Below are positions 1 through 64,000 of a DNA stretch of 64,000 nucleotides, piece after piece (within the stretch, counting starts at the first letter, position 1; each line of letters opens with the position of its first letter). The position numbers were made by a program, and so were the translations under genes. A model generated the notes under the pieces. That model saw only the letters and a list, made by a program, of their open reading frames with translations, did no database searches and had not been told where the DNA came from. This stretch comes from Thermus brockianus (GTDB taxonomy: Bacteria > Deinococcota > Deinococci > Deinococcales > Thermaceae). Location of the stretch: contig NZ_CP016313.1 in assembly GCF_001880325.1 (NCBI RefSeq), forward strand, positions 62,001-126,000, written 5' to 3'.

Positions 1-587
1 TCCCCCACCACGGCCCCGATGACGGCGAAGCCGATGGAGGTCCTTAAGGAGCTGAAGATCCAGCTGGCGGCCGCCGGCAGGTAGACGTGGCGGAGGAGGT
101 GGCCCCGCTTTGCCCCGAGGAGGCGGGCGTTGTGCAGGACGATGGGGCTCACCTCCTTCACCCCTTGGTAGGTGTTGAAGAAGGCCACGAAGAAGACCAG
201 GGTGACCCCGAGGGCCACCTTGGAGAGGATGCCGAGGCCGAACCAGAGGGTGAAGATGGGGGCGAGGACCACCCGGGGGATGGCGTTCAGGGCCTTCACG
301 TAGGGGTCCAGCACCGCCGCCACGCCGGGGGAGAGGGCGAGCCAAAGCCCAAACACCACCCCGAGGAGGGTGCCGATGGCGAAGGCGAGGAGCATCTCCA
401 CCGTGGTCACGTAGAGGTGGGGGTAGATCTCCCCCGTGCTGAACCAGCGCAGGATGCGCTTGAGGATTTCCGAGGGGAAGGAGAAGAAGAAAGGGTCTAT
501 GCGGCCGGTCCTCGAGGCCCACTCCCAAACGAGGAGGAAGGCCACGAGGAGCCCCGCCTGCCAAAGCCGTACCTTAAGCCCCCGCAT
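1..587 (-). CDS. ABC transporter permease, nitrate/sulfonate/taurine type (partial, runs off left edge)
   Basis: Read on the minus strand from an ATG at 587, this frame stays open to the window edge (about 195 codons). It encodes an inner-membrane permease resembling SsuC/TauC/ThiX. The start reads MRGLKVRLWQAGLLVAFLLV, a first membrane helix. Later stretches NAIPRVVLAPIFTLWFGLG and ARLLGAKRGHLLRHVYLPAA are the permease core and the EAA-type loop (G-A-x5-H-x4-LPAA) that contacts the ATPase. The start overlaps the end of the upstream ATPase gene by 14 bp, so the two are translationally coupled. The substrate cannot be told from the sequence; family members import sulfonates, nitrate or thiamine precursors. 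The C-terminus and probably a binding-protein gene lie outside the window. Confidence 0.9.
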   Translation of the reverse strand, partial: MRGLKVRLWQAGLLVAFLLVWEWASRTGRIDPFFFSFPSEILKRILRWFSTGEIYPHLYVTTVEMLLAFAIGTLLGVVFGLWLALSPGVAAVLDPYVKALNAIPRVVLAPIFTLWFGLGILSKVALGVTLVFFVAFFNTYQGVKEVSPIVLHNARLLGAKRGHLLRHVYLPAAASWIFSSLRTSIGFAVIGAVVG

Positions 588-1347
588 GGGCCCGCATCAC
601 CTCCCCTCTCAGGAGCTCCCATATCTCCCGGTGGAGCCGCAGGAACTCGGGGGTGAGCCGGATCTCCGCCACGTCCCGGGGCCGGGGGAGAGGGATGGGG
701 AACTCCCCGATGGGCCGGGAGCGGGGCCCGGCGCTGAGGACCACCACCCGGTCGGAGAGGGCGATGGCCTCCTCCAGGTCGTGGGTGACGAAGAGCACGG
801 TCTTCCGGTCCTCCTGCCAAAGCCTTAGGAGCTCGTTTTCCATGAGTTGCCGCGTCTGCACGTCCAGGGCGGAGAAGGGCTCGTCCATGAGGAGGAGCCT
901 GGGGCCGGCGATGAGGACCTGGGCCAGGCCCACCCGCTTGCGCATCCCGCCGGAGAGCTGGTGGGGGAAGTGGCGGGGAAAACGCCCAAGCCCCACCTTC
1001 TCCAGCCAGGCCAGGGCTTCCCTCCGGGCCTCGGTCCAGGGGCGCCCCCGGAAGACCAGTGGAAGGGCCACGTTGTCCAGGGCGGTCTTCCAGGGGAGGA
1101 TAGCGTCTTGCTGGAAGAGGTAGCCCGCCAGGGGGTTTAGGCCCTTGAGGGGCCTTCCCTCCACGAGGACCTCCCCCTGGCTTGGGGCGAGGAGGCCCGC
1201 CGCCACGTTGAGGAGGGTGCTCTTGCCGCACCCCGTGGGCCCCACCAGGCCCACGAACTCCCCCGGCTTCAGGGCGAGGCTAACCTCTTCCACGGCCACG
1301 TAGTCCCCGAAGGCCACGGTGACCTGGCGGAACTCCAGGAGGTTCAT
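574..1347 (-). CDS. ABC transporter ATP-binding protein, nitrate/sulfonate/taurine type
   Basis: This 257-residue cytoplasmic ATPase powers the importer whose permease follows. Walker A is GPTGCGKST near residues 36-44, the signature is LSGGMRKRVGLAQ, Walker B is LLLMDEPFSALD, and the H-loop is FVTHDLEEA. Length and motifs fit the SsuB/TauB branch. Its ATG overlaps the stop of the upstream AhpD-like gene (ATGA), and its 3' end overlaps the permease. The co-transcribed cyclase and AhpD-like genes suggest the imported compound is processed by a hydrolase, but that is inference only. Confidence 0.93.
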   Translation of the reverse strand: MNLLEFRQVTVAFGDYVAVEEVSLALKPGEFVGLVGPTGCGKSTLLNVAAGLLAPSQGEVLVEGRPLKGLNPLAGYLFQQDAILPWKTALDNVALPLVFRGRPWTEARREALAWLEKVGLGRFPRHFPHQLSGGMRKRVGLAQVLIAGPRLLLMDEPFSALDVQTRQLMENELLRLWQEDRKTVLFVTHDLEEAIALSDRVVVLSAGPRSRPIGEFPIPLPRPRDVAEIRLTPEFLRLHREIWELLRGEVMRAHAGA

Positions 1348-1892
1348 AGGTAGTACTCGGGGTTGGGCCGGATCCCCAGGGCGTTCAGGAAGCGGTTGGT
1401 GAAGTGGAACATGGCCGCCACCTCGGCGGCCTCCAGGATGGCCTCGTCGGAAAGCCCCGCCTCCCTAAGGGGCCTCAGGTCCTCCTCCGTCATCTCGTGG
1501 TGCCGGTGGGTTACCTTGAGGGCGAAGTCCACCAGGGCCCGCATCCTCCTCGTGAGCTCCGCCCGCCGGGGGTTGGTGGCCAGGACCTCGGGGAGGCGGG
1601 GGTCCCCGGTGAGCTCCCTCAGGTAGCGCTTGTGGCTCGCCACGCAGTACTCGCACCGGTTCTCCCCGCTTATGGCGATGGCCATGGCCTCCTTTTCCTC
1701 CCGGCTGAGGAGGCCTTCCTCCCGCCTGAGGGCGTGGTAGTAGCGGAACCAGAGGAGGAAGCGGGGGCTTAGGGCGAAGGCCCGGGCCACGTTGGGGACG
1801 AACCCCATCCGCTCCCGGAACTCCCCGAAGAGGGCCCGCACCTCCTCGGAAAGCTCCGCCTCCTTCGGGACCCGGAGCCAGGAGATCACCAT
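1344..1892 (-). CDS. Peroxidase-related protein, carboxymuconolactone decarboxylase/AhpD fold
   Basis: A 182-residue protein with the AhpD-like motif CEYCVASHKR: two cysteines two residues apart and a following histidine, the redox centre of alkylhydroperoxidase-like proteins. The rest is helical, as expected for this fold. The start ATG at 1892 overlaps the stop of the upstream cyclase gene, and the stop overlaps the ATPase start, so it sits inside one coupled operon. Family members reduce peroxides or act as decarboxylases. Its true substrate and its link to the importer are unknown. Confidence 0.85.
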   Translation of the reverse strand: MVISWLRVPKEAELSEEVRALFGEFRERMGFVPNVARAFALSPRFLLWFRYYHALRREEGLLSREEKEAMAIAISGENRCEYCVASHKRYLRELTGDPRLPEVLATNPRRAELTRRMRALVDFALKVTHRHHEMTEEDLRPLREAGLSDEAILEAAEVAAMFHFTNRFLNALGIRPNPEYYL

Positions 1893-2695
1893 ACCGCCAC
1901 CGCCCGCACGGGGCCGCCCGAGGCTCCCCGGTGCTTGGGCCCGCCCACGAAGAGAAGGGCCCCGGCGGGGGGTACCTGGGCCAGGTTGGCCAGGTTCTCT
2001 AGGCCGTACTTCCCGGCTCCGAGGAGGATGACGTGGGCCTTGAAGTCCTTGGAGGGGCCGTGGTCCAGGGAAAGGGTGTCCACCCCCACCCCCACGATCT
2101 CCCGCTCCCGCACCAAGAACTCCGCCGCCTCCGGGGAGAAGCCGGGGAAGTGGAGGGTGCCGGAGGCGTCCTGGTTGAGGAAGGCCTTGGGGTCGCGCCA
2201 GCGCGCCTCCCAGCCCGAGTGCATGGCCACGAAGGCCCCCTTGGCCAGGCGGCCGTGCTGGCGCTCGTAGGCCAGGATGTCGTCCACGTTCACCTGGGCG
2301 TCGGGGTCCTTGGCCGCCCGCTCGTGGATGTGGATGACTGCCAAGGGGGCGATGAGGCTTTCCACGGGGAGCTTCTCCGCCGTGAGCCCCCCCTCGGCGA
2401 AGTGGGCGGGGGCGTCCATGTGGGTGCCCGAGTGCTCCCAAAGGTCCAGGCGGTTCCCGTAGTAGCCGTTTTGCCGCACGGTAACCAGGGTGGTGATGCG
2501 CATGGGCTCGGCCCCGGGGAAAAGGGGGATCTCCGGGGAGAGCTCGTGGGTGAGGTCCACCGCCTTGGAGAAGGCCTTGCCCCGGACCTCCGCCTGGGCC
2601 AAGGCCCGCCCCGCCAAAAGCCCTAGCCCCGCCCCGAGGAATGCCCTCCGGGAAAGGGTGCGGGCCACCGCCTCCATCACCAGGGGTGCGCACAT
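1886..2695 (-). CDS. Cyclase-family metal-dependent hydrolase with Tat-like signal
   Basis: A 269-residue protein of the cyclase/kynurenine-formamidase-like family. The metal-binding motif HSGTHMDAPAHF is present (H-x-x-x-H-x-D plus a later H). The N-terminus has SRRAFLGAGLGLLAGRALA, a twin-arginine-like signal ending in an Ala-x-Ala-type cleavage site, so export is likely. The start at 2695 is preceded by a good ribosome site (aagggagg, 6 nt upstream); an internal Met seven codons in is less likely. It is the first gene of the importer operon and is divergent from the GH114-like gene at 2819. Family members hydrolyse amide or ester bonds; the specific substrate is not evident. Confidence 0.85.
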   Translation of the reverse strand: MCAPLVMEAVARTLSRRAFLGAGLGLLAGRALAQAEVRGKAFSKAVDLTHELSPEIPLFPGAEPMRITTLVTVRQNGYYGNRLDLWEHSGTHMDAPAHFAEGGLTAEKLPVESLIAPLAVIHIHERAAKDPDAQVNVDDILAYERQHGRLAKGAFVAMHSGWEARWRDPKAFLNQDASGTLHFPGFSPEAAEFLVREREIVGVGVDTLSLDHGPSKDFKAHVILLGAGKYGLENLANLAQVPPAGALLFVGGPKHRGASGGPVRAVAVW

Positions 2696-2818
2696 GTTGG
2701 CCTCCCTTATTGCTGAATAAAGTTACCACGCTTCCGCAAGGGAGGCAAGTGTGAGGCGGTGGCGTCCCCCTCAAACCCCCTTCTCACCGCCCTGGGTTAA
2801 CATTCGTGTGAGGACAGG

Positions 2819-3775
2819 GTGCCGGCGGTTGGATTTTCCAGATGGTTAGGGCATGGCGTCAGGGTTTGGGCCATCCTCCTGGTGGCCCTCTCACCCTTGG
2901 CGACGCTCGCAGGGTGCGTCTTAAAAAACGACGCCCAAACCCCTGACGGTTCCCACGGTGCCCCACCGCCCCCTGGGGTCCGCACCTGGGTCTACCAGCT
3001 CACCGGCTACCCTTCCATGAGGCTTGACGCTTTGGGTGCCACGGCTGCAGGGCTTTTTGTCATAGACCTGACCAAGGATGGCCGACAGCCTTGGACCAGC
3101 GCCGATCTCGCACCCTTTCAGGGGAGGCCTGCCCTGGCCTACATGGAAATTGGGGGGATGGAAAACTACCGGGTGGAGTATACCGTGGTGCAGAAGAACG
3201 CTTCCGATCTCCTCCTAAACCCTGTGCCCGGCTGGAGCGGGGAGTGGTACGTAAAGTACTGGGATGAGCGGTGGTGGAACCTAGTGGTTCAGCCCCGCTT
3301 GGACAAGGCCTTGGCGGCTGGGTTCAAGGGGGTTTATCTGGACTTGGTGGACGCCTACGAGGGCATTAGCTTAAGTTTGGTACCTGGGGAAACGCGGGAT
3401 ACCTTGGCAGCCAAAATGGTGGCGCTTTTGGGGAGGATCAGCGCTTACGTGAAGGCCAAGCGGCCGGATTTTTGGGTCTTCCCCCAGAATGCCCCAGAAC
3501 TCCGGGTGCGGCTGGGGTACCTGTCGGCGATAGACGGCATTGGCCTCGAGGAGCTCTTCGTTTACGCCACGGACCGGCCCTGCACGGACTCGGGTTGCCA
3601 GGAACGCCTAAACCACGCCCGGGCCATTCGCGCCGCGGGCAAACTGGTGCTCACCGTGGACTACGCCACCAAAGTGGAAAACGTTCAGGCGGCGTGCCAA
3701 AAGTCCCGGGCGGAAGGGTTCGTGCCCTACGTGACCGTGGTGGATCTGGACCGGATCAGCCCCCTATGTCCGTAG
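2819..3775 (+). CDS. GH114/TM1410-like lipoprotein glycosidase (putative endo-polygalactosaminidase)
   Basis: 318 residues starting at a GTG with gagga upstream. Residues 17-32 are hydrophobic and end in the lipobox LAGC, so this is probably a surface lipoprotein. The body is a TIM-barrel of the TM1410/GH114 type: blocks RPALAYMEIGGMENYRV, AAGFKGVYLDLVDAYEGI (the conserved G-x-Y-L-D-x-x-D) and FVPYVTVVDLDRI. GH114 enzymes cut alpha-1,4-linked galactosamine polymers, and PelA carries a structurally related hydrolase domain. It converges with, and overlaps by 20 bp, the related gene 3756-4460. The location beside a PelF-like glycosyltransferase and a deacetylase supports a role in trimming an exported aminosugar polymer; this is inference. 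Confidence 0.82.
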   Translation: MPAVGFSRWLGHGVRVWAILLVALSPLATLAGCVLKNDAQTPDGSHGAPPPPGVRTWVYQLTGYPSMRLDALGATAAGLFVIDLTKDGRQPWTSADLAPFQGRPALAYMEIGGMENYRVEYTVVQKNASDLLLNPVPGWSGEWYVKYWDERWWNLVVQPRLDKALAAGFKGVYLDLVDAYEGISLSLVPGETRDTLAAKMVALLGRISAYVKAKRPDFWVFPQNAPELRVRLGYLSAIDGIGLEELFVYATDRPCTDSGCQERLNHARAIRAAGKLVLTVDYATKVENVQAACQKSRAEGFVPYVTVVDLDRISPLCP

Positions 3776-4460
3776 GGAGGAGTAGGTGTTTCTCCTGGGC
3801 CAGGATGGGCACCAGGCCATGGTGTAGGGCCCTCCTGGAGGCGAAGCGGGCCAGCTTTGCTTGGGGGGCATAGTCCAGGCTATAGCGTTGCCAAGGGAAC
3901 CGGGCTAGGAGTCCTGCCCATGCGGCGTTGGCGCGCAGGAGGGAGCGGGGGAGGGGCCTGCCGCCCCCTTCCCACGTGGTGGAGAAGCCCTCAAAGACGA
4001 TCCCGTCCACCAGCTCCGCCAAGTGGGGTAAGAGGGCGAAGCCGCGGTTGGCCAGGAGGTAATGGGGCCCTATGGCCCACCGGAGTTCCAGGATGAGGCG
4101 GAGAGCGGCCCCGCGGTTCGTGGCGGCGGCCTGGTCCAGGGTGTCCAGGAAGAGGCCCTTAAAGCCCTTGGTCAGGTACAAGAGGGCGCATTCCACCACC
4201 CGGGTCACCCAGCCGGGGTGGGCGGGGTCCACAATCCTGGTGCCCCATAGGGGGTTAGTGGCCCCCACGTGCCACGGCCCTTCGGGGTCAGGGTCTTCCC
4301 CCAGGCTTAAGTAGGCGAGGGGTTCCGTGGGCGCTAGGGCCTGGAGCTCCTCGGGGGTATAGGCCCAAGGCTGGAGGACCACCCTGCGGAAGGCCCGAAG
4401 CTCTGGAAGCCTTCCTTGCCCGTAGTAAAAGCCGAGGGGCTTAAAGGAGGTAAAGGCCAT
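3756..4460 (-). CDS. GH114/TM1410-like hydrolase, last gene of the exopolysaccharide operon
   Basis: 234 residues, shorter than the plus-strand relative and with no obvious signal peptide (starts MAFTSFKPLGFYYGQGRLPE). The conserved barrel strands are present: PLAYLSLGEDPD, KGFKGLFLDTLDQAAA and LVPILAQEKHLLLP. The LFLDTLD block corresponds to the catalytic-site strand of the family. Its start overlaps the upstream membrane-protein gene by 20 bp, so it is translationally coupled. Without a signal sequence the product may stay in the cytoplasm or leave by an unrecognised route. Function is inferred from fold and context only. Confidence 0.78.
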   Translation of the reverse strand: MAFTSFKPLGFYYGQGRLPELRAFRRVVLQPWAYTPEELQALAPTEPLAYLSLGEDPDPEGPWHVGATNPLWGTRIVDPAHPGWVTRVVECALLYLTKGFKGLFLDTLDQAAATNRGAALRLILELRWAIGPHYLLANRGFALLPHLAELVDGIVFEGFSTTWEGGGRPLPRSLLRANAAWAGLLARFPWQRYSLDYAPQAKLARFASRRALHHGLVPILAQEKHLLLPTDIGG

Positions 4461-5703
4461 AGCGCTCCGGATGGCGCAGGTGCTCTAGGAGGTAGAGGAG
4501 AAGGCCAAGAGCGACGGCCCCCAGGAGAAGGGGGTTGGGGGCTAGGTGCAGGAGAAGCGCCCCGGTAAGAAAGGCTAGGGCGCTCCCGTGGATAGCCCCC
4601 AAGGCGTTCAGCGCCAGGGCCATGGCGCTTAAGAAGCTAAGAAAGCCGAAGCCCAGAAGGGGCACGTGGTACTCCCCGGACCAAGGAAGGCCGAGGAGGA
4701 TGAGGAAGGTGGGCACCGAGGCGGTGAAGGTGTAGGACCAAAGGGAGCGCTGAAGGGCGAGGAGAAGGGCTACGGGGTTTTCCGTTTGCCAGAGGGTTTT
4801 GGCCAGGGTGGCGACGAAGGCCGAAAGCCGCATCTCCACCAAAAGGGACGCCAAAAGGTAAAGCCCAAGCCCCACGAGGGCCCTTTCACCCGCCAAGTCC
4901 ACCAACTTCCACAGGACGAAGCCCTGGCCCAGGCCATAGGCCCCATACACCCACTCCTCCGCCAAGATCTTGCCGAAAAAGGGGAAGCCCTCCCTTCGGA
5001 GGGGGTGCCCTTCCCGAAGGAGGAGAAGGAGGGGAAGAAGGCCCGCCCAGAAGGGGTCTATTCCCGCGATGCGGAGCAGGACGGCCAGGAGGAGGAAACC
5101 CGAGGCCACCCAAGCGGCTTTGGCCTCGAGGCCCCTTAGGGTTAGGACCCCTACGGCCACCCAGGCGAGGCCCGCTCCCCAGGTGGCTGCAAACCCCAGG
5201 TCCAGGAAGGCGGTGACGCTTACCCCAAGGACCCCTACCCAAGCCATTAGGTTCAGCACCTCCTCGGCCTCAGGGGTTTCCAGCTCCACCGCCGCCCTGA
5301 AGCTGGTCCGGGCCACGAGCTGGCTCCAGGTGAGGAGAAAAAGCGCCGATAGCCACCCTACAGATCCTGTGCTCCAGAAAACCACCAAGGTGCCGCCGAG
5401 GGTCAGGGCCACCGCTAGGTGGCGCGGGCCCAGGGTGCCTCGGGGTTTAGGCGGCTTGGCCTTGGGCCGGAAGTCGCGTTGGGCCAGGGCAAAGAGGGCT
5501 TGGGCCAGGGCAAAGGTGTTGGGGAGGCCGAAGAGGCGCTCCACCCGGTAGCGGTTGTACCCGAGGACCTCGAGGTGGGCGGCGAGCTCGTAGGGGTCGC
5601 TCACTTGGCTTAGGAGGCCCCTTAAGGCATGCGCCAACTCGCTTAGGCCTTGGAGGTTTTGCGGCGGGGGAACGGGCGGGCGGTACTCGCCGCGGGCGCT
5701 CAT
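4441..5703 (-). CDS. Polytopic membrane protein downstream of pelF-like gene (candidate PelG analogue)
   Basis: 420 residues. About 105 N-terminal residues look cytoplasmic and helical, then roughly ten hydrophobic segments follow (for example LAVALTLGGTLVVFWSTGSV, LLLGAVALGLLLYLLEHL). The ATG at 5703 overlaps the glycosyltransferase stop (ATGA), so expression is coupled. In characterised Pel loci pelF is followed by pelG, a 12-helix transporter of about 456 residues; position and size are similar here, but I do not see a convincing PelG signature. It may be the polymer exporter. A longer reading of the same frame extends into the pelF-like gene and is not the real start. Confidence 0.7.
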   Translation of the reverse strand: MSARGEYRPPVPPPQNLQGLSELAHALRGLLSQVSDPYELAAHLEVLGYNRYRVERLFGLPNTFALAQALFALAQRDFRPKAKPPKPRGTLGPRHLAVALTLGGTLVVFWSTGSVGWLSALFLLTWSQLVARTSFRAAVELETPEAEEVLNLMAWVGVLGVSVTAFLDLGFAATWGAGLAWVAVGVLTLRGLEAKAAWVASGFLLLAVLLRIAGIDPFWAGLLPLLLLLREGHPLRREGFPFFGKILAEEWVYGAYGLGQGFVLWKLVDLAGERALVGLGLYLLASLLVEMRLSAFVATLAKTLWQTENPVALLLALQRSLWSYTFTASVPTFLILLGLPWSGEYHVPLLGFGFLSFLSAMALALNALGAIHGSALAFLTGALLLHLAPNPLLLGAVALGLLLYLLEHLRHPERYGLYLL

Positions 5704-7121
5704 TCGGGCACCTCCAGGGAGCCTTCCAGGGCCAGGGCCTCGTAGATGCGGGAGAACTCCTCCAGCATCCGCCTTAGGGTGTAGAGGCTCAGGACCTTTT
5801 CCCGCGCTTCCCTGCCCTTCGCCAGGCACCGGTCGGGGTCCTTGAGGAAGCCCAGAAGGGCCTCTCCCAAGGCCTCGGGTTCCATGGCGGGCACCACCTC
5901 GCCCACGCCCTCCAGCACCTCGCCCACGCTCCCCACCCGGGTGCCCACCAGGGTACGCCCCACGGCCATGTTTTCAATCACCGTATAGGGGAAGCCCTCG
6001 GAGATACTGGAAAGCACCCCTACCCACCCGCGGTGGTAGGCCTGGTACACGGGGCTTGCGGGGCCCATGAAGCGCACGTTGTCCTCCAGGCCTAGCTCCT
6101 TTACCCGGGCGCGGACGCCTTCCGCATAGGCCTCGTTGCCCCGGGGCACGGGGCCGAAAAGGAGGAGCTGCGCCTGGGGAAGGGCTTGGCGTACCCAATG
6201 AAAGGCGTTCACCAAGGTCAAGAGGTCCTTTAGCGGGTCAATCCGTCCCACCCACACGGCGGTGGGAGGGTCTTCCAGGTGGGCCGGGGCCTCGGGGAAC
6301 TGTTCCGGGTCAATGCCGTTGGCCACCACCTGGATGCGCTTGGGGTCGGCGCCGAGCTCCACCTCCCACTGCCGGTTGAAACGGCTTACCGTGGTGATGA
6401 ACTGGGTCTCCCGGTAGGCCAGGCGGCTAATGAGATGGTAAAACCGGGCCTGGACCAGGCGTTCGGCGGGGGACGGGTTGGTTTCGCTAAAGGCCAGGTA
6501 GCGCTCCCTAAGGAAAACGCCGTGTTCGGTGAGGAGGAAAGGTACTCCCAGGTGCCTTGAAACAAGCCAGGCGGGGATGACGGCGAGCCCGCCGCTCGTG
6601 GCGTGCACCAGGTCCACCTCGGGGATGGGGTCTAGGGCCAAGAGGGGAAGGAGGGTGGAGCGGAGCCAGTGCAGGACCGAGAGGGTTTCCCCCAGGGTAG
6701 GGGAGCGGCCCAATAACAGATGTAGCCGCTCCTGCAAGAGGGCTTGTGTTCTAGGGTGGAAGAAAAGATGAAAAAGATTGCGCTTGCGAAGTAGGAAAAG
6801 CTCCCACAGGCCTCCCTGAAACGTTTCCAGGTCTAGGTCCAAGAAGGCGAGAAGCTTCTCCAAAGCGGGGAGGAAGGTGTGGAGGGGGGCGGTGGCGAAA
6901 GGGAAGGCGGGGACGGGCCGAAAGAGGTGGAGGGTCCGCAGGGTGCTCCCCTGGGGTAGGGGAAGTGTGGGTTTGGCGCGCCGGGGTCCCCAGAGCGCCA
7001 GCACCGTGAACTGGGCCTTTAGGCCAAAGAGAAGTTGTTCGCACCACCGGCTAACCCCTCCCACGGAATAGGGGTAGGTGCCTTCGGTAACGAAAAGAAC
7101 CCTAAGGTGACTGGAGCGCAT
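5700..7121 (-). CDS. pelF: PelF-type GT4 glycosyltransferase
   Basis: 473 residues, close to the usual length of PelF (about 500). The N-terminus VLFVTEGTYPYSVGGVSRW is the characteristic PelF glycine-rich start. Further features are LLTEHGVFLRERYL, the acceptor-side block, and SEGFPYTVIENMAVG, which contains the GT4 E-x7-E donor-binding motif. PelF polymerises UDP-activated N-acetylhexosamine on the cytoplasmic face of the membrane in Pel biosynthesis. The gene overlaps the deacetylase-like gene upstream by 20 bp and the membrane-protein gene downstream by 4 bp. No PelD, PelE, PelB or PelC homologue is visible in the window, so this is a Pel-like system rather than a canonical pel operon. 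Confidence 0.85.
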   Translation of the reverse strand: MRSSHLRVLFVTEGTYPYSVGGVSRWCEQLLFGLKAQFTVLALWGPRRAKPTLPLPQGSTLRTLHLFRPVPAFPFATAPLHTFLPALEKLLAFLDLDLETFQGGLWELFLLRKRNLFHLFFHPRTQALLQERLHLLLGRSPTLGETLSVLHWLRSTLLPLLALDPIPEVDLVHATSGGLAVIPAWLVSRHLGVPFLLTEHGVFLRERYLAFSETNPSPAERLVQARFYHLISRLAYRETQFITTVSRFNRQWEVELGADPKRIQVVANGIDPEQFPEAPAHLEDPPTAVWVGRIDPLKDLLTLVNAFHWVRQALPQAQLLLFGPVPRGNEAYAEGVRARVKELGLEDNVRFMGPASPVYQAYHRGWVGVLSSISEGFPYTVIENMAVGRTLVGTRVGSVGEVLEGVGEVVPAMEPEALGEALLGFLKDPDRCLAKGREAREKVLSLYTLRRMLEEFSRIYEALALEGSLEVPE

Positions 7122-9192
7122 ACGTTCCCGTTCCTACAAAACAACGGTTACGGCCGGCATATGTGTCGCACGAGCTGCCTTGGATGCCCGTTACCCAGAC
7201 GGGTTTACCCGTCAGCGTGAGGGTTTGGGCGGTGGGGTCAATGACCGCCCGCACGCTTCCCGTGCGCACCGCCTCAAAGTGCCGGTAGCGCTTGAGGGCG
7301 CGCTCGCCGTATTCCAGCCAGGATGGGGAGAGGAGGGGAAGGGCGCTGTAGGTGGCGTACTTTTGCACAAGCGTTTCCAGCCAGTCAAAGACCAAGTTCT
7401 TGTCCGGGGCGTACGCGCGCAGGTTCGCCTGGTGGAAGTAGTGGCTTCCCCCATCGGTGAAGACGTGGTACAGGGCCAGGTTGGTTTCTTGGCCCAAGTA
7501 CTCCCCATAGGTGAGGGAACGCGTCCAATAGGGTGCGGTGCCGCCTGGGGCGTAGATGCTGTTGTAGGCGTTTAAGGCCTCCTGGTCCGTGCTCACGTTG
7601 TAGAAGACGTTGGTGGGCCAGTCCGCTACCAGGTATAGGCTAGGGGCCAGAGGGTGGGGAAAGGCGCAGGTGCGGCAGGGGGGCTTTTGGCTATTCACGG
7701 ACCAATTCACCTTGGCGAAGCGGACCTTGTGTTCGGTGAGGGCTTGGAGAAAATGCAGGTTAGATGCGCCGAGGCCGTTGTCGGTACGGGGGAAATCGTA
7801 AGGGTTTGCGCCCTTCCAGCCAAAACCCGAGTACTGCCCGCTTTTGAAGACGGTGTGCTCGTAGCGGAGGCCTAAGAGGCTCGCTATCCGGTTGTTCTCG
7901 GCGATTTCCCTGCGGGCCTGGGCCGGGTCGGTAAAGTCCATGTCCCAGTGGGTGTAGGAGTGGTTGTAGAAGCGGAAGGTGTCCTTCAGGACTTGGGTAG
8001 CCTGCAGGAGGCCGTCCGCCTGGTTAAGCGGTTCGCCCGCAGACGTGCCGGAGGGGTCGCAGGGGTTTAAGGAGTCGTTGGGGTTGGGGTCAGAGACCGC
8101 CCCGCATCCATTAAGGGCGATGTCTAGGGTGAAGGCCTGGGCCACGGGGTAGGAGCGGAGGGCGGCTTGCTTGTCCGCCACGGCGTACGCCTCGAGGGCG
8201 CTTAGCCGGAATTCGGCGGCGTTGCCCACCCCCGGCCCGTCGCCGGGGATTTCGGTGGAAAGGAACCAGTCGTCCACGTCCACCCGCAGGTACCGGCTGT
8301 ACTCTCCCACGTACACTCCGCGGGTAAGCCAGTGAATGAGCCCGGGAGCGAGAAGCCAGGTATGGACGAGGTAAGGGCTTTGGTCAAAGGTGAGGAGGAG
8401 CTGCTCCCGCCCGTCAGGGGTGGTGCGCACGATGGCGAAGACGTAGCCGTCCGCGTCCCTCAGGAGAGGGGTGGCGGCGCAGGCACCGCTTAGCGTTGCC
8501 TTGTAGGCGTAGGCGTGGCGCACGGGAAGGGTTCCCGTGAGGTCGGAGAAGATCGCCTGGCCTTCCGGGGTGAGGGTTAGGGGGTAGCTCAGGGCGAGGT
8601 CTATGCCGTCGGGGTCATTGGCGGGGGGGCTTGGTGTGGAGAAGCCTTCCACCGGGGTGAGGCAGCGGTCCTCGGGATAGGTCCCGGGGTAGGTGTAAAG
8701 GACGAGTTCCCGCACCCCGTAGTCCCGCTCGTAGGCCCAAAGGCGGTTCCAATCCTCCCAGGTCATGGGGTTGGACCCTGAGGCCAGCTGGCCTTCCGCC
8801 AGGATCACCCCTTGGAAGCGCCCCGTGCCATCGGGCTGGGTGAGGGGCACCTGGCCGAAGGGGGTTTCGCTCAGGTTCACCACCTCGTGGGGGATGAGGA
8901 AGGTTTCCAGGATGTCCCGGGCGGCGGCGAAGTGGGGGGCTTGTGCGGGGTCGGTGGAGGTGGTGAGGAGGAGGATGCGCGCCTCGTACCTGGCTCCGGA
9001 AAGGGCCTGGGGCCTTAGGGGGAGCTTCAGGGGCACGGGCCCCTCGAGGGCCGGCAGAGGCCGGCTTGGGAGCACCGGCAGGGCTGGGGGTGCTAGGGGA
9101 GGGCCTTTTACCTGGACCCTGGGCCCCGAAGGGGCCTGGCCCGTGAGGTTGCAGGCGGCGAGGAGGAGGGCGAGGAGGGCGAGGCGGCGCAT
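7102..9192 (-). CDS. Polysaccharide deacetylase-like lipoprotein (Agd3/PelA-deacetylase type)
   Basis: 696 residues. MRRLALLALLLAAC is a short lipoprotein signal, so the protein is probably surface anchored. A CE4-like active site is visible: Asp-Asp in YLRVDVDDWF (about 305-308) and the H-x3-H motif in HSYTHWDMDF (about 411-415). The region before it (65-290) is an alpha/beta domain (ARILLLTTSTDP) like the domain that precedes the catalytic part in Agd3-like enzymes. Such proteins remove acetyl groups from exported N-acetylgalactosamine polymers. It has a strong ribosome site (ggggaggt) and overlaps the pelF-like gene by 20 bp. Assignment rests on motif spacing and neighbours; the exact CAZy family needs a profile search. 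Confidence 0.75.
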   Translation of the reverse strand: MRRLALLALLLAACNLTGQAPSGPRVQVKGPPLAPPALPVLPSRPLPALEGPVPLKLPLRPQALSGARYEARILLLTTSTDPAQAPHFAAARDILETFLIPHEVVNLSETPFGQVPLTQPDGTGRFQGVILAEGQLASGSNPMTWEDWNRLWAYERDYGVRELVLYTYPGTYPEDRCLTPVEGFSTPSPPANDPDGIDLALSYPLTLTPEGQAIFSDLTGTLPVRHAYAYKATLSGACAATPLLRDADGYVFAIVRTTPDGREQLLLTFDQSPYLVHTWLLAPGLIHWLTRGVYVGEYSRYLRVDVDDWFLSTEIPGDGPGVGNAAEFRLSALEAYAVADKQAALRSYPVAQAFTLDIALNGCGAVSDPNPNDSLNPCDPSGTSAGEPLNQADGLLQATQVLKDTFRFYNHSYTHWDMDFTDPAQARREIAENNRIASLLGLRYEHTVFKSGQYSGFGWKGANPYDFPRTDNGLGASNLHFLQALTEHKVRFAKVNWSVNSQKPPCRTCAFPHPLAPSLYLVADWPTNVFYNVSTDQEALNAYNSIYAPGGTAPYWTRSLTYGEYLGQETNLALYHVFTDGGSHYFHQANLRAYAPDKNLVFDWLETLVQKYATYSALPLLSPSWLEYGERALKRYRHFEAVRTGSVRAVIDPTAQTLTLTGKPVWVTGIQGSSCDTYAGRNRCFVGTGTYALQSP

Positions 9193-9196
9193 GCCG

Positions 9197-11149
9197 TTAC
9201 CTCCCCTTTCTCGGCAGGCTCAAGGGGCTTAGCCCCAGGCCCTGCGGTTGGGCGCTACCCACCCCGCTTCCCGGTACCACTCCGGACCCGTCCACGGTGA
9301 GGACGTGCCACCAGGTGTCGTACCCCTGGGCGCTTGGGGGGGCGGGGAAGGCCTGTACGGGGTAGCCGGCGTTTAGGACCTCCACCTGGGCCCCCGAGGC
9401 CTGCCAGCTCCCCCCGCCAAAGTACCAGTGGACGTAAACCCGGTAGCTTCCCCCTTGGTACCGGAAGCGCAAGGTTTCCTGCCCTGGCCCCTGGGTTACG
9501 TCCCCTTCCAGGCAGGCTTCCCCTGTTGGGGGGCAGATGCCGGGGTTAGACCAGGAGATGTGCTGGGTTGCCGGGGTGCCCGGATAGAAAAGGTGGAGGT
9601 CTAGGTCGGCCCCCGTGTTCCAGGAGAGGACCACCCGCCAGTCAGCCGCATAGGTGACGGTCAGGGTGAAGTCCCAAGACCGGGTGGCCCCACCCCCTTG
9701 GGGCGTCGCCTTGAGGCGCAAGAGGTAGGGGCCGGGCGGGGGGTTGGTCACGCGCAGGGTCACGGGCCCCCCCGATGCGGGCAGGGAGCTGGTATCCAAG
9801 GCGATGCGAGAAGGGGGGGGCGCCCCGTCTTGCCCTTCTAGGGCCAGGACCAGGGGCGTGTTGAAGCCGTTTTGCGCCGCCACCGTTACCTGGAGGCTTC
9901 CCCCGCCTCCCCAGGGCAGGGTGAGGGCCGTATCCCCCCCGAGGGAGAAGTCGGTGATCCTAAGGGTGAAGTTCACCTCCCGTACCCGGTTTCCCCCCTC
10001 TGCCCGGAGGGTCAGGGGGTAGTCCTGGGGGCTGAGGCCTGGGTCCAGGGCCAGGGTGAGGGGAACCGTGACGGGGTTCCCGTTCAGGGCCACCGTGGAG
10101 GGGCTTAGGGTAATCCCTGGTGGAGGGTTTACCAGGCTCAGGTTCACGGACCCGTTGAAGCCCAGGAGGGGGGTGAGGGTGAGGGAGGCCTGGGCCTGGC
10201 CGCCCACGGGGGCGGAAGGGTTACCTTCCAAGGACAGGAGGAAGTCGGGGGCTAAGCTGTTCACGGCCACCGCCCGGCTTCCAGCGGTCCCGGCAACGAA
10301 GCGGATGGCTCCCTGGTCCACGCTTTGGTTGGCCGTCACCTTATAGACCTTTCCCGCGTAGCCTGAAGGCGTTTCATCCTGGACCGTGAGGCCGCTGGGC
10401 GCTTGGAGGGTGACCGCAGGCAAGGGTTCGTTGCCCGAGTTGCCCACGAGGACGTGGGCGCTTTCCCCGGGGTTTAGGCTTAGGACGAGGGGCGCCACCT
10501 CGAGGCCCGGCCCCAGGTTGGGGTTCACCACCTTGCGCAGAAGCCGCACCAGGTCCTGTTCGTCGGCGTAGCCGCTGGAGTCCAGGTCGGCGTGGTAGCG
10601 GCGGTAGGGGTTGGGAGTGGCAGCCCCCGTGAGGAGGTCGGCCAATAAGACGGCATCCGCCAGGCCCACACTGCCGCTGGCGTTGAGATCGCCCAAGGGT
10701 TTTTGAGCGAAAGCGGGGTCCACCTCCGCCTGGCCCACCCCCGGAAGGGAAGTGTAGCTCTGGGGCCCTAGCCGGCCTTGCGGGCTGGGGCCTTCCTCCT
10801 CCCAGGAGAGGCTTGCCCGGGTGGCCTCCTGTTCTAGGAGGCGCGCCTCGGGCTGTGCCCCCGGCTTTAGGACCTGGAAGCGGACCCGGAGCACCTCGCC
10901 GGAGAGGTCCCGGTAGGAAACCCCCACCAGGCGTATGCGGCCGGCCTCGAGGTGGGCCTCGGTGAGGAGGGGGCTTGCGGAGCCTAGGTAGCGGAGGGCG
11001 CTGGGGTCAAAGGTGACCTCAAGGAAAACCCCGCGGACCGCCTCGCCCCGAAGGACCAAGGCCTGGGAAAGGGGAGAGGGATAGGCCCCCTGGGGGCCGC
11101 TACAGGAGGCAAGTAGGAGAAGGATAAGCCAGATAAGGCGCTTTGCCAT
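9197..11149 (-). CDS. Surface lipoprotein with cohesin-like, dockerin, Ig-like and DUF2135-like domains
   Basis: 650 residues from the ATG at 11149, chosen because aaaggtgg lies just upstream; an earlier Met would overlap the previous gene. Layout: lipobox LLASC (Cys16); a cohesin-like beta domain about 25-110 (LEVTFDPSALRYLG); a type I dockerin 151-210 with two calcium loops, GDLNASGSVGLAD and ADLDSSGYADEQD; repeated Ig-like modules 210-500; and a C-terminal DUF2135/YfaP-like domain about 500-620 (GADLDLHLFYPG...WSNPG). It is a paralogue of 11930-14128. Function is unknown; the modules suggest a calcium-dependent surface scaffold or polymer-binding protein co-expressed with the polysaccharide enzymes. 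Confidence 0.8.
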   Translation of the reverse strand: MAKRLIWLILLLLASCSGPQGAYPSPLSQALVLRGEAVRGVFLEVTFDPSALRYLGSASPLLTEAHLEAGRIRLVGVSYRDLSGEVLRVRFQVLKPGAQPEARLLEQEATRASLSWEEEGPSPQGRLGPQSYTSLPGVGQAEVDPAFAQKPLGDLNASGSVGLADAVLLADLLTGAATPNPYRRYHADLDSSGYADEQDLVRLLRKVVNPNLGPGLEVAPLVLSLNPGESAHVLVGNSGNEPLPAVTLQAPSGLTVQDETPSGYAGKVYKVTANQSVDQGAIRFVAGTAGSRAVAVNSLAPDFLLSLEGNPSAPVGGQAQASLTLTPLLGFNGSVNLSLVNPPPGITLSPSTVALNGNPVTVPLTLALDPGLSPQDYPLTLRAEGGNRVREVNFTLRITDFSLGGDTALTLPWGGGGSLQVTVAAQNGFNTPLVLALEGQDGAPPPSRIALDTSSLPASGGPVTLRVTNPPPGPYLLRLKATPQGGGATRSWDFTLTVTYAADWRVVLSWNTGADLDLHLFYPGTPATQHISWSNPGICPPTGEACLEGDVTQGPGQETLRFRYQGGSYRVYVHWYFGGGSWQASGAQVEVLNAGYPVQAFPAPPSAQGYDTWWHVLTVDGSGVVPGSGVGSAQPQGLGLSPLSLPRKGR

Positions 11150-11160
11150 GTTCCCACCTT

Positions 11161-11919
11161 TCATGGGGCAAGCCATAGGTTGCCTCCGTGCACGGGTTCC
11201 TCCTGATAGGAGCCCTCCCGCACAACGAGGGCATGGGTCAGGGAAAGCATCCCCTCACCTGCGCCCATGAGGGCTATGGTCCCCACCTGGCCAGGTCCCT
11301 GAAAGGCCCTGCGGGCCTCGCAGACAAGGAGGGCGTTCCAAACGTTGGGCGTTTGGGAAAGGGGATGGAGTTCGGGGAGGCATTCCTGGGTGAGGGGGCC
11401 CGGGCTAAAGCTTAGGGTGAAGCCCAAGGGGGCCTCTATGCGGAACTGCATCCCTTGGTAGGCCCTGAGGGTTTGGCCGAGATAAACCCCCACGAAGTAG
11501 GTACTTCCCGTCCGTTCCAGGAGTTTTGGAATGAGGGTGAGGACCACCGTGGCGGACAGGTCCCTTTCCCGAACGATGGAGCCGCTTTGGGCGCGAAGCT
11601 TGAGCGCATAGGTGCCCGGGGCAAGGTACTCTAGGGCGGACACCTCGAGGGTCTGGCTCACAGGCTCGCCGGAGAGCCATACGGAAAGCGGGGCCACGGT
11701 GAAGCCAGGCGCAGGGTCTCCGTGCGCGTTGACCATGAAAAGGTTAACCCTGCCCCTAAAGCCCCCTTCCGGCGCCAGGACGATCTGGGTGGTCTGGCTC
11801 CCTCCTTGAGGGAGGGTGAAAGCAGCGGGATCGGGCCCGGATAGCGTGAAGGTGGCGCCGGGCGCCCCGGGGAACTGGGCACACGCGGTGAGCGTAAGGA
11901 GGACGAGGGGACTACGCAT
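11161..11919 (-). CDS. Short lipoprotein with one Ig-like repeat and a cohesin-like C-terminus
   Basis: 252 residues. The short signal MRSPLVLLTLTAC ends in a lipobox. Residues about 25-125 form one Ig-like module (FTLSGPDPAAFTLPQGG, YLAPGTYALKLRAQSG). Residues about 135-252 resemble the C-terminal domain of the 732-residue neighbour (GSTYFVGVYLGQTLRAYQGM against the GNTYTVGVNLVGTTEAYRGA block there). It appears to be a shortened paralogue made of the last repeat and the terminal domain. Ten bases separate it from the upstream gene's stop, and aggggga precedes the ATG. Function unknown; part of the same operon. Confidence 0.75.
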   Translation of the reverse strand: MRSPLVLLTLTACAQFPGAPGATFTLSGPDPAAFTLPQGGSQTTQIVLAPEGGFRGRVNLFMVNAHGDPAPGFTVAPLSVWLSGEPVSQTLEVSALEYLAPGTYALKLRAQSGSIVRERDLSATVVLTLIPKLLERTGSTYFVGVYLGQTLRAYQGMQFRIEAPLGFTLSFSPGPLTQECLPELHPLSQTPNVWNALLVCEARRAFQGPGQVGTIALMGAGEGMLSLTHALVVREGSYQEEPVHGGNLWLAP

Positions 11920-11929
11920 CCCAGTCCCC

Positions 11930-14128
11930 CTAGGGCGCCAACGTGAGGCTTCCTCCGCTCGCCGAGGGGTCCTCCGTGTAATCCGGCCTCACGAGCACCA
12001 CGTCGCCCACGGTCAAGTTACCCCCTGCCGTGCCCGCTACGGTGAGGAGGGCAAGTTGGCCGGGACCGCTGAAGGAGGTGTTGCATACCAGGACCACATT
12101 CCACCGGTTGGGGTTGGTAGAAACTGGGGAAAAGTCCAGTAGGCAGCCTTGGGTGAGGGTACCCGTGCTTGCGTTCAGGGTAAAGCCCGCAGGCAGGGTC
12201 ACGCTGAACTGGGCGCCGCGGTAGGCTTCGGTGGTGCCCACGAGGTTCACGCCCACGGTGTAGGTGTTGCCCGTGCGGCTTAGGAGGGTCGGTTGCAGGG
12301 CTTTGTCCGCTGCGGTGACCCTGAGGGTGAAGGTGTGGCTTCGGCTCAGGTCACCGCCGCTGGCCTGGAGGGTTAGGGTGTAGTCGCCTTGGGCCACGTT
12401 GGGGCCCACGTTCAACGTGAGCGCCACGCTGTTCCCGGTAGTGGGGTTTTCCGCGAAGCTATAGGACACCTTGTCGTTTCCGCTTCCGAGGACGCTTCCG
12501 TTTAGGCTCAGGGTGATGGGCCCGGCGAAGTGGGTGCGGTTGAGGGTGACGTTTAGGGTGCCCGAGGCACCTTGTGCCAGGGTGAGGTCTCCTGCGTTCA
12601 CGGAGAAGTCGTAGAGGGTGACGGTAAGGGGCTGTGTGCGGGTGAGGCTACCCCCGCTTGCCCGCACCAGGAGGTTGTAGACCCCCGCTTGGGCGCCGGA
12701 AGCGTTTACGCTCAGGGTCACCGGGTTGCTGGCGGGCAAGGTGACACTGTTGGGGGTTAGGGTGAGGGGCGCAGGGTTGCCGTCGGCATCGGTGAGGGCA
12801 AGGCTCACGTTCCCACCGAAGCCGCCATAGGGGAAGAAGAAGGCTTGGAGGTTTCCTGATCCGCCCACAGGCTGGGTAAGGGCGCTTTGGCCCAGGTGGA
12901 ACTCAAACCCGGGCGCCTCTTGCACCACTAGGGCAAAGGCCTTTTCCTGGGAGAGGGTTCCGCTTTCCGCCCTCAGGCGGAGGGTGTAGGTGCTAGGCGC
13001 TACCGAGCCGCTTACAGCGAGGGTGAGGTTTCCGAAGAAGGGGCCGTTGAGCGTTACGGTGCTCTGGCTTTGCAGGCTCACCCCAGGAGGAGCGTCTAGG
13101 AGGCTTAGCGTTACGTTCCCCGTGAAGCCGTTTTCCGGGGTAAGGGTAAAGCCCAGGTTGGCTGTCCCCCCCGGGATGGTGGTGGTGCTCGGGGCGCTAA
13201 GCTCTAGGCGGAAGTTCGGGTAAGGGGCGTGCACCCGGGCGGTGCGGGTGCCGGCGCTACCCGCTTGGCACTGGATGCTCCCTTCCAGGGTGTTTCCCTG
13301 GGCTTCCACCTTATAGGCCTTGCCCGAAGCTCCTTGGGGCGTCTCGTCCGAAAGCGTAATCCCTTGGGGATGGGTGCAGGACACGTTGGGAAGCGTTCCG
13401 TTCCCAGAGTTGTTGAGGAGGAGGTAGGTGTGGGCACCGGGGCTTAGGGAGATGTCCTGGGGTGCAAGCTCCAGGTTGGGCTCCAAGGTGGGGTTGACAA
13501 TCTTCCTCAAGAGAAGGGCAAGGTCCTGGCTAGTCAACGTGCCGCTGGAGTTGAGGTCCCCGTGGTAGCGCTGGTAGGGGGTGGGGTTTGCCACGTTGCC
13601 GGCGAGGATGTCTGTGAGGAGGACACCGTCCGCTAGGCTCACGGCGCCGCTTCCGTTTAGGTCACCCAGGGGGTTCTGCACAAATCTAGGGTCGGCGTCG
13701 TTTTGGCCGATTCCTGAAACAGCGGACTGGGGTGAGACCAGAGCCTGCGGCTGGAGGCTGCCTGCCTTCCAGGTCTGCCTTACGCTTCCCTCCGCAGGGA
13801 AGGTTTCCACCACCTGTACCGCGGGCCTCGCCCCCGGCCGGAGCACCTCAAAGGTAAGCGCGAGAAGGGGGCCCGAGGGCGCTTGGGGGGCCACGGCAAC
13901 CGCGCGGACCCTTCCGCCTTGGGCGAAGGCCTCCACCCCGTAGGCCCCTTCCACCCCTACGTAGCGCAAAGCGGCGGGGTCAAAGGTGACCTCCACCAAA
14001 AGGCCCCGCACGCCTTCCCCTTGCAGGGCAAGGCTCCAGGTTTCTGGCCTATGGCTTCCCGGCTGGCTGCACGCGCCCAGAAGCGCGCCGAACAAAACGA
14101 AACCTACAACACGCCAATGTCCCTTCAT
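11930..14128 (-). CDS. Large dockerin/Ig-like surface lipoprotein, first gene of the exopolysaccharide operon
   Basis: 732 residues from the ATG at 14128, which has gggaggt upstream and gives a clean lipoprotein signal (VLFGALLGAC, Cys20); a longer reading from 14203 lacks both. Domains: cohesin-like 30-110 (LVEVTFDPAALRYVG), dockerin 153-212 (GDLNGSGAVSLAD, GDLNSSGTLTSQD), four or five Ig-like repeats of about 90 residues recognisable by recurring YTLRLRAESG / YNLLVRASGG / YTLTLQASGG strands, and a cohesin-like C-terminus 610-732. A dockerin and cohesin-like domains on one chain could allow self-association. The 237 bp upstream (14129-14365) hold no gene and probably the operon promoter, but I cannot point to convincing boxes. 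Confidence 0.8.
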   Translation of the reverse strand: MKGHWRVVGFVLFGALLGACSQPGSHRPETWSLALQGEGVRGLLVEVTFDPAALRYVGVEGAYGVEAFAQGGRVRAVAVAPQAPSGPLLALTFEVLRPGARPAVQVVETFPAEGSVRQTWKAGSLQPQALVSPQSAVSGIGQNDADPRFVQNPLGDLNGSGAVSLADGVLLTDILAGNVANPTPYQRYHGDLNSSGTLTSQDLALLLRKIVNPTLEPNLELAPQDISLSPGAHTYLLLNNSGNGTLPNVSCTHPQGITLSDETPQGASGKAYKVEAQGNTLEGSIQCQAGSAGTRTARVHAPYPNFRLELSAPSTTTIPGGTANLGFTLTPENGFTGNVTLSLLDAPPGVSLQSQSTVTLNGPFFGNLTLAVSGSVAPSTYTLRLRAESGTLSQEKAFALVVQEAPGFEFHLGQSALTQPVGGSGNLQAFFFPYGGFGGNVSLALTDADGNPAPLTLTPNSVTLPASNPVTLSVNASGAQAGVYNLLVRASGGSLTRTQPLTVTLYDFSVNAGDLTLAQGASGTLNVTLNRTHFAGPITLSLNGSVLGSGNDKVSYSFAENPTTGNSVALTLNVGPNVAQGDYTLTLQASGGDLSRSHTFTLRVTAADKALQPTLLSRTGNTYTVGVNLVGTTEAYRGAQFSVTLPAGFTLNASTGTLTQGCLLDFSPVSTNPNRWNVVLVCNTSFSGPGQLALLTVAGTAGGNLTVGDVVLVRPDYTEDPSASGGSLTLAP

Positions 14129-14365
14129 GCGACCTCCCAATACAGAACCCGAATTGTGCGGGGTAAGAGCAATCCTTGCTTCCCAAGGCGAGAGAAAACC
14201 CACGTGAAAGCGGGGGGCGGTACGGATTGACCCAATCTACATTACTGCTGACCGCTCCTGCTCCCACCCCGCTACTTCCCAGCTTAGAGGAGCGGTAAGT
14301 ATTCGTCTTCAGCCACTGGCTCTAGGACCATTTTGCGCCAGGTCCTAGGCCTATGCGTCTGAGGC

Positions 14366-15761
14366 CTAAGGCGTTTGGGGCGCCTCCGTGAGTTGCCCAC
14401 GGGCCACATAGGGCACAAAGCCCAGTTCTAGGGCCCTTCGTAAGGCGGAGTCAAAGGCCTCGGCGTGCGGCGTCTGGTCCAGGCTGAGGGCGGGAAGCCC
14501 CCGCTGCCGAAAAGGCCACACGGGGCTGGGATCGTTTAGGGCGATCTGGCCCCTAGCGTCCACGGAGAGCCCCGAATAGACCACGGCGTCCAGGAAGCGG
14601 GCGGTGCGCCGCAATACCCGGAAGCCCCGGTGTTGCAGGAGGAGGGCTTGCGGGTAGCCTTCGCGAAGGCTACGGATCAGGGCGGCGAGTTCCGGGATTA
14701 TTTCTGGGTATAGGTCTGCAAGGTCTAGGCCGTCCAGGAAGAATCCCTCAAAGCCGAGGGCTAAAAGCCGGGCGGCCTCTGCCCGGACCTGGGCCTGCCA
14801 GAGAGCGGAGGCGGGGTCCATAAGGAGGGTATCCGGCGCGTAGGGGTTGGGTCCTAAGGCAGCTTTAAGGAGGCCTTTTTGTTCCGCCTCCCCTCGAGGC
14901 ACCACCCCCACGGGCAGGTAGGCCACCACCCGTACCCCCCTTTCCCTAAGTCCCCTTACCAAGGCCAAGGGGGCTTCCCGGGCGAGGACCACGAGCTCGT
15001 AGGCCTGGAGCGAGGCGAGGGCGCCTGGGTCTCCTCCGTAGTAAAGCGCCCAGCGCCGGATCCCTTGAAGGCGGCTCGGAATAGGGGGGAGCATCCCCTC
15101 CCGGACCCGGACCTGGGCCGCCAGGGCCTCGGGGTCGTTGGGGGCCTCCAAAAAGGCCAGGTAGCCGTAATTGCCAGGGGAGTGGAAGCTACCCCCCAGG
15201 GGCCAAAGGGTGTACTCCCCGGCTGCCGGGTGGCCGCGGCCCACCTTGAGTTGCCAAAGGTCGCCCCGTTGGGGGGGGAGGAAGGGCCTCGCCAAAGGGG
15301 ATGCGGAGTTCCGCCCACCATCCCCCGGGGAAGGTTCCGGTCCTGGCCTCAAAGGCGAGGGGGGTCGTGTACCGCTCAAAGCGGACCCCTTTGGGGTTCA
15401 CCGCCAGGTGCAGGTCGGGGGCCTCCTCGTCAAAGGCGTGGGGACGCAGAAAAACCTCCAGGGTATCGTCCTGCCACCACTCCGGGTCGTCGGCTTGGCG
15501 CTCCGCCTTGGGAGGCGTTTCCTGGCGAAGCCGGGCTGCCAGATAAAGGGCCTGGTCATCGTAGGCCACTTGGAAGGTGCCGGGGAAGCGGGCGGTTTCG
15601 GGGGGATACACCGTGGTGAGCTGGAGGGTATAGGTGGGAAGTCCTGGGTAGAAGCCTGCGCCCCAGGGGCCTGGGGGTCGGGGAAGGGCCTGCGCCACCA
15701 CCACCTCTTGGGCCAGGCCTATTCCCCCCAAGGCCAGTAGGGTTACGAGAATTCTGCGCAT
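14366..15761 (-). pseudogene. CBM9-like plus GH114-like secreted protein, split by a frameshift
   Basis: Two overlapping minus-strand frames together make one sensible protein. The first starts at ATG 15761 with signal MRRILVTLLALGGIGLAQ, followed by a CBM9/DOMON-like carbohydrate-binding module (VAYDDQALYLAARLRQE, WWQDDTLEVFLRPHA, WWAELRIPFGEAL). At the run of eight C (15271-15278 on the plus strand as G) the module continues in the other frame (RGDLWQLKVGRGH, TLWPLGGSFHSPGNYGYLAF). A GH114/TM1410-like barrel then follows (GFEGFFLDGLDLADLYPE, GFVPYVARGQL). Removing one base gives a 464-residue product. It could be a true mutation, a sequencing error, or a slippage-controlled gene. A leaderless promoter precedes it. 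Confidence 0.75.
15271..15278. repeat. Homopolymer run of eight G (C on coding strand) at the frameshift
   Basis: Eight consecutive G on the plus strand lie exactly where the CBM9-like reading frame passes into the other frame. Seven or ten would restore one continuous protein. Such runs are mutable by slipped-strand mispairing and can also cause RNA polymerase slippage. Confidence 0.8.
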
Positions 15762-15767
15762 GGGTTC

Positions 15768-15794
15768 ACTATAGCCCCTACCGCCGGGGGTCAA
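15768..15794 (-). promoter_or_regulatory. Putative leaderless promoter of the CBM9-GH114 gene
   Basis: On the minus strand a TATAGT box (15768-15773) lies six bases before the ATG at 15761, and TTGACC (15789-15794) lies 15 bp further upstream. No ribosome site is present, as expected for a leaderless transcript. The promoter lies just after the dppC stop. Confidence 0.5.
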
Positions 15795-16575
15795 GCCGAT
15801 CCCGTAGCCCGTCCCCCAGGAAGTTGAAGCCGAGGACCGCCAAGGAGAGGGCGAGGCCCGGGACCAGGGCGGGGTAGGGGGAGAGGGGAAGGAAGCTCTG
15901 CGCCTCCCGCAGCATCCGGCCGAGGCTTGGAGCGGGGGGCTGGACGCCGAGGCCCAGGTAGGAGAGGGCGGCTTCGGCGAGAAGGGCGGCGGCGAAGGCC
16001 AGGCTCGCCTGGACCAGGAGGGGTCCGAGGAGGTTGGGGAGGAGGTGGTGGCGGAGGATGCGCCCCCTCGAGGCCCCCAGGGCCAGGGCCGCCTCCACGA
16101 AGGGGGCGTTCCGGAGGCCCATGGCCCCGGCCCGGGCCACCCGGAAGAAGGCGGGCACCATGGAAAGCCCCACGGCCAGCATGCTGCTCAGGGCCCCAGG
16201 GCCCAGGAGGGCGGCGAAGAGGAGGGCGAGGAGGAGCCCCGGAAGGGCGTAGAGGGCCTCCATGAGGAGGCTCAGGGCCCCGTCCACGAGGCCCCCCAGG
16301 TAGCCCGCCCAAAGCCCCAGGGTCACCCCCAGGCCAAACCCCACCCCCACGGCGATACTTCCCACCCAAAGGGCGTTTTTCGCCCCGTGGAGGAGCCGCG
16401 CCAGGAGGTCCCGGCCTAAGGGGTCGGTGCCCAAGGGGTGCTCGGGGCAGGGGGGGCTTAGGCGGCGGAGGAAGTCCGGGGCGTTGGGGTCCACGGGGTA
16501 GAGGAAGGAGGCCAGGGCCAGGAGGAGGAAGAGGCCCACGAGCAGGCTTCCCAGGAGGAGGCTTGGGCTACGCAT
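15778..16575 (-). CDS. dppC: Oligopeptide-type ABC transporter permease, DppC-like
   Basis: 265 residues with an N-terminal helix (LLVGLFLLLALASFLYPV) followed by the family signature HPLGTDPLGRDLLARLL and five further membrane segments. The EAA loop reads EAALALGASRGRILRHHLLPN. This is the usual size and layout for the second permease of family 5 peptide/nickel importers. It overlaps the dppB-like gene by 8 bp. No dppD/dppF ATPase genes follow, so the ATPases must be encoded elsewhere. Confidence 0.92.
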   Translation of the reverse strand: MRSPSLLLGSLLVGLFLLLALASFLYPVDPNAPDFLRRLSPPCPEHPLGTDPLGRDLLARLLHGAKNALWVGSIAVGVGFGLGVTLGLWAGYLGGLVDGALSLLMEALYALPGLLLALLFAALLGPGALSSMLAVGLSMVPAFFRVARAGAMGLRNAPFVEAALALGASRGRILRHHLLPNLLGPLLVQASLAFAAALLAEAALSYLGLGVQPPAPSLGRMLREAQSFLPLSPYPALVPGLALSLAVLGFNFLGDGLRDRLDPRR

Positions 16576-17503
16576 ACTCCACCCGCGGGTCCAGAAGGCC
16601 GTAGAGGAGGTCCACGAGGAGGTTGAAGAGGACGATGAGAAAGGCCATGGCTAGGACCAGGCCCTGGAGGAGGGGGTAGTCGCGGGCCTCGAGGGCGGTG
16701 AGGGCCAGGCTCCCAAGCCCCGGGAGGGCGAAGACCGCCTCCACGATCACGGCCCCCGTGAGGAGGAAGCCCCCCTCGAGGCCCAAAAGGGTCACCAGGG
16801 GCAGGCTGGCGGGCTTCAGGGCGTGCTTGCGGAGGACCCAGGCCTCGGGCACCCCCTTGGCCCGGGCAGTGCGGATGTAGTCCTGGGAGAGGACCTCCAG
16901 GAGGCTCGCCCGGGCCATGCGGAAGAGGAGGGCGGCCCGGGAGAGGGCCAGGGTGAGGGTGGGGAGGAGGAGGTGGCGGAGGGCCTCCCCAGGGCTTTCC
17001 CAGCCCGGGAAGCCGCTTGCCGGGAGGAGGGGGAGGTGGACGGCGAGGAGGTAGAGGAGGACCACCCCCAGGAAAAAGGTGGGGAGGGACTGGAGGAAGG
17101 CCATGAGGCCGCTCAAGAAGAGGTCCCAAAGGGGAAAGCGCACGGCGAGGAGGGCGAGGGGCAGGGCCAAGGCCAGGCTACCCAAAAGCCCCAGGAGGAC
17201 CAGGGCCAAGGAGAGGGGAAGCCTTTCCCCCAGGAGTTCCGCCACGGGTTTCCCGTAGCGGATGGAAACCCCTAGCTCCCCCTGGAAAACCCCCCCTAGC
17301 CATTCCAGGTAGCGGGCGAGGGGGGGCTTGTCCAGGCCCAAGGAACGTTCCAGGGCGGCCCGGGCCTCGGGGGAGGCCTCGAGGCCCAGGATGGCCTGCA
17401 CCGGGTCCCCCGGCAGGAGGAGGAGGAAGGCAAAGACCAAGGTGGCGGCGAGCCAAAGGGTGAATAGGGCGAGGAGGAGGCGCCGGAGGAGGAAGCCCCG
17501 CAT
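16568..17503 (-). CDS. dppB: Oligopeptide-type ABC transporter permease, DppB-like
   Basis: 311 residues. The N-terminus MRGFLLRRLLLALFTLWLAA is typical of DppB, followed by PGDPVQAILG and LGLDKPPLARYLEWLGGVFQ, conserved periplasmic elements. The EAA loop is IRTARAKGVPEAWVLRKHAL and the tail LLYGLLDPRVEYA is characteristic. It begins directly after the stop of the binding-protein gene and overlaps dppC by 8 bp, forming an A-B-C operon order. Confidence 0.92.
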   Translation of the reverse strand: MRGFLLRRLLLALFTLWLAATLVFAFLLLLPGDPVQAILGLEASPEARAALERSLGLDKPPLARYLEWLGGVFQGELGVSIRYGKPVAELLGERLPLSLALVLLGLLGSLALALPLALLAVRFPLWDLFLSGLMAFLQSLPTFFLGVVLLYLLAVHLPLLPASGFPGWESPGEALRHLLLPTLTLALSRAALLFRMARASLLEVLSQDYIRTARAKGVPEAWVLRKHALKPASLPLVTLLGLEGGFLLTGAVIVEAVFALPGLGSLALTALEARDYPLLQGLVLAMAFLIVLFNLLVDLLYGLLDPRVEYA

Positions 17504-18985
17504 CTAGCGCGCCAGGTAGACCCGGGTCACGTTGAGGCTCGGGGTGGGCTGGTTGGTCCACCAGCCCATGACCTCCCGGCGCATGGCGGCCAGGTAGGGG
17601 GCGTTCATCACCCAAAGGTTCACGGCGTCCTGGGCGAGGAGGCGTTGCATCTCCTTCATGAGCTCGCAGGCCCGCCTGGGATCGGGGGTGCGGAGGTATT
17701 GGGTGTAGAGCTGGCGGAACCGGGGGGAGTCGTAGCGGAAGTAGTAGTTCGGGTTGGCGTAGACGCCGATGTCGTGGGGCTCGGAGTGGCCGATGATGGT
17801 CATCTGGTAGTCCGCCCCCCGGAAGACCCGGGAAAGCCAGGTGGCCCACTCCACCACCTCGAGGCGGGCCTGGACCCCGATCTGGCCCAGTTGGGCGGCG
17901 ATGGCCTCCCCAAGCCGCCTTTCGTAGGGGTAGGGGGCGGCCAGGGTGAAGGTGAAGCGCAAGGGGTTGTTGGGGCCGTACCCCGCCTCCTGCAGGAGGG
18001 CGCGGGCCCGGGCGGGGTCGTAGGGGTAGTGGCCGGAAAGGTCCTCGTAGCAGCTTTCCCCCGGGGAGCGGTGGCTCCCGATGGGGGTGCCATAGCCGAG
18101 CATCACCCCTTCCACCAGGGCCTTTTTGTCCACGGCGTGCTGGATGGCCCGGCGCACCCGGGGGTCGTTGAAGGGGGGGCGGCTGTTGTTCATGCCCACG
18201 GTGATCTCCGTGGTGGTGAAGCCCGTCACCACCTTGAAGCCCGGGTCCCGCCCGAGCACCAGGGCGTTTTCGGGGCTCACCCCGAGGCCGATCACGTGGA
18301 TGTCCCCGGCCCTTAAGGCGGCGATTTGGGCGTTGGCGTCGGGCAGGAAGCGGAAGAAAACCCGGTCCAGGTAGGGGAGGCCCGGCTCGTAATACCCCTC
18401 AAACCGCTCCAGCCTCACCCCAACCCCCCGCTCCCAGGCCACGAAACGGAAGGGGCCGGTGCCGATGGGGTGGGTCCGTTGCGCCTCCACCCGCCCCTCG
18501 GGGCCGATGACCGAGTCGGGGCGGGCCAGGTTGAAGAGGAAGTCCTGGTTGGGCTGGCGCAGGCGGAAGACCACGGTGTAGGGGTCCTTGGCCTCCACGC
18601 TCTGGATGTCCTGGTAGTACTCGGGGTGGGTGTGGCCGGACCTCGGGTCCCGGGCCCGGTTGAACTTGTAGACCACGTCCTCGGCGGTGAAGGGGCTTCC
18701 ATCGTGGAAGCGCACCCCCCGCCTCAGGTAAAAGGTCCAGGTGAGGCTTGAGGGGCTTCCCTGCCAGCGCTCCGCCAAGGCGGGGACGATCTCCCCCTTC
18801 TCGTTGAACTTCACCAGGCCCTGGAGGACGTTGTCGTAGAGCATCCGGGGGATTTCTTGGCTGGTGGAGGCGGTGGGGTCCAGGACCGGGGGCTCGGCCA
18901 GGATGGCTACCCGAAGCTCCCCGCCCCGGGTCTGGGCCAGGGCGAGGGAGCATCCGAGGACGAGGAGCGCCAAGGTGCGCTTCAT
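17504..18985 (-). CDS. dppA: Family 5 substrate-binding protein of a peptide-type ABC importer
   Basis: 493 residues with a signal peptide (MKRTLALLVLGCSLALAQ). Family 5 landmarks are present: EPPVLDPTASTSQEIPRMLY near the start, LTWTFYLRRGVRFHDGSPFT, and NNSRPPFNDPRVRRAIQHAV. It captures peptides or related solutes and hands them to DppBC. A good ribosome site (gggagg) precedes the ATG, and 25 bp separate it from the DUF3137 gene upstream. Ligand identity cannot be read from the sequence. Confidence 0.92.
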   Translation of the reverse strand: MKRTLALLVLGCSLALAQTRGGELRVAILAEPPVLDPTASTSQEIPRMLYDNVLQGLVKFNEKGEIVPALAERWQGSPSSLTWTFYLRRGVRFHDGSPFTAEDVVYKFNRARDPRSGHTHPEYYQDIQSVEAKDPYTVVFRLRQPNQDFLFNLARPDSVIGPEGRVEAQRTHPIGTGPFRFVAWERGVGVRLERFEGYYEPGLPYLDRVFFRFLPDANAQIAALRAGDIHVIGLGVSPENALVLGRDPGFKVVTGFTTTEITVGMNNSRPPFNDPRVRRAIQHAVDKKALVEGVMLGYGTPIGSHRSPGESCYEDLSGHYPYDPARARALLQEAGYGPNNPLRFTFTLAAPYPYERRLGEAIAAQLGQIGVQARLEVVEWATWLSRVFRGADYQMTIIGHSEPHDIGVYANPNYYFRYDSPRFRQLYTQYLRTPDPRRACELMKEMQRLLAQDAVNLWVMNAPYLAAMRREVMGWWTNQPTPSLNVTRVYLAR

Positions 18986-19010
18986 GGGTTCCTCCCTTAG
19001 GGAAAGGGTA

Positions 19011-20108
19011 TCACACGGGCCCTAAGGTGGCGTCCTCGCCGCCAAAGCGGCCCCGCTTCCTGGCCTCGAGGTCCAGCCCCACCGCCTCCAGAAGCCGCTT
19101 CGCCTCCATGAGGTCGCGGGTCCAGGCCTCCACGTACCCCCGAAGCGTCTTTTGGTTCAGGGGTCGGAGGAGGCTCGGCTCAAAGCGGTTTCTCCCGCGG
19201 ATGAGAAACCAGGCCTCGCTTCCCCCGAAGGCCGCCCAGAAGGGCTTGCCGAGGCGCCGCCGGAACATCACCAAGGCTTCCTGCACCCTCGGGGTAAGGA
19301 GCTTCCTGGCCTCAACCTGGTCGCCGTACACGTCAAAGAGGCGCTCAAAGGCGCCGGACTCCAGGATGACCCGCCTCTTCTTGGGCGCTTGCCGGTAAAG
19401 GGCGTAAAGGGAGGGAAGGGTAAGGAGGAAGGCGAGGGCGAGAAACGCATACAGGGTGTGGGCCTGGAGGTCCCCGGCGCGCGTTAATCCCGTCAGGCCC
19501 ACGGTCAGGAAGACCAAGGGGATCAGGAGAAGGTTGCCTGGGGTCAGGGCTTTGGGTGTTAGGCCTGCGCCTTGGGGGGCGATGCGCACCTCCTGGGGGA
19601 AGGTGAAGGGGAGCTTTAGCCGGTACAGGGCACCCGAGAAAAAGCGGCGATACCGGGTGCCGCTTTTGGTCCGCACCTTCTCGTACAGGGCGAGATCCGA
19701 CGCGCGAAAGGCGAAGGGCGGGATTTCCCCCTCCAGAAGGTCTTCGCTTTCGTACCGGTCCGCCGGGGGAAGGAGGCCGGAGGCCTCGGCTTCCTTCCAA
19801 GGAAGGCCCCATTGAGGCGTGTAGGCAAAGCCCAGGGACTTGGCCAAGGGGCGGGTCAGCTTCCCTTTGAGCTTGGTGCGCAGGTAGGACAGGAGGGCGA
19901 AGGCGGCGGCAGGGGGAAGGGCGATCAAGGCCACCCAAAGCTGGCCCAGGCTGTCCAGATGGAGGACCTGGAAGAGGAAGGCCAGGAAATAGGCCCAAAG
20001 GGGGGTAGCCAGGAGAAGGGCGAGGGCGTACCGGAGGGTTCGGCGGCGTTCCCGCTCCAAGGGGGCGAGCCTGGCCTCGAGGGCCCGGGCTGCGCTTTCC
20101 AGGGCCAC
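19011..20108 (-). CDS. DUF3137-type membrane protein, paralogue 1
   Basis: 365 residues starting at GTG 20108. An N-terminal charged coiled segment (ARALEARLAPLERERRR) is followed by two membrane helices (about 27-75), a cytosolic part (YESEDLLEGEIPPFAFRASD, KVRTKSGTRYRRFFSG), two more helices (about 190-235), and a C-terminal domain with LESGAFERLFDVYGDQVEAR. It is co-linear with the protein encoded at 21484-22578. DUF3137 proteins commonly neighbour lemA, as here. Molecular function is not established. Its upstream region now abuts an insertion sequence. Confidence 0.82.
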   Translation of the reverse strand: MALESAARALEARLAPLERERRRTLRYALALLLATPLWAYFLAFLFQVLHLDSLGQLWVALIALPPAAAFALLSYLRTKLKGKLTRPLAKSLGFAYTPQWGLPWKEAEASGLLPPADRYESEDLLEGEIPPFAFRASDLALYEKVRTKSGTRYRRFFSGALYRLKLPFTFPQEVRIAPQGAGLTPKALTPGNLLLIPLVFLTVGLTGLTRAGDLQAHTLYAFLALAFLLTLPSLYALYRQAPKKRRVILESGAFERLFDVYGDQVEARKLLTPRVQEALVMFRRRLGKPFWAAFGGSEAWFLIRGRNRFEPSLLRPLNQKTLRGYVEAWTRDLMEAKRLLEAVGLDLEARKRGRFGGEDATLGPV

Positions 20109-20192
20109 GGCTCCATTTTAGAGAAAAAAGGGGGCGTGGGGGAGCTATAACCCCCCAGACTTTCCGTCCGTGGGATACATGGCCTCCCCCAC

Positions 20193-20209
20193 GTCCGCCA
20201 TAGGCGGAC
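20193..20209. repeat. Perfect 7-bp hairpin at the left end of the TnpB element
   Basis: gtccgcc-ata-ggcggac forms a perfect stem with a three-base loop, 20 bp before the tnpB start. Subterminal hairpins are typical of IS200/IS605-group ends. A second inverted repeat (atagtg at 20215-20220 with cactat downstream at 20232-20237) overlaps the ORF start. Confidence 0.6.
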
Positions 20210-20228
20210 AGAGCATAGTGGGCGGCAG

Positions 20229-21447
20229 ATGCACTATCATGGCAGACAGGTGACGCGTAAAGCCTTCAAATACCGCCTCTATCCCACCAAGCCCCAACAA
20301 AAAGACCTAGAGCGCACCCTGGAACTCTGCCGCCAGCTCTACAACGCCGCTCTCCAAGAGCGGAGAGAAGCCTACAAGAAGGCGAGGAAGAGTCTTTCCC
20401 TTCGCGAGCAGGAACGATGGCTCCCCCAAGTCCGCGCGGACCTTCCCGAGTACAAAAAGGTCCACTCCCAAGTCTTGCAGGATGTCATCAAGAGAGTAGA
20501 CCGGGCTTTTCAAGGCTTCTTCCGCCGCCTGAAGGCGAGGAAGGGCAAGGCGGGCTTCCCCCGGTTCAAGGGAAGGGGACGCTACGACTCCTTCACCTTC
20601 CCCCAAGCCTACGCCACCGGGGTCAAACTCCAGGAGGGGGGGAAGCGGGTGCTCATCCACGGCGTTGGTTCGGTGAAGGTGAAGCTTCACCGACCCCTGG
20701 AGGGGCAACTCAAGACCGCCACAATCAAGAGAGAAGGGAACGAGTGGTACTTGATACTTGTCTGCGAGGTGGAGCCAAAGCCCCTTCCCCTTTCCCGCGA
20801 GGCGGTAGGTCCGGAAGGTCCGTGAGGAAGCGGCCTCCCGTCCCCTTCCCCTTTCCCGCGAGGCGGTAGGCATTGACTTGGGGACGAATCCCCACTTCCT
20901 GGTCACCTCGGAGGGGGAGATGGTTCAGGCCCCCCGCTACCTTCACAAGGCTCAGCACAAACTCGCCATCGCCCAGCGCGACCTTGCCCGTAAGAAGCGG
21001 GGTAGCAACCGGTACGAGAAGGCCAGAAGGCAAATAGCCAAGCTCCACCGCAAAATCGCCAATCAACGCAGAGACTTTCACCATAAGATCGCGAGGAGGC
21101 TTGTCAACCGCTATGGGGCCATTGTCCACGAAGACCTGAACATCCTAGGTCTGGGCCGTAGCCACGTGGCTAAGGGCGTACATGACGCTGGTTGGGCTCA
21201 GTTTTTGCGAATCCTCGCCTACAAAGCGGAGGAGGCTGGTAGGCGAGTGATAACGGTAGATCCTAAGTACACGAGCCAGGATTGTCCGGTGTGTGGCCAC
21301 AGGGAGAGGCGACCCTTGTGGGTCAGGGAGTTCACCTGTCCCGCTTGTGGGGCTTCCCTGCACCGGGATGTGGCCGCCGCACGGAACATCCTGGCGAAGG
21401 CCTGGACGGGGCCTTCGGGCACGGGTCCGGCGTGGGCCGTCCCGTGA
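20229..21447 (+). pseudogene. tnpB: tnpB (RNA-guided nuclease of IS605 group), disrupted
   Basis: The first frame (20229-20825) has the TnpB N-terminus (RKAFKYRLYPTKPQQKDLER, GKAGFPRFKGRGRYDSF). The second (20878-21447 and just upstream) has the RuvC-like nuclease: first Asp in GIDLGTNPHF, Glu in VHEDLN, last Asp in LHRDVAAARNIL, and a zinc ribbon CPVCG...CPACG. The two halves join perfectly (SREAVGIDLGTNP) once a 61-bp insertion at 20810-20870 is removed. As it stands the frame breaks before the catalytic domain, so the nuclease should be inactive unless the insertion is removed or a downstream start is used. Confidence 0.85.
20781..20870 (+). repeat. 29-bp direct repeat with a 32-bp intervening segment inside tnpB
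   Basis: Positions 20781-20809 and 20842-20870 are identical (starts ccccttcccctttcccgcga, ends ggcggtagg). The 32 bases between them have no second copy that I can find. The net gain is 61 bp, which shifts the tnpB frame. Confidence 0.9.
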
Positions 21448-21458
21448 GAACCGAGAAG

Positions 21459-21478
21459 CCCTGCTCTTCGGAGCGGGG
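21459..21478 (+). ncRNA. Right-end hairpin, probable 3' part of the TnpB guide RNA (reRNA/omegaRNA)
   Basis: ccctgctc-ttcg-gagcgggg folds into an 8-bp stem (one G-U pair) with a UUCG tetraloop, 12 bp after the tnpB stop. In TnpB elements the guide-RNA scaffold overlaps the 3' end of the gene and right end, and the guide is the flanking DNA. Here the flank (after about 21486) is the 3' end of the DUF3137 gene. Confidence 0.55.
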
Positions 21479-21483
21479 AGTCG

Positions 21484-22578
21484 TCACCCTCCTCCCTTGC
21501 CCCGCTTGGCGGCCTCTAGGAAGAGCCCCATAGCCTCTAGAAAGCGCCGGGCCTCCTCCAGGTCCTTGGTCCAGGCCCGGAGGTAAGTTGCGAGCGTCCC
21601 TTGGTTCAAAGGTCGGAAGAGGTTCGGCTCAAAGCGGTTTCTCCCCTGGACCAGGATCCACGCCTCGTTTTCCCGGAAGGCCGCCCAGAAGGGCTTGCCT
21701 AGGGCTTGGCGGAACTCCACCAACGCTTCCTGGACCCTCGGGGTGAGGAGTTTCCTCGCCTCTATTTGGTCCCCGTAGGCGTCAAAGAGGCGCTCAAACG
21801 CCCCCGACTCCAGGACCACCCGTTCCTTAGGGCCTGCCCCGGGCTTCCAGAGGCTAAGGCCATAGATAAGGCCATAGAGGAGAAAGGGGAGGCTTAGGAG
21901 GGCGAAGCCGCCCACCACGAGGGGGAGCCCCTCCCTCTCCCCTTCGGCGAAGAGGAGGCCGGCGATGAGAAGCCCCCAGAAGACGGCGAGGAAGCCGAGG
22001 ACAAGGGCGGGAGAGGCCCCGCCCGCCCGCACCCCCGCCCCTTGGGGGGCGAGGCGGATCTCCTGGGGAAAGGCGAAGGGGAGGGCGAAGCGGTAGAGGG
22101 TGCCCGAGAAAAAGCGCTGGTAGCGGGTCCCGTTTTTCGTCCGCACCTTGCGGTAGAGGGCGAGGTCCCCCGAACGGAAGGCGAAGGGGCCCACCCGCCC
22201 CTCTAGGAGGTCCTCCCCCTCGTACCGGTCCGCCCGGGGGAGGAGGCCGGAGGCTTCCGCCTCCGCCTGGGGCAGGCCAAGGGCGGGGAGGTAGGTGAAG
22301 CCCAGGGCTTCGGCGAGGGGTTTGGTGAGTTCCCACTTGAGGGTGGAACGGAGGACGCCGAGGCGCCACAGGGCGAGCCCCGGGGGGATGGCCACGAGGA
22401 GGGCCCAGAGGGAGCCCAGCCCCCGGGCCCCCATGGCCTGGAAGGCCTCCAGGAGGAGGTAGGCCCAGAAGGGGGTGAGGAGAAGGAGTGCCCCCGCCAG
22501 GAGGAGTTCCCGCTTTCTTTTGGCCTCCAGGGGGGCGAGTTTGGCCTCGAGGGAGGCCAGGATCTCTTCCCGCTCCAC
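21484..22578 (-). CDS. DUF3137-type membrane protein, paralogue 2
   Basis: 364 residues from GTG 22578, with ggggggc about 8 bp upstream. Architecture matches paralogue 1: charged N-terminal coil (LASLEAKLAPLEAKRKRE), two helices, cytosolic YEGEDLLEGRVGPFAFRSGD and KVRTKNGTRYQRFFSG, two helices near 185-240, and LESGAFERLFDAYGDQIEAR. The stop codon at 21484-21486 is formed by the end of the inserted TnpB element, so the natural C-terminus may have been trimmed (it ends AKRGKGGG). It is 10 bp downstream of lemA in the same operon. Confidence 0.82.
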   Translation of the reverse strand: MEREEILASLEAKLAPLEAKRKRELLLAGALLLLTPFWAYLLLEAFQAMGARGLGSLWALLVAIPPGLALWRLGVLRSTLKWELTKPLAEALGFTYLPALGLPQAEAEASGLLPRADRYEGEDLLEGRVGPFAFRSGDLALYRKVRTKNGTRYQRFFSGTLYRFALPFAFPQEIRLAPQGAGVRAGGASPALVLGFLAVFWGLLIAGLLFAEGEREGLPLVVGGFALLSLPFLLYGLIYGLSLWKPGAGPKERVVLESGAFERLFDAYGDQIEARKLLTPRVQEALVEFRQALGKPFWAAFRENEAWILVQGRNRFEPNLFRPLNQGTLATYLRAWTKDLEEARRFLEAMGLFLEAAKRGKGGG

Positions 22579-22588
22579 CTAGCCCCCC

Positions 22589-23155
22589 TTACCCGAAGAG
22601 CTTCCCCAGATCGGGCCTCTCCCGCTCCTCCTCCGGGAGGGTGAAGACGGGCTTGCGGGTGAGCCCCATGAGGGGGGCGAGGAGGCGGCCCGGCAGTTGT
22701 TCAATGGCGTTGTTGTAGTCGGTGACGGCCTGGTTGTAGAAGCGCCGGGCGGCGGCCAGGGAGTCCTCCACCTCCGTAAGGGCCGCCTGGAGCTGGAGGA
22801 AGTTCTGGCTGGCCTTCAGGTCGGGGTAGGCCTCCGCCCGGAGGCGCACCTGGGCGAGGAGGCGGGAGATCTCCCCTTCAAGCCGGAAGTCCTCCTCGGG
22901 GTTCCCCTCCCTTAGGGCGCCGGAGGCCTTCTCCCGGAGTTCCACGAGCCTTTCCAGAAGCTCCCGCTCGTGGGCCATGTAGCGCTTCACCGCCTCCACC
23001 AGGTTGGGGATGAGGTCGTGGCGCTTCTTGAGGTAAGCCTCTATGGCGCCGAAGGCGTTTTCCACCCCGTTCTTGCGGGCCACGAGGGCGTTGTAGGTGA
23101 GAAAACTTCCTAGGACAAGGAGCGCCACCAACCCCAGGGCAAAAGCTAGACCCAT
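22589..23155 (-). CDS. lemA: LemA family protein
   Basis: 188 residues: one N-terminal membrane helix (ALGLVALLVLGSFLTYNALV) and a helical-bundle domain with the family signature VENAFGAIEAYLKKRHDLIP and RRFYNQAVTDYNNAIEQLPG. LemA proteins are membrane-anchored with the helical domain facing outward. Linkage to a DUF3137 gene is a recurrent arrangement. Biochemical role unknown. Confidence 0.92.
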   Translation of the reverse strand: MGLAFALGLVALLVLGSFLTYNALVARKNGVENAFGAIEAYLKKRHDLIPNLVEAVKRYMAHERELLERLVELREKASGALREGNPEEDFRLEGEISRLLAQVRLRAEAYPDLKASQNFLQLQAALTEVEDSLAAARRFYNQAVTDYNNAIEQLPGRLLAPLMGLTRKPVFTLPEEERERPDLGKLFG

Positions 23156-23201
23156 GCTATCCCTCCCGCCCTATCCTAACGCCCATGGTCATTTGGCCGC
23201 C

Positions 23202-24362
23202 CTACTCCAGGTAGAGCACCGCCATGGCGGCGTAGACCCGCGCCGCCAGGACCACCTCTCCTAGATCTATCCATTCGTCCACCTGGTGGGGGAGGGTTTT
23301 GTTCCCCGGCCCCATGACCACCACGGGAAGCCTGCCCCACGCCCTTAGGAAGGTACCGTCCGTGGCCCCCGGCACCCCCCCAAACCGCACGGGTAGGCCC
23401 AGAAGCCGCAAGGCCTCCTCCGCCACCTGGACCAAGGGGTCGTCCTGGGGGGTTTCCACGGGGGGGCGGTCCTCCAACACCTCCACGCCCACCCCGGCGA
23501 GCCCTTCCAGTTCCCGCACGAGGCCAATGTGGTCCACCCCGGGCACGGTGCGCACGTCCAAGGCCACCTCCGCCCGGTCGGGAATGACGTTCAGTTGCCC
23601 CTCCCCAGCGCTGGCCAGGAAGCGGGTGGGGGTGAGGTAGGGGAGGCCTAGGTGGGGGTGGGCGTGGGCCCGTTGCAGGCGCTCCTCCAGGTCCTTCAGC
23701 GCCACCACGAAGCGGGCCGCCTTGGGGATGGGATTCTCCCCGGCGTAGGGCATGGCCCCGTGGGCCATCCTGCCCGGGAAGGGGAGGCGCAGGCGCAAGG
23801 CGCCCTTCTGCCAAAGGCAAATCTCCATCTCCTCAGGCTCGGCCACCAAGGCCCCCCGGAAGCCCTGGGCCAGCCCGGCCCGGAGGAAGGCCTTTACCCC
23901 AAGCATCAACCCTTCCTCGTCCACCAAGGCAGCGAGGCGAAGGGGGCGCTTGGGCTTTCCCAGGGCCCGCTTCACCGCAAGCATGGCCCCCACCAGGGCG
24001 GCGAGGCCCCCCTTCATGTCGCAGGCCCCCCGGCCGTAAAGCCTCCCTCCCTCCACCACCCCGGCGTAAGGGGGGTAGGTCCAGCGGGCCTCGTCCCCGG
24101 GCGTGACCACGTCCGTGTGGCCCTCCAAAAGGAGCCCCCCTTCCCCCTCCCCCAGGTCCGCCACCAGGTTGGGCCGGCCCGGGACCACCTCTTGGAGGAA
24201 GACCTTAAGCCCCCGCTCCTTAAGGTAGGCCTCCAGGTACGCCGCCACCCCCGCCTCCCCGGGCCCGGGGTAGTGGCTTGGGATGCGCACCAGGGCCCTT
24301 AGGAGGTCCACCACCTCCTTGGCCTCCACGGCCTCCGCCGCCCGCAGGGCGCGGTCTACCAC
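23202..24362 (-). CDS. M20 family peptidase/deacylase (ArgE/DapE/ACY1-like)
   Basis: 386 residues from GTG 24362, which overlaps the stop of the aldehyde dehydrogenase gene. A much longer open frame upstream is a shadow. Metal-site motifs: LLLEGHTDVVTPGD (His and following Asp), YGRGACDMKGGLAAL (bridging Asp), AALVDEEGLM (catalytic Glu-Glu), and a late His in NKTLPHQVDEW. Enzymes of this family hydrolyse N-acyl amino acids or dipeptides in the cytoplasm. Substrate is not determinable from sequence; the acetylornithine and succinyl-diaminopimelate branches are closest in motif. Confidence 0.88.
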   Translation of the reverse strand: MVDRALRAAEAVEAKEVVDLLRALVRIPSHYPGPGEAGVAAYLEAYLKERGLKVFLQEVVPGRPNLVADLGEGEGGLLLEGHTDVVTPGDEARWTYPPYAGVVEGGRLYGRGACDMKGGLAALVGAMLAVKRALGKPKRPLRLAALVDEEGLMLGVKAFLRAGLAQGFRGALVAEPEEMEICLWQKGALRLRLPFPGRMAHGAMPYAGENPIPKAARFVVALKDLEERLQRAHAHPHLGLPYLTPTRFLASAGEGQLNVIPDRAEVALDVRTVPGVDHIGLVRELEGLAGVGVEVLEDRPPVETPQDDPLVQVAEEALRLLGLPVRFGGVPGATDGTFLRAWGRLPVVVMGPGNKTLPHQVDEWIDLGEVVLAARVYAAMAVLYLE

Positions 24363-25780
24363 CTTTCCACCACCACCTTCCTTTGGGTGTAGAAGAGGAA
24401 GGCATCGGGCCCGTGGGGGTGCAGGTCGCCGAAGAAGGAGTCCCGCCAGCCGGAGAAGGGGTAGAAGGCGAAGGGCTGGGCCACCCCCACGTTCACCCCC
24501 ACCATTCCCGCCTGCACCCCCTCCCGGAAGGCCCGCGCTGCCTTGCCGCTTTGGGTGAAGATGCAGGCCATGTTCCCGTAGGGAACGGCGTTGGCCTGTT
24601 GGATGGCCTCCTCCAGGGTCTTGACAAAGGAGACCGCGAGCACCGGGCCGAAGATCTCCTCCCGCCCCACCGCCATCCCCGGGGAGACCCCCGAGAGCAC
24701 CGTGGGCCCCAGGAAAAACCCCGGACCCTCCACCCCCCGCCCGTCCAGGGCCAGGGTCGCCCCCTCCTCTAGGCCCCTTTGGATGTACCCCACCACGCGC
24801 CTGCGGTGCTCCTCCCGGATGAGGGGGCCCACCTGCACCCCCTCTTCCCACCCCGGGCCCACCTTGAGCCCACGGGCCGCCGCTACCACCCGCTCCAGGA
24901 GTTCGGGCCCCACCGCCCCTACCCCCACGGCCACGCTCCCCGCCAGGCACCTCTCCCCGGCGTTCCCGAAGGCGGAGTTGAGGATGGCGGGCACCGCCAG
25001 GTCCAGGTCGGCGTCCGGGAGGACCACCAGGTGGTTCTTGGCCCCCCCGGCCGCCGAGACCCGCTTGCCGTGTTCTGCCGCCAGGGCGTAGATCCTGCGG
25101 GCCACGGGCTCCGAGCCCACGAACTGGACCGCCCGTACCCCGGGGTGGCGGGCCAGGGCCTCGGCGGCCTCCTTCCCCCCGTGGACCAGGTTCAGGACCC
25201 CCTCGGGGAAGCCCGCCTCTAGGAAGAGCTCCGCCAACCGCACCGCCCCCAAGGGGGTGCGCTCGGAGGGTTTCAGGACGAAGGTGTTCCCCGCCACCAC
25301 GGCGATGGGGAACATCCAGAGGGGGATCATGACGGGGAAGTTGAAGGGGGGGATGCCCGCCACCACGCCCAAGGGATAGTGGAAGAGGTTCTGGTCCACG
25401 CCCCCCGTTACCTCCCTGAGAGTCCTCCCCTGGAGGAGGGTGGGGGCGGAGAGGGCGAGGTCCACCACCTCAATGCCCCGGCGGACCTCTCCCCGGGCCT
25501 CCTCCAGGGTCTTGCCGTGGTGGAGGGTCACGAGGCGGGCGAGGTCCTCAAAGTGCCGCTCCAGGAGCTCCTTGAAGCGGAACATGAGCCGCACCCGCTC
25601 CAGGAGGGGTGTCCGGCTCCAGGCAACAAAGGCTGCCTCCGCCGCCCGGACCGCCTGGTCCACCTCCTCTGGGCCCGAGAGGGGTACCTCCTCCAGCACC
25701 TCCCCCGTGGCCGGGTTGTAGACGGGAAGGCCGGGACGGTGTACCTCCCGCCATGCGCCCCCGATGAGGTTCTTGAGCAT
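24356..25780 (-). CDS. mmsA: Methylmalonate-semialdehyde dehydrogenase (CoA-acylating)
   Basis: 474 residues, close to MmsA/IolA length. The catalytic cysteine lies in FGNAGERCLAGSVAVGV, and the nucleotide-binding segment is GNTFVLKPSERTPLGAVRLA. The MmsA-specific blocks IPPFNFPVMIPLWMFPIAV and FSGWRDSFFGDLHPHG are intact. It converts methylmalonate or malonate semialdehyde plus CoA and NAD into propionyl- or acetyl-CoA, in valine, thymine or inositol breakdown. It overlaps the M20 gene by 7 bp and is divergent from the SDR gene, with about 85 bp between the two starts. Confidence 0.9.
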   Translation of the reverse strand: MLKNLIGGAWREVHRPGLPVYNPATGEVLEEVPLSGPEEVDQAVRAAEAAFVAWSRTPLLERVRLMFRFKELLERHFEDLARLVTLHHGKTLEEARGEVRRGIEVVDLALSAPTLLQGRTLREVTGGVDQNLFHYPLGVVAGIPPFNFPVMIPLWMFPIAVVAGNTFVLKPSERTPLGAVRLAELFLEAGFPEGVLNLVHGGKEAAEALARHPGVRAVQFVGSEPVARRIYALAAEHGKRVSAAGGAKNHLVVLPDADLDLAVPAILNSAFGNAGERCLAGSVAVGVGAVGPELLERVVAAARGLKVGPGWEEGVQVGPLIREEHRRRVVGYIQRGLEEGATLALDGRGVEGPGFFLGPTVLSGVSPGMAVGREEIFGPVLAVSFVKTLEEAIQQANAVPYGNMACIFTQSGKAARAFREGVQAGMVGVNVGVAQPFAFYPFSGWRDSFFGDLHPHGPDAFLFYTQRKVVVERW

Positions 25781-25823
25781 GCTTGCCCCCTTTGCCCTCC
25801 ATCATCCCCCCTTGGCGGGCGGC

Positions 25824-25852
25824 TTGGCAAGGGCTTGGGCCGGGGGTAGGAT
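25824..25852 (+). promoter_or_regulatory. Putative promoter of the SDR gene
   Basis: TTGGCA (25824-25829), a 17-bp spacer and TAGGAT (25847-25852) lie so that transcription would begin a few bases before the ATG at 25866, giving a nearly leaderless mRNA. This supports that start over upstream Mets. Confidence 0.45.
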
Positions 25853-25865
25853 GGGGGCAAAGCCT

Positions 25866-26657
25866 ATGGACTACCGGCGCCTTTTGGACCTGACGGGCCA
25901 GGTGGCCCTGGTGGTGGGGGCGGCCTCGGGGATCGGGCGGGCCTCGGCGGAGGCCTTAGCGGCCTTCGGGGCTAAGGTGGCCCTAGCCGACCGGGATGCG
26001 GCGGGGCTCCTTGAGGTCTTGGAGGGCCTTAGGCGGGCGGGCCTCGAGGCCGACGCCCTCCCCGTGGACATCGCCGAGAGGGAGGCGGCGGACCGCCTCG
26101 TGGCCTGGACCCTGGAGCGCTTTGGCCGCTTGGACACCCTGGTTACCACCCCGGCCATCAACGTGCGCAAGCCCCTTTTGGCCTACACGGACGAGGAGGT
26201 GGACCGGGTGGTGGACCTGAACCTCAAGGCTACGCTTCGCCTCCTCCGGGCCGGGGGGCGGGTGATGGCGGAGCAGGGCTTGGGAAGCCTCATCGCCTTC
26301 GCCTCCATCCGCGCCCTGGTGGTGGAGCCCGGGCAAGGGGTCTACGCCGCCACCAAGGCGGGGATTTTGCAACTCGTCCGGGCCTTGGCGGCGGAGCTTG
26401 GGCCTAAGGGGGTGCGGGCCAACGCCATCGCCCCGGGGCCCATCGAAACCCCCCTCACCGCCCCCATCAAGGCGAGCCCGGAGTGGTACCGGGCCTACGC
26501 CGAGAAGACCGCCCTGGGCCGTTGGGGCAGGCCCGAGGAGGTGGCCATGGCCGTGGTCTACCTGGCCTCCCCCGCCGCCAGCTACGTCACCGGGACCCTC
26601 TTCCTGGTGGATGGGGGCTGGACGGCGGTGGATGGGCGCTACGAGCCACCCCTTTAG
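25866..26657 (+). CDS. Short-chain dehydrogenase/reductase
   Basis: 263 residues. Cofactor-binding motif LVVGAASGIGRASAEALAAF, NLKATLRLL (structural Asn), FASIRALVVEPGQGVYAATK with catalytic Ser, Tyr and Lys, and RANAIAPGPIETPL. The first motif has VGAASGIG where most members have TG-x3-GIG. Start chosen from the promoter spacing; an in-frame ATG at 25851 would overlap the -10 box. Substrate unknown. It converges with nagA and may work with the divergent mmsA in small-acid metabolism, but that is a guess. Confidence 0.88.
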   Translation: MDYRRLLDLTGQVALVVGAASGIGRASAEALAAFGAKVALADRDAAGLLEVLEGLRRAGLEADALPVDIAEREAADRLVAWTLERFGRLDTLVTTPAINVRKPLLAYTDEEVDRVVDLNLKATLRLLRAGGRVMAEQGLGSLIAFASIRALVVEPGQGVYAATKAGILQLVRALAAELGPKGVRANAIAPGPIETPLTAPIKASPEWYRAYAEKTALGRWGRPEEVAMAVVYLASPAASYVTGTLFLVDGGWTAVDGRYEPPL

Positions 26658-26687
26658 GCGGCTTGGGCGGGTTTGCCCCCGGGGGCG

Positions 26688-27758
26688 CTAGGCCACCCGC
26701 CTGCCTCCCAGGTAGACCGCCTGCACCCGCAGGCCCTCGTCCAGCACCACCAGGTCGGCCCGCTTCCCGGGGGCGATCTCCCCCCGGTCGGGGAGGCCCA
26801 GGTAGCGGGCGGGGTAGAGGGAGAGCCGCCTCGCTGCCTCCTCCAAGGGGAGGCCCCAGGCCACCAGGTTCCTCAGGGCCTGGTCCAGGGTGAGGGTGCT
26901 CCCCGCCAGGCTCTCCCCGAGCCAGACCCCATCCCCCCGCTTCTCCACGGTGTGGGCCCCCAAAGGATAAGGCCCATCGGGCATCCCCGCCGCCGCCACG
27001 GCGTCCGTGACGAAGTAGAGGCCGGGGATGGCCTTCAGGGCGAGGCCAAGGGCAGCGGGGTGCACGTGGAGGCCATCGGGGATGAGTTCGGCCCAGGCTC
27101 CCCGCTCCAGGGCGAGGCCCACCACCCCGGGGGAGCGGTGGTGGAGGCCCGTCATGGCGTTGAAGAGGTGGGTGAAGCCCGTGGCGCCCGCCTTCAGGGC
27201 CTCCAGGGCTTCCTCGTAGCCCGCGTCCGTGTGGCCGAGCTGGACCCGCACGCCCCGTTTCACGAGGAAGCGCACCAGGTCGAGGGCCCCGGGGAGTTCG
27301 GGGGCCAGGGTGACGGCCCGCACGGGGGCCAGGGAGAGGAGGCGGGCGGCCACCTCCAGGTCGGGGAGGAGAGGGTAGGGGGGCTGGGCCCCAAGGCGCT
27401 TGGGGCTCAAGAAGGGGCCCTCGAGGTGAGCCCCCAGGAGGGCCTCCCCCAAGGGGCCTTCCCCCGCCTCCCCGAGGCCCCTAAGGGCGCGCTCCAGGTC
27501 GGGCAGGGGGGCGGTGACCGTGGTGACCAGGAGGCCCGTGGTGCCGTGCTCCAGGTGGAAGCGAAGCGTGCCCTCCACGCCCTCCCGTCCGGCCATTACC
27601 TCAAAGCCCCCGCCCCCGTGGACGTGGAGGTCCAGCAAGCCGGGGAGGACATAGGGGCCCTCCACGGGGGCCTCTTCCAGGGCCTCAATGCGCTCGCCGA
27701 AGTGGAGGCGGCCTCTTCGTAGACCTTGGCTGGAGAGAATGCGTCCTTCGATCTTCAT
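26688..27758 (-). CDS. nagA: N-acetylglucosamine-6-phosphate deacetylase
   Basis: 356 residues. Amidohydrolase motifs: PGLLDLHVHGGGGF (metal-binding His pair), GAHLEGPFLSPK (catalytic-site Glu), VQLGHTDAGYE and THLFNAMTGLHHRSPGVVG (His ligands and substrate binding), and FVTDAVAAAGMPDG (catalytic Asp). It deacetylates GlcNAc-6-phosphate in aminosugar recycling. No ribosome site is obvious before ATG 27758, and transposase debris lies directly upstream, so its promoter may have been altered. Confidence 0.92.
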   Translation of the reverse strand: MKIEGRILSSQGLRRGRLHFGERIEALEEAPVEGPYVLPGLLDLHVHGGGGFEVMAGREGVEGTLRFHLEHGTTGLLVTTVTAPLPDLERALRGLGEAGEGPLGEALLGAHLEGPFLSPKRLGAQPPYPLLPDLEVAARLLSLAPVRAVTLAPELPGALDLVRFLVKRGVRVQLGHTDAGYEEALEALKAGATGFTHLFNAMTGLHHRSPGVVGLALERGAWAELIPDGLHVHPAALGLALKAIPGLYFVTDAVAAAGMPDGPYPLGAHTVEKRGDGVWLGESLAGSTLTLDQALRNLVAWGLPLEEAARRLSLYPARYLGLPDRGEIAPGKRADLVVLDEGLRVQAVYLGGRRVA

Positions 27759-27774
27759 CGCATTTGGGTGTGGA

Positions 27775-28534
27775 ACGGGAAATCTTGGCTAGGTGCCCAT
27801 TTATCTCCGCATATGAAAACCATAGTAAGCCCTCAAGCATTTCCTGCACCGTGAGGCCGAGGTTGTGAGCCAGGACGAAGGAGCACACCTCCATGATGAA
27901 GCCCTCCTGGGTTATGGCGTGAATCCGCCTGGGAAAGGAGGCGTGGAGGGTGCTCCCCACGGCCTCCGCCACCCGCCCCCATCATGGCCCGGTCGGTACA
28001 TCGCGCCCCCTGTTCTCCCTTCGGATCCCCATGGAAACGATTCCCTGGGCTTCCCTGAAGAGATCCTCATGGAGATGGTGCTCGTACCCCCCGTCCAGGT
28101 AGAGCTCCGCCCCCTCGGGAAGGTCCAGGGGGAGTGGAAGGGAAGAAGCCAGGTCGTGAAGGCTTGCCGGGGTCAGGTTCACCTCGTGGATGAACTTCCC
28201 GCTGCCCACCAGGAGGTGGGGCTTCAGGCCGTGGAAGTAGACCTGCTCCCAGGGGATGAAGCCCCGGTAGACCCTATCTGGGAAGAGCATGGCGCGAGGC
28301 CACGGACCTTCTCACAGACCGGGAGGGGATGTAGCTGAGGAGCTTCAGGACTCGGGCGAGGGCCCGGGCTTGGTTTTGCTTGCTTGCCAAATCCATGGCG
28401 GCCCGGATAGCCAGAGTGAGGATGGCGGATGCGGGCGTCTTGGCTTGGAGGGCATCGTCTAGGGTGCCGAAGGCCGGTAGGATGCTCGGAAGCATAACGT
28501 GCGCTATTCTTTCCAATCTAGGGATAGGTGGCAA
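27775..28534 (-). pseudogene. IS982-type transposase, multiply frameshifted remnant
   Basis: Three consecutive minus-strand fragments line up with one DDE transposase. The N-terminal piece is LPAFGTLDDALQAKTPA. A central piece has WEQVYFHGLKPHLLVGSGK and ELYLDGGYEHHLHEDLFREA, the usual H-G-L-K and D-x-G-Y blocks. The C-terminal piece is GSTLHASFPRRIHAITQEGF, matching the FPRRIHAV-x3-GF ending of IS982 proteins. Frames change at least twice and no intact ORF remains. Element ends could not be defined. Confidence 0.65.
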
Positions 28535-29385
28535 ATTGGTTTGGTTCAGTCCGGTAATGGGCTTTGGGGAAGGGGGTGTAGAACTGCCACAGGCGGGGCT
28601 TGCCCGTACTTATTCACTGCTGGGAGGGGGTTTGGAGGCGAGGTCAGAGCCTGAGCTCTCATCCCACCCCTTTGCCTGTTGCCGGGCGAGACTCCCAAGC
28701 ACCCGCACCACCACGCTCCGCGGGGAAGGAGGACCCTCGGCCAGAAGGAGGCGGGCCAGGCGGAAAAGGCTTTGCCACCCAGGCCGCGCCACCACCACCC
28801 TCAGCAACCACCCCCTGCCCCGCAAAGCAGCCCCCAAAAGCCCCATCCCCAGGAACCAAAGCCTGGTGCCGCTCCAGCCCAAACCCCCGCCCCTCAGGCT
28901 CCAAAAAGCCTCGGCTATCCGCGTCCGGAGGCGGTACCCCCTGGGCTCCCATTCCCCAGGCACCCCAACGGCCAGATACCAGGGCTCCCCCTTGCCCTCG
29001 GCCCCCCGCACCTACGGGTAGTGTTCCCCTCACCGTCTCCACCTTCCGGTTGTGCTACAGGCGGATGAGGAAACTCATGCTCCATTCCTCCTTCCGCATC
29101 AGGGAGACCAGGTCAAAACCCTGGTCGGGGAGAAAAAGGGGGAGAATGCCCCGGGGCCTGGACCTCGCAGCTCAGGCAGTGGAGGAAGGCCTCCTTCACC
29201 CAGTTCTGCCTGGGGAAGGGAGAGGGGTGGGTGCGCGTGGGTTTTCTGAGGGGCCGGAAGGCGGTGTGAACCCGAGTGGTGGTGATCTAGGGGTTTGGGG
29301 TTTGCATACCTTACAAACCCCCTATTTGTTTCTCCTTGTCAAGCCCCTATAGAACAGGGTGATGAGAGCGGAGGGTCAGGGTTAC
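28535..29385. other. Gene-poor stretch with a second transposase fragment
   Basis: Between the IS982 remnant and the xylanase promoter there is no intact gene. A minus-strand open frame at 28610-29011 resembles the C-terminal part of an IS4-like transposase (GYRLRTRIAEAFWSLRGGGL, then hydrophobic helices). The remaining sequence up to 29385 shows no ORF with normal Thermus codon use. GC content falls near 29.3 kb, marking the left edge of the xylan island. Confidence 0.5.
28610..29011 (-). pseudogene. Transposase C-terminal fragment (IS4-like)
   Basis: The frame contains YRLRTRIAEAFWSLRGGGLG followed by a leucine-rich helix, as in the E-containing C-terminal block (Y-x2-R-x-x-I-E-x-x-F-x-x-L-K) of IS4-type DDE transposases. 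The N-terminal catalytic part is absent. Family assignment is tentative. Confidence 0.4.
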
Positions 29386-29414
29386 TTGACAAGAAGACCC
29401 GGGGATGCTATCGT
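29386..29414 (+). promoter_or_regulatory. Promoter of the xylanase operon
   Basis: TTGACA (29386-29391), a 17-bp spacer and TATCGT (29409-29414) make a near-consensus housekeeping promoter. The predicted start falls at about 29420, the first base of the shared leader element. Confidence 0.65.
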
Positions 29415-29417
29415 TAA

Positions 29418-29472
29418 TTTGAGTCGGGAAAAAAAGAAACCCCTCACGAGGTCAACCTTACTGACCCGGCTC
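29418..29472 (+). promoter_or_regulatory. Shared xyl leader/operator element, copy 1
   Basis: Starts with tttgagtcgggaaa followed by an A-rich run, continues through ggtcaacct and ends with cccggctc. The outer ends gagtcggg (29421-29428) and cccggctc (29465-29472) can pair, with one G-U, as a closing stem. The same elements in the same order lie before xylF. It could be the operator of the ROK repressor at 38515 or a structured 5' leader. Confidence 0.6.
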
Positions 29473-29485
29473 CAATGGAGGGATG

Positions 29486-30559
29486 ATGAAGCTCTATCGG
29501 TACGGCTTGCCCCTATTAGTTGTGTGCGTTTCCTGGTTCGCTTCCCTAGTCTTAGGGCAGGTGGACTCGGTAACCCAGTTAGGTCCATTGAGGTCGCTTG
29601 CTGTGCGAGCAGGCATAGAGTTTGGCACAGCTGTTTCTGCATCTCATTTGGATGAAGATTCTGTTTATCGCACGCTTCTGAGTCGCGAGTTTTCGTCTAT
29701 TACCCCTGAAAACGAAATGAAGTGGGAGAGCTTGGAGCCTGAGCCAGGGCGGTATGTCTGGGAAAACGCTGATCGCATAGTTGCTTTTGCTCGTGCTCAT
29801 CAGCAAAGGATACGAGGCCACACGTTGGTATGGCATAATCAGATGCCTGTTTGGCTCAAGCCAGATGCTTTTTCGCCCGACGAGCTCCGTAAAATCCTCC
29901 AAAGGCATATTCAAACGGTGGTTGGGAGGTATAGGGGAAGTATTTGGCAGTGGGATGTAGTCAACGAGGCTTTCAATGAGGATGGTACGTTTCGCGATAC
30001 CCTTTGGTATAGAGCTTTTGGGGGCCCAGAGTATATTGCTTGGGCTTTCCGTTGGGCGAAGGAGGCAGACCCCCAGGCTCTGCTATTTTATAATGACTAC
30101 AATCTAGAATTCCCTTCGCCTAAGGCTGATGCTGTCCTCTCCTTCTTAGCACGCCTTAAAGCAGAGGGGGTGCCCATTGACGGTATAGGCCTCCAAGGAC
30201 ATATCAGTCTGCGTTATGGTTTTCCGCATGCCCAAGAGTTGCTGGACCACGTGCGGCGGTTTGTGGATGCGGGTTTTTACGTAGCTTTTACGGAGGTTGA
30301 TGTGCGCATGCCCCTTCCTCGCGATAACACAAAAGACTTGGCACAAGCCCAGGTGTATACCCAGATTTTGAGTACGTGCCTGGCCCTAAAGGGGAAGTGC
30401 CTCTCCTTCAGCATATGGGGTTTTCCAGACAAATACTCTTGGGTTCCAGGATTTTTCCCTGGGGAAGGAGCCGCAACTCCAATCGCGGATGATTATAGCC
30501 CGAAGCCGGCTTGGTATCAGATGGGGCTTCTTCTTTATGTAGCCGCCAAAGGGAGGTAG
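29486..30559 (+). CDS. xynA: Secreted GH10 endo-1,4-beta-xylanase
   Basis: 357 residues from the second of two adjacent ATGs, which has better spacing to ggaggg (29477-29482). A signal peptide precedes Leu-Gly-Gln at about residue 25. GH10 landmarks: ITPENEMKWESLEPEPG, GHTLVWHNQMPVWL, acid/base Glu161 in WQWDVVNEAF, and nucleophile Glu270 in VAFTEVDVRMP. A single catalytic domain without binding modules. It hydrolyses xylan outside the cell into oligosaccharides for the importer encoded downstream. Codon use and GC content are lower than in the flanking Thermus genes, which points to acquisition. Confidence 0.95.
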   Translation: MKLYRYGLPLLVVCVSWFASLVLGQVDSVTQLGPLRSLAVRAGIEFGTAVSASHLDEDSVYRTLLSREFSSITPENEMKWESLEPEPGRYVWENADRIVAFARAHQQRIRGHTLVWHNQMPVWLKPDAFSPDELRKILQRHIQTVVGRYRGSIWQWDVVNEAFNEDGTFRDTLWYRAFGGPEYIAWAFRWAKEADPQALLFYNDYNLEFPSPKADAVLSFLARLKAEGVPIDGIGLQGHISLRYGFPHAQELLDHVRRFVDAGFYVAFTEVDVRMPLPRDNTKDLAQAQVYTQILSTCLALKGKCLSFSIWGFPDKYSWVPGFFPGEGAATPIADDYSPKPAWYQMGLLLYVAAKGR

Positions 30560-30567
30560 GTGAACAC

Positions 30568-31977
30568 ATGGACTGGTTGGGCGTAAGAGGAGGCCAAATC
30601 GTAAACGTGGATGACGGTAAAGCCGTCTACTTAAGGGGGCTCGCTATAGGAGGTTGGCTTAACACAGAAAACTTCATTAACGGATACTCTGGCAATGAGT
30701 CTTCATGGCTCAAGGCTCTTCGAGAAGAGCTTGGCCAAGACGTAGCTGAGGCCTTTACCCAAGCAATTCGGGATCACTTTTTCACGGAGGAAGATGTCGC
30801 CTACATCCGCTCCCTAGGTGCGACGGCTATTCGCTTGCCATTTCACTGGCGTTATACGCTTGGGGAGAATTTGAGTTATATCGATCGCGCAATAGCTTGG
30901 GCTAAGCAACAAGGCCTCTATGTCATATTGGACTTCCACGCCGCTCCAGGGTGGCAGAATCCGGGTTGGCACTCGGATAATCCTTACGGCGTGGCTCTGT
31001 TTTGGCACGAACCTCACTACCAGGAACAACTCATCATCATGTGGCAAGTTTTGGCCGACCGCTATAGGGATGAGCCGACTGTGGCGGGCTACGATCTTCT
31101 CAACGAGCCATACGCGCCAGAGAATGAGACAGTAGTAGCCTTTTTTGGCAGGCTTATTTCGGCCGTTCGCGAGGTGGATCGGCGCCACATCCTTTTTATA
31201 GAGGGCAACCGATATGCGCAGGACTTTGCGGGATTTGAGCGTCTCCTGGAGCAAGACGACCAAATTGTGTTTAGTTCGCACAACTACATGGCACCCACCC
31301 ACTTGGGCGGGCGGTTCCCGGGCTGGCTGGAAGTTGAGGGCCGTCGTACTTGGATTGATCCAGCCTGGGTGGAATCCTATTACCTGGAGCGAAACAGGTG
31401 GTTCCTAGAGCGAAATCTTCCCTGTTATGTCGGGGAGTTTGGTGCTCTGTACGATGCGCCCTACGAGACACCCTCGCTTGGTGACTTGGCTAGATTGGCT
31501 GCACTGGACGTGCAGATGTCCGTATTCAATCGGTATGGGACTCACTGGACTCTTTGGACCTACAAAGATCTTGGCACCCAAGGGGTTCGGGTGTTAGATC
31601 CCTCGTCGAGATATTCTCGTTATTTAGCGCCATTCTTGACCATAAAGAGGCGATTGGGGGTTGATGAGTGGACGGCGCGGTCAAAAGGGCCTGTAGCTAA
31701 TGGTATTAGGAACTTGATTATGCAAATTGAGGCCGAAATCATTGAGCATTTCCGCGATTACGCTTTCCCGACGCGTTCCCTGGAGGAGGTTCTTCTCCTT
31801 TCTACCCTCTATGGGCATGTTGCTAATGCTCTAAATCCTTACTTTGCTCGTGCTTTCGCAGGACTGTCTGCGGCGGAGGTATATGAGGTTGTCAAGGAGG
31901 GGGTGAGATTTGAACACACAAAAGAGAGGCGGGTGTTAGCAGAGGTGCTTCGTAAGCGGCTAACAAACCTGAGCTAA
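30568..31977 (+). CDS. GH5-type glycoside hydrolase without signal peptide
   Basis: 469 residues from ATG 30568 (gggaggt upstream); an earlier open frame overlaps xynA. GH5 landmarks: AVYLRGLAIGGWLNTENF, ATAIRLPFHWRY, VILDFHAAPGWQNPGWHSDN, acid/base Glu180 in DLLNEPYAP, SSHNYMAP, and nucleophile Glu290 in CYVGEFGALYD. After the barrel (about 365) comes a helical extension of about 105 residues (IRNLIMQIEAEIIEHFRDYA) not usual for GH5. The lack of a signal peptide suggests it acts on imported oligosaccharides. Substrate specificity is unresolved; the context argues for xylan fragments. Confidence 0.85.
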   Translation: MDWLGVRGGQIVNVDDGKAVYLRGLAIGGWLNTENFINGYSGNESSWLKALREELGQDVAEAFTQAIRDHFFTEEDVAYIRSLGATAIRLPFHWRYTLGENLSYIDRAIAWAKQQGLYVILDFHAAPGWQNPGWHSDNPYGVALFWHEPHYQEQLIIMWQVLADRYRDEPTVAGYDLLNEPYAPENETVVAFFGRLISAVREVDRRHILFIEGNRYAQDFAGFERLLEQDDQIVFSSHNYMAPTHLGGRFPGWLEVEGRRTWIDPAWVESYYLERNRWFLERNLPCYVGEFGALYDAPYETPSLGDLARLAALDVQMSVFNRYGTHWTLWTYKDLGTQGVRVLDPSSRYSRYLAPFLTIKRRLGVDEWTARSKGPVANGIRNLIMQIEAEIIEHFRDYAFPTRSLEEVLLLSTLYGHVANALNPYFARAFAGLSAAEVYEVVKEGVRFEHTKERRVLAEVLRKRLTNLS

Positions 31978-32009
31978 GTAAGTGTAGGGAGTAAAGGAGG
32001 GTGGTACAG

Positions 32010-33278
32010 ATGCGGCGTGTAGTAGTTTGGGCTTTTTTGGCAGCGGCTTTGGTTTTCCCGGTTCGGGCACAAAACTTTGAGGTCTGGGCCATAAATTATT
32101 GGGTGATAGATCAGTTCTTCCCCAAGTTCATCCAAGAGTGGAACCAGCGGAACCCGAATGCTCAGGCTCGTTTGATTCAATTTGAAAATGACCCCTACAA
32201 ACAAAGGCTATTCGTTGCTTTGGGGGCAAAATCGGGGCCTGACGTGTTCTACAACTGGGGTGGCGGAGTCCTGGAATCCTATGTCAAGGCAGGTGCAGTG
32301 GAGGACATGACGTCTACCATAGATCCTGCTTGGAAGAACCGCTTCTTGGACCTTATGTGGCGTGGAGTGACATTTGACGGGCGAATTTACGGAGTTCCGA
32401 GCACTGAGCTCCAGCCAGTGGTTTGGTTCTACAATAAAGCGGTTTTCCGTCGGTTGAACCTCCAACCTCCCCAAACGTGGGCCCAATTGCTTTCCGTCGT
32501 AGACCGACTTAGAGGTGCTGGGGTCGTTCCCATAGTGGTTGCGGGGGGTAGCAAGTGGCCACTTCTCATGTACCAAGAGTACTTGGTGGACCGGCTTGGC
32601 GGGCCCGAGGTCTTTGAAAACATAACGACTAATCGCCCCGGGGCTTGGCGGCATCCTTCTGTGCTCCGGTCGGCGGAGATGATCTCTGAGCTCGTGGCCA
32701 AGAATCCTTTCCAACCAGGCTGGGAATCCGCTCAGTACGGTACGGGAACGGTACGAGCCCTTTTTGCTACCGGTAGGGCTGCTATGCAGCTTATGGGAGT
32801 CTGGGAATTCGGAGCTCTTGTCAACGAACACCCGGACTTCGTTAAGAGTGGGGATCTCGGTTGGTTTGCCTTCCCCCGGGTGGAGGGAGGCAGGGGGGAT
32901 CCCCGTAACTTGGCGGGGAACTTCACCAACTACTTTTCTGTTTCCTCTTTTGCCCGTAATAAGCCTGCTGCGATTCGTTTTCTGAGGGAGTTGTCCTTCT
33001 CTGATGACTACGTGCGTTTCCTCTTGAGGAACGGGGCGATCCCACCCACAAAAGGCATCCAAGCCCTTATCCGTCAAGAAGGTGCCTATCCAGATTGGCA
33101 GAGTTTTGTCTACGGCCTGGTGGAGCAGGCACCTTACTACGTTTTGTCTTGGGATCAGGCCCTGCCACCGCAATTGGCCCAGCCGTATCTGGACAACCTT
33201 CAGTTGCTCTTCCTAAGGCGCATCGCTCCTCAGGAATTCGTGGATCGTATGCAGCGGTTGGCAGATGGTCTAAGGTAA
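32010..33278 (+). CDS. Oligosaccharide ABC importer, family 1 binding protein
   Basis: 422 residues; start ATG 32010 is preceded by aaggaggg, better than the GTG nine bases upstream. Signal peptide RRVVVWAFLAAALVFPVRAQ. Family 1 (MalE-like) features: FIQEWNQRNPNAQARLIQF, GPDVFYNWGGGVLESYVKAG, GRIYGVPSTELQPVVWFYNK, and a hinge-region SVSSFARNKPAAIRFLREL. It probably binds xylo-oligosaccharides released by the xylanase. It is followed by the two permease genes and belongs to the low-GC block. Confidence 0.88.
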   Translation: MRRVVVWAFLAAALVFPVRAQNFEVWAINYWVIDQFFPKFIQEWNQRNPNAQARLIQFENDPYKQRLFVALGAKSGPDVFYNWGGGVLESYVKAGAVEDMTSTIDPAWKNRFLDLMWRGVTFDGRIYGVPSTELQPVVWFYNKAVFRRLNLQPPQTWAQLLSVVDRLRGAGVVPIVVAGGSKWPLLMYQEYLVDRLGGPEVFENITTNRPGAWRHPSVLRSAEMISELVAKNPFQPGWESAQYGTGTVRALFATGRAAMQLMGVWEFGALVNEHPDFVKSGDLGWFAFPRVEGGRGDPRNLAGNFTNYFSVSSFARNKPAAIRFLRELSFSDDYVRFLLRNGAIPPTKGIQALIRQEGAYPDWQSFVYGLVEQAPYYVLSWDQALPPQLAQPYLDNLQLLFLRRIAPQEFVDRMQRLADGLR

Positions 33279-33339
33279 GGGACATTGCGGGGGAAGGGAA
33301 AGACCACTCCTCTTCCCCCGCTTCTTTTAAGGAGGCGTA

Positions 33340-34191
33340 ATGCGGAATAGAGCGCTAGCCTTCTTTCTGCTGCTTCCCCTGGCCTTCTACGGGCTCACAG
33401 TCCTGCTCCCTGTCTTGAGCACCCTGGGTCTCAGTTTCTACCGTTGGGACGGTGTGGGATCTAGAGAATGGGCGGGCTGGGCGAACTGGATACGTCTTTT
33501 CGGTGATGAGCACTTCTACCATGCGCTCCGGGTGTCCTTTGCCTTCACTCTTATAGCGTGGCTGGTACAAACTCCTTTGGCCTTGGCTCTCGGGATCTAT
33601 TTTGCTCGAAAAGGCATTTTTCGCCAGGTTGCCTCTGTTTTTTCCTTTCTTCCTCTACTTTTTTCCAGCACCGCAGTTGGCACTATTTGGCTTTACATTT
33701 TGGATCCAAACTTGGGAGTGCTCTATTATTTGCCGTTTGTTCGAGGCTTAAATCCACTTGCGGAACAGGTTGCGCTGCTGACGTTGGCCCTGGTCACCTC
33801 CTGGCAGTACATTCCCTTTCACACGCTGCTTTACCAAGCAGCCTACCAGGGAATACCCCAAGATCTTTACGAAGCGGCCGCCCTGGACGGGGCAGAGGAT
33901 TGGGATGTCTTCTGGCATATTACGCTACCGCTTCTTCGGCCAACACTAATCACTTCTTCCTTAATTGTGGTTGTGGGTTCTCTAACGTACTTTGACCTTA
34001 TTTGGGTCATGACCCAAGGGGGACCGGGTTATGCTACGACAAATCTGCCGGTTTATCTTTATAGGCTCGCTTTCCAAAACCAAGAAGTGGCATACGGAGC
34101 TACGGTAGGGGCCTTCTTGGCACTCTTATCAGTCCTTATTTCCTGGGGTTTGGTAGGGCCTAGTGGTCTCGCGTCTCGGAGGAACTCATGA
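33340..34191 (+). CDS. Sugar ABC importer permease, MalF type
   Basis: 283 residues with six membrane segments starting ALAFFLLLPLAFYGLTVLLP. The EAA loop reads LYEAAALDGAEDWDVFWHITLPLL, and the downstream TQGGPGYATTNLPVYLYRLA is typical of the MalF/LacF branch. Ribosome site aaggagg precedes the ATG. It overlaps the next permease by 4 bp. No ATPase gene accompanies the pair, so a shared MsiK-type ATPase is expected elsewhere in the genome. Confidence 0.9.
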   Translation: MRNRALAFFLLLPLAFYGLTVLLPVLSTLGLSFYRWDGVGSREWAGWANWIRLFGDEHFYHALRVSFAFTLIAWLVQTPLALALGIYFARKGIFRQVASVFSFLPLLFSSTAVGTIWLYILDPNLGVLYYLPFVRGLNPLAEQVALLTLALVTSWQYIPFHTLLYQAAYQGIPQDLYEAAALDGAEDWDVFWHITLPLLRPTLITSSLIVVVGSLTYFDLIWVMTQGGPGYATTNLPVYLYRLAFQNQEVAYGATVGAFLALLSVLISWGLVGPSGLASRRNS

Positions 34192-35015
34192 AGGCGCTTG
34201 TAGGTAAGGTCGTTCGGGGGCTTGCTCCGGTGTTGGTCCTAGTGTGGAGCCTTATTTCGGCATTTCCTGTTTATTTCATGGCGATTACCAGTGTTAAAAC
34301 CCAAGCAGGTTACCTCCAGCCCCCCCCTTGGGGTTTGCCCCAGCAGTGGACCTGGGAAAACTATCGTGCAGTGCTTGAAGCGGGTTTTATTAGATACTTT
34401 GTGAATAGCGTTGTCGTAGCCCTCAGCACCGCTCTGATCTCGGTTTTCCTAAGCCTGTTGGCGGCCTACGCGGTAAATCGGGGTAAAACCCCTATTTACC
34501 GTCAAAGTCTTTATATCTTCCTTTTAGGTTTCGCTGTCCCTGCCCAGGCTACGGTGATTGCCCTGTACGCGTTGGTTAAGGCAAGCGGTCTTTACGACAG
34601 CCTTTGGGCAGTCATCTTGCCTCTCGCTGGATTTGCCATGCCAGTTACGGTCTTAGTGTTGACCAATTTTGTCAGAGAAATTCCGAGTACGCTCTTTGAG
34701 GCTATGGAGTTGGAAGGGGCGAGCCACGGGGCTGTTCTAAAACACCTCGTCTTGCCGTTATCCGTTCGGGCAGTCATCTCCATGGCCCTGTTCAACTTCA
34801 TAGGAGCCTGGAATGCTTTGCTTTTCCCCCTTATCCTAACGCAGAGCCCGGAGGTGCGTGTTCTTCCCATGGCGGTATGGACCTTCACAGGCCAATTCGG
34901 TATTAACGTGCCTGCGGTTATGGCGGCTGTGACTTTGTCTGCGCTGCCCCTCATCCTGGCTTACGTGTTCGCTAGAAGGGAAATTCTAAACGCACTAAGA
35001 GGGGGTTTCGTTTGA
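34188..35015 (+). CDS. Sugar ABC importer permease, MalG type
   Basis: 275 residues, six membrane segments. N-terminal VWSLISAFPVYFMAITSVKT, EAA loop LFEAMELEGASHGAVLKHLVLPL, and C-terminal LSALPLILAYVFARREILNA are typical of MalG/LacG. Completes the oligosaccharide importer. The stop codon overlaps a TTG that opens a 61-codon frame. Confidence 0.9.
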   Translation: MKALVGKVVRGLAPVLVLVWSLISAFPVYFMAITSVKTQAGYLQPPPWGLPQQWTWENYRAVLEAGFIRYFVNSVVVALSTALISVFLSLLAAYAVNRGKTPIYRQSLYIFLLGFAVPAQATVIALYALVKASGLYDSLWAVILPLAGFAMPVTVLVLTNFVREIPSTLFEAMELEGASHGAVLKHLVLPLSVRAVISMALFNFIGAWNALLFPLILTQSPEVRVLPMAVWTFTGQFGINVPAVMAAVTLSALPLILAYVFARREILNALRGGFV

Positions 35016-35329
35016 CCTCTGTCAAGATGACCTTCCTCTTGGGTTCGCGCGGGTTCGAATGGGTAGCTGGTAAGGGGCTACCGATTGCTTCCCAACCTGA
35101 TCTTCGCGGAGTAGTAGACCACCAGAGAGGACAATTAACCAGGCCGTGGAACGCCTGGGGGTTAAGTGGCGGAGGGGGCGGGATCACGGGAGGCTAGGTT
35201 TACTCCTGGGGGAGCCCTCCTTCTTCTGGGTCTGTTGGGGAGAGCACTCCATAAGGCCTCCGCCTCCTGTAAGTGGCACGGGGATTTCTTGAGCTTATCG
35301 GAACTTCGGGAAGAGGGTAAGCCGGGGGG
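35016..35329 (+). other. Non-coding gap or remnant between oligosaccharide importer and xylF
   Basis: A 61-codon frame (35012-35197) starts at a TTG overlapping the permease stop and reads MTSVKMTFLLGSRGFEWVAG, then becomes glycine-rich and ends. I do not recognise it; it could be the 5' end of a deleted gene that once belonged to the operon. The rest up to 35329 contains no convincing gene. GC content rises again in this stretch. Confidence 0.4.
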
Positions 35330-35358
35330 TTGATATTTGGGGTGTTCTGAGATATATT
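35330..35358 (+). promoter_or_regulatory. Promoter of the xylF operon
   Basis: TTGATA (35330-35335), a 17-bp spacer and TATATT (35353-35358). Predicted transcription start at about 35365, again at the first bases of the shared leader element. Confidence 0.7.
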
Positions 35359-35361
35359 TAG

Positions 35362-35419
35362 TTTGAGTCGGGAAACAAAGAAAAATTTCCCAAACTCCTG
35401 GTCAACCTCTTCCCGGCTC
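35362..35419 (+). promoter_or_regulatory. Shared xyl leader/operator element, copy 2
   Basis: Positions 35362-35383 match 29418-29439 with one mismatch. Then gggaaa and tttccc (35370-35375, 35386-35391) form an inner inverted repeat, ggtcaacct follows, and cccggctc (35412-35419) can pair with gagtcggg (35365-35372). Located at the predicted transcription start, 16 bp before the xylF ATG. Confidence 0.65.
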
Positions 35420-35434
35420 AGTAGGAGGTTGCGT

Positions 35435-36481
35435 ATGCGGAATGGGTGGCTTGGTGTTTTGGCGTTGCTGGCCTTTGCAGGGGGGACTTGGGCCCAACAA
35501 CGCCCATTGGTGGTGGGTGTAAGTTGGGCTAACTTCCAGGAGGAGCGTTGGCGGCGGGACGAGGCGGCCATAAAGGAGCAGCTGGCTCGCATGGGCGCTC
35601 AGTATGTGAGCACCGATGCGCAAAGTTCTGCAGAAAAGCAGCTTAACGATGTGGACAGCCTTATTTCCCGAGGGGTAAATGCCCTCATCATCCTTGCTTG
35701 GGACAAGGACGCTATTCTTCCCGCGGTCCAAAAGGCTCGCGCAGCTGGCATCCCCGTGGTGGCTTATGACCGCCTAATTGCCGATCCATACGCCTTCTAT
35801 ATTTCTTTTGACAACGTGGAGGTCGGAAGGCAACAAGCCAGGGCTGTGTACCAGGTGCGGCCTCGAGGAAACTATGTCTTCATCTTGGGTGCGCCCACTG
35901 ATCCTAACGCGGATCTATTACACCAAGGACAGCTTGAAATCCTACAACCTGCCATTGATCGGGGTGAGATTCGTGTGGTGGGCAAGCAGTATACGGAGGG
36001 TTGGCGTCCGGAAGTGGCCCAGCGCAATATGGAACAAATTCTGGCGGCCAACCGAAACCAAGTAGATGCGGTGGTGGCCTCCAATGACGGTACCGCAGGG
36101 GGTGTGATCGCCGCTCTTGCCTCGGTGGGTTTGGCAGGACGCGTGCCCGTTTCCGGCCAAGACGGCGATTGGCCTGCCTTAAACCGGGTGGCTCGAGGAT
36201 TGCAGACCGTAAGCGTTTGGAAGGATGCCCGAGAGCTTGGGCGTCGCGCCGCAGAGATTGCGGTGCTCCTAGCGCGGGGAACTCGTCCAGACCAAATCTT
36301 AGGTGCTCAGAGGTTCCGTGTCCCGGGGGACCCTAGGGGTACCGTGGTGAATGCGGTGCTATTGCGGCCTATTCCCATTACACGCGACAACTTGCATATC
36401 GTCCTCGAGGCCGGTTGGATCACGAAAGAAGCGCTTTGCCAGGGTGTAAGCGGGCCGCAGGCGCCTGCAGTTTGCCGCTAG
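35435..36481 (+). CDS. xylF: D-xylose ABC importer binding protein
   Basis: 348 residues from ATG 35435 with taggagg upstream. Signal peptide [20 protein letters not shown]. Periplasmic-binding-protein family (sugar-binding, LacI-like fold) with XylF blocks [40 protein letters not shown] and [14 protein letters not shown]-type hinge (here [17 protein letters not shown]). Captures xylose for XylHG. Followed by a strong hairpin that should keep its mRNA level above that of xylH. Confidence 0.92.
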
Positions 36482-36485
36482 GCCT

Positions 36486-36517
36486 AAGGGGCTCAGGGGA
36501 AAACCCCTGAGCCCCTT
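36486..36517 (+). terminator. 14-bp hairpin between xylF and xylH (attenuator or mRNA stabiliser)
   Basis: aaggggctcagggg, loop aaaa, then cccctgagcccctt: a perfect 14-bp stem four bases after the xylF stop. Only three T follow the stem, so it may terminate partially or protect the xylF 3' end; xylH starts 11 bp later. Confidence 0.7.
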
Positions 36518-36528
36518 TCGGAGAAGCC

Positions 36529-37752
36529 ATGAACGCCATGTACCCTTCAGATAAGGCGGGGAAAAGTCCCCGTGTGGACATGGGCACATACTCGCAAAAT
36601 GCATTCCTTCTCGTCGTTCTAGGACTTCTTTGGTTGATTTTCCATTTGATGACCTTGGGCCAACCGGGCCAGTTCCTATCCCCTCAAAACCTTTGGAACC
36701 TATCCGTGCAAACCGCCGTGGTAGCCATCTTGGTAGGGGGAATGGTCCTGGTCATTGTGGCCCGACAGATTGACCTTAGCGTGGGCTCGCTTTTGGGTTT
36801 CACCGGGATGGCCATGGCCCTTTTGCAAGCGGTCCCGCCCATCGGCCAAGGATGGCCCTGGCCCCTAGCCCTTTTGGTGGGCCTGCTGCTGGGGGCTGGA
36901 GCAGGTCTTTTGCAAGGGTATCTTATCGCCTATCTTGGAGCCCCTTCCTTTATCGTTACCATGGCCGGGCTCCTTGTTTTCCGTAACGCCGCCTACTTGA
37001 TTGCCGAAGGTCGGACCGTAGGCCCTCTTCAGGACGGCTTTCTGATCTTAGGCGGGGGACTTCAAGGTTCAATCGGGCCCTTCTGGTCTGCGGTGGTTAC
37101 CCTCCTCGCCTTGGCCTACACCCTCTGGGCTCTATGGCGCGGCCGGTGGCTTCGGCAACGCCATGGTCTTTCCGTACGCCCCTTTTGGGTGGACCTTCTT
37201 ATAACCCTGTTCCTGGGTCTGGTTTTTGGGAGCTTTCTCTGGGTCATGAACAGTTTTCCTCACCCCGTTACGGGCCTAGGCCGGGGGATCCCAGTGCCCG
37301 TACTCATTGCCCTTGGCGTCCTCGTGCTTCTCCACTGGGTATCCCAGCGCACGCGTTTTGGTAGGTATGTGTACGCTATCGGCGGCAATCCTGAGGCGGC
37401 CCTGTTGGCGGGCATTCCCGTTCGCCGTGTCCAGGTTCTGGTGTTTGGCCTGATGGGCTCCCTCGCCGCCCTGGCCGGGGCGGTGCAAGCGGCACGGCTT
37501 GCTTTCGTGCCCACGGGCATGGGTACCCTTCTGGAACTGTACGTGATCGCTGCCGCTGTGGTAGGAGGTACCTCCTTGGCTGGGGGAAGCGGCACAATTC
37601 TTGGGGCGGCGCTGGGGGCCTTGATCATGTCTAGTCTGCAAAACGGTTTAGTGCTCATGGGCGTACCTACAGAGTGGCAGAACCTGATCCTAGGTGTGGT
37701 CCTGGTGGTGGCTGCCGTGTGGAACGCTAGGTTTCACCGGAGGCGGATATGA
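36529..37752 (+). CDS. xylH: D-xylose ABC importer permease
   Basis: 407 residues with about ten hydrophobic segments. The block [20 protein letters not shown] with [10 protein letters not shown] is the AraH/RbsC/XylH signature, and a long insertion (about 150-260) distinguishes XylH from RbsC. The region [20 protein letters not shown] is the loop that meets the ATPase. ggagaag lies before ATG 36529. Overlaps xylG by 4 bp. Confidence 0.9.
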
Positions 37753-38498
37753 GCCTACCGCTTTTGCGCGCCGAAAACGTATCCCTGCGTTTTGGTGGGC
37801 TGCAAGCCTTGGACAGGGTTTCCTTTGATCTCCACGAGGGCGAGGTTCATAGCTTGGTGGGGCACAATGGAGCGGGAAAAACCACCTTCATCCGGGTCTT
37901 AGCGGGGGTTTACACCCCCCAGGAGGGGAGGATCCTCCTGCGGACCGGGGATGGGCTCGAGGAGGTGCGCTTTGCCTCCCCAAGAGATGCGCAGCGTTTT
38001 GGCATTGAAACCATCCATCAGAACCTGGCCTTGGCTGACAATTTGGATGCAGTAGCCAACGTTTTTTTGGGCCGGGAACGTGTTCGGCATCTTTCTCTGG
38101 ATGAGGAATCCATGGAGACGGAGGCGAGAAGGGTACTGGAGCGGGTAGGAGCGAAGCTACCTTCCCTCAGGGTCCCGGTCCACCGGCTCTCGGGGGGCCA
38201 GCGCCAAGCGGTAGCCATTGCTCGGGCCCTACTCTTCCGGGCAAAGGTCCTCATCATGGACGAGCCCACCGCTGCCCTTGGTCCGGGAGAAACAGCTCGG
38301 GTCAAAGGGCTCATCCGCGCTCTCCGCGAAGAGGGTCTGGGCATTGTCCTCATTAGTCATGATCTCCACGACGTCTTTGATCTAAGCGACCGGATTACGG
38401 TGATGAAGGGAGGCAAAGTGGTGGGAACGGTACGGGCCTGCGAGAGCAACCAGGAGGAGGTGTTGGGGATGATTTTGGCTGGAGAGGCCAAGAGGTAG
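37749..38498 (+). CDS. xylG: Xylose ABC importer ATPase, single-domain form
   Basis: 249 residues with one ATPase domain: Walker [11 protein letters not shown], signature [20 protein letters not shown], Walker [14 protein letters not shown]-loop [11 protein letters not shown]. Enterobacterial XylG is a tandem-domain protein of about 510 residues, so this is a half-size version that must dimerise. It ends at a normal stop followed directly by the repressor gene, so it does not look truncated by mutation. Confidence 0.88.
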
Positions 38499-38514
38499 GC
38501 CGGGATTTGGGAAA

Positions 38515-39648
38515 ATGCGGATCAGTATGCCTAACGCTTCCGAAATCCCCAAAGGCGGTACCCGGCAGCTTCGCCGTTGGCACAAGGCTCGTATTCTAGA
38601 CCATTTGCGTAAGCAACCCGGGCTTTCTCGGAGCGACCTGGCCAAGCACCTAGAGCTCTCTCCCTCAGCCGTTACGGAGGTCGTGGCCGAGCTTCTAGAG
38701 GAGGGCCTGCTTTTGGAACGGCCTCTTCCTCCCCAGGGCCAGGGCCGGCCTTCCATCGCCCTCGAGGTAGAGGGCGAAAGGAACATGGTTCTGGCCTGGG
38801 AAATCGATGTGGACCGGATGGCCGTGGCCCTTATGAGCCTAGCGGGGGATGTGCGGGTGAAGACGGTCCTGCCCCCGGCGCCGAAAGATCCGCAAGAGGC
38901 GCTAGCCCTCCTGGCGGCGGCCACGCACCCCTTGCTTTCGGGTAGGCGGGTTCTCGGCGTAGGTGTTGCCGTGCCGGGCCTTGTGGAACCCGAAGAAGGT
39001 CACCTGACCCTGGCACCGAACCTGGGTTGGCAAGACCTGGCCTTGGGGGAGATGGTACAGAAGGTTCTGGCAAGCTTGGGGCTTGCAGGAGTTCCCCTCA
39101 TAGTGGAAAACGAGGCGAATGCCGCAGCGTACGGCCTTTATGCCTTGGGGGGGTGGGAAGTAGATCACTGCGTGTACCTGAACTTGGGCGTAGGCGTGGG
39201 AGGCGGCGTCGTAGTGGACCGGAAGGTTTACCACGGGGCCCGTTTTCACGCGGGTGAGGTGGGCCATATCCCGCTGAACCCCGATGGGCCTTCTTGTGGT
39301 TGCGGCAAACAAGGATGCGCCGAAGTCTATTTGAGTTTTCGCCGATGGAATGCGAACGCTTCCAAGGAACTCCTGTCCGAGATGGGAGACAAGCTGGCGC
39401 ACCTTTGCGCCATCGTGTTGAGCACGCTGGATCCGAACCTTATCGTCCTAGGGGGACCTTTGGTGGGGGCTACAGGGGAGGAGCTTCTTCGCGAGGTTCG
39501 GCGAAGGCTTCCTAAATACGCCTTGCGGGTTCACTCTCCTGAACAGGTTGTTCTTTCTCCTTTTGGGCGGGAAGCCGCTCTTCTGGGGGCAGGCGCTTTG
39601 GCTGCCGCCCAGTTCATAGATCAAATGGCTTTTGCGGAGGTGGTTTAG
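38515..39648 (+). CDS. xylR: ROK-family transcriptional repressor (XylR-like)
   Basis: 377 residues. N-terminal winged helix: [20 protein letters not shown] and [19 protein letters not shown]. The ROK sugar-kinase-like domain has [20 protein letters not shown], the zinc motif GCGKQGCAE, and the family block [20 protein letters not shown]. In many bacteria ROK-type XylR represses xyl genes and is released by xylose. The paired leader elements at 29418 and 35362 are the obvious candidate binding sites. Sits inside the operon it probably controls. Confidence 0.88.
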
Positions 39649-40812
39649 ATGTATGAGCCTAAACCGGAGCACAGGTTCACATTTGGACTTTGGACGGTAG
39701 GTAATGTGGGCCGGGACCCCTTTGGGGATGCGGTTCGGGAAAAGCTTGATCCCGTTTACGTCGTGCAGAAATTGGCGGAGCTTGGGGCTTATGGGGTGAA
39801 CCTGCACGATGAGGACCTCATCCCTAGGGACACGCCGCCTCGGGAGCGTGACCAAATCCTTCGCCGGTTTAGGAAAGCTCTTGAGGAAACCGGTCTTCGG
39901 GTCCCCATGGTCACAGCCAACCTCTTTTCCGATCCCGCCTTTAAGGACGGTGCCTTTACAAGCCCAGACCCTTGGGTCCGGGCCTATGCGCTTCGCAAGA
40001 GCTTGGAAACCATGGACCTAGGCGCAGAGTTAGGAGCGGAGATCTACGTGGTTTGGCCAGGGAGGGAGGGAGCGGAGGTTGAGGCCACGGGAAAAAGCCG
40101 CCATGTCTGGGAATGGATGCGGGAAGCGCTCAACTACATGGCTGCCTACGCCAAGGATCAAGGTTATGCGTACCGCTTTGCTTTGGAACCCAAGCCCAAC
40201 GAACCTAGGGGTGACATCTATTTCGCCACGGTAGGGAGCTTTCTGGCCTTTATCTACACCCTCGAGGATCCTGACCGTTTCGGCCTCAACCCCGAGTTTG
40301 CGCACGAAACCATGGCGGGGCTAAACTTCGTCCACGCCGTGGCTCAGGTTCTGGAAGTGGGGAAACTTTTCCATATAGACCTAAACGATCAGAGAATGAG
40401 CCGGTTTGACCAGGACCTCCGCTTTGGCGCAGAGAACCTGAAAGCAGCCTTCTTCTTGGTAGACCTCCTGGAGCACTCCGGCTACCAGGGGCCCCGCCAT
40501 TTTGACGCCCATGCCCTGAGGACAGAGGATGAAGAAGGGGTCTGGGCATTCGCCCGGGGTTGCATGCGTACGTATCTGATCCTCAAGGAGAAGGCCGAGG
40601 CTTTCCGCCAGGACCCCGAGGTTCAAACCTTGCTTGCGGAGTATTACCGAGCGGACAAGGAAGCCTTGGCTCTACTTGGCTCCTATAGCCGGGAAAAGGC
40701 GGAGGCCTTGAAGCGTGCGCATATTCCCTTGGAAGCGTTGCGGCGCCGAGGATACGCCTTGGAGCGGTTGGACCAACTTGCGGTGGAGTACCTTCTCGGG
40801 GTACGCGGATGA
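39649..40812 (+). CDS. xylA: Xylose isomerase
   Basis: 387 residues, the length of short (class I) xylose isomerases. The sequence closely resembles the T. thermophilus enzyme as I remember it. Active-site elements: [13 protein letters not shown] (catalytic His), [31 protein letters not shown] (metal Glu and Lys), [20 protein letters not shown], and [16 protein letters not shown] (metal Asp residues). Converts xylose to xylulose in the cytoplasm. Starts one base after the repressor stop and overlaps xylB by 4 bp. Confidence 0.97.
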
Positions 40813-42275
40813 AGGCGGTTTTGGGGTTGGACCTGGGGACCAGCGGGCTGAAGGGAGTGATCCTGGACGAGAGGGGCCAGAAGCTTGCTGATGCCCGGGC
40901 CGGGTATCCTCTGCGCGTTCCACAACCGGGATGGACCGAGCAGGATCCCCGCGATTGGGCTAAGGCCTTGAGGGAGGTCCTCGAGGCCCTCACCTCGAGG
41001 CTCCCCCAAGTAGAGGTGGTGGCCATCGGCCTTTCCGGGCAGATGCATGGGGCTGTGTTCCTTGACAGAGAGGGAGAGCCAATACTTCCGGCTCCTCTTT
41101 GGAATGACCAGCGCACGGTGGAGGAGGCCAGATGGATAGAAGAGGTGATCCCTCGCCCCGAGCTCATCCGGCGCACAGGCAATCCGGCCATCACCGGTTT
41201 TCAACTTCCAAAGATTGTTTGGCTTAAGCGTAAGCATCCTGACCTGTTTCGGCGGGTCTACAAGGTGCTCCTGCCCAAGGACTACTTGGGCTTCCTCCTC
41301 ACCGGGAACTGGGCCACGGAGTACTCCGATGCTTCCGGTACCGGGGCCATGGCGATCCGGGAACGGCTCTGGGACGAAGAGCTCCTAAGGGCGCTTGGGC
41401 TAGCCGTTTCCCTTCTCCCCGACCTAGGGGAAAGCCACCGTGTGGTGGGGGGGCTCAGGCCGGAGTGGGCTCGAGCGGTTGGGCTCAGGGCGGGTACCCC
41501 CGTGGTGGCCGGAGCCGGGGACAACGCTGCCGCTGCCATTGGCTTAGGGGTTTCCCGCTACCGGCCGGGAACCGGTAGTGTCTCCTTGGGCACGAGTGGG
41601 GTGATCTTCCTTCCCCTTGAAGCGCCTTTGCCCGATCCCGAAGGCCGGATCCACCTATTTTGCCACGCTGATGGCGCCTATCACCTTCTGGGAGTAACCC
41701 TGAGCGCTGCGGGAAGCTTGGAGTGGCTTCGCCGAATTTTCCCCGAGGTTTCGCTAGAGGAGCTCCTTGCGGAAGCGGAGAAGGTTCCTTTGGGGGCGCA
41801 GGGACTTTACTTCCTCCCGTTTTTAGCTGGGGAGCGGAGCCCCTATTTGGAGCCGGCGTTGCGGGGCGCTTGGTTGGGCCTTTCCTTGGCGCATGAACGC
41901 GGCCATTTGGTGCGCGCTGTCCTGGAAGGGGTGGCCTTAAGCTTAGGGGTTGTTTATGAGGTAATGCGTTCCTTGTCGCAAGCCAAAGCGTTTCTGGTCA
42001 CCGGCGGAGGTTCGGCCTCGAGCCTTTGGCTAAGCCTGTTGGGCGGAGCCCTACAGGTTCCCCTTTACCGGGTCGTGGGCGAGGAAGGGGCTGCCCGGGG
42101 AGCGGCGATCCTGGCTATGGTAGGGGGAGGGGTGTACCCGGACCTCGAGGCTGCCCTTGCCGCTACCCGGTTGCCGGAGGTGGCGGTAACCGAGGTAAAT
42201 CCAGGGGTTCGTCAGCTTCTTCCAGGGTACGAGGCCTGGGCATCCTTGCTTTTGGAGCGTTATCGGAGGTCCTAA
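40809..42275 (+). CDS. xylB: Xylulokinase
   Basis: 488 residues, FGGY kinase fold. Phosphate-binding [34 protein letters not shown] (XylB signature), [20 protein letters not shown] with the catalytic Asp, and [20 protein letters not shown]. Phosphorylates xylulose to xylulose 5-phosphate, feeding the pentose phosphate pathway. Abuts the M24-like gene without a gap. Confidence 0.95.
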
Positions 42276-43277
42276 ATGCTTGGCGAACACCTAAATAGAC
42301 TCCGTCTTTGGATGCGAAGCCAGGGTTTTTCTCGCTTCTACGTCATCCGCCCTGAGAACTTCGCCTGGCTCACTGGGGGTAGCAACACCCTGGGGTTCGG
42401 GGAGGGGGTGGCGTACTTGGAAATCGGGGAAGAGCTTCTCCTTCACACCAGCCGCATAGAACACCCACGGATAGCAGAGGAGGAGGTCCCCGGGCTTCCC
42501 GTGCAAGTGCACCCCTGGTACGCCTTCCCGCCCCCGGGTAGTCCGAACGACCTCGAGCACGACCTCACGCTCCTCCGGCTCGCCCTCTCCAAAAAGGCGC
42601 AGGAGGCCTTTCGCCGCCTGGGGCGGGAGGCGGCGGAGCTGGTGGGGGAGGTGGTCCGGGCGGCTAAGCCCACCTGGAGGGAACAGGAGCTAGCGGGTGC
42701 CTTAGCCGAGGCCCTATGGGGACATGGCATCCGCCCGCAACTCCTCCTGGTGGCGGGGGAAGAGCGGCTTTTTCGGCACCGCCACCCCCTGCCCAAGGAT
42801 CGGCCCCTGGGGCGGAGCTTCATGGCGGTGGTTTGCGCCGAGCGGGGGGGTCTCGTGGCCAACCTCACGCGGATGGTCAACCTGGGAGACGGGGAGGTGG
42901 AGGCCCGCTACCGCAAGGTTTTGGAGGTGGAAGAGGCAGCCTTGGACGCTTCCCGGCCGGGGGCCAAACTGGGGGAGGTTTTCGCTGCTCTCCAAGCGGC
43001 TTACGAGCGGGTGGGCTTTCCGAGTGCCTGGGAGGAGCACCACCAAGGGGGCGTGGGCGGGTACCGGTCCCGGGAGGCCATCGCCGTGCCAGGCCACCCC
43101 TTGACCCTGGAGGAAGGGATGGCCTTGGCCTGGAACCCGAGCCTTGCTGGGGCCAAGGTGGAAGACACCTTTCTCATGACTGGGGAGGGGCTCCTCAACC
43201 TGACGGAGGATCCCCGTTGGCCCACGGTGCGGGTGGGAGAAAGGGATAGGCCCGATCTCTGGAGGGGAGGGTGGTAA
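42276..43277 (+). CDS. M24 (Xaa-Pro peptidase/creatinase) family protein with altered metal site
   Basis: 333 residues. N-terminal creatinase-like domain (FYVIRPENFAWLTGGSNTLG) and pita-bread C-terminal domain (WREQELAGALAEALWGHGIR, EEHHQGGVGGYRSREAIAV). The segment where active M24 peptidases carry two metal-binding Asp (D-x10-D before T-R) reads CAERGGLVANLTRMVNLG here, so both appear replaced. The later Glu region is also unusual (MALAWNPSLAGAKVEDTFLM). It may be a non-peptidase member. Placement between xylB and a dehydrogenase suggests a role in sugar or xylan-substituent metabolism, which is unproven. Confidence 0.75.
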   Translation: MLGEHLNRLRLWMRSQGFSRFYVIRPENFAWLTGGSNTLGFGEGVAYLEIGEELLLHTSRIEHPRIAEEEVPGLPVQVHPWYAFPPPGSPNDLEHDLTLLRLALSKKAQEAFRRLGREAAELVGEVVRAAKPTWREQELAGALAEALWGHGIRPQLLLVAGEERLFRHRHPLPKDRPLGRSFMAVVCAERGGLVANLTRMVNLGDGEVEARYRKVLEVEEAALDASRPGAKLGEVFAALQAAYERVGFPSAWEEHHQGGVGGYRSREAIAVPGHPLTLEEGMALAWNPSLAGAKVEDTFLMTGEGLLNLTEDPRWPTVRVGERDRPDLWRGGW

Positions 43278-44317
43278 GGCTAGGTTTAGTGGGCGCGGGT
43301 TGGTGGGCACGGGAGGTGCATGCTCCCGCTTTCCACGGGGCAGGGGCTAGGATCCAAGGGGTCTATGCTCCGGGAAGCGCACGGGCGAAGGCCCTAGCGG
43401 AGGCGTACGGGGCCAAGGTTTACGAGGAGTACGAAGCCCTGTTGCAGGAAGTGGATGCGGTGGCCATCGCCACACCCGACGCCACGCACGTTCCTTTGGC
43501 CCTCGAGGCGGTACGCCAAGGAAAGCATATCTTCCTGGAGAAGCCAGTGGCCACCAACCTAGACGATGCGCTTATGCTTCTGCGAACGGTGGATGCGCAA
43601 GGAGTGGTGGCCATGACTGCCCTAACGGCACGAACAGACTGGGCAGCGGAGACTGCGGTTGCCTACCGGGAGCGCCTGGGTAAGGTGGTGGCCTTCAGGG
43701 GAGCCTTCCTTGCGGACTACTTGGCTGATCCCAGGGCTCCGCTTGCTTGGCGTGCTAAGCGTGTGGGCGGTGGCCCGGCAGGGGTTGTGGGAGATCTAGG
43801 GGCGCATCTTTTTGACCTAGCGGTGTGGCTTCTGGATAGCCCTTTGGGTAAGGTTTGGGCCCGGGTGGCCACCGTGTTCCCCGGAAGGGAAAATCCCGAC
43901 ATGGCCGGCGTTCTGGCGGAGGCGGAAGCGGCTTTAGGCTTCTTGGAGCTATCCCGGGTTCATCCGATACGGCCCCAGCGCCTCTACCTCGAACTGGAAG
44001 GTGAACAAGGGGCCTTGCGGGTAGTGCCGTCCTTAGCAGGTAGGGCGGAAGAGGCGAGCCTTTTTTGGAGCTCCAGGCCCGGGGCATGGGAGCCTGTGGT
44101 CTTGGATCCTTCCCTTCTTCGGGGCAGGGATCCCCAGGAGCCCTGGGGGCTTTTTCACTTCCGCGAGCTCGCCCGCCGGTTCTTGGAAGCTGTGACTAAG
44201 GGCACTTCGCCTACACCCTCTTTGAGGGATGGGGTGGCGGCCCAAGCTGTAATCCAAGCGGTTTTGGAAAGCGCATCCGAGGGGTGCGAAAAGGAAGTGT
44301 TCCCTGTTCGGGCGTAG
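43271..44317 (+). CDS. Gfo/Idh/MocA family oxidoreductase
   Basis: 348 residues from GTG 43271, overlapping the previous gene by 7 bp. Rossmann motif RLGLVGAGWWAREVHAPAF, then KHIFLEKPVATNLDDALMLL with the family E-K-P, and a C-terminal alpha/beta domain (GGGPAGVVGDLGAHLFDLAVWL with G-D-L-G-x-H). Oxidises or reduces a sugar with NAD(P). Last gene of the xyl operon. Possible substrates include xylose or inositol-like sugars; specificity is not readable. Confidence 0.85.
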   Translation: MVRLGLVGAGWWAREVHAPAFHGAGARIQGVYAPGSARAKALAEAYGAKVYEEYEALLQEVDAVAIATPDATHVPLALEAVRQGKHIFLEKPVATNLDDALMLLRTVDAQGVVAMTALTARTDWAAETAVAYRERLGKVVAFRGAFLADYLADPRAPLAWRAKRVGGGPAGVVGDLGAHLFDLAVWLLDSPLGKVWARVATVFPGRENPDMAGVLAEAEAALGFLELSRVHPIRPQRLYLELEGEQGALRVVPSLAGRAEEASLFWSSRPGAWEPVVLDPSLLRGRDPQEPWGLFHFRELARRFLEAVTKGTSPTPSLRDGVAAQAVIQAVLESASEGCEKEVFPVRA

Positions 44318-44349
44318 GGGGGCGGTAATCGCGGGGGGAGTGGAAGGTT

Positions 44350-44378
44350 CGGGCCATCCCCATGTGCGTGGGGACTGT
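44350..44378 (-). CRISPR. Solitary type I-E-like CRISPR repeat
   Basis: On the plus strand cgggccatccccatgtgcgt-ggggactgt reads, as a reverse complement, very like the 29-base type I-E repeat I recall from T. thermophilus (core agtccccacgc...tggggatgg), with about six differences concentrated in the loop. No second copy occurs at 61-bp spacing on either side. The stem tcccca/tgggga is intact. Confidence 0.4.
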
Positions 44379-45440
44379 ACATGATCCCCGCGACACAATG
44401 CCGGCTGACCTCTGCTAAATGTAAAACGCCTACATTGGCTACTCAAAGCTTCCGCCAACCTGAGGAGGTCCAGGCTCCGGATGAGGTTGCGGGCTAAGGA
44501 AGCGAGGTTCACCTGCGCTAGCAGACGCCACCAGGGCGGGGCCTCTATCCGGTGAAACCCAAGCGAAGGCACCACCCACCCCTTCTTTTTCAACCTTCAC
44601 GGCCGAGCCCAAAGGTCAAGGGGTTCTCCATTTTCCACCATCCCTCACCCCCGAATACCCAAGTAGGGCAACCAGGCTACATACCGCCCGCTCCGCCCCT
44701 TGCGAATGGGCAAGAATTCCACCTCCATGGCCTCGCGCATCCCGTTCTCTCACACATAACGCTCTTACCCCCAGTCCAGGCGCAAGGGTTCCCCTATTCC
44801 CCTTCCAGGGGCGGAAGGAAAGGGGAGCTCAGAAGGCGTGGCTTGAAGCCATGCTAGCTGGAGATGTAGCCCGCCCCAGGGCAAGATCCCAATTGAGGTG
44901 CCGGGAGTGTTCGCAGACGGCAAGCGAGAAGATGTCCAGGATCTACCCTTTCCCCTGGCATTTGATGTGGGTGTCCACGGTGCCGGGCTCCACGCTTTCT
45001 TCGCTGCTCCGAACCCTTTCCAAAAGCTCTTCCCGGTAGGCCTAGCCCTCCCCTTTGAAGGCTAAGGCGACGAGGAGGGCACACTCCCGGGCGGTAAGGG
45101 ATACCTCCCAGGCCCTCCCAGAAGGCCAGGCATTCCTCTAATCAATCCAGCTCTCAATGCCCCAACCGGAACCGGCTTACCGCAAGTCCCTAGCGGCCTG
45201 CTCTGCTTCAGGGTAGCGGTAGGCCTCCGTAGGGGCAGGGGCGGGTCTGTCCGAAGCGGGCGGCGCAGGCTGTGCTGGGGCGGAAAGGCTAAGGGCCAAC
45301 CCCTTGCCAAACCTCTCGCATCGCCTGCTTCCTTCTACCCCAAAGGGTAGAGGGTTTTTGTGGGGAGGCGGTGGAGGGGAGAGGGCAACTTCGCTACTTG
45401 CAAGCGATTTTCGTTCCCAATACCCATAAAATCCGACTGG
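44379..45440. other. Decayed intergenic region with gene fragments
   Basis: No intact gene in about 1.06 kb. Two fragments can be read on the minus strand. At 44393-44593, SLGFHRIEAPPWWRLLAQVN followed by LASLARNLIRSLDLLRLAEA resembles a transposase tail. At about 44905-45110, LTARECALLVALAFKGEG, a stop, then YREELLERVRSSEESVEPGT and VDTHIK resemble the winged-helix effector domain of an OmpR-type response regulator with internal stops. The rest shows no coding pattern. Confidence 0.5.
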
Positions 45441-45445
45441 AATAC

Positions 45446-45474
45446 TTGACTTTCTCCGCGCCTTCCCTTACGCT
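45446..45474 (+). promoter_or_regulatory. Putative promoter of the haem/iron operon
   Basis: TTGACT (45446-45451), 17-bp spacer, TACGCT (45469-45474), then aagaggaggtg before the GTG start at 45496. I see no clear Fur- or DtxR-type palindrome. Confidence 0.45.
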
Positions 45475-45495
45475 CCTCCAAGAGGAGGTGAGGGC

Positions 45496-45816
45496 GTGTT
45501 CGTAGTCATGAACCGCATCCCAGTAAAACCCGAGTATGCCGAGCGGTTTGAAGAGGTTTTCCGCACCCGGGCCCGTTTGGTGGACCGGATGCCAGGTTTT
45601 ATCCGCAACCTGGTCTTGCGACCCCAAAACCCCGGGGACCCTTACGTCGTGCTTACCCTTTGGGAAAGCGAGGAAGCCTTCCGTGCCTGGACGGAAAGCC
45701 CTGAGTTCAAGGAAGGGCATGCCCGAAGCGGGACCTTGCCAAGAGAAGCCTTTGCGGGGCCGAATAGACTGGAAGTGTTCCAGGTGATTTTGGACTCGGA
45801 GGTGGAAGGTGATTGA
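45496..45816 (+). CDS. IsdG/HmoA-like haem-degrading monooxygenase
   Basis: 106 residues from GTG 45496 (gaggaggt upstream). An antibiotic-biosynthesis-monooxygenase fold protein with the IsdG catalytic pattern: Asn6 in MFVVMNRIPV, Trp65 in FRAWTESPEF and His75 in KEGHAR, ten residues after the Trp as in IsdG. PYVVLTLWESEEAF is the typical central strand. It would open the haem ring in the cytoplasm to release iron from haem imported by the downstream transporter. First gene of a ten-gene operon. Confidence 0.85.
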   Translation: MFVVMNRIPVKPEYAERFEEVFRTRARLVDRMPGFIRNLVLRPQNPGDPYVVLTLWESEEAFRAWTESPEFKEGHARSGTLPREAFAGPNRLEVFQVILDSEVEGD

Positions 45817-46426
45817 GAGCCCTCCCGTCTGGGCTTTACTGAAGCGGGCTAGGGAGCGGATTTACACTTTGCCCAACTCCTTCCCCGGCTTTACCGCAAA
45901 CGTGGCCCTCTACCTTAAGGGCCTTTGGTACTTCGGGGAGGTGCGGGTGGAGGGGTTCCATCCAGAGGTGCACCTGCCCGAGGACATGGGGTCCATAGCG
46001 GAAAAGGAGCTGGCTTCCCTCCTCGGCCACCGCCGGCCCATCCCCTTTGAGGAGGGGGAAGGCCGGTACGCCATGCGCCTGGTGGAGGAGGGTCCATTGG
46101 GTACCGTCATCGCCTTAGACGACCCTTTCCGCTCCCGGATCTGGGTGCGCCATGGCCGCATAGAGATCATCGAGCGGAATATGGCGGAAGGTTCCTTCCG
46201 CATCCACCTCGAGGCCTGGGAGGAGGTGGGCGAGAAGCTTTTGCCCAAACGTTTCTTCGTGATCTACCGGGACCCCAAAGGAGGGATCCTTAAGGTAGAG
46301 CGATTCCGGGATACTTACGCACCCTTGGCCGGGCTATGGCTTCCCGTGGAGCGGGAGGTGGTGGTGGAGGGAGCGGGCATGGAAACCCTGGTCCTGCGTC
46401 TGGAGAACGTGGAGGTGCGCGCATGA
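45809..46426 (+). CDS. DUF3386-like protein
   Basis: 205 residues from a GTG that overlaps the previous stop. Recognisable blocks are RARERIYTLPNSFPGFTANV, LWYFGEVRVEGFHPEV, and a C-terminal LPKRFFVIYRDPKGGI followed by YAPLAGLWLPVEREVVVEGA. This resembles DUF3386, best known in cyanobacteria, a predicted lipid- or haem-handling beta-rich protein. No signal peptide. Its stop overlaps the start of the binding-protein gene (ATGATG). Role unknown; the operon suggests haem or iron handling. Confidence 0.6.
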   Translation: MIESPPVWALLKRARERIYTLPNSFPGFTANVALYLKGLWYFGEVRVEGFHPEVHLPEDMGSIAEKELASLLGHRRPIPFEEGEGRYAMRLVEEGPLGTVIALDDPFRSRIWVRHGRIEIIERNMAEGSFRIHLEAWEEVGEKLLPKRFFVIYRDPKGGILKVERFRDTYAPLAGLWLPVEREVVVEGAGMETLVLRLENVEVRA

Positions 46427-47331
46427 TGGGGAGAAACGGCTTGGTATTTTGGGCCTTTCTTTCGTTGGTGGCTTGGGCGCAGCCCTACCGCCTGGTAGAC
46501 GCCACCGGCAAAGCGGTGGAGGTGCGCTCCGTAGAGCGCATCGTTAGCCTGGATGGTATCACCACGGAGATCCTCTTCGCCCTGGGGGTGGGGGATAAGG
46601 TGGTGGGCCGGGACGACTCCAGCTACTATCCGCCCCAGGTGCTCCGGCTTCCCAGCGTGGGGTACCAGTTCCGCCTCTCCGCCGAGGGCATCCTGTCCCT
46701 AAAACCCACCCTTGTCATCGGTCGGGAGGATGTGCGGCCGCCCCAAGTTCTGGACCAGCTACGCCAAGCAGGGGTGGATGTGGTCCTGGTACCTACGGAG
46801 CCCAGCATAGCGGGTGCCAAGCGCAAGATCCGGGTGGTGGCGCAAGCAGTGGGCCAGGCCGAAAGGGGGGAAGCCCTGGTCCGGGCCCTGGAGCGGGACC
46901 TTCTGGCCCTGCGCGCCTTCCAAGCCCAGCACGCATCTAAGCGGCTAAGGGGCCTTTTCCTCTACCTAAGGGGCCCTGGCACCACTTTCGTTTGCGGGGA
47001 AGGGAGCACCCCCGTGGGGGTTATGGAACTTGCGGGGCTGGAGAACGCTGCCAAGGGCATACGGGAGTGCCAACCCATGACCGCAGAGAGCGTGGTGGCC
47101 GCCCAGCCGGACGTCCTCGTGGTCTTCAAGAGGGGTTTGGAGAGCGTGGGGGGCCTCGAGGGGCTCTTGAAACTGCCGGGAATCGCCCAGACCCCTGCGG
47201 GGCAGAACCGGCGGGTGGTGGCCATGGACGACCTCTACCTCGGGAGCTTCGGGCCTCGGGCAGGCCGGGCCGCCTTGGACCTCTTTCGGGCGGCTTACCT
47301 AATGAGCGGCTTTGTGGAGGTGGGACCTTGA
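46423..47331 (+). CDS. hmuT: Haem ABC importer binding protein (HmuT/BtuF-like)
   Basis: 302 residues. Two adjacent ATGs overlap the upstream stop; ggaggt lies 7 bp before the first. Signal peptide GLVFWAFLSLVAWAQ. Cluster-A/TroA-like binding-protein fold: RIVSLDGITTEILFALGVGD, LKPTLVIGREDVRPPQVLDQ, GVDVVLVPTEPS and RRVVAMDDLYLGSFGPRAG. A haem ligand is inferred from the IsdG-like enzyme and HmuUV-type partners; vitamin B12 or a siderophore cannot be excluded. Confidence 0.85.
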   Translation: MMGRNGLVFWAFLSLVAWAQPYRLVDATGKAVEVRSVERIVSLDGITTEILFALGVGDKVVGRDDSSYYPPQVLRLPSVGYQFRLSAEGILSLKPTLVIGREDVRPPQVLDQLRQAGVDVVLVPTEPSIAGAKRKIRVVAQAVGQAERGEALVRALERDLLALRAFQAQHASKRLRGLFLYLRGPGTTFVCGEGSTPVGVMELAGLENAAKGIRECQPMTAESVVAAQPDVLVVFKRGLESVGGLEGLLKLPGIAQTPAGQNRRVVAMDDLYLGSFGPRAGRAALDLFRAAYLMSGFVEVGP

Positions 47332-47438
47332 GGTCGTACCTTCTGCTTCGCGCTTACTTCAAGGCGGCCCTCCTTCTTGCCTTCCTGAGAAAGCCCTTGG
47401 CGAAAAGCCCGGAGGCCTTCTGGAGGGAGGTGCCGTGA
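47328..47438 (+). CDS. Small ORF of 36 codons between hmuT and hmuU
   Basis: TTG at 47328 overlaps the hmuT stop, and the ORF's own stop overlaps the hmuU GTG, so it fills exactly the gap between the two genes. The product begins LRSYLLLRAYFKAALLLAFL and ends RKPLAKSPEAFWREVP: a short amphipathic or membrane-seeking helix, then a charged tail. Perfect double coupling argues for a real gene. No family recognised. Confidence 0.5.
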   Translation: MRSYLLLRAYFKAALLLAFLRKPLAKSPEAFWREVP

Positions 47439-48466
47439 TACGGGGCCTTTCCTCACCCCGCTTCCGCCGTTACCGGTTGGTTCTGCTGGCACTTGCCGTG
47501 TTGGTGGCTTTGTCCCTCCTCTTGGGGGCAGGCCTCGGGGCCTATCCCATCCCGCCTTTGGCGATTCCCAGCATTCTCCTTAGGGGCGAGGGGGTGGAGT
47601 ACCAGGTGCTCACCGCCCTTCGTTTTCCCCGGGTGCTGGGGGCAGCCCTGGTGGGGGCCCTCCTTGCCCTGGCAGGGGCGGTGCTGCAGGGCCTCTTTCG
47701 CAACCCCCTGGTGGACCCTGGCCTGATTGGGGTGTCCTCGGGGGCGGCTTTGGGGGCGGCCATTTTCATCGTCCTGTGGCCCGGAGCCGGGGCACTTGAG
47801 GTCTACGCTCTGCCGGTCTTTGCCTTTTTGGGTGGGCTTCTCGCCACCCATCTCCTTTGGCGCTTGGCCCAAACCGCCTTTGGGGTGCAGGTGACGGTTC
47901 TCCTCCTTTCCGGCATCGCCCTGAACGCCTTGGTGGGTGCGGGGATCGGCCTACTCACCTTCCTCGCCAGCGAGGAGGAGCTGCGTAGCCTCACCTTTTG
48001 GACCTTGGGTGGTTTCTCGGCCTTAACCTGGCGCCTCCTTTTGGCCGGGCTCCCCCTGGCTCTGGTTTCCTCCCTACTTCTTCTGCCCTTGGCCCGTCCT
48101 CTAAATGCCTTGGCCTTGGGAGAGCGGGAGGCGTTCCACCTTGGGGTGGACCTCGAGGCCCTCAAGCGCCGGGCAGTGACGGGGGCCGCCTTGGGGGTAG
48201 GGGTGGCGGTGGCCCTAGCGGGGGGTGTGGGGTTTTTGGGCTTGGTAGCCCCCCATCTTTTCCGCCTCATGGCGGGGCCCGACCACCGGTACCTGCTTCC
48301 GGGAGCGGCCCTTTTGGGGGCGGTGCTGGCGGTGGTGGCGGATCTCCTGGCCCGTACCCTGGCCGCTCCGGCGGAGATTCCCGTGGGGGTGGTGACGGCC
48401 CTTTTGGGAGGGCCTTTCTTCCTCTACTTAGTCCTGCGGTACAAGCGGGAGGTGTACCGTGCTTGA
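47435..48466 (+). CDS. hmuU: Haem/iron ABC importer permease (FecCD family)
   Basis: 343 residues from GTG 47435. FecCD/BtuC architecture with about ten membrane segments. Signature blocks LRFPRVLGAALVGALLALAG, GAVLQGLFRNPLVDPGLIGV, SSGAALGAAIFIVL, and the ATPase-contact region GVGFLGLVAPHLFRLMAGPD. C-terminal AEIPVGVVTALLGGPFFLYL is also typical. Overlaps hmuV by 8 bp. Confidence 0.92.
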   Translation: MIRGLSSPRFRRYRLVLLALAVLVALSLLLGAGLGAYPIPPLAIPSILLRGEGVEYQVLTALRFPRVLGAALVGALLALAGAVLQGLFRNPLVDPGLIGVSSGAALGAAIFIVLWPGAGALEVYALPVFAFLGGLLATHLLWRLAQTAFGVQVTVLLLSGIALNALVGAGIGLLTFLASEEELRSLTFWTLGGFSALTWRLLLAGLPLALVSSLLLLPLARPLNALALGEREAFHLGVDLEALKRRAVTGAALGVGVAVALAGGVGFLGLVAPHLFRLMAGPDHRYLLPGAALLGAVLAVVADLLARTLAAPAEIPVGVVTALLGGPFFLYLVLRYKREVYRA

Positions 48467-49241
48467 GGCGAGAAATCTCGGTTACTGCGTGGGGGACCGC
48501 TGGCTCTTAAAGGGCGTGGACCTTGCCGTGCGCCCTGGAGAGTTCCTGGCCGTGCTTGGCCCAAACGGGAGTGGCAAGACCACCCTGCTCCGGCTCCTTG
48601 CGGGGGAACTTTCCCCCTCGGAAGGAGGAGTATGGCTTCAGGAGCGTGCCCTGGCTGCCTACAGCCCGCAAGACTTGGCCCGGGTGCGGGCGGTCCTTTC
48701 CCAGATCCGCGAGGTGGGCTTTCCCTACACCGCCTACGAGGTGGCCTTCTTGGGCCGCCTTCCCCACCTTTGGGGAAGGCGGGAGCGGGAGGAGGACCAC
48801 GCCAAGGTCCAAGTGGCCCTGGAGCGCGTTCAGGCTGGGGACCTCACGGAGAGGCTTTTCCCGAGCCTCTCCGGTGGGGAGGCCATGCGGGTGGAGGTGG
48901 CGCGGCTTTTGGCCCAGGAAGGGCGGCTTTTTCTCCTGGACGAGCCCACCAATCACCTAGACCCGCGGTACGCCCTAGAGCTCCTTTGCCTTTTCCGGGC
49001 CTTGACCTACGAGGGAAGGGGTGTGGTGGCGGTACTGCACGACCTGAACCTGGCAGGCCTTTTTGCTGACCGCATCCTTCTCCTGAAAAAAGGAAGGCCC
49101 GTGGCTTATGGCCCCTCTCAGGCGGTGTTGGACCCAAGCTTGCTGGAAGAGGTCTATGAGGTGCCCTTCCGCGCCCTAGGAAACCCTGAGGGCTTCCGCT
49201 TCTTCCTGCCCATGCCTAGGGAGGTGGTGCATGGAGCCTGA
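48459..49241 (+). CDS. hmuV: Haem/iron ABC importer ATPase
   Basis: 260 residues from GTG 48459. Walker [21 protein letters not shown], HmuV-like [14 protein letters not shown] and [16 protein letters not shown], signature [18 protein letters not shown], Walker [16 protein letters not shown]-loop [20 protein letters not shown]. The signature has [11 protein letters not shown] where SGGEQQRV is common. Overlaps the next gene by 11 bp. Confidence 0.92.
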
Positions 49242-49542
49242 CCACACCCGGGTGGTGGCCCGGCTTTCCGAAACCCGTTACCTTTCCCGGTGCGCCTGCA
49301 ACCGGGGAACCTACCACCTGCATTGGGATGCGGCCACCTTTCGCCTCACCCCCGAGGGGCTTCTCTTTTTGGCCCAGGTGCTTAAGGACCTGTTGGCCCG
49401 GGGCGGGGGTGGGGTGGTTTGGCTTGGGGCGGTGGGCCTTCGTTTCCAGGAGGCAGAGGGGCAGGACCTGCTCCGCCTTTTGCAGCAGGGTCTTGTGTTG
49501 CCGGATGCGCTTTCAATGGGGTACTTCCGGCACCTGAACTAG
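49231..49542 (+). CDS. Unrecognised 103-residue protein of the haem operon
   Basis: Starts [20 protein letters not shown], then CACNRGTYHLHWDAATFRLT: two cysteines separated by one residue followed by two histidines, a plausible metal- or haem-binding cluster. The C-terminal half is a leucine-rich alpha/beta segment (GLLFLAQVLKDLLA, AVGLRFQEAEGQDLLRLLQQ). It overlaps hmuV and lies 9 bp before the next gene. I do not recognise a family. The small size, lack of signal peptide and position suggest a cytoplasmic accessory factor for iron or haem. Confidence 0.65.
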   Translation: MEPDHTRVVARLSETRYLSRCACNRGTYHLHWDAATFRLTPEGLLFLAQVLKDLLARGGGGVVWLGAVGLRFQEAEGQDLLRLLQQGLVLPDALSMGYFRHLN

Positions 49543-49551
49543 GGGGTGGCT

Positions 49552-50463
49552 ATGCGGGCGAAGGTTGTGCTCTGTGGCGTTTTGGTTTCTTGGGCTTTGG
49601 CTCAAGGGGCCTGCCCGGGGGAACGGGTGGCCCATGACCTTGGGGCAGTCTGTGTGGCTAAGCCACCGGAGCGGGTAGCGGTGTTGGACTGGCGCCCCCT
49701 CGAGGATCTCCTCCTTTTGGGTGTACGCCCCGTGGCGGGGGCTGACCTGGCGGATTTCCCCAAGTGGGTCAAGATGCGGCTACCGGAGGGGATTTTGGAC
49801 GTGGGCGGGCGCACGAGCCCAAGCCTGGAGCGGTTGGCCTCCCTTAAGCCCGATCTCATCCTGGGCTACACCGGGTTTCAAGGCAGACTCTACCCCGAGC
49901 TTTCCCGCCTCGCCCCCACGGCCCTTTACGACTACCTGCCCCCAGGCGGGCAGCTTGCCGCCATGCGCCGCCACTTCCTCCTGCACGCTCGCTTGGTGGG
50001 GAAGGAGCGGGAAGGGGGGAGGCTTCTGACCGAGTTGGACCGGTTTCTCCAGCAAACGGCCTCTGCCCTCCAGCAGGCGGGTTTAGGGGGTAGGCCCTTC
50101 CTTCTGGTACAAGCTTGGGCCCGGGAAAGGGTCTACAACGTCTTTACCCGAGACACCCTCGCCTCTGAGCTCCTAGAGGCCGTGGGCTTGGTCAATGCCT
50201 GGAAGGGCAAAGCGGAAGCCTACGGGCTTTCGCGCGTGGGGCCGGAAGGGCTTGTGCGGTTGGTGGGGGAAAACCCGGGCGTCCAGGTCTTCCTGATCGC
50301 CCAACCGGAAAACAACCCCTTAGCCGATCCCGCGGTGGGACCGTTGCTGCGCTTGGCCCGTGCCCGGGTGGTGGCCTTGGACCCCAGCACCTGGACCTAT
50401 GGGGGTCCCCACTCTGCCCGGGTTTTGGTGGAAGAGGTGCGGCGCGTGCTCTTGGGGAGGTGA
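49552..50463 (+). CDS. Iron-siderophore-type ABC binding protein (FecB/FhuD-like)
   Basis: 303 residues; ATG 49552 is preceded by agggggtgg, better than a GTG six bases earlier. Signal peptide KVVLCGVLVSWALAQG. Binding-protein blocks PPERVAVLDWRPLEDLLLLG, RTSPSLERLASLKPDLILGY, and SRVGPEGLVRLVGENPGVQV. A second binding protein with the same HmuUV importer may widen its ligand range. Four bases separate it from the imelysin gene. Confidence 0.85.
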   Translation: MRAKVVLCGVLVSWALAQGACPGERVAHDLGAVCVAKPPERVAVLDWRPLEDLLLLGVRPVAGADLADFPKWVKMRLPEGILDVGGRTSPSLERLASLKPDLILGYTGFQGRLYPELSRLAPTALYDYLPPGGQLAAMRRHFLLHARLVGKEREGGRLLTELDRFLQQTASALQQAGLGGRPFLLVQAWARERVYNVFTRDTLASELLEAVGLVNAWKGKAEAYGLSRVGPEGLVRLVGENPGVQVFLIAQPENNPLADPAVGPLLRLARARVVALDPSTWTYGGPHSARVLVEEVRRVLLGR

Positions 50464-50466
50464 GCC

Positions 50467-51519
50467 GTGCGGAGGTACGTTCTTTGGGCAGTCATCGGGC
50501 TTTTGGGTATGGCAGGGGCGCAAGGGCTAAAGGAGGGCCTGGCGGCCACGGTGTCCCCCTTGCTGGAAGGCCTTGTAGGGCAAACCCGCCTCTTGGCCCA
50601 GGCGTCGGAGGCCTATGCCGCAAACCCTAGCACCGAAGGCCTCCATCGCCTGCAGCTCCTTTGGCACGCCGCCCGGGACTACTGGGAGGAGCTAGAGGCC
50701 TTCGCCTTCGGTCCGGTGGGGGATTACGATCCCTACCTGGACACCTGGCCCATAAGCCTCGAGGACCTGAAACGCTCTGTGGGGGTTCCGGTAGAGAACC
50801 TTCCCCCGGAGGTACGGGGGTTTCATGCCCTGGAATACCTGCTTTTCCAGGAGCCCCCGCAGGACGCCGGGACCCTACACCACCTAGTCCTTTTGGCCCA
50901 GGATCTCGCCCGCCAGGTCCAGGCCTTGCGTGAGCGCTACGGGGCCTACCTTGAAACGGCCTCGGACGAGGAACTCGCCGCAGAGCTCTACGCCGCAAGC
51001 CTAGAGCTCGCCGAGGAGCTCTTTGCGGAAAAGCTCAAAAATCCGGAAAGCCCTTACGCGCGGCGTTCGGCGGAGGATTACCAGGCCAACGGCCGTGGCC
51101 TGGCCCAGGCCCTAGCCTTGCTCCCCACCGGGGGAACCCCTTGGGCTTTGGCCTTGGCCTTGCGCGCGGCCCTCGCCGACCTGCCCAGCCCCTTAGAGGA
51201 GGCTTGGGGCGATAGCCGGGTAGCCAAGGCCCAAGCCCAGGCGGAAGCCCTGTACCAAGCCCTTGCGAAAACGCCGGTGGGTGGCGCCAAAGAGCGGGCG
51301 CGGCTTTGGCTCCGTACCTTCCGCGAGGAATACCTCGGGGAAGGGGAGGTGGACGAGGGGCTTGCTGCCTTGGAAGGCTTAGAGATGGCGTTGCAAAGCC
51401 TGTCCCAACGGGAAGAGGCCCAACAAATCCTGGAAGTGCTTCGGTCCAAGGTGCAGGCCGGGGCTCCCGCCGAGGAGGTGGACCCCTTGGTTCGCGCGTT
51501 GGAGGACCTTCTGCGCTAG
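50467..51519 (+). CDS. Imelysin-family iron-binding protein (EfeO/IrpA-like, M75)
   Basis: 350 residues from GTG 50467. Signal peptide YVLWAVIGLLGMAGAQG. The imelysin motif G-x-H-x-x-E is present in VRGFHALEYLLFQEPPQ near residue 118, with a second-half repeat. All-helical two-bundle protein, exported. Imelysins are iron-regulated proteins implicated in iron uptake. They are often paired with a DUF1111-type di-haem protein, as here. Confidence 0.85.
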   Translation: MRRYVLWAVIGLLGMAGAQGLKEGLAATVSPLLEGLVGQTRLLAQASEAYAANPSTEGLHRLQLLWHAARDYWEELEAFAFGPVGDYDPYLDTWPISLEDLKRSVGVPVENLPPEVRGFHALEYLLFQEPPQDAGTLHHLVLLAQDLARQVQALRERYGAYLETASDEELAAELYAASLELAEELFAEKLKNPESPYARRSAEDYQANGRGLAQALALLPTGGTPWALALALRAALADLPSPLEEAWGDSRVAKAQAQAEALYQALAKTPVGGAKERARLWLRTFREEYLGEGEVDEGLAALEGLEMALQSLSQREEAQQILEVLRSKVQAGAPAEEVDPLVRALEDLLR

Positions 51520-51522
51520 GGG

Positions 51523-52710
51523 ATGCGAAAGATCCTTGGTGCAGCGCTCCTTCTTGCCTTGCTTGGGGCCTTCCCCAGCCGCTACCTGGTGGAGGACGCC
51601 TCTTCCCGGGCTTTTGGTCATCCACTGTCGGGGCTTAACCAAGAGGACTTGGAGGAGTTTCGCCTAGGGGACCAGGCCTTCCGCCGCATCTTCGTGCGGG
51701 AGGATGGCCTGGGCCCCCTTTTCGTTCACCAGTCGTGTGCCGGGTGCCACGTGCGGGATGGCCGGGGCAGGTTGGCCTTTAACGAGCGCAGCGAGGCCTT
51801 GGTGCGCACCCGGGCCGAGAACGGGCTTGACCCCCATCCCCGTTTTGGCCTCCAGCTCCAGGACCACGCCCTTTTGGGATCGGTTCCGGAGGGACGGGTT
51901 CGCCTCCGCTTTGAGGAGGTGGAGGGGCGGTACGAAGACGGCACCCCTTACCGTTTGCGCCGGCCGGTGGTGGAGGTTCTGGATGGGCAGGGCGCTCCCG
52001 TTCCTGGGCGGTACAGCCTTCGCCTGGCGCCGCCCGTGTTTGGCCTAGGGCTTTTGGAAGCGGTGCCGGAGTCCGTACTGGCGGGTTTGGAAGACCCCGA
52101 GGACCGGGACAGGGACGGCGTATCGGGGCGGCTTGCCCGCCTTGCGGGCGGCAAATTAGGCCGCTTTGGTTGGAAGGCGAGCGTGGCTACCTTGGAGGAG
52201 CAAAGCGCCGTGGCCTACCTGGAGGACATGGGCCTTTCCACGCCCCTTTTCCCAGGGCCGGATGGCCGGTGGGAAGTGACCAGGGAAGAGTTGGAGCGGG
52301 TGGCTTTTTATTTGCGCCACCTGGCTGTTCCGGCCCCCCGGCACCGTCCGCAGGACCTTAAGGGAAGGCAGCTCTTTCGGGCGATAGGGTGTGCCGCTTG
52401 TCACCGGGAAAGCCTGGCTGGCTTGCCCGCTTACACGGACCTCCTCCTCCACGACATGGGCCCTGGACTGGACGACGGCGTGGCTGAGGGGGTGGCGCAG
52501 CCTCAGGAATGGCGTACCCCTCCCCTGTGGGGCCTTGGGCTAACCCGCAGGGTGTTGGGCGAGGAGCTTTACCTACACGACGGTCGGGCCCGGAGCCTCG
52601 AGGAGGCCATCCTCTGGCATGGGGGAGAAGCGGAAGGGGCCAAAAGGCGTTTTCTCGCCCTGTCCAAAGAGGACCGGGAGGCCCTCCTGGATTTTTTGAA
52701 AGGGCTATAG
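51523..52710 (+). CDS. Di-haem oxidoreductase, putative thiol oxidoreductase (DUF1111 family)
   Basis: 395 residues with an N-terminal hydrophobic export signal (ILGAALLLALLGAFPS). Two c-type haem sites: CAGCH at 72-76 and CAACH near 290. Other family blocks are SGLNQEDLEEFRLGDQAFRR, GVSGRLARLAGGKLGRFGWK, and WRTPPLWGLGLTRR with YLHDGRARSLEEAILWHGGE. Located outside the cytoplasmic membrane. Likely passes electrons in a redox step of iron or haem uptake with the imelysin. Last gene of the operon; three bases follow the imelysin stop. Confidence 0.87.
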   Translation: MRKILGAALLLALLGAFPSRYLVEDASSRAFGHPLSGLNQEDLEEFRLGDQAFRRIFVREDGLGPLFVHQSCAGCHVRDGRGRLAFNERSEALVRTRAENGLDPHPRFGLQLQDHALLGSVPEGRVRLRFEEVEGRYEDGTPYRLRRPVVEVLDGQGAPVPGRYSLRLAPPVFGLGLLEAVPESVLAGLEDPEDRDRDGVSGRLARLAGGKLGRFGWKASVATLEEQSAVAYLEDMGLSTPLFPGPDGRWEVTREELERVAFYLRHLAVPAPRHRPQDLKGRQLFRAIGCAACHRESLAGLPAYTDLLLHDMGPGLDDGVAEGVAQPQEWRTPPLWGLGLTRRVLGEELYLHDGRARSLEEAILWHGGEAEGAKRRFLALSKEDREALLDFLKGL

Positions 52711-52719
52711 GCCCGATGC

Positions 52720-52748
52720 TTGACCCCATACCCAACTTGTGGTAGTTT
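52720..52748 (+). promoter_or_regulatory. Promoter of the riboswitch-nrd transcript
   Basis: TTGACC (52720-52725), a 17-bp spacer and TAGTTT (52743-52748), about 10 bp after the previous operon ends. Transcription would start near 52755, just before the riboswitch. Confidence 0.6.
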
Positions 52749-52764
52749 CCCATGCGGGGTACCC

Positions 52765-52905
52765 AATACCTGGGGTACCCTGGCCGCGATGCCAGGCCGA
52801 CAGGTCTGGACGCCTTTGGGCGGTGGGGGAAGTCCGGTGAGAGTCCGGCGCTGTCCCGCAACGGTAACCGGCCCCCTGGCCGGAAGCCCGAGTACCCGCT
52901 TCGCG
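52765..52905 (+). promoter_or_regulatory. Cobalamin (B12) riboswitch
   Basis: The diagnostic core is present: ggggaagtccggtgagagtc (52825-52844), continuing cggcgctgtcccgcaacggt. The B12 box follows as aagcccgagtacccgc (52884-52899), and gggtac near 52773 can pair with gtaccc in the box to close the aptamer. The 150 bases between the aptamer and the first start codon form the expression platform. The platform has no clear T-run terminator, so translational control is likely. Confidence 0.9.
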
Positions 52906-53059
52906 GCCCTACCCCGTAGCCCTCGAGGCAAGGGTGAAGGTGGTGATGCGCATGGGACCTTGACCTAAACCCTTCCCCCAAAACCCGCAAGGACGGGTGT
53001 ACGGCTCATCTAAGGAGCCAACGGCCCTAGGCTTTTGTCCGGTTTATGAGGAGGTGTTC

Positions 53060-53428
53060 GTGCGGGAAACCCGCATGGTATACCCGGTGTTCCCGGGAGA
53101 AACCAACCACTACGGGACCCTTTTTGGCGGCACGGTTATGGCCTGGATGGATCAGGCGGCTTTCGTGGCCGCCACCCGCCATGCCCGGCGTAAGGTGGTC
53201 ACCGTGCACGCGGATGCCGTGGACTTCAAGCATCCCGTGCCCCTGGGCTCCATCGTGGAGCTGGTGGCCCGGGTGGTGGAGGTGGGGCGCACCTCCATGC
53301 GCGTGGCGGTGGAGCTTTGGGTGGAGCCCTTGGAAGGAGAACGGTACCTGGCTGCCCAAGGCGGTTTTGTGCTGGTAGCGTTGGACGCGTCGGGCCGGCC
53401 CACGCCGGTGCCACCTTTGGAGGGATGA
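53060..53428 (+). CDS. Acyl-CoA thioesterase (hotdog fold, YciA/BFIT-like)
   Basis: 122 residues from GTG 53060, chosen because gaggaggtg lies 5 bp upstream; an open frame extends further but into the riboswitch leader. Hotdog signature: NHYGTLFGGTVMAWMDQAAF (catalytic Asp) and ADAVDFKHPVPLGSIVELVA. Hydrolyses acyl-CoA in the cytoplasm. It is the first gene behind the B12 riboswitch and overlaps nrdB, so it may simply ride along. Its connection to nucleotide reduction or B12 is unclear. Confidence 0.85.
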   Translation: MRETRMVYPVFPGETNHYGTLFGGTVMAWMDQAAFVAATRHARRKVVTVHADAVDFKHPVPLGSIVELVARVVEVGRTSMRVAVELWVEPLEGERYLAAQGGFVLVALDASGRPTPVPPLEG

Positions 53429-54399
53429 TGCTCACCGAGCCCAGGTTGCACTACCGCCCTTATGAGTATCCGGGGCTATTGCGTTTTCGTGACGCTATCC
53501 GCCATAGCTACTGGGTGCATACGGAGTATAGCTACACCGCCGACGTTCAAGACTACGCCCTGGTGGAGGAGAAGGAGCGCTCCATGGTGCGGCGGGCCCT
53601 TCTCGCCATCGCCCAGGTGGAGCTTGCGGTGAAGCTCTTTTGGGCCCGCCTCTACGAGGTCTTCCCCAAACCCGAGATAGCGGAGGTGGGCATGACCTTC
53701 GCCGAGAGCGAGGTGCGCCACGCCAACGCCTACGCCCACCTTTTGGACCTTCTCAGCCTAGAGGGCCTCTTTGCGAAAGCCTTGGAGGAAGAAACCCCCC
53801 TAAAAGAGCGAAGCCAGGCCCTTGCCCAGGTGCTCAGCCGGTGGCGGGAGGGCACGTTGCGCGCCCATGTTCAGGCCCTTCTCCTCTTTTCTGCTTTTAC
53901 CGAACACATCTCCCTGTTTTCCCAGTTCTACGCCCTCATGGCGCTAAACCGCCGGGCGGGGCGTTTTAAGGGTATCTCCAACGCGATAGAGGCCACGAGC
54001 AAGGAGGAGAACATCCATGGCCTCTTTGGGGTGGAGCTCCTGCGCATCCTCCGGGAGGAGGAGCCCCAGCTCTTCGCGGAGGGCTTCGCCGAGGAGGTGC
54101 TCGCCTTTGCCCAAAGGCTTTACCAGGGGGAGGAAGCCCTTGTGGACTGGATCTTCGCCGCGGGCGACCTCGAGGCGGTATCCCGGGACGAGGTGGTGGA
54201 GTTCCTGAAGGGGCGGTACAACGAGGTCCTGTCCCTCTATGGCCTGCCCCAGCCCTTTTCCGTGAACCCCGAGCGCCTACGGGACACGGAGTGGTTTTCC
54301 TTGGAGCTTCTTGCCGACAAAGAGGTGGACTTCTTCAACAAGCGGAGCGTGGCTTACGCCCGCAGGCTAAAAAGCTACGAACCGGACGAGCTTTTCTGA
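53428..54399 (+). CDS. nrdB: Class I ribonucleotide reductase small subunit
   Basis: 323 residues; the second of two overlapping ATGs has the better spacing to ggagg. Di-iron ligands: Glu in IAQVELAVKLFWARL, Glu and His in AESEVRHANAYAHLLD, Glu in FTEHISLFSQFYALM, Glu and His in TSKEENIHGLFGVE. The E-x2-H-x3-Y pattern keeps the Tyr that carries the radical in class Ia/Ib enzymes (class Ic has Phe). Supplies the radical to NrdA. Works only with oxygen, in contrast to B12-dependent class II enzymes. Confidence 0.93.
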   Translation: MLTEPRLHYRPYEYPGLLRFRDAIRHSYWVHTEYSYTADVQDYALVEEKERSMVRRALLAIAQVELAVKLFWARLYEVFPKPEIAEVGMTFAESEVRHANAYAHLLDLLSLEGLFAKALEEETPLKERSQALAQVLSRWREGTLRAHVQALLLFSAFTEHISLFSQFYALMALNRRAGRFKGISNAIEATSKEENIHGLFGVELLRILREEEPQLFAEGFAEEVLAFAQRLYQGEEALVDWIFAAGDLEAVSRDEVVEFLKGRYNEVLSLYGLPQPFSVNPERLRDTEWFSLELLADKEVDFFNKRSVAYARRLKSYEPDELF

Positions 54400-54411
54400 G
54401 AGGAGGGGTGC

Positions 54412-56082
54412 ATGATTCGTACGGAAACGGAATACCGGCCCTGGTACTGGGCCAACGAGTGGACCCGGCTCTACATGCCCCGCGGCTATCTCTTGCCCGG
54501 GGTGGGCGTGGAGGAGCGGGTGCGCCAGATTGCCCTTCGGGCCGAGGCACTTACCAAGATCCCGGGTTTTGCCGAGAAGTTTGAGCGCTACGTGGCCTAC
54601 GGCTGGTACTCCTTGGCCACCCCCATCTGGGCCAACTACGGCCTCAAGCGGGGCCTCCCCATCTCCTGCTACGGCACCTACGTGGAGGACGACACTGCTT
54701 CCATTCTGCAGGCGGTGGCGGAGATTGGGATGATGAGCAAGCAAGGGGGGGGCACCTCGGTCTACTTGGGGACGCTACGGCCCAGGGGGGCACCTATCCG
54801 GGACAACGGGGAGAGCAACGGTTCCTACGCCTTTGCCAGCCTCTTTGACCGGGTGATTGAAGTTTTCAACCAAGGCTCCACCCGTCGTGGCCAGTGCGCC
54901 GCTTACCTGCCCATAGAGCACCCCGATTTCTGGGAGTGGACCCGGATCCAAAGGGAGAACTCCGAGATCCAGTCCCTCTTCTGGGGCGTTTCCGTGGGGG
55001 ATGCTTGGTTGGAGGCGATGATCGCCGGGGACCGGGAGAAGCGGGAGCGCTGGGCTGCTGTGCTCAAGAGCCGGGCGGAGGTGGGGATCCCCTACATCTT
55101 TTTCCGGGACAACGCTAACCGGCAGGCCCCTGAGATTTTCCGCGGGCTCGGCAAAACGATTCACGCCAGCAACTTGTGCACGGAGATCATGCTCCCCTCC
55201 AGCCCGGAGGAGAGCTTCGTTTGCTGCCTCTCCTCCTTGAACCTCCTCCACTTTGATGAGTGGAAGGACACGGACGCCGTGGAAACCCTGGTCATCTTCT
55301 TGGACTCTGTTTTGGACGACTTCATAGAGAAGGCGGAGGGCATCCCCTACATGGAGCGGGCCGTGCGTTTCGCCCGCCGCTACCGGGCCATCGGCATCGG
55401 GGTGCTCGGGTGGCACAGCTACCTCCAGTCCAAGGGCATCCCTTTGGAGAGCGCGGAGGCCCTTTTCCTCAACAACCTCATCTTCAAGACCATCCGCGAG
55501 CGGGCTGAGGAGGCTTCCCGATGGCTTAGGAAGCGCCACCCGGAGGACGAGTTGGCGGGGCTCATGGAGCGCCGGAACGCTACCCTCCTGGCCGTGGCCC
55601 CCACCAAGTCCAGCTCCTTCATCCTGGGCCAGGTCTCCCCCTCCATTGAGCCCTATACCAGCAACTACTACCTCAAGGACCTGCAGAAGGCGCGGGTGCC
55701 CTTCAAAAACCCCTTTTTGGAGAAGCTCCTGAGGGAAAAGGGCAAGGACGAGGAAAAGGTGTGGCGGAGCATTCTGGAACACAACGGCTCGGTGCAACAC
55801 CTGGACTTTTTACGGGACGAGGAGAAGGAGGTCTTCAAAACCTTCGGGGAGGTTTCACAAAAAACCCTGGTCAACCTGGCCGCTGCCCGGCAAAAGTATA
55901 TAGACCAGGGGCAGTCCCTCAACCTGGTGATCCACCCCGACGCTCCGCCCAAGGACGTGAACGAGCTCGTACTCCATGCGTGGCGCTCGGGGCTCAAGAG
56001 CCTCTACTACCAGTTTAGCGCTAGCGCCGCCCAAACCTATAGCCGGGACCTGCTCCTTTCCTGCCGGGCTTGTGAGGGCTAG
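54412..56082 (+). CDS. nrdA: Class I ribonucleotide reductase large subunit
   Basis: 556 residues, shorter than typical NrdA because the N-terminal ATP-cone is absent. Active-site residues: Cys in PISCYGTYVEDD, the N-x-C-x-E motif in ASNLCTEIMLPSS, partner Cys in FVCCLSSLNLLHF, radical-path tyrosines in LKSLYYQFSASAAQTYS, and the C-terminal redox pair LLSCRACEG. Reduces ribonucleotides to deoxyribonucleotides. gagagga precedes the ATG. Its stop shares CTAG with the stop of the convergent glycosyltransferase gene. Confidence 0.93.
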   Translation: MIRTETEYRPWYWANEWTRLYMPRGYLLPGVGVEERVRQIALRAEALTKIPGFAEKFERYVAYGWYSLATPIWANYGLKRGLPISCYGTYVEDDTASILQAVAEIGMMSKQGGGTSVYLGTLRPRGAPIRDNGESNGSYAFASLFDRVIEVFNQGSTRRGQCAAYLPIEHPDFWEWTRIQRENSEIQSLFWGVSVGDAWLEAMIAGDREKRERWAAVLKSRAEVGIPYIFFRDNANRQAPEIFRGLGKTIHASNLCTEIMLPSSPEESFVCCLSSLNLLHFDEWKDTDAVETLVIFLDSVLDDFIEKAEGIPYMERAVRFARRYRAIGIGVLGWHSYLQSKGIPLESAEALFLNNLIFKTIRERAEEASRWLRKRHPEDELAGLMERRNATLLAVAPTKSSSFILGQVSPSIEPYTSNYYLKDLQKARVPFKNPFLEKLLREKGKDEEKVWRSILEHNGSVQHLDFLRDEEKEVFKTFGEVSQKTLVNLAAARQKYIDQGQSLNLVIHPDAPPKDVNELVLHAWRSGLKSLYYQFSASAAQTYSRDLLLSCRACEG

Positions 56083-56774
56083 CGGAGCTGGAGGTGGTCC
56101 TTGAGGGGGATAAAGGGGAGGCCGTGCTTAGCCCGCAGGCGGTCCAGGTAAAACCTCCGCTCTTGCCAACGCTGCCCGTAGCTTTGGTTCCCCCCGTGGA
56201 GGCGCACGCCGATGTTTTGCCCGCGGAGGTAGTAAAAAGGGAGCCCCTTCTGGTAGGCGCGGAGCCAGAGGTCCCAGTCCCAGTAGTCCCCCATCTGGGG
56301 GTCAAGGCCCCCGAGGCCATGGAGGGTCTCCCGGGGAAGGGCTGTTCCGGAGGCTAGGATACGGTTGTCCCGGAGGAGCCATGGGCCCACGGTTCCTGGG
56401 GCGAAGGAAAGGGTTTCCGTACCCACCAGGAGGACCCCCTCCCCATAGGCAACCCCTTCCCTTTGGGCCAAGGCCCGCCACACCCGCTGTAGGTAGGCGG
56501 GGTCTAGCAGGAGGTCGTCATCGTCCAGGAAGAGGACGAGTTTGCCCCTAGCCTCTTCAAGCCCGGTAAGGCGGGCTTCAACCTGCCCACGGCCACGGTT
56601 CCTAAGGGCCCGGATGCGGGTATCCGGGAAGGAGCGCGCGGCCAAAAGACCTGCCCCGTCGCCGTCCTCTACCACGATGGCCTCAAAGTGGGGAAAGCTC
56701 TGCCGCTGAAGGGAGCGGAGGGCCTCGAGGAGAAAGTGGGGGCGGTCTTTGGTGGGTATCAACGCGCTAATCAT
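56079..56774 (-). CDS. Family 2 glycosyltransferase
   Basis: 231 residues from ATG 56774, which overlaps the surE stop by 8 bp; the longer upstream frame is inside surE. GT-A features: [31 protein letters not shown], metal-binding [20 protein letters not shown] and [20 protein letters not shown]. Cytoplasmic or membrane-associated, transfers a sugar from a nucleotide donor. Acceptor unknown. Confidence 0.85.
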
Positions 56775-57501
56775 GGGCCAACTCCGGCTGGAGCCGGCCT
56801 TCGTCCGTGAGGTCCAGCCGCAAGGGGGTGGCGGCGATGAAACCCTGTTCCACCGCCCAGCGGTCCGTGCCCTCCTCCGCCTCCTTAAGGGGTTTAGCGG
56901 CAAACCAAAAGAGCGGCCGGCCCATGGGGTCCTCCCCGGGCACCACTAGCCCCTCGTAGGCCCGCACCGACTGCCGGGTCCAGAGGAAGCCTTTGGGCCT
57001 TTGGGGGAGGTTCACATTCACGAGGAAGGGGGGTTCCAAACGGAGGAGGGTTTCCAGCGTCCGCACAACCCAGGGCTTTAGCAGGGCGAAGTCGGGCATC
57101 TTCCCGTTCACCGGCACGCTGAAGGCGGCGGCGGAGAGGCCGAAGAGCCTCCCCTGCTTGGCGGCGGCCACGGTGCCCGAGTGCCAGATCTCGTGCCCCA
57201 GGTTGCTCCCCAGGTTGATTCCGGAAAGGACCAGGTCTATGGGCCCAAAGAGGTGGAGTCCCAGGGCGACGCAGTCCGCCGGCGTGCCCCGGATGCGGTA
57301 GGCGGGGAAATCGGGCCCCGGCAAGGGGGCGGGATGGGGGAAGGCCCGCACGGGGTGGGCGATGGTGATGGCATGCCCCGTGGCGCTTTGCTCCGTTTCC
57401 GGGGCCACCACGAAGACCTCTCCCAGGTGGCTTGCCGCCTCGGCCAGGGCCCAAAGCCCCGGGCTAAAGATGCCGTCGTCGTTGGTTACCAGGATCCGCA
57501 T
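56767..57501 (-). CDS. surE: 5'/3'-nucleotidase SurE
   Basis: 244 residues, the usual length. Metal site [19 protein letters not shown] with the Asp-Asp pair, [36 protein letters not shown] (metal-binding Asn) and [18 protein letters not shown]. Dephosphorylates nucleoside monophosphates. The surE-GT2 pair is one unit. Confidence 0.95.
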
Positions 57502-57539
57502 GCCCTCAGGCTAAGGGGCAGGTGTCAGGGGGGTATCAG

Positions 57540-57568
57540 AAAACCACCCCGGGCCCGGCCCGGGGTGG
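57540..57568 (-). terminator. Rho-independent terminator of the ugp-like operon
   Basis: ccaccccgggcc-c-ggcccggggtgg (57544-57568) is a perfect 12-bp stem. On the minus strand it is followed by TTTT (57543-57540), and it lies 15 bp after the binding-protein stop. Confidence 0.8.
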
Positions 57569-57582
57569 CGCCCCGGTGAGCG

Positions 57583-58902
57583 CTAGCGACCCGCCACGCT
57601 GCGGTTGTACCGCTCCAAAGCGGCGTCTGCTCTGGCCTTGGCCTCCCTTAGAGCCTCGCGGGCGGGTTTACCCTTGAGTACCTCTTCCCATGCCGTCTGC
57701 ACGTACTGCCGGATCTCGGGGAAGGAACCCATGAGGCAGCCGGCGCTGGCGGTGTTCACCTTGCTGGTGGCGAGCTGTTGGATGGCCGTGGTGTAGTTGG
57801 GTTGCCGCACGTGGGCCTGGCGCACCTCGGGAAGCTCCGTCACCCCCTTCACCACGGGGAAGTAGCCCGTGTCTAGGTGCCACTGGGCCTGGGTCCTGGG
57901 CTCCAGAAGGAAGCGCACGAACCGCCAGGCGGCCTGGGTTTCCGCCTCGGGGGCGCCCTTTAGGATGTATAGGGCCGCCCCGCCGATGGCCACGCCGCTC
58001 CGCTCCTTCAGGTAGGGGTAGAAGGCGGTGCGCAAGGGGAAACGCCCACCCACCTGCCGGAGAACCCCCGTGAGGCTTGCCGTGGAGTAGGCGGCTATGG
58101 CCGCCTGGCCTTGGGCAAAGAGGCTTTGGGAGTCGGCCCAGTTCCGGCCCGTGTTGGCCGCCACCCCTTCCCGTACCAGCCGGGCGTACATGTCCAGGAA
58201 GGCCACCGCCGCTTCGTTATCAAAGGCCACCGCCGTGGCCCGGGCCTTGCGGCCGTTCTCGTTGTTGCAGAAGTACTGGCCGGAGTTGTAGGAAATCTGC
58301 TCCACAAACCAAGAGTCAATGGGGATGGAAAGCCCATACCGTACGGTGCGCCCCTGGGCGTCCTTCTTGGTGAGGGCGCGGGCCGCCTCCTCCAGGTCCT
58401 TCAGGGACCAGGTGGGTTTGAAGGGGATACCCGCCTCCTGGAAGGCGGCCATGTTGAGGTAAAGGATGGGGTTGGAGGAGTTGAAGGGGAGGCCGTAGAG
58501 TTTGCCCTCGAGGGTGTAGTAGTTTCGGGGTTGGGGCAGGAAGCGGTCCAGGTCAAACCCGTCCCTGCGGGCCAGGTCCTCCAGGGGCACCACCGCGCCG
58601 GAGTCAGCCATGATCCGGGCGCCAATATCGTAAACCTGGATCACGTGGGGGTAACCCCTGCCGGCCCTTAGGGCGGCGAGGAGCTTGTTGATGCCGTCGT
58701 CGTAGCTCCCCACGTACTGGCTTTTCACCTGCACGTCCGGTTGGCTCCGGTTGAAGGCCTGTACCAGCTTTTCCGTAGCCTCCCCCAGCACCCCTCCCAT
58801 GGAGTGCCAAAACTCCACGGTGGTCCGCTGGGCCAGGGTGGGGGAGAGGAAGAGCCAACCCAAAGCGCCCGCCTTCGCTAGACTTACAAGCCAGGTCCGC
58901 AT
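57583..58902 (-). CDS. Sugar ABC importer binding protein, UgpB-like (family 1)
   Basis: 439 residues with signal peptide WLVSLAKAGALGWLFLSPTLAQ-like (cleavage after Ala-Gln). UgpB-type blocks: TVEFWHSMGGVLGEATEKLV, GKLYGLPFNSSNPILYLNMA, WSLKDLEEAARALTKKD, and NYTTAIQQLATSKVNTASAG. Members bind glycerol-3-phosphate or related polyol and sugar ligands. Last gene of its operon and followed by a strong terminator. Unusually, the binding protein comes after the permeases. Confidence 0.9.
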   Translation of the reverse strand: MRTWLVSLAKAGALGWLFLSPTLAQRTTVEFWHSMGGVLGEATEKLVQAFNRSQPDVQVKSQYVGSYDDGINKLLAALRAGRGYPHVIQVYDIGARIMADSGAVVPLEDLARRDGFDLDRFLPQPRNYYTLEGKLYGLPFNSSNPILYLNMAAFQEAGIPFKPTWSLKDLEEAARALTKKDAQGRTVRYGLSIPIDSWFVEQISYNSGQYFCNNENGRKARATAVAFDNEAAVAFLDMYARLVREGVAANTGRNWADSQSLFAQGQAAIAAYSTASLTGVLRQVGGRFPLRTAFYPYLKERSGVAIGGAALYILKGAPEAETQAAWRFVRFLLEPRTQAQWHLDTGYFPVVKGVTELPEVRQAHVRQPNYTTAIQQLATSKVNTASAGCLMGSFPEIRQYVQTAWEEVLKGKPAREALREAKARADAALERYNRSVAGR

Positions 58903-58914
58903 ACCACACCTCCT

Positions 58915-59730
58915 TCATCCCTTAAGCCCGCCCAGGGCGATGCCCCTTATAAACGCCCTTTGGGCGAGCAAAAAGGCCAACAGGGTAGGCAGGAGGACCA
59001 AGATGGCCCCCGCCGCCACCACGTTCCAACGGGCTACCTCCTCGTTCAGGAGGTAGTTCACGGCGATTTGGGCCGTCTGCATCTCCCGGCTTTTGGTGAC
59101 CACGAGGGGCCAAAGGTACATATTCCAACTGCCGATGAAGGTGAGGGCGGCCAGGGCGCCTAGGGCGGGGGCGGCGAGGGGCAAGGCCACGTGGCGCAGA
59201 ATCTGGCCATGGTTGGCCCCGTCAATGCGGGCGGCGTCAAAGTAGTCCTCGGGAATGGTTCTCAGGGCCTGCCGGAGGAGGAAGACCCCCAGGGGGCTCG
59301 CCACAAAGGGAACGATGAGGGCCCAGTAGGTGTCCAGCCAGCCAAGCCGGTCCACCAGGAGGTAAAGGGGCAGGAAGGTCACCTCCCCCGGTACCAGGAG
59401 GAGGGCCACCGCCAGGCCAAAGAGGGCCTCCCGGCCCCGGAAACGCATCCGGGTGAGGGCATAGGCGGCGAGGAGGCTCGTGGCCAGGACCCCGAGGGTG
59501 GTGCTGATGGAAACCAGGAGGCTATTCAGGAGGAAACGCCCCAAGGGGAACTTGGCCAGGGCCTCAGCGTACGGAGCGAGGGTGGGGTTGGGAGGGAGGA
59601 GGGTGGGGGCGTAGAGGTCCCCCTCGCTCCGGAGGCTTGCGGAGAGGAGGGTGAGGAGGGGGAGGATGAGGAGGAAGGCGTAGGCGGTGGCGAGGAGGTA
59701 GGTGGGGAGGAGCCTTAGGCCTCTACGCAT
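58915..59730 (-). CDS. Sugar ABC importer permease, UgpE/MalG type
   Basis: 271 residues, six membrane segments (LLPTYLLATAYAFLLILPLL first). EAA loop YFDAARIDGANHGQILRHVALPLA, preceded by FVASPLGVFLLRQALRTIPE. Overlaps the partner permease by 8 bp; 12 bp separate it from the binding-protein gene. No ATPase gene in the operon. Confidence 0.9.
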   Translation of the reverse strand: MRRGLRLLPTYLLATAYAFLLILPLLTLLSASLRSEGDLYAPTLLPPNPTLAPYAEALAKFPLGRFLLNSLLVSISTTLGVLATSLLAAYALTRMRFRGREALFGLAVALLLVPGEVTFLPLYLLVDRLGWLDTYWALIVPFVASPLGVFLLRQALRTIPEDYFDAARIDGANHGQILRHVALPLAAPALGALAALTFIGSWNMYLWPLVVTKSREMQTAQIAVNYLLNEEVARWNVVAAGAILVLLPTLLAFLLAQRAFIRGIALGGLKG

Positions 59731-60634
59731 AGTGCACCCTCCGGCCTAGGAGCCAGAACTGGAGGGCCGCAAGGCCCAGGAGGAGGAGGAAGAGGAGGAA
59801 GGCTTCCGCCGCTGCCAGGGGAACTTGGAAGTTGAAGAAGGCGTCCTGGTAGACCCGGTAGATCCAGACCATGGTGCTCTCTGCGGGGCCGCCCCGGGTG
59901 AGAAGGTGAATTTGCCCGAAAGCGGTGAGGCTTTTGAGCACCACCAGAAGCCCCACCAGGAAGAGGGTGGGGGAGAGGAGGGGCAGGGTGATGCGGAAGA
60001 AGCGGGTCCAGGGGCCTGCCCCGTCCACGGTGGCCGCCTCGAGGACCTCCTCGGGGATGTTCTGGAGCCCGGCGGTGAGGAGGATGGCGGTGAAGCCCAC
60101 CCCAGCCCAGGCGGTGATGACCGCCAGGGTGGGCAGGGCGAACTCTGGTGAGGTAAGCCAGGGCTGGGGGGTAAGGCCCAGGGCGGCCAGGGCCCGGTTG
60201 GCCCACCCCCCCACAGGGTGGAGGAACCACCCCCAGGCCACGGCGGCCACGGCCGTGGGGACGGCGGTGGTGAGGAAGAAGAGGGTGCGGAAGAGGGCCA
60301 CGCCCGGGTACGGCCGGTACACCAGAAGGGCGGCGAGGAGGCCCAAGAGGAGCTCCAGAGGGGCGGTGATGAGGGCGAAGGCCAGTGTGAGTTGGACGCT
60401 TTTCCAGAACTCGGGGCGGGAGAGGGCCTCGAGGTAGTTCCCCAGCCCCACCCATTCCCGCCCTTTGCCGAAAAGGTTTTCCTGGTGGAGGGAAAGCCAG
60501 AGGGCCTCCCCCACGGGTAGGACGAGGAAGAGGAGGAAGAGGCCATAGGCGGGGAGGAGGAAGGGCAAGGGCTCCAATGTGTAGCGTCTTGCCTTTCCCC
60601 TCCCGTGAGCGAGAACCCGTTCCACGGGCCTCAC
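59723..60634 (-). CDS. Sugar ABC importer permease, UgpA/MalF type
   Basis: 303 residues from GTG 60634, one base after the stop of the isomerase-like gene. Membrane segments start LPFLLPAYGLFLLFLVLPVG. EAA loop VLEAATVDGAGPWTRFFRITLPLL; the following LTRGGPAESTMVWIYRVYQD is typical of this branch. Confidence 0.9.
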   Translation of the reverse strand: MRPVERVLAHGRGKARRYTLEPLPFLLPAYGLFLLFLVLPVGEALWLSLHQENLFGKGREWVGLGNYLEALSRPEFWKSVQLTLAFALITAPLELLLGLLAALLVYRPYPGVALFRTLFFLTTAVPTAVAAVAWGWFLHPVGGWANRALAALGLTPQPWLTSPEFALPTLAVITAWAGVGFTAILLTAGLQNIPEEVLEAATVDGAGPWTRFFRITLPLLSPTLFLVGLLVVLKSLTAFGQIHLLTRGGPAESTMVWIYRVYQDAFFNFQVPLAAAEAFLLFLLLLGLAALQFWLLGRRVHYA

Positions 60635-60635
60635 G

Positions 60636-61400
60636 CTACGCGCCCTCGGTCAGGGAAACGTCAAGCCCTTGGTGTAGGCGTGCCAGGAACTCTAGGGACG
60701 CCTGGGGGTGTCCCCTTACCTCCAGGACCAGGGGCAGGTCCAGGTAGGGGGGAAGCCAGCGGGCGTGGTCCAGGATGCCTTCGCCCAGGTTCCAGTGGCG
60801 GTCGTAAACCCCGTCGGTATCGTTGAGGTGAAGGTGCTCTGGGCGCAGGGAAAGCCAAGCTTCGGGCTCAGGTGTTCTGCTGAACACCCGGGCGTGGGCG
60901 GCGTCAAAGCAGTAGCCTAGGGCCTCGGGGTAAGCGGCAAGCACTGGCCGGAGGGCCTCGGGGTGGGGTTCATGCGTGTTTTCCAAGAGGAGGCGGATGC
61001 CCAGGGTTTGGGCCCTCCGCACCACGGGGCCGAGCCTTTCCACCAAGCCCTCTGCCCGCGCCCTGGCTTCCTCCGGCGTCCTTCCGTGGGGGATGCCCGA
61101 GTGGAAGACCGCCCGGTCCGCCCCGAGCTCCGCTGCCCGCTCCAGGCCGAAGAGGAGGCGCCTGAGGGAGAGGGTGCGCACCTCGGGGTCGGGGGAGAGG
61201 AGGTCCAGGTTCCAAAAGGGGAGGTGGACGGAAGGGGCCCGTCCCAAGGTGTGGGCAAAGCGGTGGAAGAGGGCATCGTCCTCCAGGTGCTCGGGATCCA
61301 GGTAGACCTCGAGGCCCACCCCCAAGGCTTCCACCTGGGCGCGCTTGGGGAGGACCTGGTCCACGGGCAAGGCCAGGCGGAGGTCCATGGCGCCCACCAT
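60636..61400 (-). CDS. Sugar-phosphate isomerase/epimerase-like TIM-barrel protein
   Basis: 254 residues from ATG 61400 (aggagg 5 bp upstream). Xylose-isomerase-like/AP-endonuclease-2 fold: VHLPFWNLDLLSPDPEVRTL, AVFHSGIPHG, RLLLENTHEP (metal Glu), GYCFDAAHARVFS (metal Asp-His), HLHLNDTDGVYDRHWNLGEG (Asn-Asp, His) and LVLEVRGHPQ (last Glu). First gene of the importer operon, so it probably handles the imported sugar or a phosphodiester; the exact reaction is unknown. Confidence 0.8.
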   Translation of the reverse strand: MVGAMDLRLALPVDQVLPKRAQVEALGVGLEVYLDPEHLEDDALFHRFAHTLGRAPSVHLPFWNLDLLSPDPEVRTLSLRRLLFGLERAAELGADRAVFHSGIPHGRTPEEARARAEGLVERLGPVVRRAQTLGIRLLLENTHEPHPEALRPVLAAYPEALGYCFDAAHARVFSRTPEPEAWLSLRPEHLHLNDTDGVYDRHWNLGEGILDHARWLPPYLDLPLVLEVRGHPQASLEFLARLHQGLDVSLTEGA

Positions 61401-61445
61401 AGGCGCCTCCTGTCATGGCCGTGTAAGGGAGCCGCCATGCCTTTC

Positions 61446-61863
61446 TAGGGCTGCGGGCAAGAATCACCCCCGACCCCGGCGGTGGGGGCGGCCCTGGCCC
61501 CGCCGCGCCCAGGAGGCCCCTCCAGGGGGCGAACCTCTGGGTCCCCTCCCACCGGGCCTTCCGCCCAGGCTTCACCTCGGAGGCCCTCTGGGCCCAGGGC
61601 CTCTCCCGCTTGGACCGGGTGGTCCTGGGGGCGGTGGGGTACCCGGGTAGCCTGCTTGGACCGGGTTTGGGCGGAGGCGAGCCCTCCCCGGATGCGTCCA
61701 GCGCGGCGACCACCTCCTTTTCCCCGACGGGCGCGCGGGCTACTTCGTCGGTTGGACGGGAGGGGAGGAAAGCCTTTGTGGGGGTGGATGGGGGGCCTAC
61801 CTGGTGCCCAAAGAGCGGGTGGTCCGGGCGGAGGGGCTGGAAAAGCGAGTTTGCCCCCGATAA
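61446..61863 (+). pseudogene. Decayed coding region, unidentified
   Basis: Normal Thermus codon use is visible on the plus strand in two frames. The first part reads LQGANLWVPSHRAFRPGFTS, then EALWAQGLSRLDRVVLGAVG. After about 61660 a different frame reads HLLFPDGRAGYFVGWTGGEE and ends KRVCPR at a stop near 61863. No intact start and at least one frameshift. Family not recognised. Confidence 0.45.
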
Positions 61864-61986
61864 CACCCCAAGGGGGATCTGCCGGGCAAGTCTAGGGCAT
61901 GCCAAAGGCTACGCCTGCCCAGATGGGCAGGGGTAGGTTCTCCTGGTATTCCGCTTGAGCTTTGGTGTACTTTAGACATTTTACCT

Positions 61987-62016
61987 TCTTGGATTCCTCT
62001 ACTCTTAGGTCCCCTT
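61987..62016 (-). repeat. Sequence resembling the degenerate CRISPR repeat, opposite orientation
   Basis: The plus strand carries cttggattcctc (61988-61999), the exact reverse complement of the gaggaatccaag core found in the array at 63244-63564. The preceding bases match only weakly. Could be a stray relic or chance. Confidence 0.3.
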
Positions 62017-62201
62017 GCAAAGGGTCCGTTGAGTAGGCCCGGTGGGTGGGCCTAGGTTCAAGACCCACCGTAACTATACCACCACCGCAGGTCCGCGGCA
62101 GCCCCTGCAGTGGGCCCTCGTTTACCCCGTGGGGCAAGCCTGGCCCAGTCTGGGATTCTTCCCCCCGTTGGGGTTCCCCTTCCTACCCGCTAGAACGAGG
62201 A

Positions 62202-62235
62202 GGGGGATCCCCGAGGCCGCCCTCGGGGATCCCCC
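62202..62235. repeat. Perfect 15-bp inverted repeat
   Basis: gggggatccccgagg, loop ccgc, then cctcggggatccccc. A very stable hairpin without a T-run on either side. It lies inside the gene-less stretch 61864-62554, where I see no other feature except a short open end reading IPRGYAYRLPDGHEARTEHL before a stop near 62294. Confidence 0.7.
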
Positions 62236-62554
62236 GGGGGTACGCCTACCGCCTCCCGGATGGCCACGAGGCCCGCACCGAGCACCTACCCTGACATATC
62301 CCCGCCGGGCGAGGGAAAGAGGGCAATGGCCTAGGCTCTTGTGTAAAAAATGATGGACGTGCCCCCCAATCCACCACCCCTTTACCTGCTGGGGTCATTA
62401 CTCCCTGTCCTGTAGACCGGAGTTCTAGCGCCGCATAGGCTAACCAGCACGCCTCTTCTCCCATGTCCCTAGCGCACCTGTAAAACCAGGTCTCCACAGG
62501 TTAAGTACGGTGCGTTTCCCAATGCCTCAGGGCGTAAAACGGGCGGGGTTTCCT

Positions 62555-63163
62555 TTACCAAGGGCCGGGGATATAGCTCTTGCTACTTCGCCGCTGACTC
62601 TCCCGAACGAAGCCAAAGCCCTGGGGGTTCTTGGCTCCAAGCCCAGCGGTGAGGGCCAGGTGGAGGAGGTGCGGGTCCCCTAGGAGGGCGAACTGGCCTA
62701 TCCACCCCTTCACCCAAAACCCCTTGTACCGCTCCATCCGGGACGTGTTCCCCCCAAGGGGAACCACCCGCACCCGGCCTGGGGGCAGGTGAAGGGCCTT
62801 GGCCTTCCGGTTGAGGTTGGCCTCAAGAAGGGGGGAGAAGTCGGGATCCTCTGGGGAAAGGTAGTGGGTTTCCCTCCCCACCGTACGATAGACGGTGATA
62901 GGGGAAAGGGCCTTCACCTGGAGGAAGTCCTGGGGCTCGGGTAGGGGCAGGGGCTCTAGGAGACGGAGAGGCCAAGGCCGGCCATAGAGGACAAGCTCCC
63001 CGGTCTCTTGCAGGGGGCGGAGGAAAGCCTCTAAAAGCCCCGGTAGCGGGGAGGCGAGGAAGAAGCGCACCTCTTGGCCCTCGGGGTGGAAGCGGCGGTC
63101 CTCTCCTAGGTGCAAAGGGGAGAGCCGGCTAAAGACGAAGAGCTTGAGGGGCCTGCCGTCCAC
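62555..63163 (-). pseudogene. cas6: CRISPR endoribonuclease Cas6, N-terminally truncated
   Basis: The frame reads FKLFTFSRL-like LKLFVFSRLSPLHLGEDRRF at its start; in full Cas6 proteins that block sits about 50 residues in. An in-frame stop (about 63205) lies just upstream and no earlier start exists, so the first RAMP half-domain with the usual catalytic His is gone. Downstream blocks are intact: ALSPITVYRTVGRETHYLSP, MERYKGFWVKGWIGQFAL and the glycine-rich loop AGLGAKNPQGFGFV. Cas6 cuts precursor crRNA at repeats; this copy is probably dead. No other cas gene is visible. Confidence 0.75.
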
Positions 63164-63243
63164 CTGGAGGTCCTCCGGAGGGCTTCTTGAAAATGGGGAT
63201 TAGAGGGAGATGACAGGACGATTTCCTGGAGGGCACTTTGGCT

Positions 63244-63564
63244 GTTTGTAACCTACCCATGGGGAATCCAAGCCGTCACATCCAGGATGGTGTCAGTGTG
63301 GTTCAGAACGGTTTGACGTGCTTACGAGGAATCCAAGTGAAGTTAGGATCTGTCCCGTAATAGCTTTCTCCGGTTTCCCGGATATAATTAATAGGGGGTG
63401 TAACTTACCTATAAGGAATCCCCGTTCCGGGAGGCCCAAGAGGTCCTGCGGGCTGGCTTCCTCCTGTTTTGTGCGAACCCATGAGGAATCCAAGCGAGGA
63501 TGATGCCGGTCCAAGTGAACGCTTTTGAACCCGTGTTTGTAAAGAACCTATGAGCCCACTAGAA
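63244..63564 (-). CRISPR. Degenerate CRISPR array, five decayed 30-bp repeats
   Basis: Five related units start at 63244, 63311, 63396, 63466 and 63535 (spacings 67, 85, 70, 69). Best copies are gtttgtaacctacccatggg followed by gaatccaagc (63244) and the 63466 unit ending cccatgaggaatccaagc. Approximate consensus: gtttgtaac-tacctatgag then gaatccaagc, similar in plan to the gtttgta...ctatgaggaattgaaac repeats of type I-B/III arrays. No two copies are identical, so the array has drifted. Orientation is assumed from the flanking cas6; spacer-like intervals are 37-55 bp. Confidence 0.65.
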
Positions 63565-63676
63565 CCACGCCCCGCCCGGGTGGAGAGAAGCACGGCCCTC
63601 CCGAACTTTACAAGTCTGGAACTCCCAAAGCCCCCCGAGAAAAGCCCCCCGCCAGGGGAGCTGGGCGGGGACAGGC

Positions 63677-63892
63677 TTAGGCGCCCTTGGCCCGGAGGAG
63701 AGCGGGGCCCTTGAGGGGCGCCACTTCCTCTTCGGAAAGATCCAGGAGGGCCAGGGTGTTGCCCTCGTGGTCCACGAACTCCACCAGGTAGCCCCCATGG
63801 GGGTAGACCAGGACCACGGTGCCCACATCCCCCGCCTTTAGGCCCCACGCCTCCTTGTCCCGCTTCAGGACTACCAGGTCGTGCTCCCGCAT
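63677..63892 (-). CDS. DUF4926-like small protein
   Basis: 71 residues from ATG 63892 (gaggaagga upstream): MREHDLVVLKRDKEAWGLKA, GDVGTVVLVYPHGGYLVEFV, then EGNTLALLDLSEEEVAPL. This is the DUF4926 pattern, an SH3-like beta-barrel of unknown role, often encoded beside a DUF6883 gene. The reading frame stays open upstream to the window edge, so it could instead be the C-terminal part of a fused protein. Confidence 0.7.
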   Translation of the reverse strand: MREHDLVVLKRDKEAWGLKAGDVGTVVLVYPHGGYLVEFVDHEGNTLALLDLSEEEVAPLKGPALLRAKGA

Positions 63893-64000
63893 TCCTTCCT
63901 CTTCCTCCTCAAGGTACCAAGCGCTCTGCACGCACGCCTCCCCTTTGGGGCCCCGTAAGGGCCCCCTCAGGACCACCAGCACCCCTTGGCCTTGGAAGCC
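63893..64000 (-). CDS. Partial upstream ORF (possible DUF6883 part), runs off right edge
   Basis: In the same frame as the DUF4926-like gene, without a stop between them, the sequence reads GFQGQGVLVVLRGPLRGPKG and then EACVQSAWYLEEEEEG. The last residues resemble the C-terminus of DUF6883-type partners (a W-x-hydrophobic strand). Too little is present to decide between a fusion and two in-frame genes. Confidence 0.35.

Follow-up and report, generated by a model that had tools for sequence, protein, structure and literature searches.

Positions 3756 to 14128 of the window (the 64,000-nucleotide stretch of Thermus brockianus DNA analysed here) hold seven minus-strand genes, which raises the question of what these genes jointly make and how the product would be exported and held. 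An earlier note, made from the sequence alone, proposed a Pel-like and possibly undescribed system for aminosugar-polymer synthesis and surface attachment. The seven genes are real open reading frames, co-directional and coupled as that note described, with neighbours overlapping or lying no more than about 12 bp apart. Its bounds are too small: a plus-strand gene convergent with the operon (GHa, 2819-3775) and a further minus-strand gene (GHc, ~14366-15761) belong to the unit, and GHa adjoins the operon in every Thermus locus whose contig extends that far. Scans of the locus for promoters, terminators and repeats gave nothing informative. Of the three outcomes that the earlier note named as refuting it, none occurred: PelF is the best-scoring family of the glycosyltransferase, the 696-residue protein is homologous to Agd3, and relatives keep the gene order. 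The Pel-like reading is upheld by the presence of the PelF, CE18 and PelA-hydrolase families, and the operon quite probably makes an exopolysaccharide of the Pel/galactosaminogalactan (GAG) type, presumably a partly de-N-acetylated, GalNAc-rich (cationic) polymer. This reading is based on the PelF family assignment, the CE18 active site, PelA hydrolase homology and the co-occurrence of Agd3 and PelF; on the core found with sugar-nucleotide genes in relatives, on bridge operons, and on a galE-like gene; and on the cohesin fold and the restriction of Thermaceae dockerins to this operon.

Glycosyltransferase and deacetylase

The gene at 5700-7121 (minus strand) encodes a PelF-family GT4 glycosyltransferase, as had been claimed: it scores 158.6 bits against NCBIfam NF038011 (cut-off 100) and 126.6 bits against Pfam DUF3492, and carries the motif EGFPYTVIE (E-x7-E) at 375. 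An ordinary GT4 identity was rejected, since PelF is the best NCBIfam match over cut-off and the next-best family reaches 99 bits, far under its own cut-off. The sugar donor could be supplied through a galE-like gene at another place in the genome; its score of 212 bits lies below the curated cut-off.

The adjacent gene (7102-9192, minus strand) encodes a 696-residue lipoprotein (lipobox LAAC), described earlier as deacetylase-like and now identified as an Agd3 homolog of family CE18. It scores 30.0 bits against Pfam Agd3_CE (cut-off 27.6) and matches the Agd3 structure 6nwz with E 4e-12 as a single sequence and 1.5e-31 with a family profile; a CBM87-like region, at 26.9 bits just under the Pfam cut-off of 27.6, aligns to the N-terminal domain of Agd3. 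The CE18 metal triad, base and acid are conserved: D307, D308, H411, H415 and H587, invariant in 11 sequences, correspond to Agd3 D377, D378, H510, H514 and H668 (motifs CM1, CM2 and CM4). At the position of the CM3 arginine (Agd3 R613) the protein has aspartate (D524); PaPelA also lacks this arginine. According to Bamford et al. 2020 (PMC7229062), CM3 is conserved in most bacterial Agd3 homologs and not in all, so D524 alone does not exclude membership of CE18.

Of 50 Thermaceae genomes, 18 have Agd3, and exactly these 18 also have PelF; the two genes are adjacent in all of them except at contig ends. The nominal Fisher p of 6e-14 overstates this co-occurrence because the genomes are related. 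The operon is present in eight of 27 Thermus genomes, in differing chromosomal contexts, and the gene order, which the earlier note had proposed to survey, is kept in the seven other than T. brockianus. A four-gene core (Agd3, PelF, membrane protein and hydrolase) is also found in Meiothermus and Actinomycetota; in Actinomycetota and Meiothermus granaticius it is accompanied by NTP-transferase, epimerase and NDP-sugar dehydrogenase genes. Two Actinomycetota genomes (L166 and L167) carry contiguous genes for PelF, canonical PelG and an Agd3-like CE18/CBM87 protein, scoring in L166 490 bits for PelF, 471 bits for PelG, and 86 and 45 bits for CE18 and CBM87. From these bridge operons we conclude that CE18 belongs with the Pel machinery and that PelG is the part that was swapped. 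In a FastTree phylogeny, Thermus PelF groups with PelG-linked PelF (support 0.99), apart from the proteins of Meiothermus and actinomycetes. The tree has long branches, and its split is not clearly repeated in the Agd3 tree, so no origin is claimed.

Hydrolases and the membrane protein in the place of PelG

The last gene of the operon (GHb, 3756-4460, minus strand) had been called a GH114-like hydrolase. The hydrolase assignment stands; GH114 as its sole reading was rejected, the PelA hydrolase family (GH166) fitting far better, with a family profile matching the PelA hydrolase structure 5tcb at E 2.9e-29 and GH114/TM1410 at E 1.4e-06. Its catalytic pair, D106 and E157, is invariant and aligned to PelA D160 and E218. 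In 13 of 13 orthologs the N-terminus is not hydrophobic and no signal peptide is found, so that GHb is predicted to be cytosolic; we know of no precedent for a cytosolic PelA-type hydrolase. GHa is a putative lipoprotein (lipobox LAGC) of the GH114 (MJ1477/TM1410) family, with 102.7 bits against Pfam GH114 and 176 bits, just under cut-off, against TIGR01370. GHc, predicted to be secreted, combines a CBM9-like domain (CBM9_1, 27.6 bits; cut-off 23.4) with a region resembling the PelA hydrolase (5tsy, E 1.1e-09); it is a single open reading frame of about 461 residues in relatives, whereas in the window a frameshift close to a stretch of eight C (about 15270) divides it, tblastn placing its parts in two frames.

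A locus that scavenges and degrades the GalN polymers of other organisms, with the lipoproteins as binding and scaffold proteins, could also be read from these parts: the hydrolases of the GH114/GH166 group number three, there is a CBM9-like domain, dockerin and cohesin modules are typical features of systems for degradation, and in the window and some relatives a dipeptide-type ABC transporter adjoins the operon. We hold this reading to be very improbable: PelF is a synthase-type glycosyltransferase co-conserved one-to-one with Agd3, the core hydrolase is predicted to be cytosolic, and the ABC transporter genes do not accompany the operon where it lies in other Thermus contexts.

The product might instead be another aminosugar polymer or a mixed one (GlcNAc or GalNAc/uronate), made by a PelF-like enzyme family with chemistry other than that of Pel or GAG; this too is unlikely, though less so. 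Thermus PelF is divergent (159 bits, compared with 490 bits for PelF from a PelG operon), and the operons of Actinomycetota and M. granaticius add genes for epimerases and an NDP-sugar dehydrogenase, the last of which could put uronic acids into the polymers of those relatives. Against this, the families of the deacetylase (Agd3) and of the hydrolase (PelA hydrolase) have both been characterised on alpha-1,4-GalNAc/GalN polymers, and the agreement of two independent substrate-specific families favours a GalN-type chain.

The membrane protein between PelF and GHb (4441-5703, minus strand) spans the membrane several times and is the candidate exporter. Its ATG at 5703 overlaps the PelF stop codon, its N-terminal cytosolic domain (about residues 15-80) is conserved, and no Pfam or NCBIfam family matched it. 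An identity as PelG was rejected, since Pfam gave no match to PelG and profile-profile comparison by hhalign found no relation (probability 0.1%) to a shallow PelG profile. PelG (PF16933) matched none of 111 Deinococcota genomes and none of 30 agd3-bearing actinomycetes, in a search that detected the Thermotoga maritima control and seven of 396 actinomycetes over cut-off. The AF2 model of the membrane protein (pLDDT 73) best matched MATE and WzxE proteins of the MOP superfamily in Foldseek (E 0.015, prob 1.0, TM-score ~0.4); the top 20 matches were all MATE or Wzx, with MurJ lower. The model thus suggests that the protein is possibly MOP-like.

No PelD was found within the operon; the PelD profile PF16963 matched none of 24 genomes, but as it matched no control genome either, this result does not count as evidence that PelD is absent. 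Thermus is diderm, and no operon gene matches PelB, PelC or another known outer-membrane exporter in Pfam or NCBIfam. The earlier statement that none of the partners used by known Pel systems is seen stands for a recognisable PelG and fails for GHb, whose PelA hydrolase (GH166) homology was overlooked. The absence of PelG, the moderate MOP-like model, the lack of an outer-membrane exporter match, D524 at CM3, the unprecedented cytosolic location predicted for a PelA-type hydrolase, and the NDP-sugar dehydrogenase genes of relatives were all counted against the Pel/GAG reading.

Cohesin and dockerin lipoproteins

Upstream of the deacetylase gene lie three minus-strand genes for modular lipoproteins: Doc1 (9197-11149; lipobox LASC), with a cohesin-like module, a type I dockerin and Ig-like modules; Sm (11161-11919; LTAC), a small protein resembling the C-terminal part of Doc2 and missing or shortened in some relatives; and Doc2 (11930-14128; LGAC), with a cohesin-like module (residues 29-122), a type I dockerin (residues 154-210) and Ig-like repeats. 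Two dockerin-bearing members among three such lipoproteins had been predicted, and this is confirmed. Pfam Dockerin_1 matches Doc1 below cut-off (E 0.013; 21.2 bits in a genome scan) and Doc2 exactly at the cut-off of 22.9 bits (27.1 bits in the genome scan), it matches the Doc proteins of relatives over cut-off, and a family profile matches solved dockerins in the PDB at E 7e-06. The cohesin modules, also claimed earlier, gave no sequence match in Pfam or PDB profile searches and are assigned by predicted fold: an AF2 model of Doc2 residues 1-224 finds solved cohesins in the PDB, most of its top 50 matches being cohesins (best E 3e-04; TM-scores 0.2-0.35 for the 224-residue query).

The genome scan rejected the idea that dockerins are general in Thermus: within the Thermaceae this operon is their sole location, and every one of the eight Thermus genomes with the operon has them. 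Because of this restriction the cohesin/dockerin proteins are likely linked to the operon. It is nonetheless conceivable, if doubtful, that they are adhesins or envelope-structure proteins that travel as unrelated passengers with the operon on an accessory island. They are absent from the Meiothermus and actinomycete versions of the operon, the operon itself is patchy among Thermus genomes and lies in differing contexts, and Doc2 stands ahead of the enzyme genes with its own upstream gap; set against these points are the tight spacing from Doc2 through Doc1 to Agd3, the confinement of the Doc proteins to operon-bearing Thermus, and their lipoprotein nature, which Agd3 shares. Surface attachment by these proteins is an inference and forms the last step of the pathway proposed below.

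Proposed pathway and comparison with known systems

The gene content suggests that the polymer would be made and handled in five steps: polymerisation of UDP-HexNAc, probably UDP-GalNAc, by PelF in the cytosol; passage of the chain across the inner membrane through the protein at 4441-5703, which would replace PelG and whose N-terminal domain may take over from PelD/PelE in docking PelF; deacetylation outside the inner membrane by the putatively active, lipid-anchored Agd3/CE18 protein; clearance of stalled or misrouted chain, or limitation of chain length, by cytosolic GHb, while extracytoplasmic GHa and GHc might cut or release mature polymer; and, in Thermus, assembly of Doc1 and Doc2 on the envelope through cohesin-dockerin contacts, which may retain polymer or enzymes at the surface. 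That these parts form a distinct Pel-type secretion architecture, in which a PelG-unrelated transporter recruits PelF through its N-terminal domain, the chain is edited by a PelA-type hydrolase in the cytosol, and a self-assembling cohesin-dockerin scaffold holds the Thermus polymer, is a tentative proposal that we would not yet favour.

Little has been defined of the matrix polymers of Thermus, and the operon supplies the genus with a biofilm locus that can be put to the test and whose cohesin-dockerin link is unusual. It also names a candidate new transporter family by its PelG position, and it is a source of thermostable forms of Agd3, PelF and a PelA-type hydrolase, proteins that are wanted as tools against GAG and Pel biofilms. 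A literature search on Thermus PelF, Thermus cohesin/dockerin proteins and Meiothermus exopolysaccharide found nothing specific.

The possibly undescribed status proposed earlier does not extend to the enzyme core. Bamford et al. 2020 (PMC7229062) had already published bacterial agd3 operons, those of Deinococcus-Thermus included, in which genes for a glycosyltransferase, a multi-span protein and 'GH114' proteins accompany agd3, and the window, with its CE18 deacetylase, cytosolic glycosyltransferase, multi-spanning protein and at least one GH114-type gene beside agd3, fits that description. The agd3 operon text of that paper, as far as considered here, mentions neither cohesin/dockerin lipoproteins nor a substitute for PelG, and does not describe the core hydrolase as a GH166 (PelA) protein that has no signal peptide. 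What is new is that the core 'GH114' gene is by homology a PelA hydrolase (GH166) relative that retains the catalytic pair and has no predicted signal peptide; that recognisable PelG is absent and a sequence-unrelated candidate exporter stands in its place; and that dockerins in Thermaceae are confined to this operon.

The Pel systems of Pseudomonas aeruginosa (pelABCDEFG) and Gram-positive bacteria (pelDEA(DA)FG) likewise have PelF, a PelA-type hydrolase and a dedicated extracytoplasmic deacetylase, whereas the Thermus operon lacks PelG and any PelD/E or PelB/C candidate, has CE18 rather than a PelA/PelADA-type deacetylase, and encodes a separate, predicted cytosolic hydrolase. The GAG cluster of Aspergillus fumigatus also groups Agd3, a GH114 hydrolase and a GT4 enzyme, but is fungal and has Sph3 (GH135) and Uge3; the Thermus operon has a PelF-family glycosyltransferase and a PelA-type hydrolase. 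The L166/L167 operons share PelF and an Agd3-like CE18 protein within one operon and differ in their canonical PelG and, in the stretch examined, in having no GHb-type hydrolase or cohesin/dockerin proteins. The operon evidence (PelF-PelG-CE18 in one case; CE18-PelF-other transporter-GH166 in the other) thus joins the fungal GAG deacetylase family to bacterial Pel machinery. Cellulosomes and the non-cellulosomal systems of Clostridium perfringens and Archaeoglobus share both module folds and the duplicated calcium-binding-type dockerin repeats; unlike in those systems, each of the Thermus lipoproteins concerned bears cohesin and dockerin together, and neither module is present on the enzymes.

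Operon layout and enzyme core

The locus is most likely a Pel/GAG-like exopolysaccharide operon of seven genes on the minus strand, running from 14128 to 3756 with intergenic gaps of no more than about 12 bp or overlaps, in the transcription order: Doc2 lipoprotein (11930-14128), Sm lipoprotein (11161-11919), Doc1 lipoprotein (9197-11149), Agd3-like deacetylase lipoprotein (7102-9192), PelF (5700-7121), membrane protein (4441-5703) and PelA-hydrolase homolog (GHb, 3756-4460). The family-level facts of the operon are well supported; the donor sugar and the product, the roles as exporter and as scaffold, and passage of the outer membrane are what we infer. The glycosyltransferase is PelF (NF038011, 158.6 bits against a cut-off of 100; DUF3492 also matched), its second-best family scoring 99 bits against that family's cut-off of 409. 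The 696-aa deacetylase is an Agd3/CE18 homolog by sequence and profile comparison, and alignment to 6nwz matches D307, D308, H411, H415 and H587 to the Agd3 catalytic base, metal triad and acid (as named in PMC7229062); the CM3 arginine of Agd3, reported to be missing in PaPelA too, is replaced by D524.

GHb, described in the earlier note as GH114-like, matches the PelA hydrolase domain (E 2.9e-29) far better than GH114/TM1410 structures (1e-06); its type was probably counted as GH114 in the 2020 paper (PMC7229062). Its residues D106 and E157 fall opposite D160/E218 of PelA, which PMC12022489 names as a pair, when the offset is read off the printed alignment. Because a hydrophobic N-terminus is found in none of 13 orthologs, GHb is predicted to be cytosolic.

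A GH114 (TM1410-family) putative lipoprotein gene (2819-3775, plus strand) is convergent with the operon, and upstream of the seven genes lies GHc, encoding CBM9 and a PelA-hydrolase-like domain (minus strand, approximately 14366-15761, also given as 14366-15794). In the window GHc is split by a frameshift near a run of eight C (~15270), attributable to sequencing error, a pseudogene or a slippage tract; in relatives it is one intact ORF of ~461 aa (e.g. L060:2743-4131, in another genome). Elsewhere in the window, genes of the GH10 xylanase and GH5 cellulase families lie, in that order, ahead of genes for sugar ABC transporters (29483-31977, plus strand), making up a Thermus cluster for the use of plant polysaccharides. 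Two separate DUF3137 proteins are encoded close together (19011-22578, minus strand).

The membrane protein and PelG

The PelG profile, which detects PelG elsewhere, matched none of 111 Deinococcota genomes or 30 agd3-bearing actinomycetes. No Pfam family was found in any of 18 members of the membrane protein family, nor did profile-profile comparison find similarity to PelG. The best Foldseek matches of a moderate-confidence AlphaFold2 model are MATE and Wzx (weak E-values, TM-scores ~0.4), which is suggestive, short of proof, of membership in the MOP superfamily. Its N-terminal soluble domain is the most conserved part (mean majority frequency 0.74 versus 0.49-0.55 in the membrane part). In Thermus sp. 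2.9 (L067, ~7445-8725) the gene is split over two frames, with its neighbours intact.

PelF, canonical PelG and an Agd3-like CE18 are contiguous in two Actinomycetota genomes (loci L166 and L167; 30% identity between CE18 proteins in this comparison), indicating that CE18 partners true Pel machinery and that the membrane protein stands in the expected place of PelG, whose job it would perform. Unlike in Thermus-type operons, no GHb-like gene was found in the stretch covered for these two operons.

Cohesin-dockerin lipoproteins

Both Doc1 and Doc2 have lipoboxes and type I dockerins, the latter supported by Pfam and solved dockerins. The predicted structure of the N-terminal module of Doc2 matches cohesins above other folds; the corresponding Doc1 module was assigned by alignment to Doc2. 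That cohesin and dockerin sit together in one protein suggests that these lipoproteins could assemble on the envelope in a chain-like or heterotypic manner, through putative binding. Within Thermaceae, Dockerin_1 matches occur in all eight operon-bearing Thermus genomes and no others (none was found in Meiothermus), and 14 of 14 among the matches listed are at the operon. No homolog of Doc1 or Doc2 was found beside the core in actinomycete operons.

Distribution and relation to known operons

Agd3-like and PelF genes occur in an identical set of 18 of 50 Thermaceae genomes (8 of 27 Thermus; 10 Meiothermus), a co-occurrence for which a Fisher value is only indicative because related genomes are not independent. 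The order Agd3-PelF-membrane protein-hydrolase is kept across both genera, and a scan of named genomes located the four-gene core in many Actinomycetota, among them Micromonosporaceae and Nonomuraea. There it is mostly accompanied by genes for a nucleotidyltransferase, for epimerases and for an NDP-sugar dehydrogenase, additions shared by Meiothermus granaticius. The operon's flanks vary from one Thermus genome to another, consistent with an accessory, mobile cluster. In G072, a Deinococcota genome of the same order, Agd3_CE is matched separately on about eight contigs, each time in a very long frame (range 688-1185 aa), which looks like an expansion of CE18 proteins.

The enzyme core had already been predicted, since Bamford et al. 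2020 (PMC7229062) described Agd3 homologs from 45 bacterial species, Deinococcus-Thermus among them, placed most bacterial agd3 genes in or near operons that also encode a cytosolic glycosyltransferase, a multi-spanning membrane protein and GH114 proteins, and proposed Pel/GAG-like polymers for them. The present analysis, part of which may already figure in that paper, adds an assignment to PelF backed by cut-offs and a core hydrolase of PelA type that is apparently cytosolic. It also documents that PelG is absent, and brings in the bridge operons that join PelF, PelG and CE18 as well as the cohesin-dockerin proteins tied to the operon. Gram-positive Pel operons differ in having PelD/E/A/F/G as their set (PMC7112168, PMC7112194).

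Follow-up and report, generated by a model that had tools for sequence, protein, structure and literature searches.

A duplicated element at the predicted xylF and xylanase start sites of Thermus brockianus: a probable XylR operator that may also supply a 5' mRNA stem

The window analysed in this study, a stretch of 64,000 nucleotides to which all coordinates refer, is from megaplasmid pTB1 of the thermophile Thermus brockianus GE-1. It carries a GH10 xylanase gene and, further downstream, xylF, which encodes a D-xylose-binding protein, and xylR, which encodes a ROK-family regulator (Table 1). In Thermus, xylR is located within the xylF operon; it lies here among xyl genes, with xylA and xylB directly after it. 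The XylR protein is assigned by Pfam to ROK (3.3e-41) and to helix-turn-helix (HTH) families and resembles Lmo0178, Mlc and a XylR chain in the PDB; no NCBIfam equivalog was matched at its cut-off.

Upstream of the xylanase gene and of xylF lies a duplicated element. As claimed in the initial annotation of this DNA, positions 29418-29439 and 35362-35383 are identical at 21 of 22 bases, and the copies are followed by ggtcaacct (at 29450 and 35400) and, at similar distances, by cccggctc (29465-29472 in the xylanase copy and 35412-35419 in the xylF copy). The proposed pairing of the outer parts, GAGTCGGG with CCCGGCTC, is possible over 8 bp with one G-U. Predicted promoters with 17-bp spacers (TTGACA/TATCGT and TTGATA/TATATT) precede the copies, in agreement with the position originally described, and in both the G of GAG is 7 nt past the last -10 base. 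The distance from the -35 to GAG in the xylanase promoter, 35, is the same as in 13 of the 20 leaders compared; counted from the first -35 base, GAG, the predicted start, follows at 34-37 nt in 18 leaders, the remaining two (L023 and L030) having been misplaced by the script.

Table 1. Features of the xylanase and xylF loci of T. brockianus (positions in the window).
Feature	Position	Strand	Basis
Predicted sigma-70-type promoter, GH10 xylanase	29386..29414	+	TTGACA 29386, 17 bp, TATCGT 29409
Predicted XylR (ROK) operator at +1, TTAATTTGAGTCGGGAAAAAA	29414..29434	+	Exact pattern match; 19/21 against G009 xylR-promoter element
RNA stem 5' strand GAGTCGGG, from predicted +1	29421..29428	+	Leader pairing and covariation analyses
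RNA stem 3' strand CCCGGCTC	29465..29472	+	Leader pairing and covariation analyses
Ribosome-binding site GGAGGG, directly before ATG 29483 and ATG 29486	29477..29482	+	Sequence
GH10 xylanase gene (xyn10)	29483..30559	+	Pfam PF00331
Predicted xylF promoter	35330..35358	+	TTGATA 35330, 17 bp, TATATT 35353
Predicted XylR (ROK) operator at +1, TTAGTTTGAGTCGGGAAACAA	35358..35378	+	Pattern match and 21-mer comparison
RNA stem 5' strand GAGTCGGGAA, 10 bp in xylF leader	35365..35374	+	Leader pairing analysis
RNA stem 3' strand TTCCCGGCTC, xylF leader	35410..35419	+	Leader pairing analysis
Ribosome-binding site AGGAGG, xylF	35423..35428	+	Sequence
xylF, D-xylose-binding protein	35435..36481	+	NCBIfam TIGR02634 above cut-off
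xylR, ROK-family regulator with N-terminal HTH, predicted binder of both operators	38515..39648	+	Pfam ROK and HTH

The duplication is real. The 14-mer TTTGAGTCGGGAAA occurs exactly at two places only, in the window as in the whole genome, and both are predicted +1 positions (xylanase and xylF). At up to three mismatches it is not enriched in the window (5 found, 4.6 expected), and the whole-genome scan gave 2 exact matches and 8 with two mismatches, with 7 for the control. The operator pattern TTANTTT-N7-GAAANAA has two exact matches in the genome, namely the two T. brockianus sites; with up to two mismatches allowed the total is 10, and that of the control 13. For the two-part pattern GAGTCGGG-N10-40-GGTCAACC there are two matches in its own genome and none in its control. 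Only the exact form of the element is therefore specific; for this form, the genome-wide pattern scans did not reveal the many unrelated copies that the initial annotation had named as an argument against its reading. The two-part promoter pattern is matched in 46 of 111 genomes, also at other places in Thermaceae and other families; those away from xylF and the xylanase were judged by eye to be chance, and a reversed control pattern also matches many genomes. Plasmid matches H7, H9 and H12 are outside the counts.

The 21-bp element (29414-29434 and 35358-35378) is probably the operator of XylR, as comparison of promoter sequences suggests. The xylR promoters of three Meiothermus genomes (G009, G018 and G022) carry TTATTTT-GAGTCGG-GAAATAA at the corresponding promoter position (+1). 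Each T. brockianus site agrees with it at 19 of 21 bases, and no other 21-mer among 127,960 in the window reaches 15 matches. They fit other xylR elements less closely (17/21 in G017 and 13/21 in G013 and G016). The pattern drawn from these sites is fitted by the xylR promoters of all eight readable Meiothermus/Calidithermus loci, a count that omits the unreadable L115 and L118 (G008 and G015); G001 and G003, which have a 51% identical ROK, lack the site. The site is found at xylF in 14 genomes having XylR. Furthermore, LSPSAVTE, presumed to be the recognition-helix segment, is shared by the four Thermus-type and by six of the seven Meiothermus/Calidithermus XylRs compared, the seventh having LSPSVVTE. 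The element is palindromic beyond shuffles in 8 of 9 xylF promoters from Meiothermus/Calidithermus genomes with XylR (P<=0.03; 0.22 in G017) and in four of eight xylR sites (P<=0.035). Among Thermus-type xylF sites, none of the nine has a dyad exceeding that of shuffled A/T-rich sequence (P 0.22-0.84), nor do the xylR sites of G009, G018 and G022 (P 0.14-0.22). A contig scan of genomes yielded 80 loci, nearly all from Proteobacteria, of which L146, L147 and L224 were inspected; the regions upstream of xylF in Trueperaceae (L224) and Deinococcus (L245) contained no operator by scan and no stem by eye.

ROK-family XylR operators have been described as GTTT-N7-AAAC in Bacillus/Paenibacillus (PMC9104551) and as a 25-bp inverted repeat in Clostridium (PMC2873477). 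The Thermaceae arrangement is similar in having a ROK gene beside xylAB, A/T-rich half-sites and sites at several xyl promoters including that of xylR; however, its putative site is centred near the predicted +1, and the central GAGTCGG belongs to a putative RNA stem at xylF. The Bacillus-type motif, as given there, is not matched exactly: T. brockianus has GTTT-N8-AAAC at xylF and ATTT...AAAA at the xylanase, with a degenerate dyad. In seven of eight Meiothermus/Calidithermus loci the xylR element reads TTATTTY-N7-GAAATAA.

The transcribed part of the element, GAGUCGGG, also makes up the first strand of a putative stem, 7-10 bp long, where the transcript is predicted to begin; the partner strand, CCCGGCUC, sits upstream of the ribosome-binding site. 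An uninterrupted stem of this length anchored at +1 occurs in all 24 leaders examined (each P 0.000-0.053 against shuffles) and in 19 of the 20 genomes with full-length xylF; T. thermophilus HB8 pVV8 (L071), in which an insertion element replaces the leader, was left out of the counts. A stem model identified 19 places at E<=1 in 18 of 111 Deinococcota genomes, all of them xylF leaders apart from the T. brockianus xylanase leader, with only G022 and G033 outside its training set. Paired cells make up 94.4% of 160. Across 20 distinct leaders, pair 7 is A-U in 12 and G-C in 8, G-C being Thermus-type and A-U found elsewhere, and pair 4 is U-G in 18 and U-A in 2. The covariation analysis suggested in the initial annotation gave a divided result: the covariation score and the count of cells changed on both sides were reached by none of 500 shuffles, but the two measures based on numbers of pairs or of pair types were reached by 440 and 500 of 500. 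Pairs that vary are few, and most of the variation follows a single split between genera. The covariation support rests on few changes.

This scarcity of independent compensatory events, with pair-count measures within the range of shuffles, would be expected if the stem were a by-product, the xylF leader being homologous by descent and its 3' strand retained by chance or for another reason. Predicted folding, weak in some Thermus leaders, points the same way: at 70 C the stem is within the minimum-energy fold of 14 of the 21 leaders folded, with a probability of 0.34 for T. brockianus xylF and 0.74 for the xylanase, 0.05 and 0.02 for T. thermophilus HB5002 and HB5018, and 0.19 for SNM7-6. However, the two strands stay complementary even though the loops are too diverged for alignment between genera, and the 7-10 pairs are uninterrupted in all 24 leaders; a by-product is therefore considered very improbable.

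A different alternative is that the element acts only as a DNA operator. The 3' strand would then be an inverted second half-site through which XylR loops the DNA or binds cooperatively, and pairing in the RNA would serve no function. The minus-strand reading of the 3' strand (GAGCCGGGAA) does resemble the +1 element, the xylR promoters hold the element in unpaired form and, by eye, pairing could reach -1 in 15 of the 24 leaders, although it stops short of -1 in the other 9. The total span, however, ranges between 43 and 57 nt without evident helical phasing, and U-G at pair 4, in 18 of 20 distinct leaders, is strand-asymmetric. In addition, the second strand is missing from the eight readable xylR leaders, none of which has a stem of at least 7 bp at +1, and five genomes that lack a XylR orthologue (G002, G006, G007, G012 and G020; best-scoring ROK at most 36% identical) retain the stem; in three of these genomes (G006, G012 and G020) the A/T half-sites are no better than shuffled. 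The absence of the stem from xylR leaders and its retention without the orthologue make an operator alone insufficient as an explanation, and we regard this alternative as unlikely. In G009, GAGTCGA/TCGGCTC at xylF stands against unpaired GAGTCGGG at xylR; the xylF change therefore follows pairing and presumably not repressor specificity. Of 26 other promoters examined, four also show 5'-anchored 7-bp pairing, namely two xylF promoters (G017, in a shifted register, and G010) and two non-xyl promoters. The G010 stem was not counted, since it is not predicted to fold and such pairings also arise at the two non-xyl promoters; G010 xylF, which lacks the operator, has a neighbour of the LacI type.

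A sugar-responsive riboswitch or translational switch, in which the 5' strand would alternate between the distal and an internal partner and alter access to the ribosome-binding site, also has to be weighed. In some Thermus leaders an internal pyrimidine-rich stretch could pair with GAGUCGGG (GGGAAA/TTTCCC in T. brockianus xylF), 3-4 nt separate the 3' strand from the ribosome-binding site in both T. brockianus leaders, and in some leaders most of this site is predicted to be paired, its mean unpaired probability being <0.5 in 10/20 at 37 C and 8/20 at 70 C. Nevertheless, no loop core is conserved across genera beyond the stem and the A-rich bases that follow it, the inner helix predicted in Meiothermus/Calidithermus leaders is not predicted in Thermus, and spacing to the ribosome-binding site ranges from 3 to >80 nt. 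The window scan assigned the leaders to no Rfam family at gathering score, and relaxed scans, run on the xylF leader of T. brockianus and on a single Meiothermus leader, remained far below it (best E 0.0035, on the opposite strand). As in riboswitch and attenuator leaders, the 5' leader is conserved and predicted to be structured, but no conserved ligand-binding core, terminator or Rfam match was seen. Nothing points to a riboswitch, and a switch of either kind appears decidedly unlikely. Pairing of the pyrimidine-rich loop with the ribosome-binding site into a pseudoknot was weighed by eye and dropped because four genomes (G006, G007, G012 and G020) seem, by eye, to be without a matching stretch. 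Ribosome-binding sites barely vary among leaders. Elsewhere in the window, the same Rfam search detected a cobalamin riboswitch.

The initial annotation had offered an operator for the ROK repressor or a structured leader RNA. Both halves gained independent support, the operator from the 19/21 match to the +1 element of three Meiothermus xylR promoters and the leader from an outer stem conserved over Thermaceae with compensatory change; a leader acting as a regulatory switch, with its variable spacing and lack of a conserved loop core or Rfam match, did not. The reading that we favour, with reasonable confidence, is that the two functions are superimposed, the element being the XylR operator as DNA and one strand of an mRNA-stabilising 5' stem as RNA. 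Transcription would start at the G of GAG. XylR would bind the +1 element and, centred near the start site, block RNA polymerase until released by xylose. The extreme 5' end of the transcript (GAGUCGGG) would then pair with CCCGGCUC 44-47 nt downstream, just before the ribosome-binding site, and the stem would mainly shield the 5' end of the transporter or xylanase mRNA from 5'-end-dependent decay, leaving the ribosome-binding site uncovered. The stem is restricted to xylF and the T. brockianus xylanase, and the xylR promoters carry the element without a stem partner. The leader of the xylanase gene was probably copied from that of xylF, which would have placed the xylanase in the XylR regulon.

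The ompA, papA and aprE leaders carry 5'-terminal mRNA-stabilising stem-loops (papers cited in PMC3997798). The Thermaceae leaders are alike in placing a putative stem at or very near the predicted mRNA 5' end with the ribosome-binding site downstream, and differ in that the first strand overlaps a probable operator and the loop is long (about 27-39 nt) and variable. A stronger proposal, that a single sequence is under dual selection as operator DNA and as a xylose-specific mRNA stem, coupling repression to the fate of the mRNA that escapes it, is tentative and on balance rather unlikely. If true, the stem might, for example, prolong the life of the transporter and xylanase mRNAs only, or alternatively answer to a xylose metabolite or an RNA-binding protein.

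Thermus is a host for the production of heat-stable enzymes. For this genus, the promoter plus leader might serve as an expression cassette that is inducible by xylose and possibly stabilises the message. The Thermaceae gain a concrete candidate for the XylR operator, as predicted here, and a family-wide 5' mRNA stem unmatched in Rfam release 15 within the searches made. The probable acquisition of a transporter gene's leader by a xylanase gene suggests a route of entry into a regulon. In T. brockianus and its relatives, one short sequence at the start of the xylose-uptake mRNA thus seems to hold two layers of control.

Genes for a GH10 xylanase, GH5, an ABC transporter, xylF, xylH, xylG, a ROK regulator (XylR) and xylA were recognized by Pfam in the window (G000:C2:62001-126000, the second contig of the T. 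brockianus genome), and the reading frame after xylA was named xylB from annotated Thermus homologues. For strain GE-1, PMC5292009 names xyn10, xylF, xylH, xylR, xylA and xylB in this region; a word search of its main text did not find 'promoter'. The initial annotation described a leader element duplicated at the xylanase and xylF starts, with further motifs behind it, and both copies were found as described. Genome-wide, an exact 14-mer of the element has two copies in T. brockianus, and a degenerate operator pattern likewise occurs exactly twice. Only the exact 14-mer is informative, because matches with three mismatches within the window reach a number expected by chance.

In Meiothermus and Calidithermus, xylR-xylA-xylB lies apart from xylF (G009) or, under a promoter of its own, downstream of it (G013), and the xylR promoters carry an element near the predicted +1 (see table). 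None of these eight xylR leaders has a stem of at least 7 bp at +1. The T. brockianus elements match the form shared by G009, G018 and G022 at 19 of 21 positions, a form to which no other window 21-mer (of 127,960) reaches 15 matches; agreement is 17/21 with the G017 form and 13/21 with those of G013 and G016. Four Thermus-type and six of seven Meiothermus/Calidithermus XylRs share the helix-turn-helix segment LSPSAVTE, which has one substitution in the seventh; the ROK proteins of G001 and G003 (50% identical) deviate at this segment and their promoters lack the element. Palindromy exceeded that of shuffled sequences at 8/9 Meiothermus/Calidithermus xylF sites, 4/8 xylR sites and 0/9 Thermus-type sites, and the Thermus operator is therefore proposed from its likeness to the xylR element of Meiothermus rather than from dyad symmetry. 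By analogy with ROK biology, for which T. maritima XylR was drawn on (PMC3750489), XylR would repress by blocking the start site; Bacillus XylR is described as binding a GTTT-N7-AAAC site when xylose is lacking (PMC9104551). Among the literature matches listed, judged mostly by title and start of abstract, no paper treated the xylF leader or an operator for XylR in Thermaceae.

Features and xylR promoter elements (G, genome; L, locus)
Feature	Genome or locus	Position	Sequence or remark
Predicted operator, xyn10	window	29414-29434
Predicted operator, xylF	window	35358-35378
xylF	window	35435-36481 (+)
xylR	window	38515-39648 (+)
Cobalamin (AdoCbl) riboswitch	window	52805-52945 (+)	exceeds Rfam gathering score
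ISTth4/xylF, HB8 pVV8	L071	925-2173
xylF promoter, LacI-type gene	G010, L139	8851-10113
FG-GAP gene/xylF	G007, L134	8656-10377
Inverted repeat, xylF	G002, L138	8082-8109
xylR element	G009, G018, G022		TTATTTT-GAGTCGG-GAAATAA
xylR element	G017		TTATTTT-TAGTCGA-GAAATAA
xylR element	G013, G004		TTATTTC-GTAACTA-GAAATAA
xylR element	G016		TTATTTC-TGCACGA-GAAATAA
xylR element	G011		shifted form

Full-length xylF (at least 59% identity) was present in 20 of the 50 Thermaceae genomes searched (relatives with names: Calidithermus roseus, G004; Meiothermus luteus, G008), and in 19 of these GAGTCG...CGRCTC directly follows a sigma-70-type promoter upstream of xylF; the same leader is found on four T. thermophilus plasmids. 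A GH10 xylanase close to that of the window was confined to T. brockianus among the 50 genomes (others at most 51% identity); a second T. brockianus plasmid carries the leader of this gene with 100% conservation. The lone exception at xylF, G010 of the Meiothermus group, lacks the XylR-type element in its promoter, which contains ACACCGGTGT, and has a divergent neighbouring gene for a LacI-type regulator (closest to the NCBIfam models CytR/RbsR, at scores below cut-off); this suggests a swap of repressor. On T. thermophilus HB8 pVV8 the conserved leader is lost, and the end of an ISTth4 transposase gene lies 27 bp upstream of the annotated start of xylF.

An uninterrupted stem of 7-10 pairs, with its 5' strand fixed at the predicted +1 and its far end at the conserved CTC, occurs in 24/24 leaders examined (those of the xylanase, of 19 xylF genomes and of the four T. 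thermophilus plasmids), nearly all of which were found with an expression demanding both strands (L073 was placed from sequence); G010 and HB8, with its insertion element, are the ones without it. Across 21 aligned leaders, 20 of them distinct, 94.4% of cells are paired, falling to 53% or 48% when the partner strand is slid by one column. Among the distinct leaders, 19 have A-U at pair 2 and one has G-U; pair 4 is U-G in 18 and U-A in two, pair 7 A-U in 12 and G-C in eight, and pair 8 G-C in eight, A-U in three and unpaired in nine. Of 500 shuffles, 0 reached the covariation score, a type of score inflated by the relatedness of the leaders, but the counts of pairs changed on both sides and of pair types were reached by 440 and 500 of 500. 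The main change tracks one split, Thermus and G049 versus the other genera, and by eye the pairing stops short of -1 in 9/24 leaders. Searched against 111 Deinococcota genomes, the stem model returned 19 places in 18 genomes, all within the leader set; weak members elsewhere could be missed, since the search, run with stricter filters, did not recover G012, one of the training sequences.

Operator and stem, offered by the initial annotation as alternative readings, can be separated in relatives. In G009, GAGTCGGG is kept unpaired at xylR, and GAGTCGA pairs with TCGGCTC at xylF; because the same repressor presumably serves both promoters, the concerted change at xylF tracks pairing. Furthermore, G002, G006, G007, G012 and G020 lack an XylR orthologue (best-scoring ROK match at most 36% identical), and all five retain the stem. 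The A/T half-sites at xylF are no better than shuffled in G006, G012 and G020. A good palindrome is still present in G007 and a different one in G002, so that another regulator may act there; none of ten proteins encoded near xylF in G002, G006, G007 and G012 has a regulator domain, one being without a Pfam match. The predicted G002 xylF start site bears a perfect 11-bp inverted repeat, CTACCCTGAGT...ACTCAGGGTAG. Immediately upstream of G007 xylF lies an FG-GAP/UnbV-ASPIC repeat protein gene, and open frames of similar size precede xylF in several other Meiothermus-group loci.

Predicted stem probabilities at 37 and 70 °C were 0.90-1.00 and 0.21-0.91 for eight Meiothermus/Calidithermus leaders of genomes with XylR, 0.68-0.99 and 0.32-0.91 for the five of genomes without it, and 0.00-1.00 and 0.02-0.94 for eight Thermus-type leaders. 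The low T. thermophilus values (0.00-0.12 and 0.02-0.19) argue that the stem is not stable there, unless it is the first to form as the RNA is transcribed. The ribosome-binding site lies outside the stem, at a distance of between 3 and more than 80 nt (longest in G002), and is partly covered by other predicted pairing: its mean unpaired probability is at least 0.5 in 10/20 leaders at 37 °C and 12/20 at 70 °C. In T. brockianus the values at these two temperatures are 0.21 and 0.48 for the xylanase and 0.66 and 0.60 for xylF.

Protection of the 5' end is the favoured role of the stem. Its strand lies at the predicted 5' terminus in every case, the ribosome-binding site follows at a variable distance, and the stem leaves that site uncovered. 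The ompA, papA and aprE mRNAs are stabilized by 5'-terminal stems (per references in PMC3997798), and the RNase J of T. thermophilus recognizes the 5' monophosphate (PMC3997798); the xylF and xylanase stems would likewise protect the 5' ends of their mRNAs.
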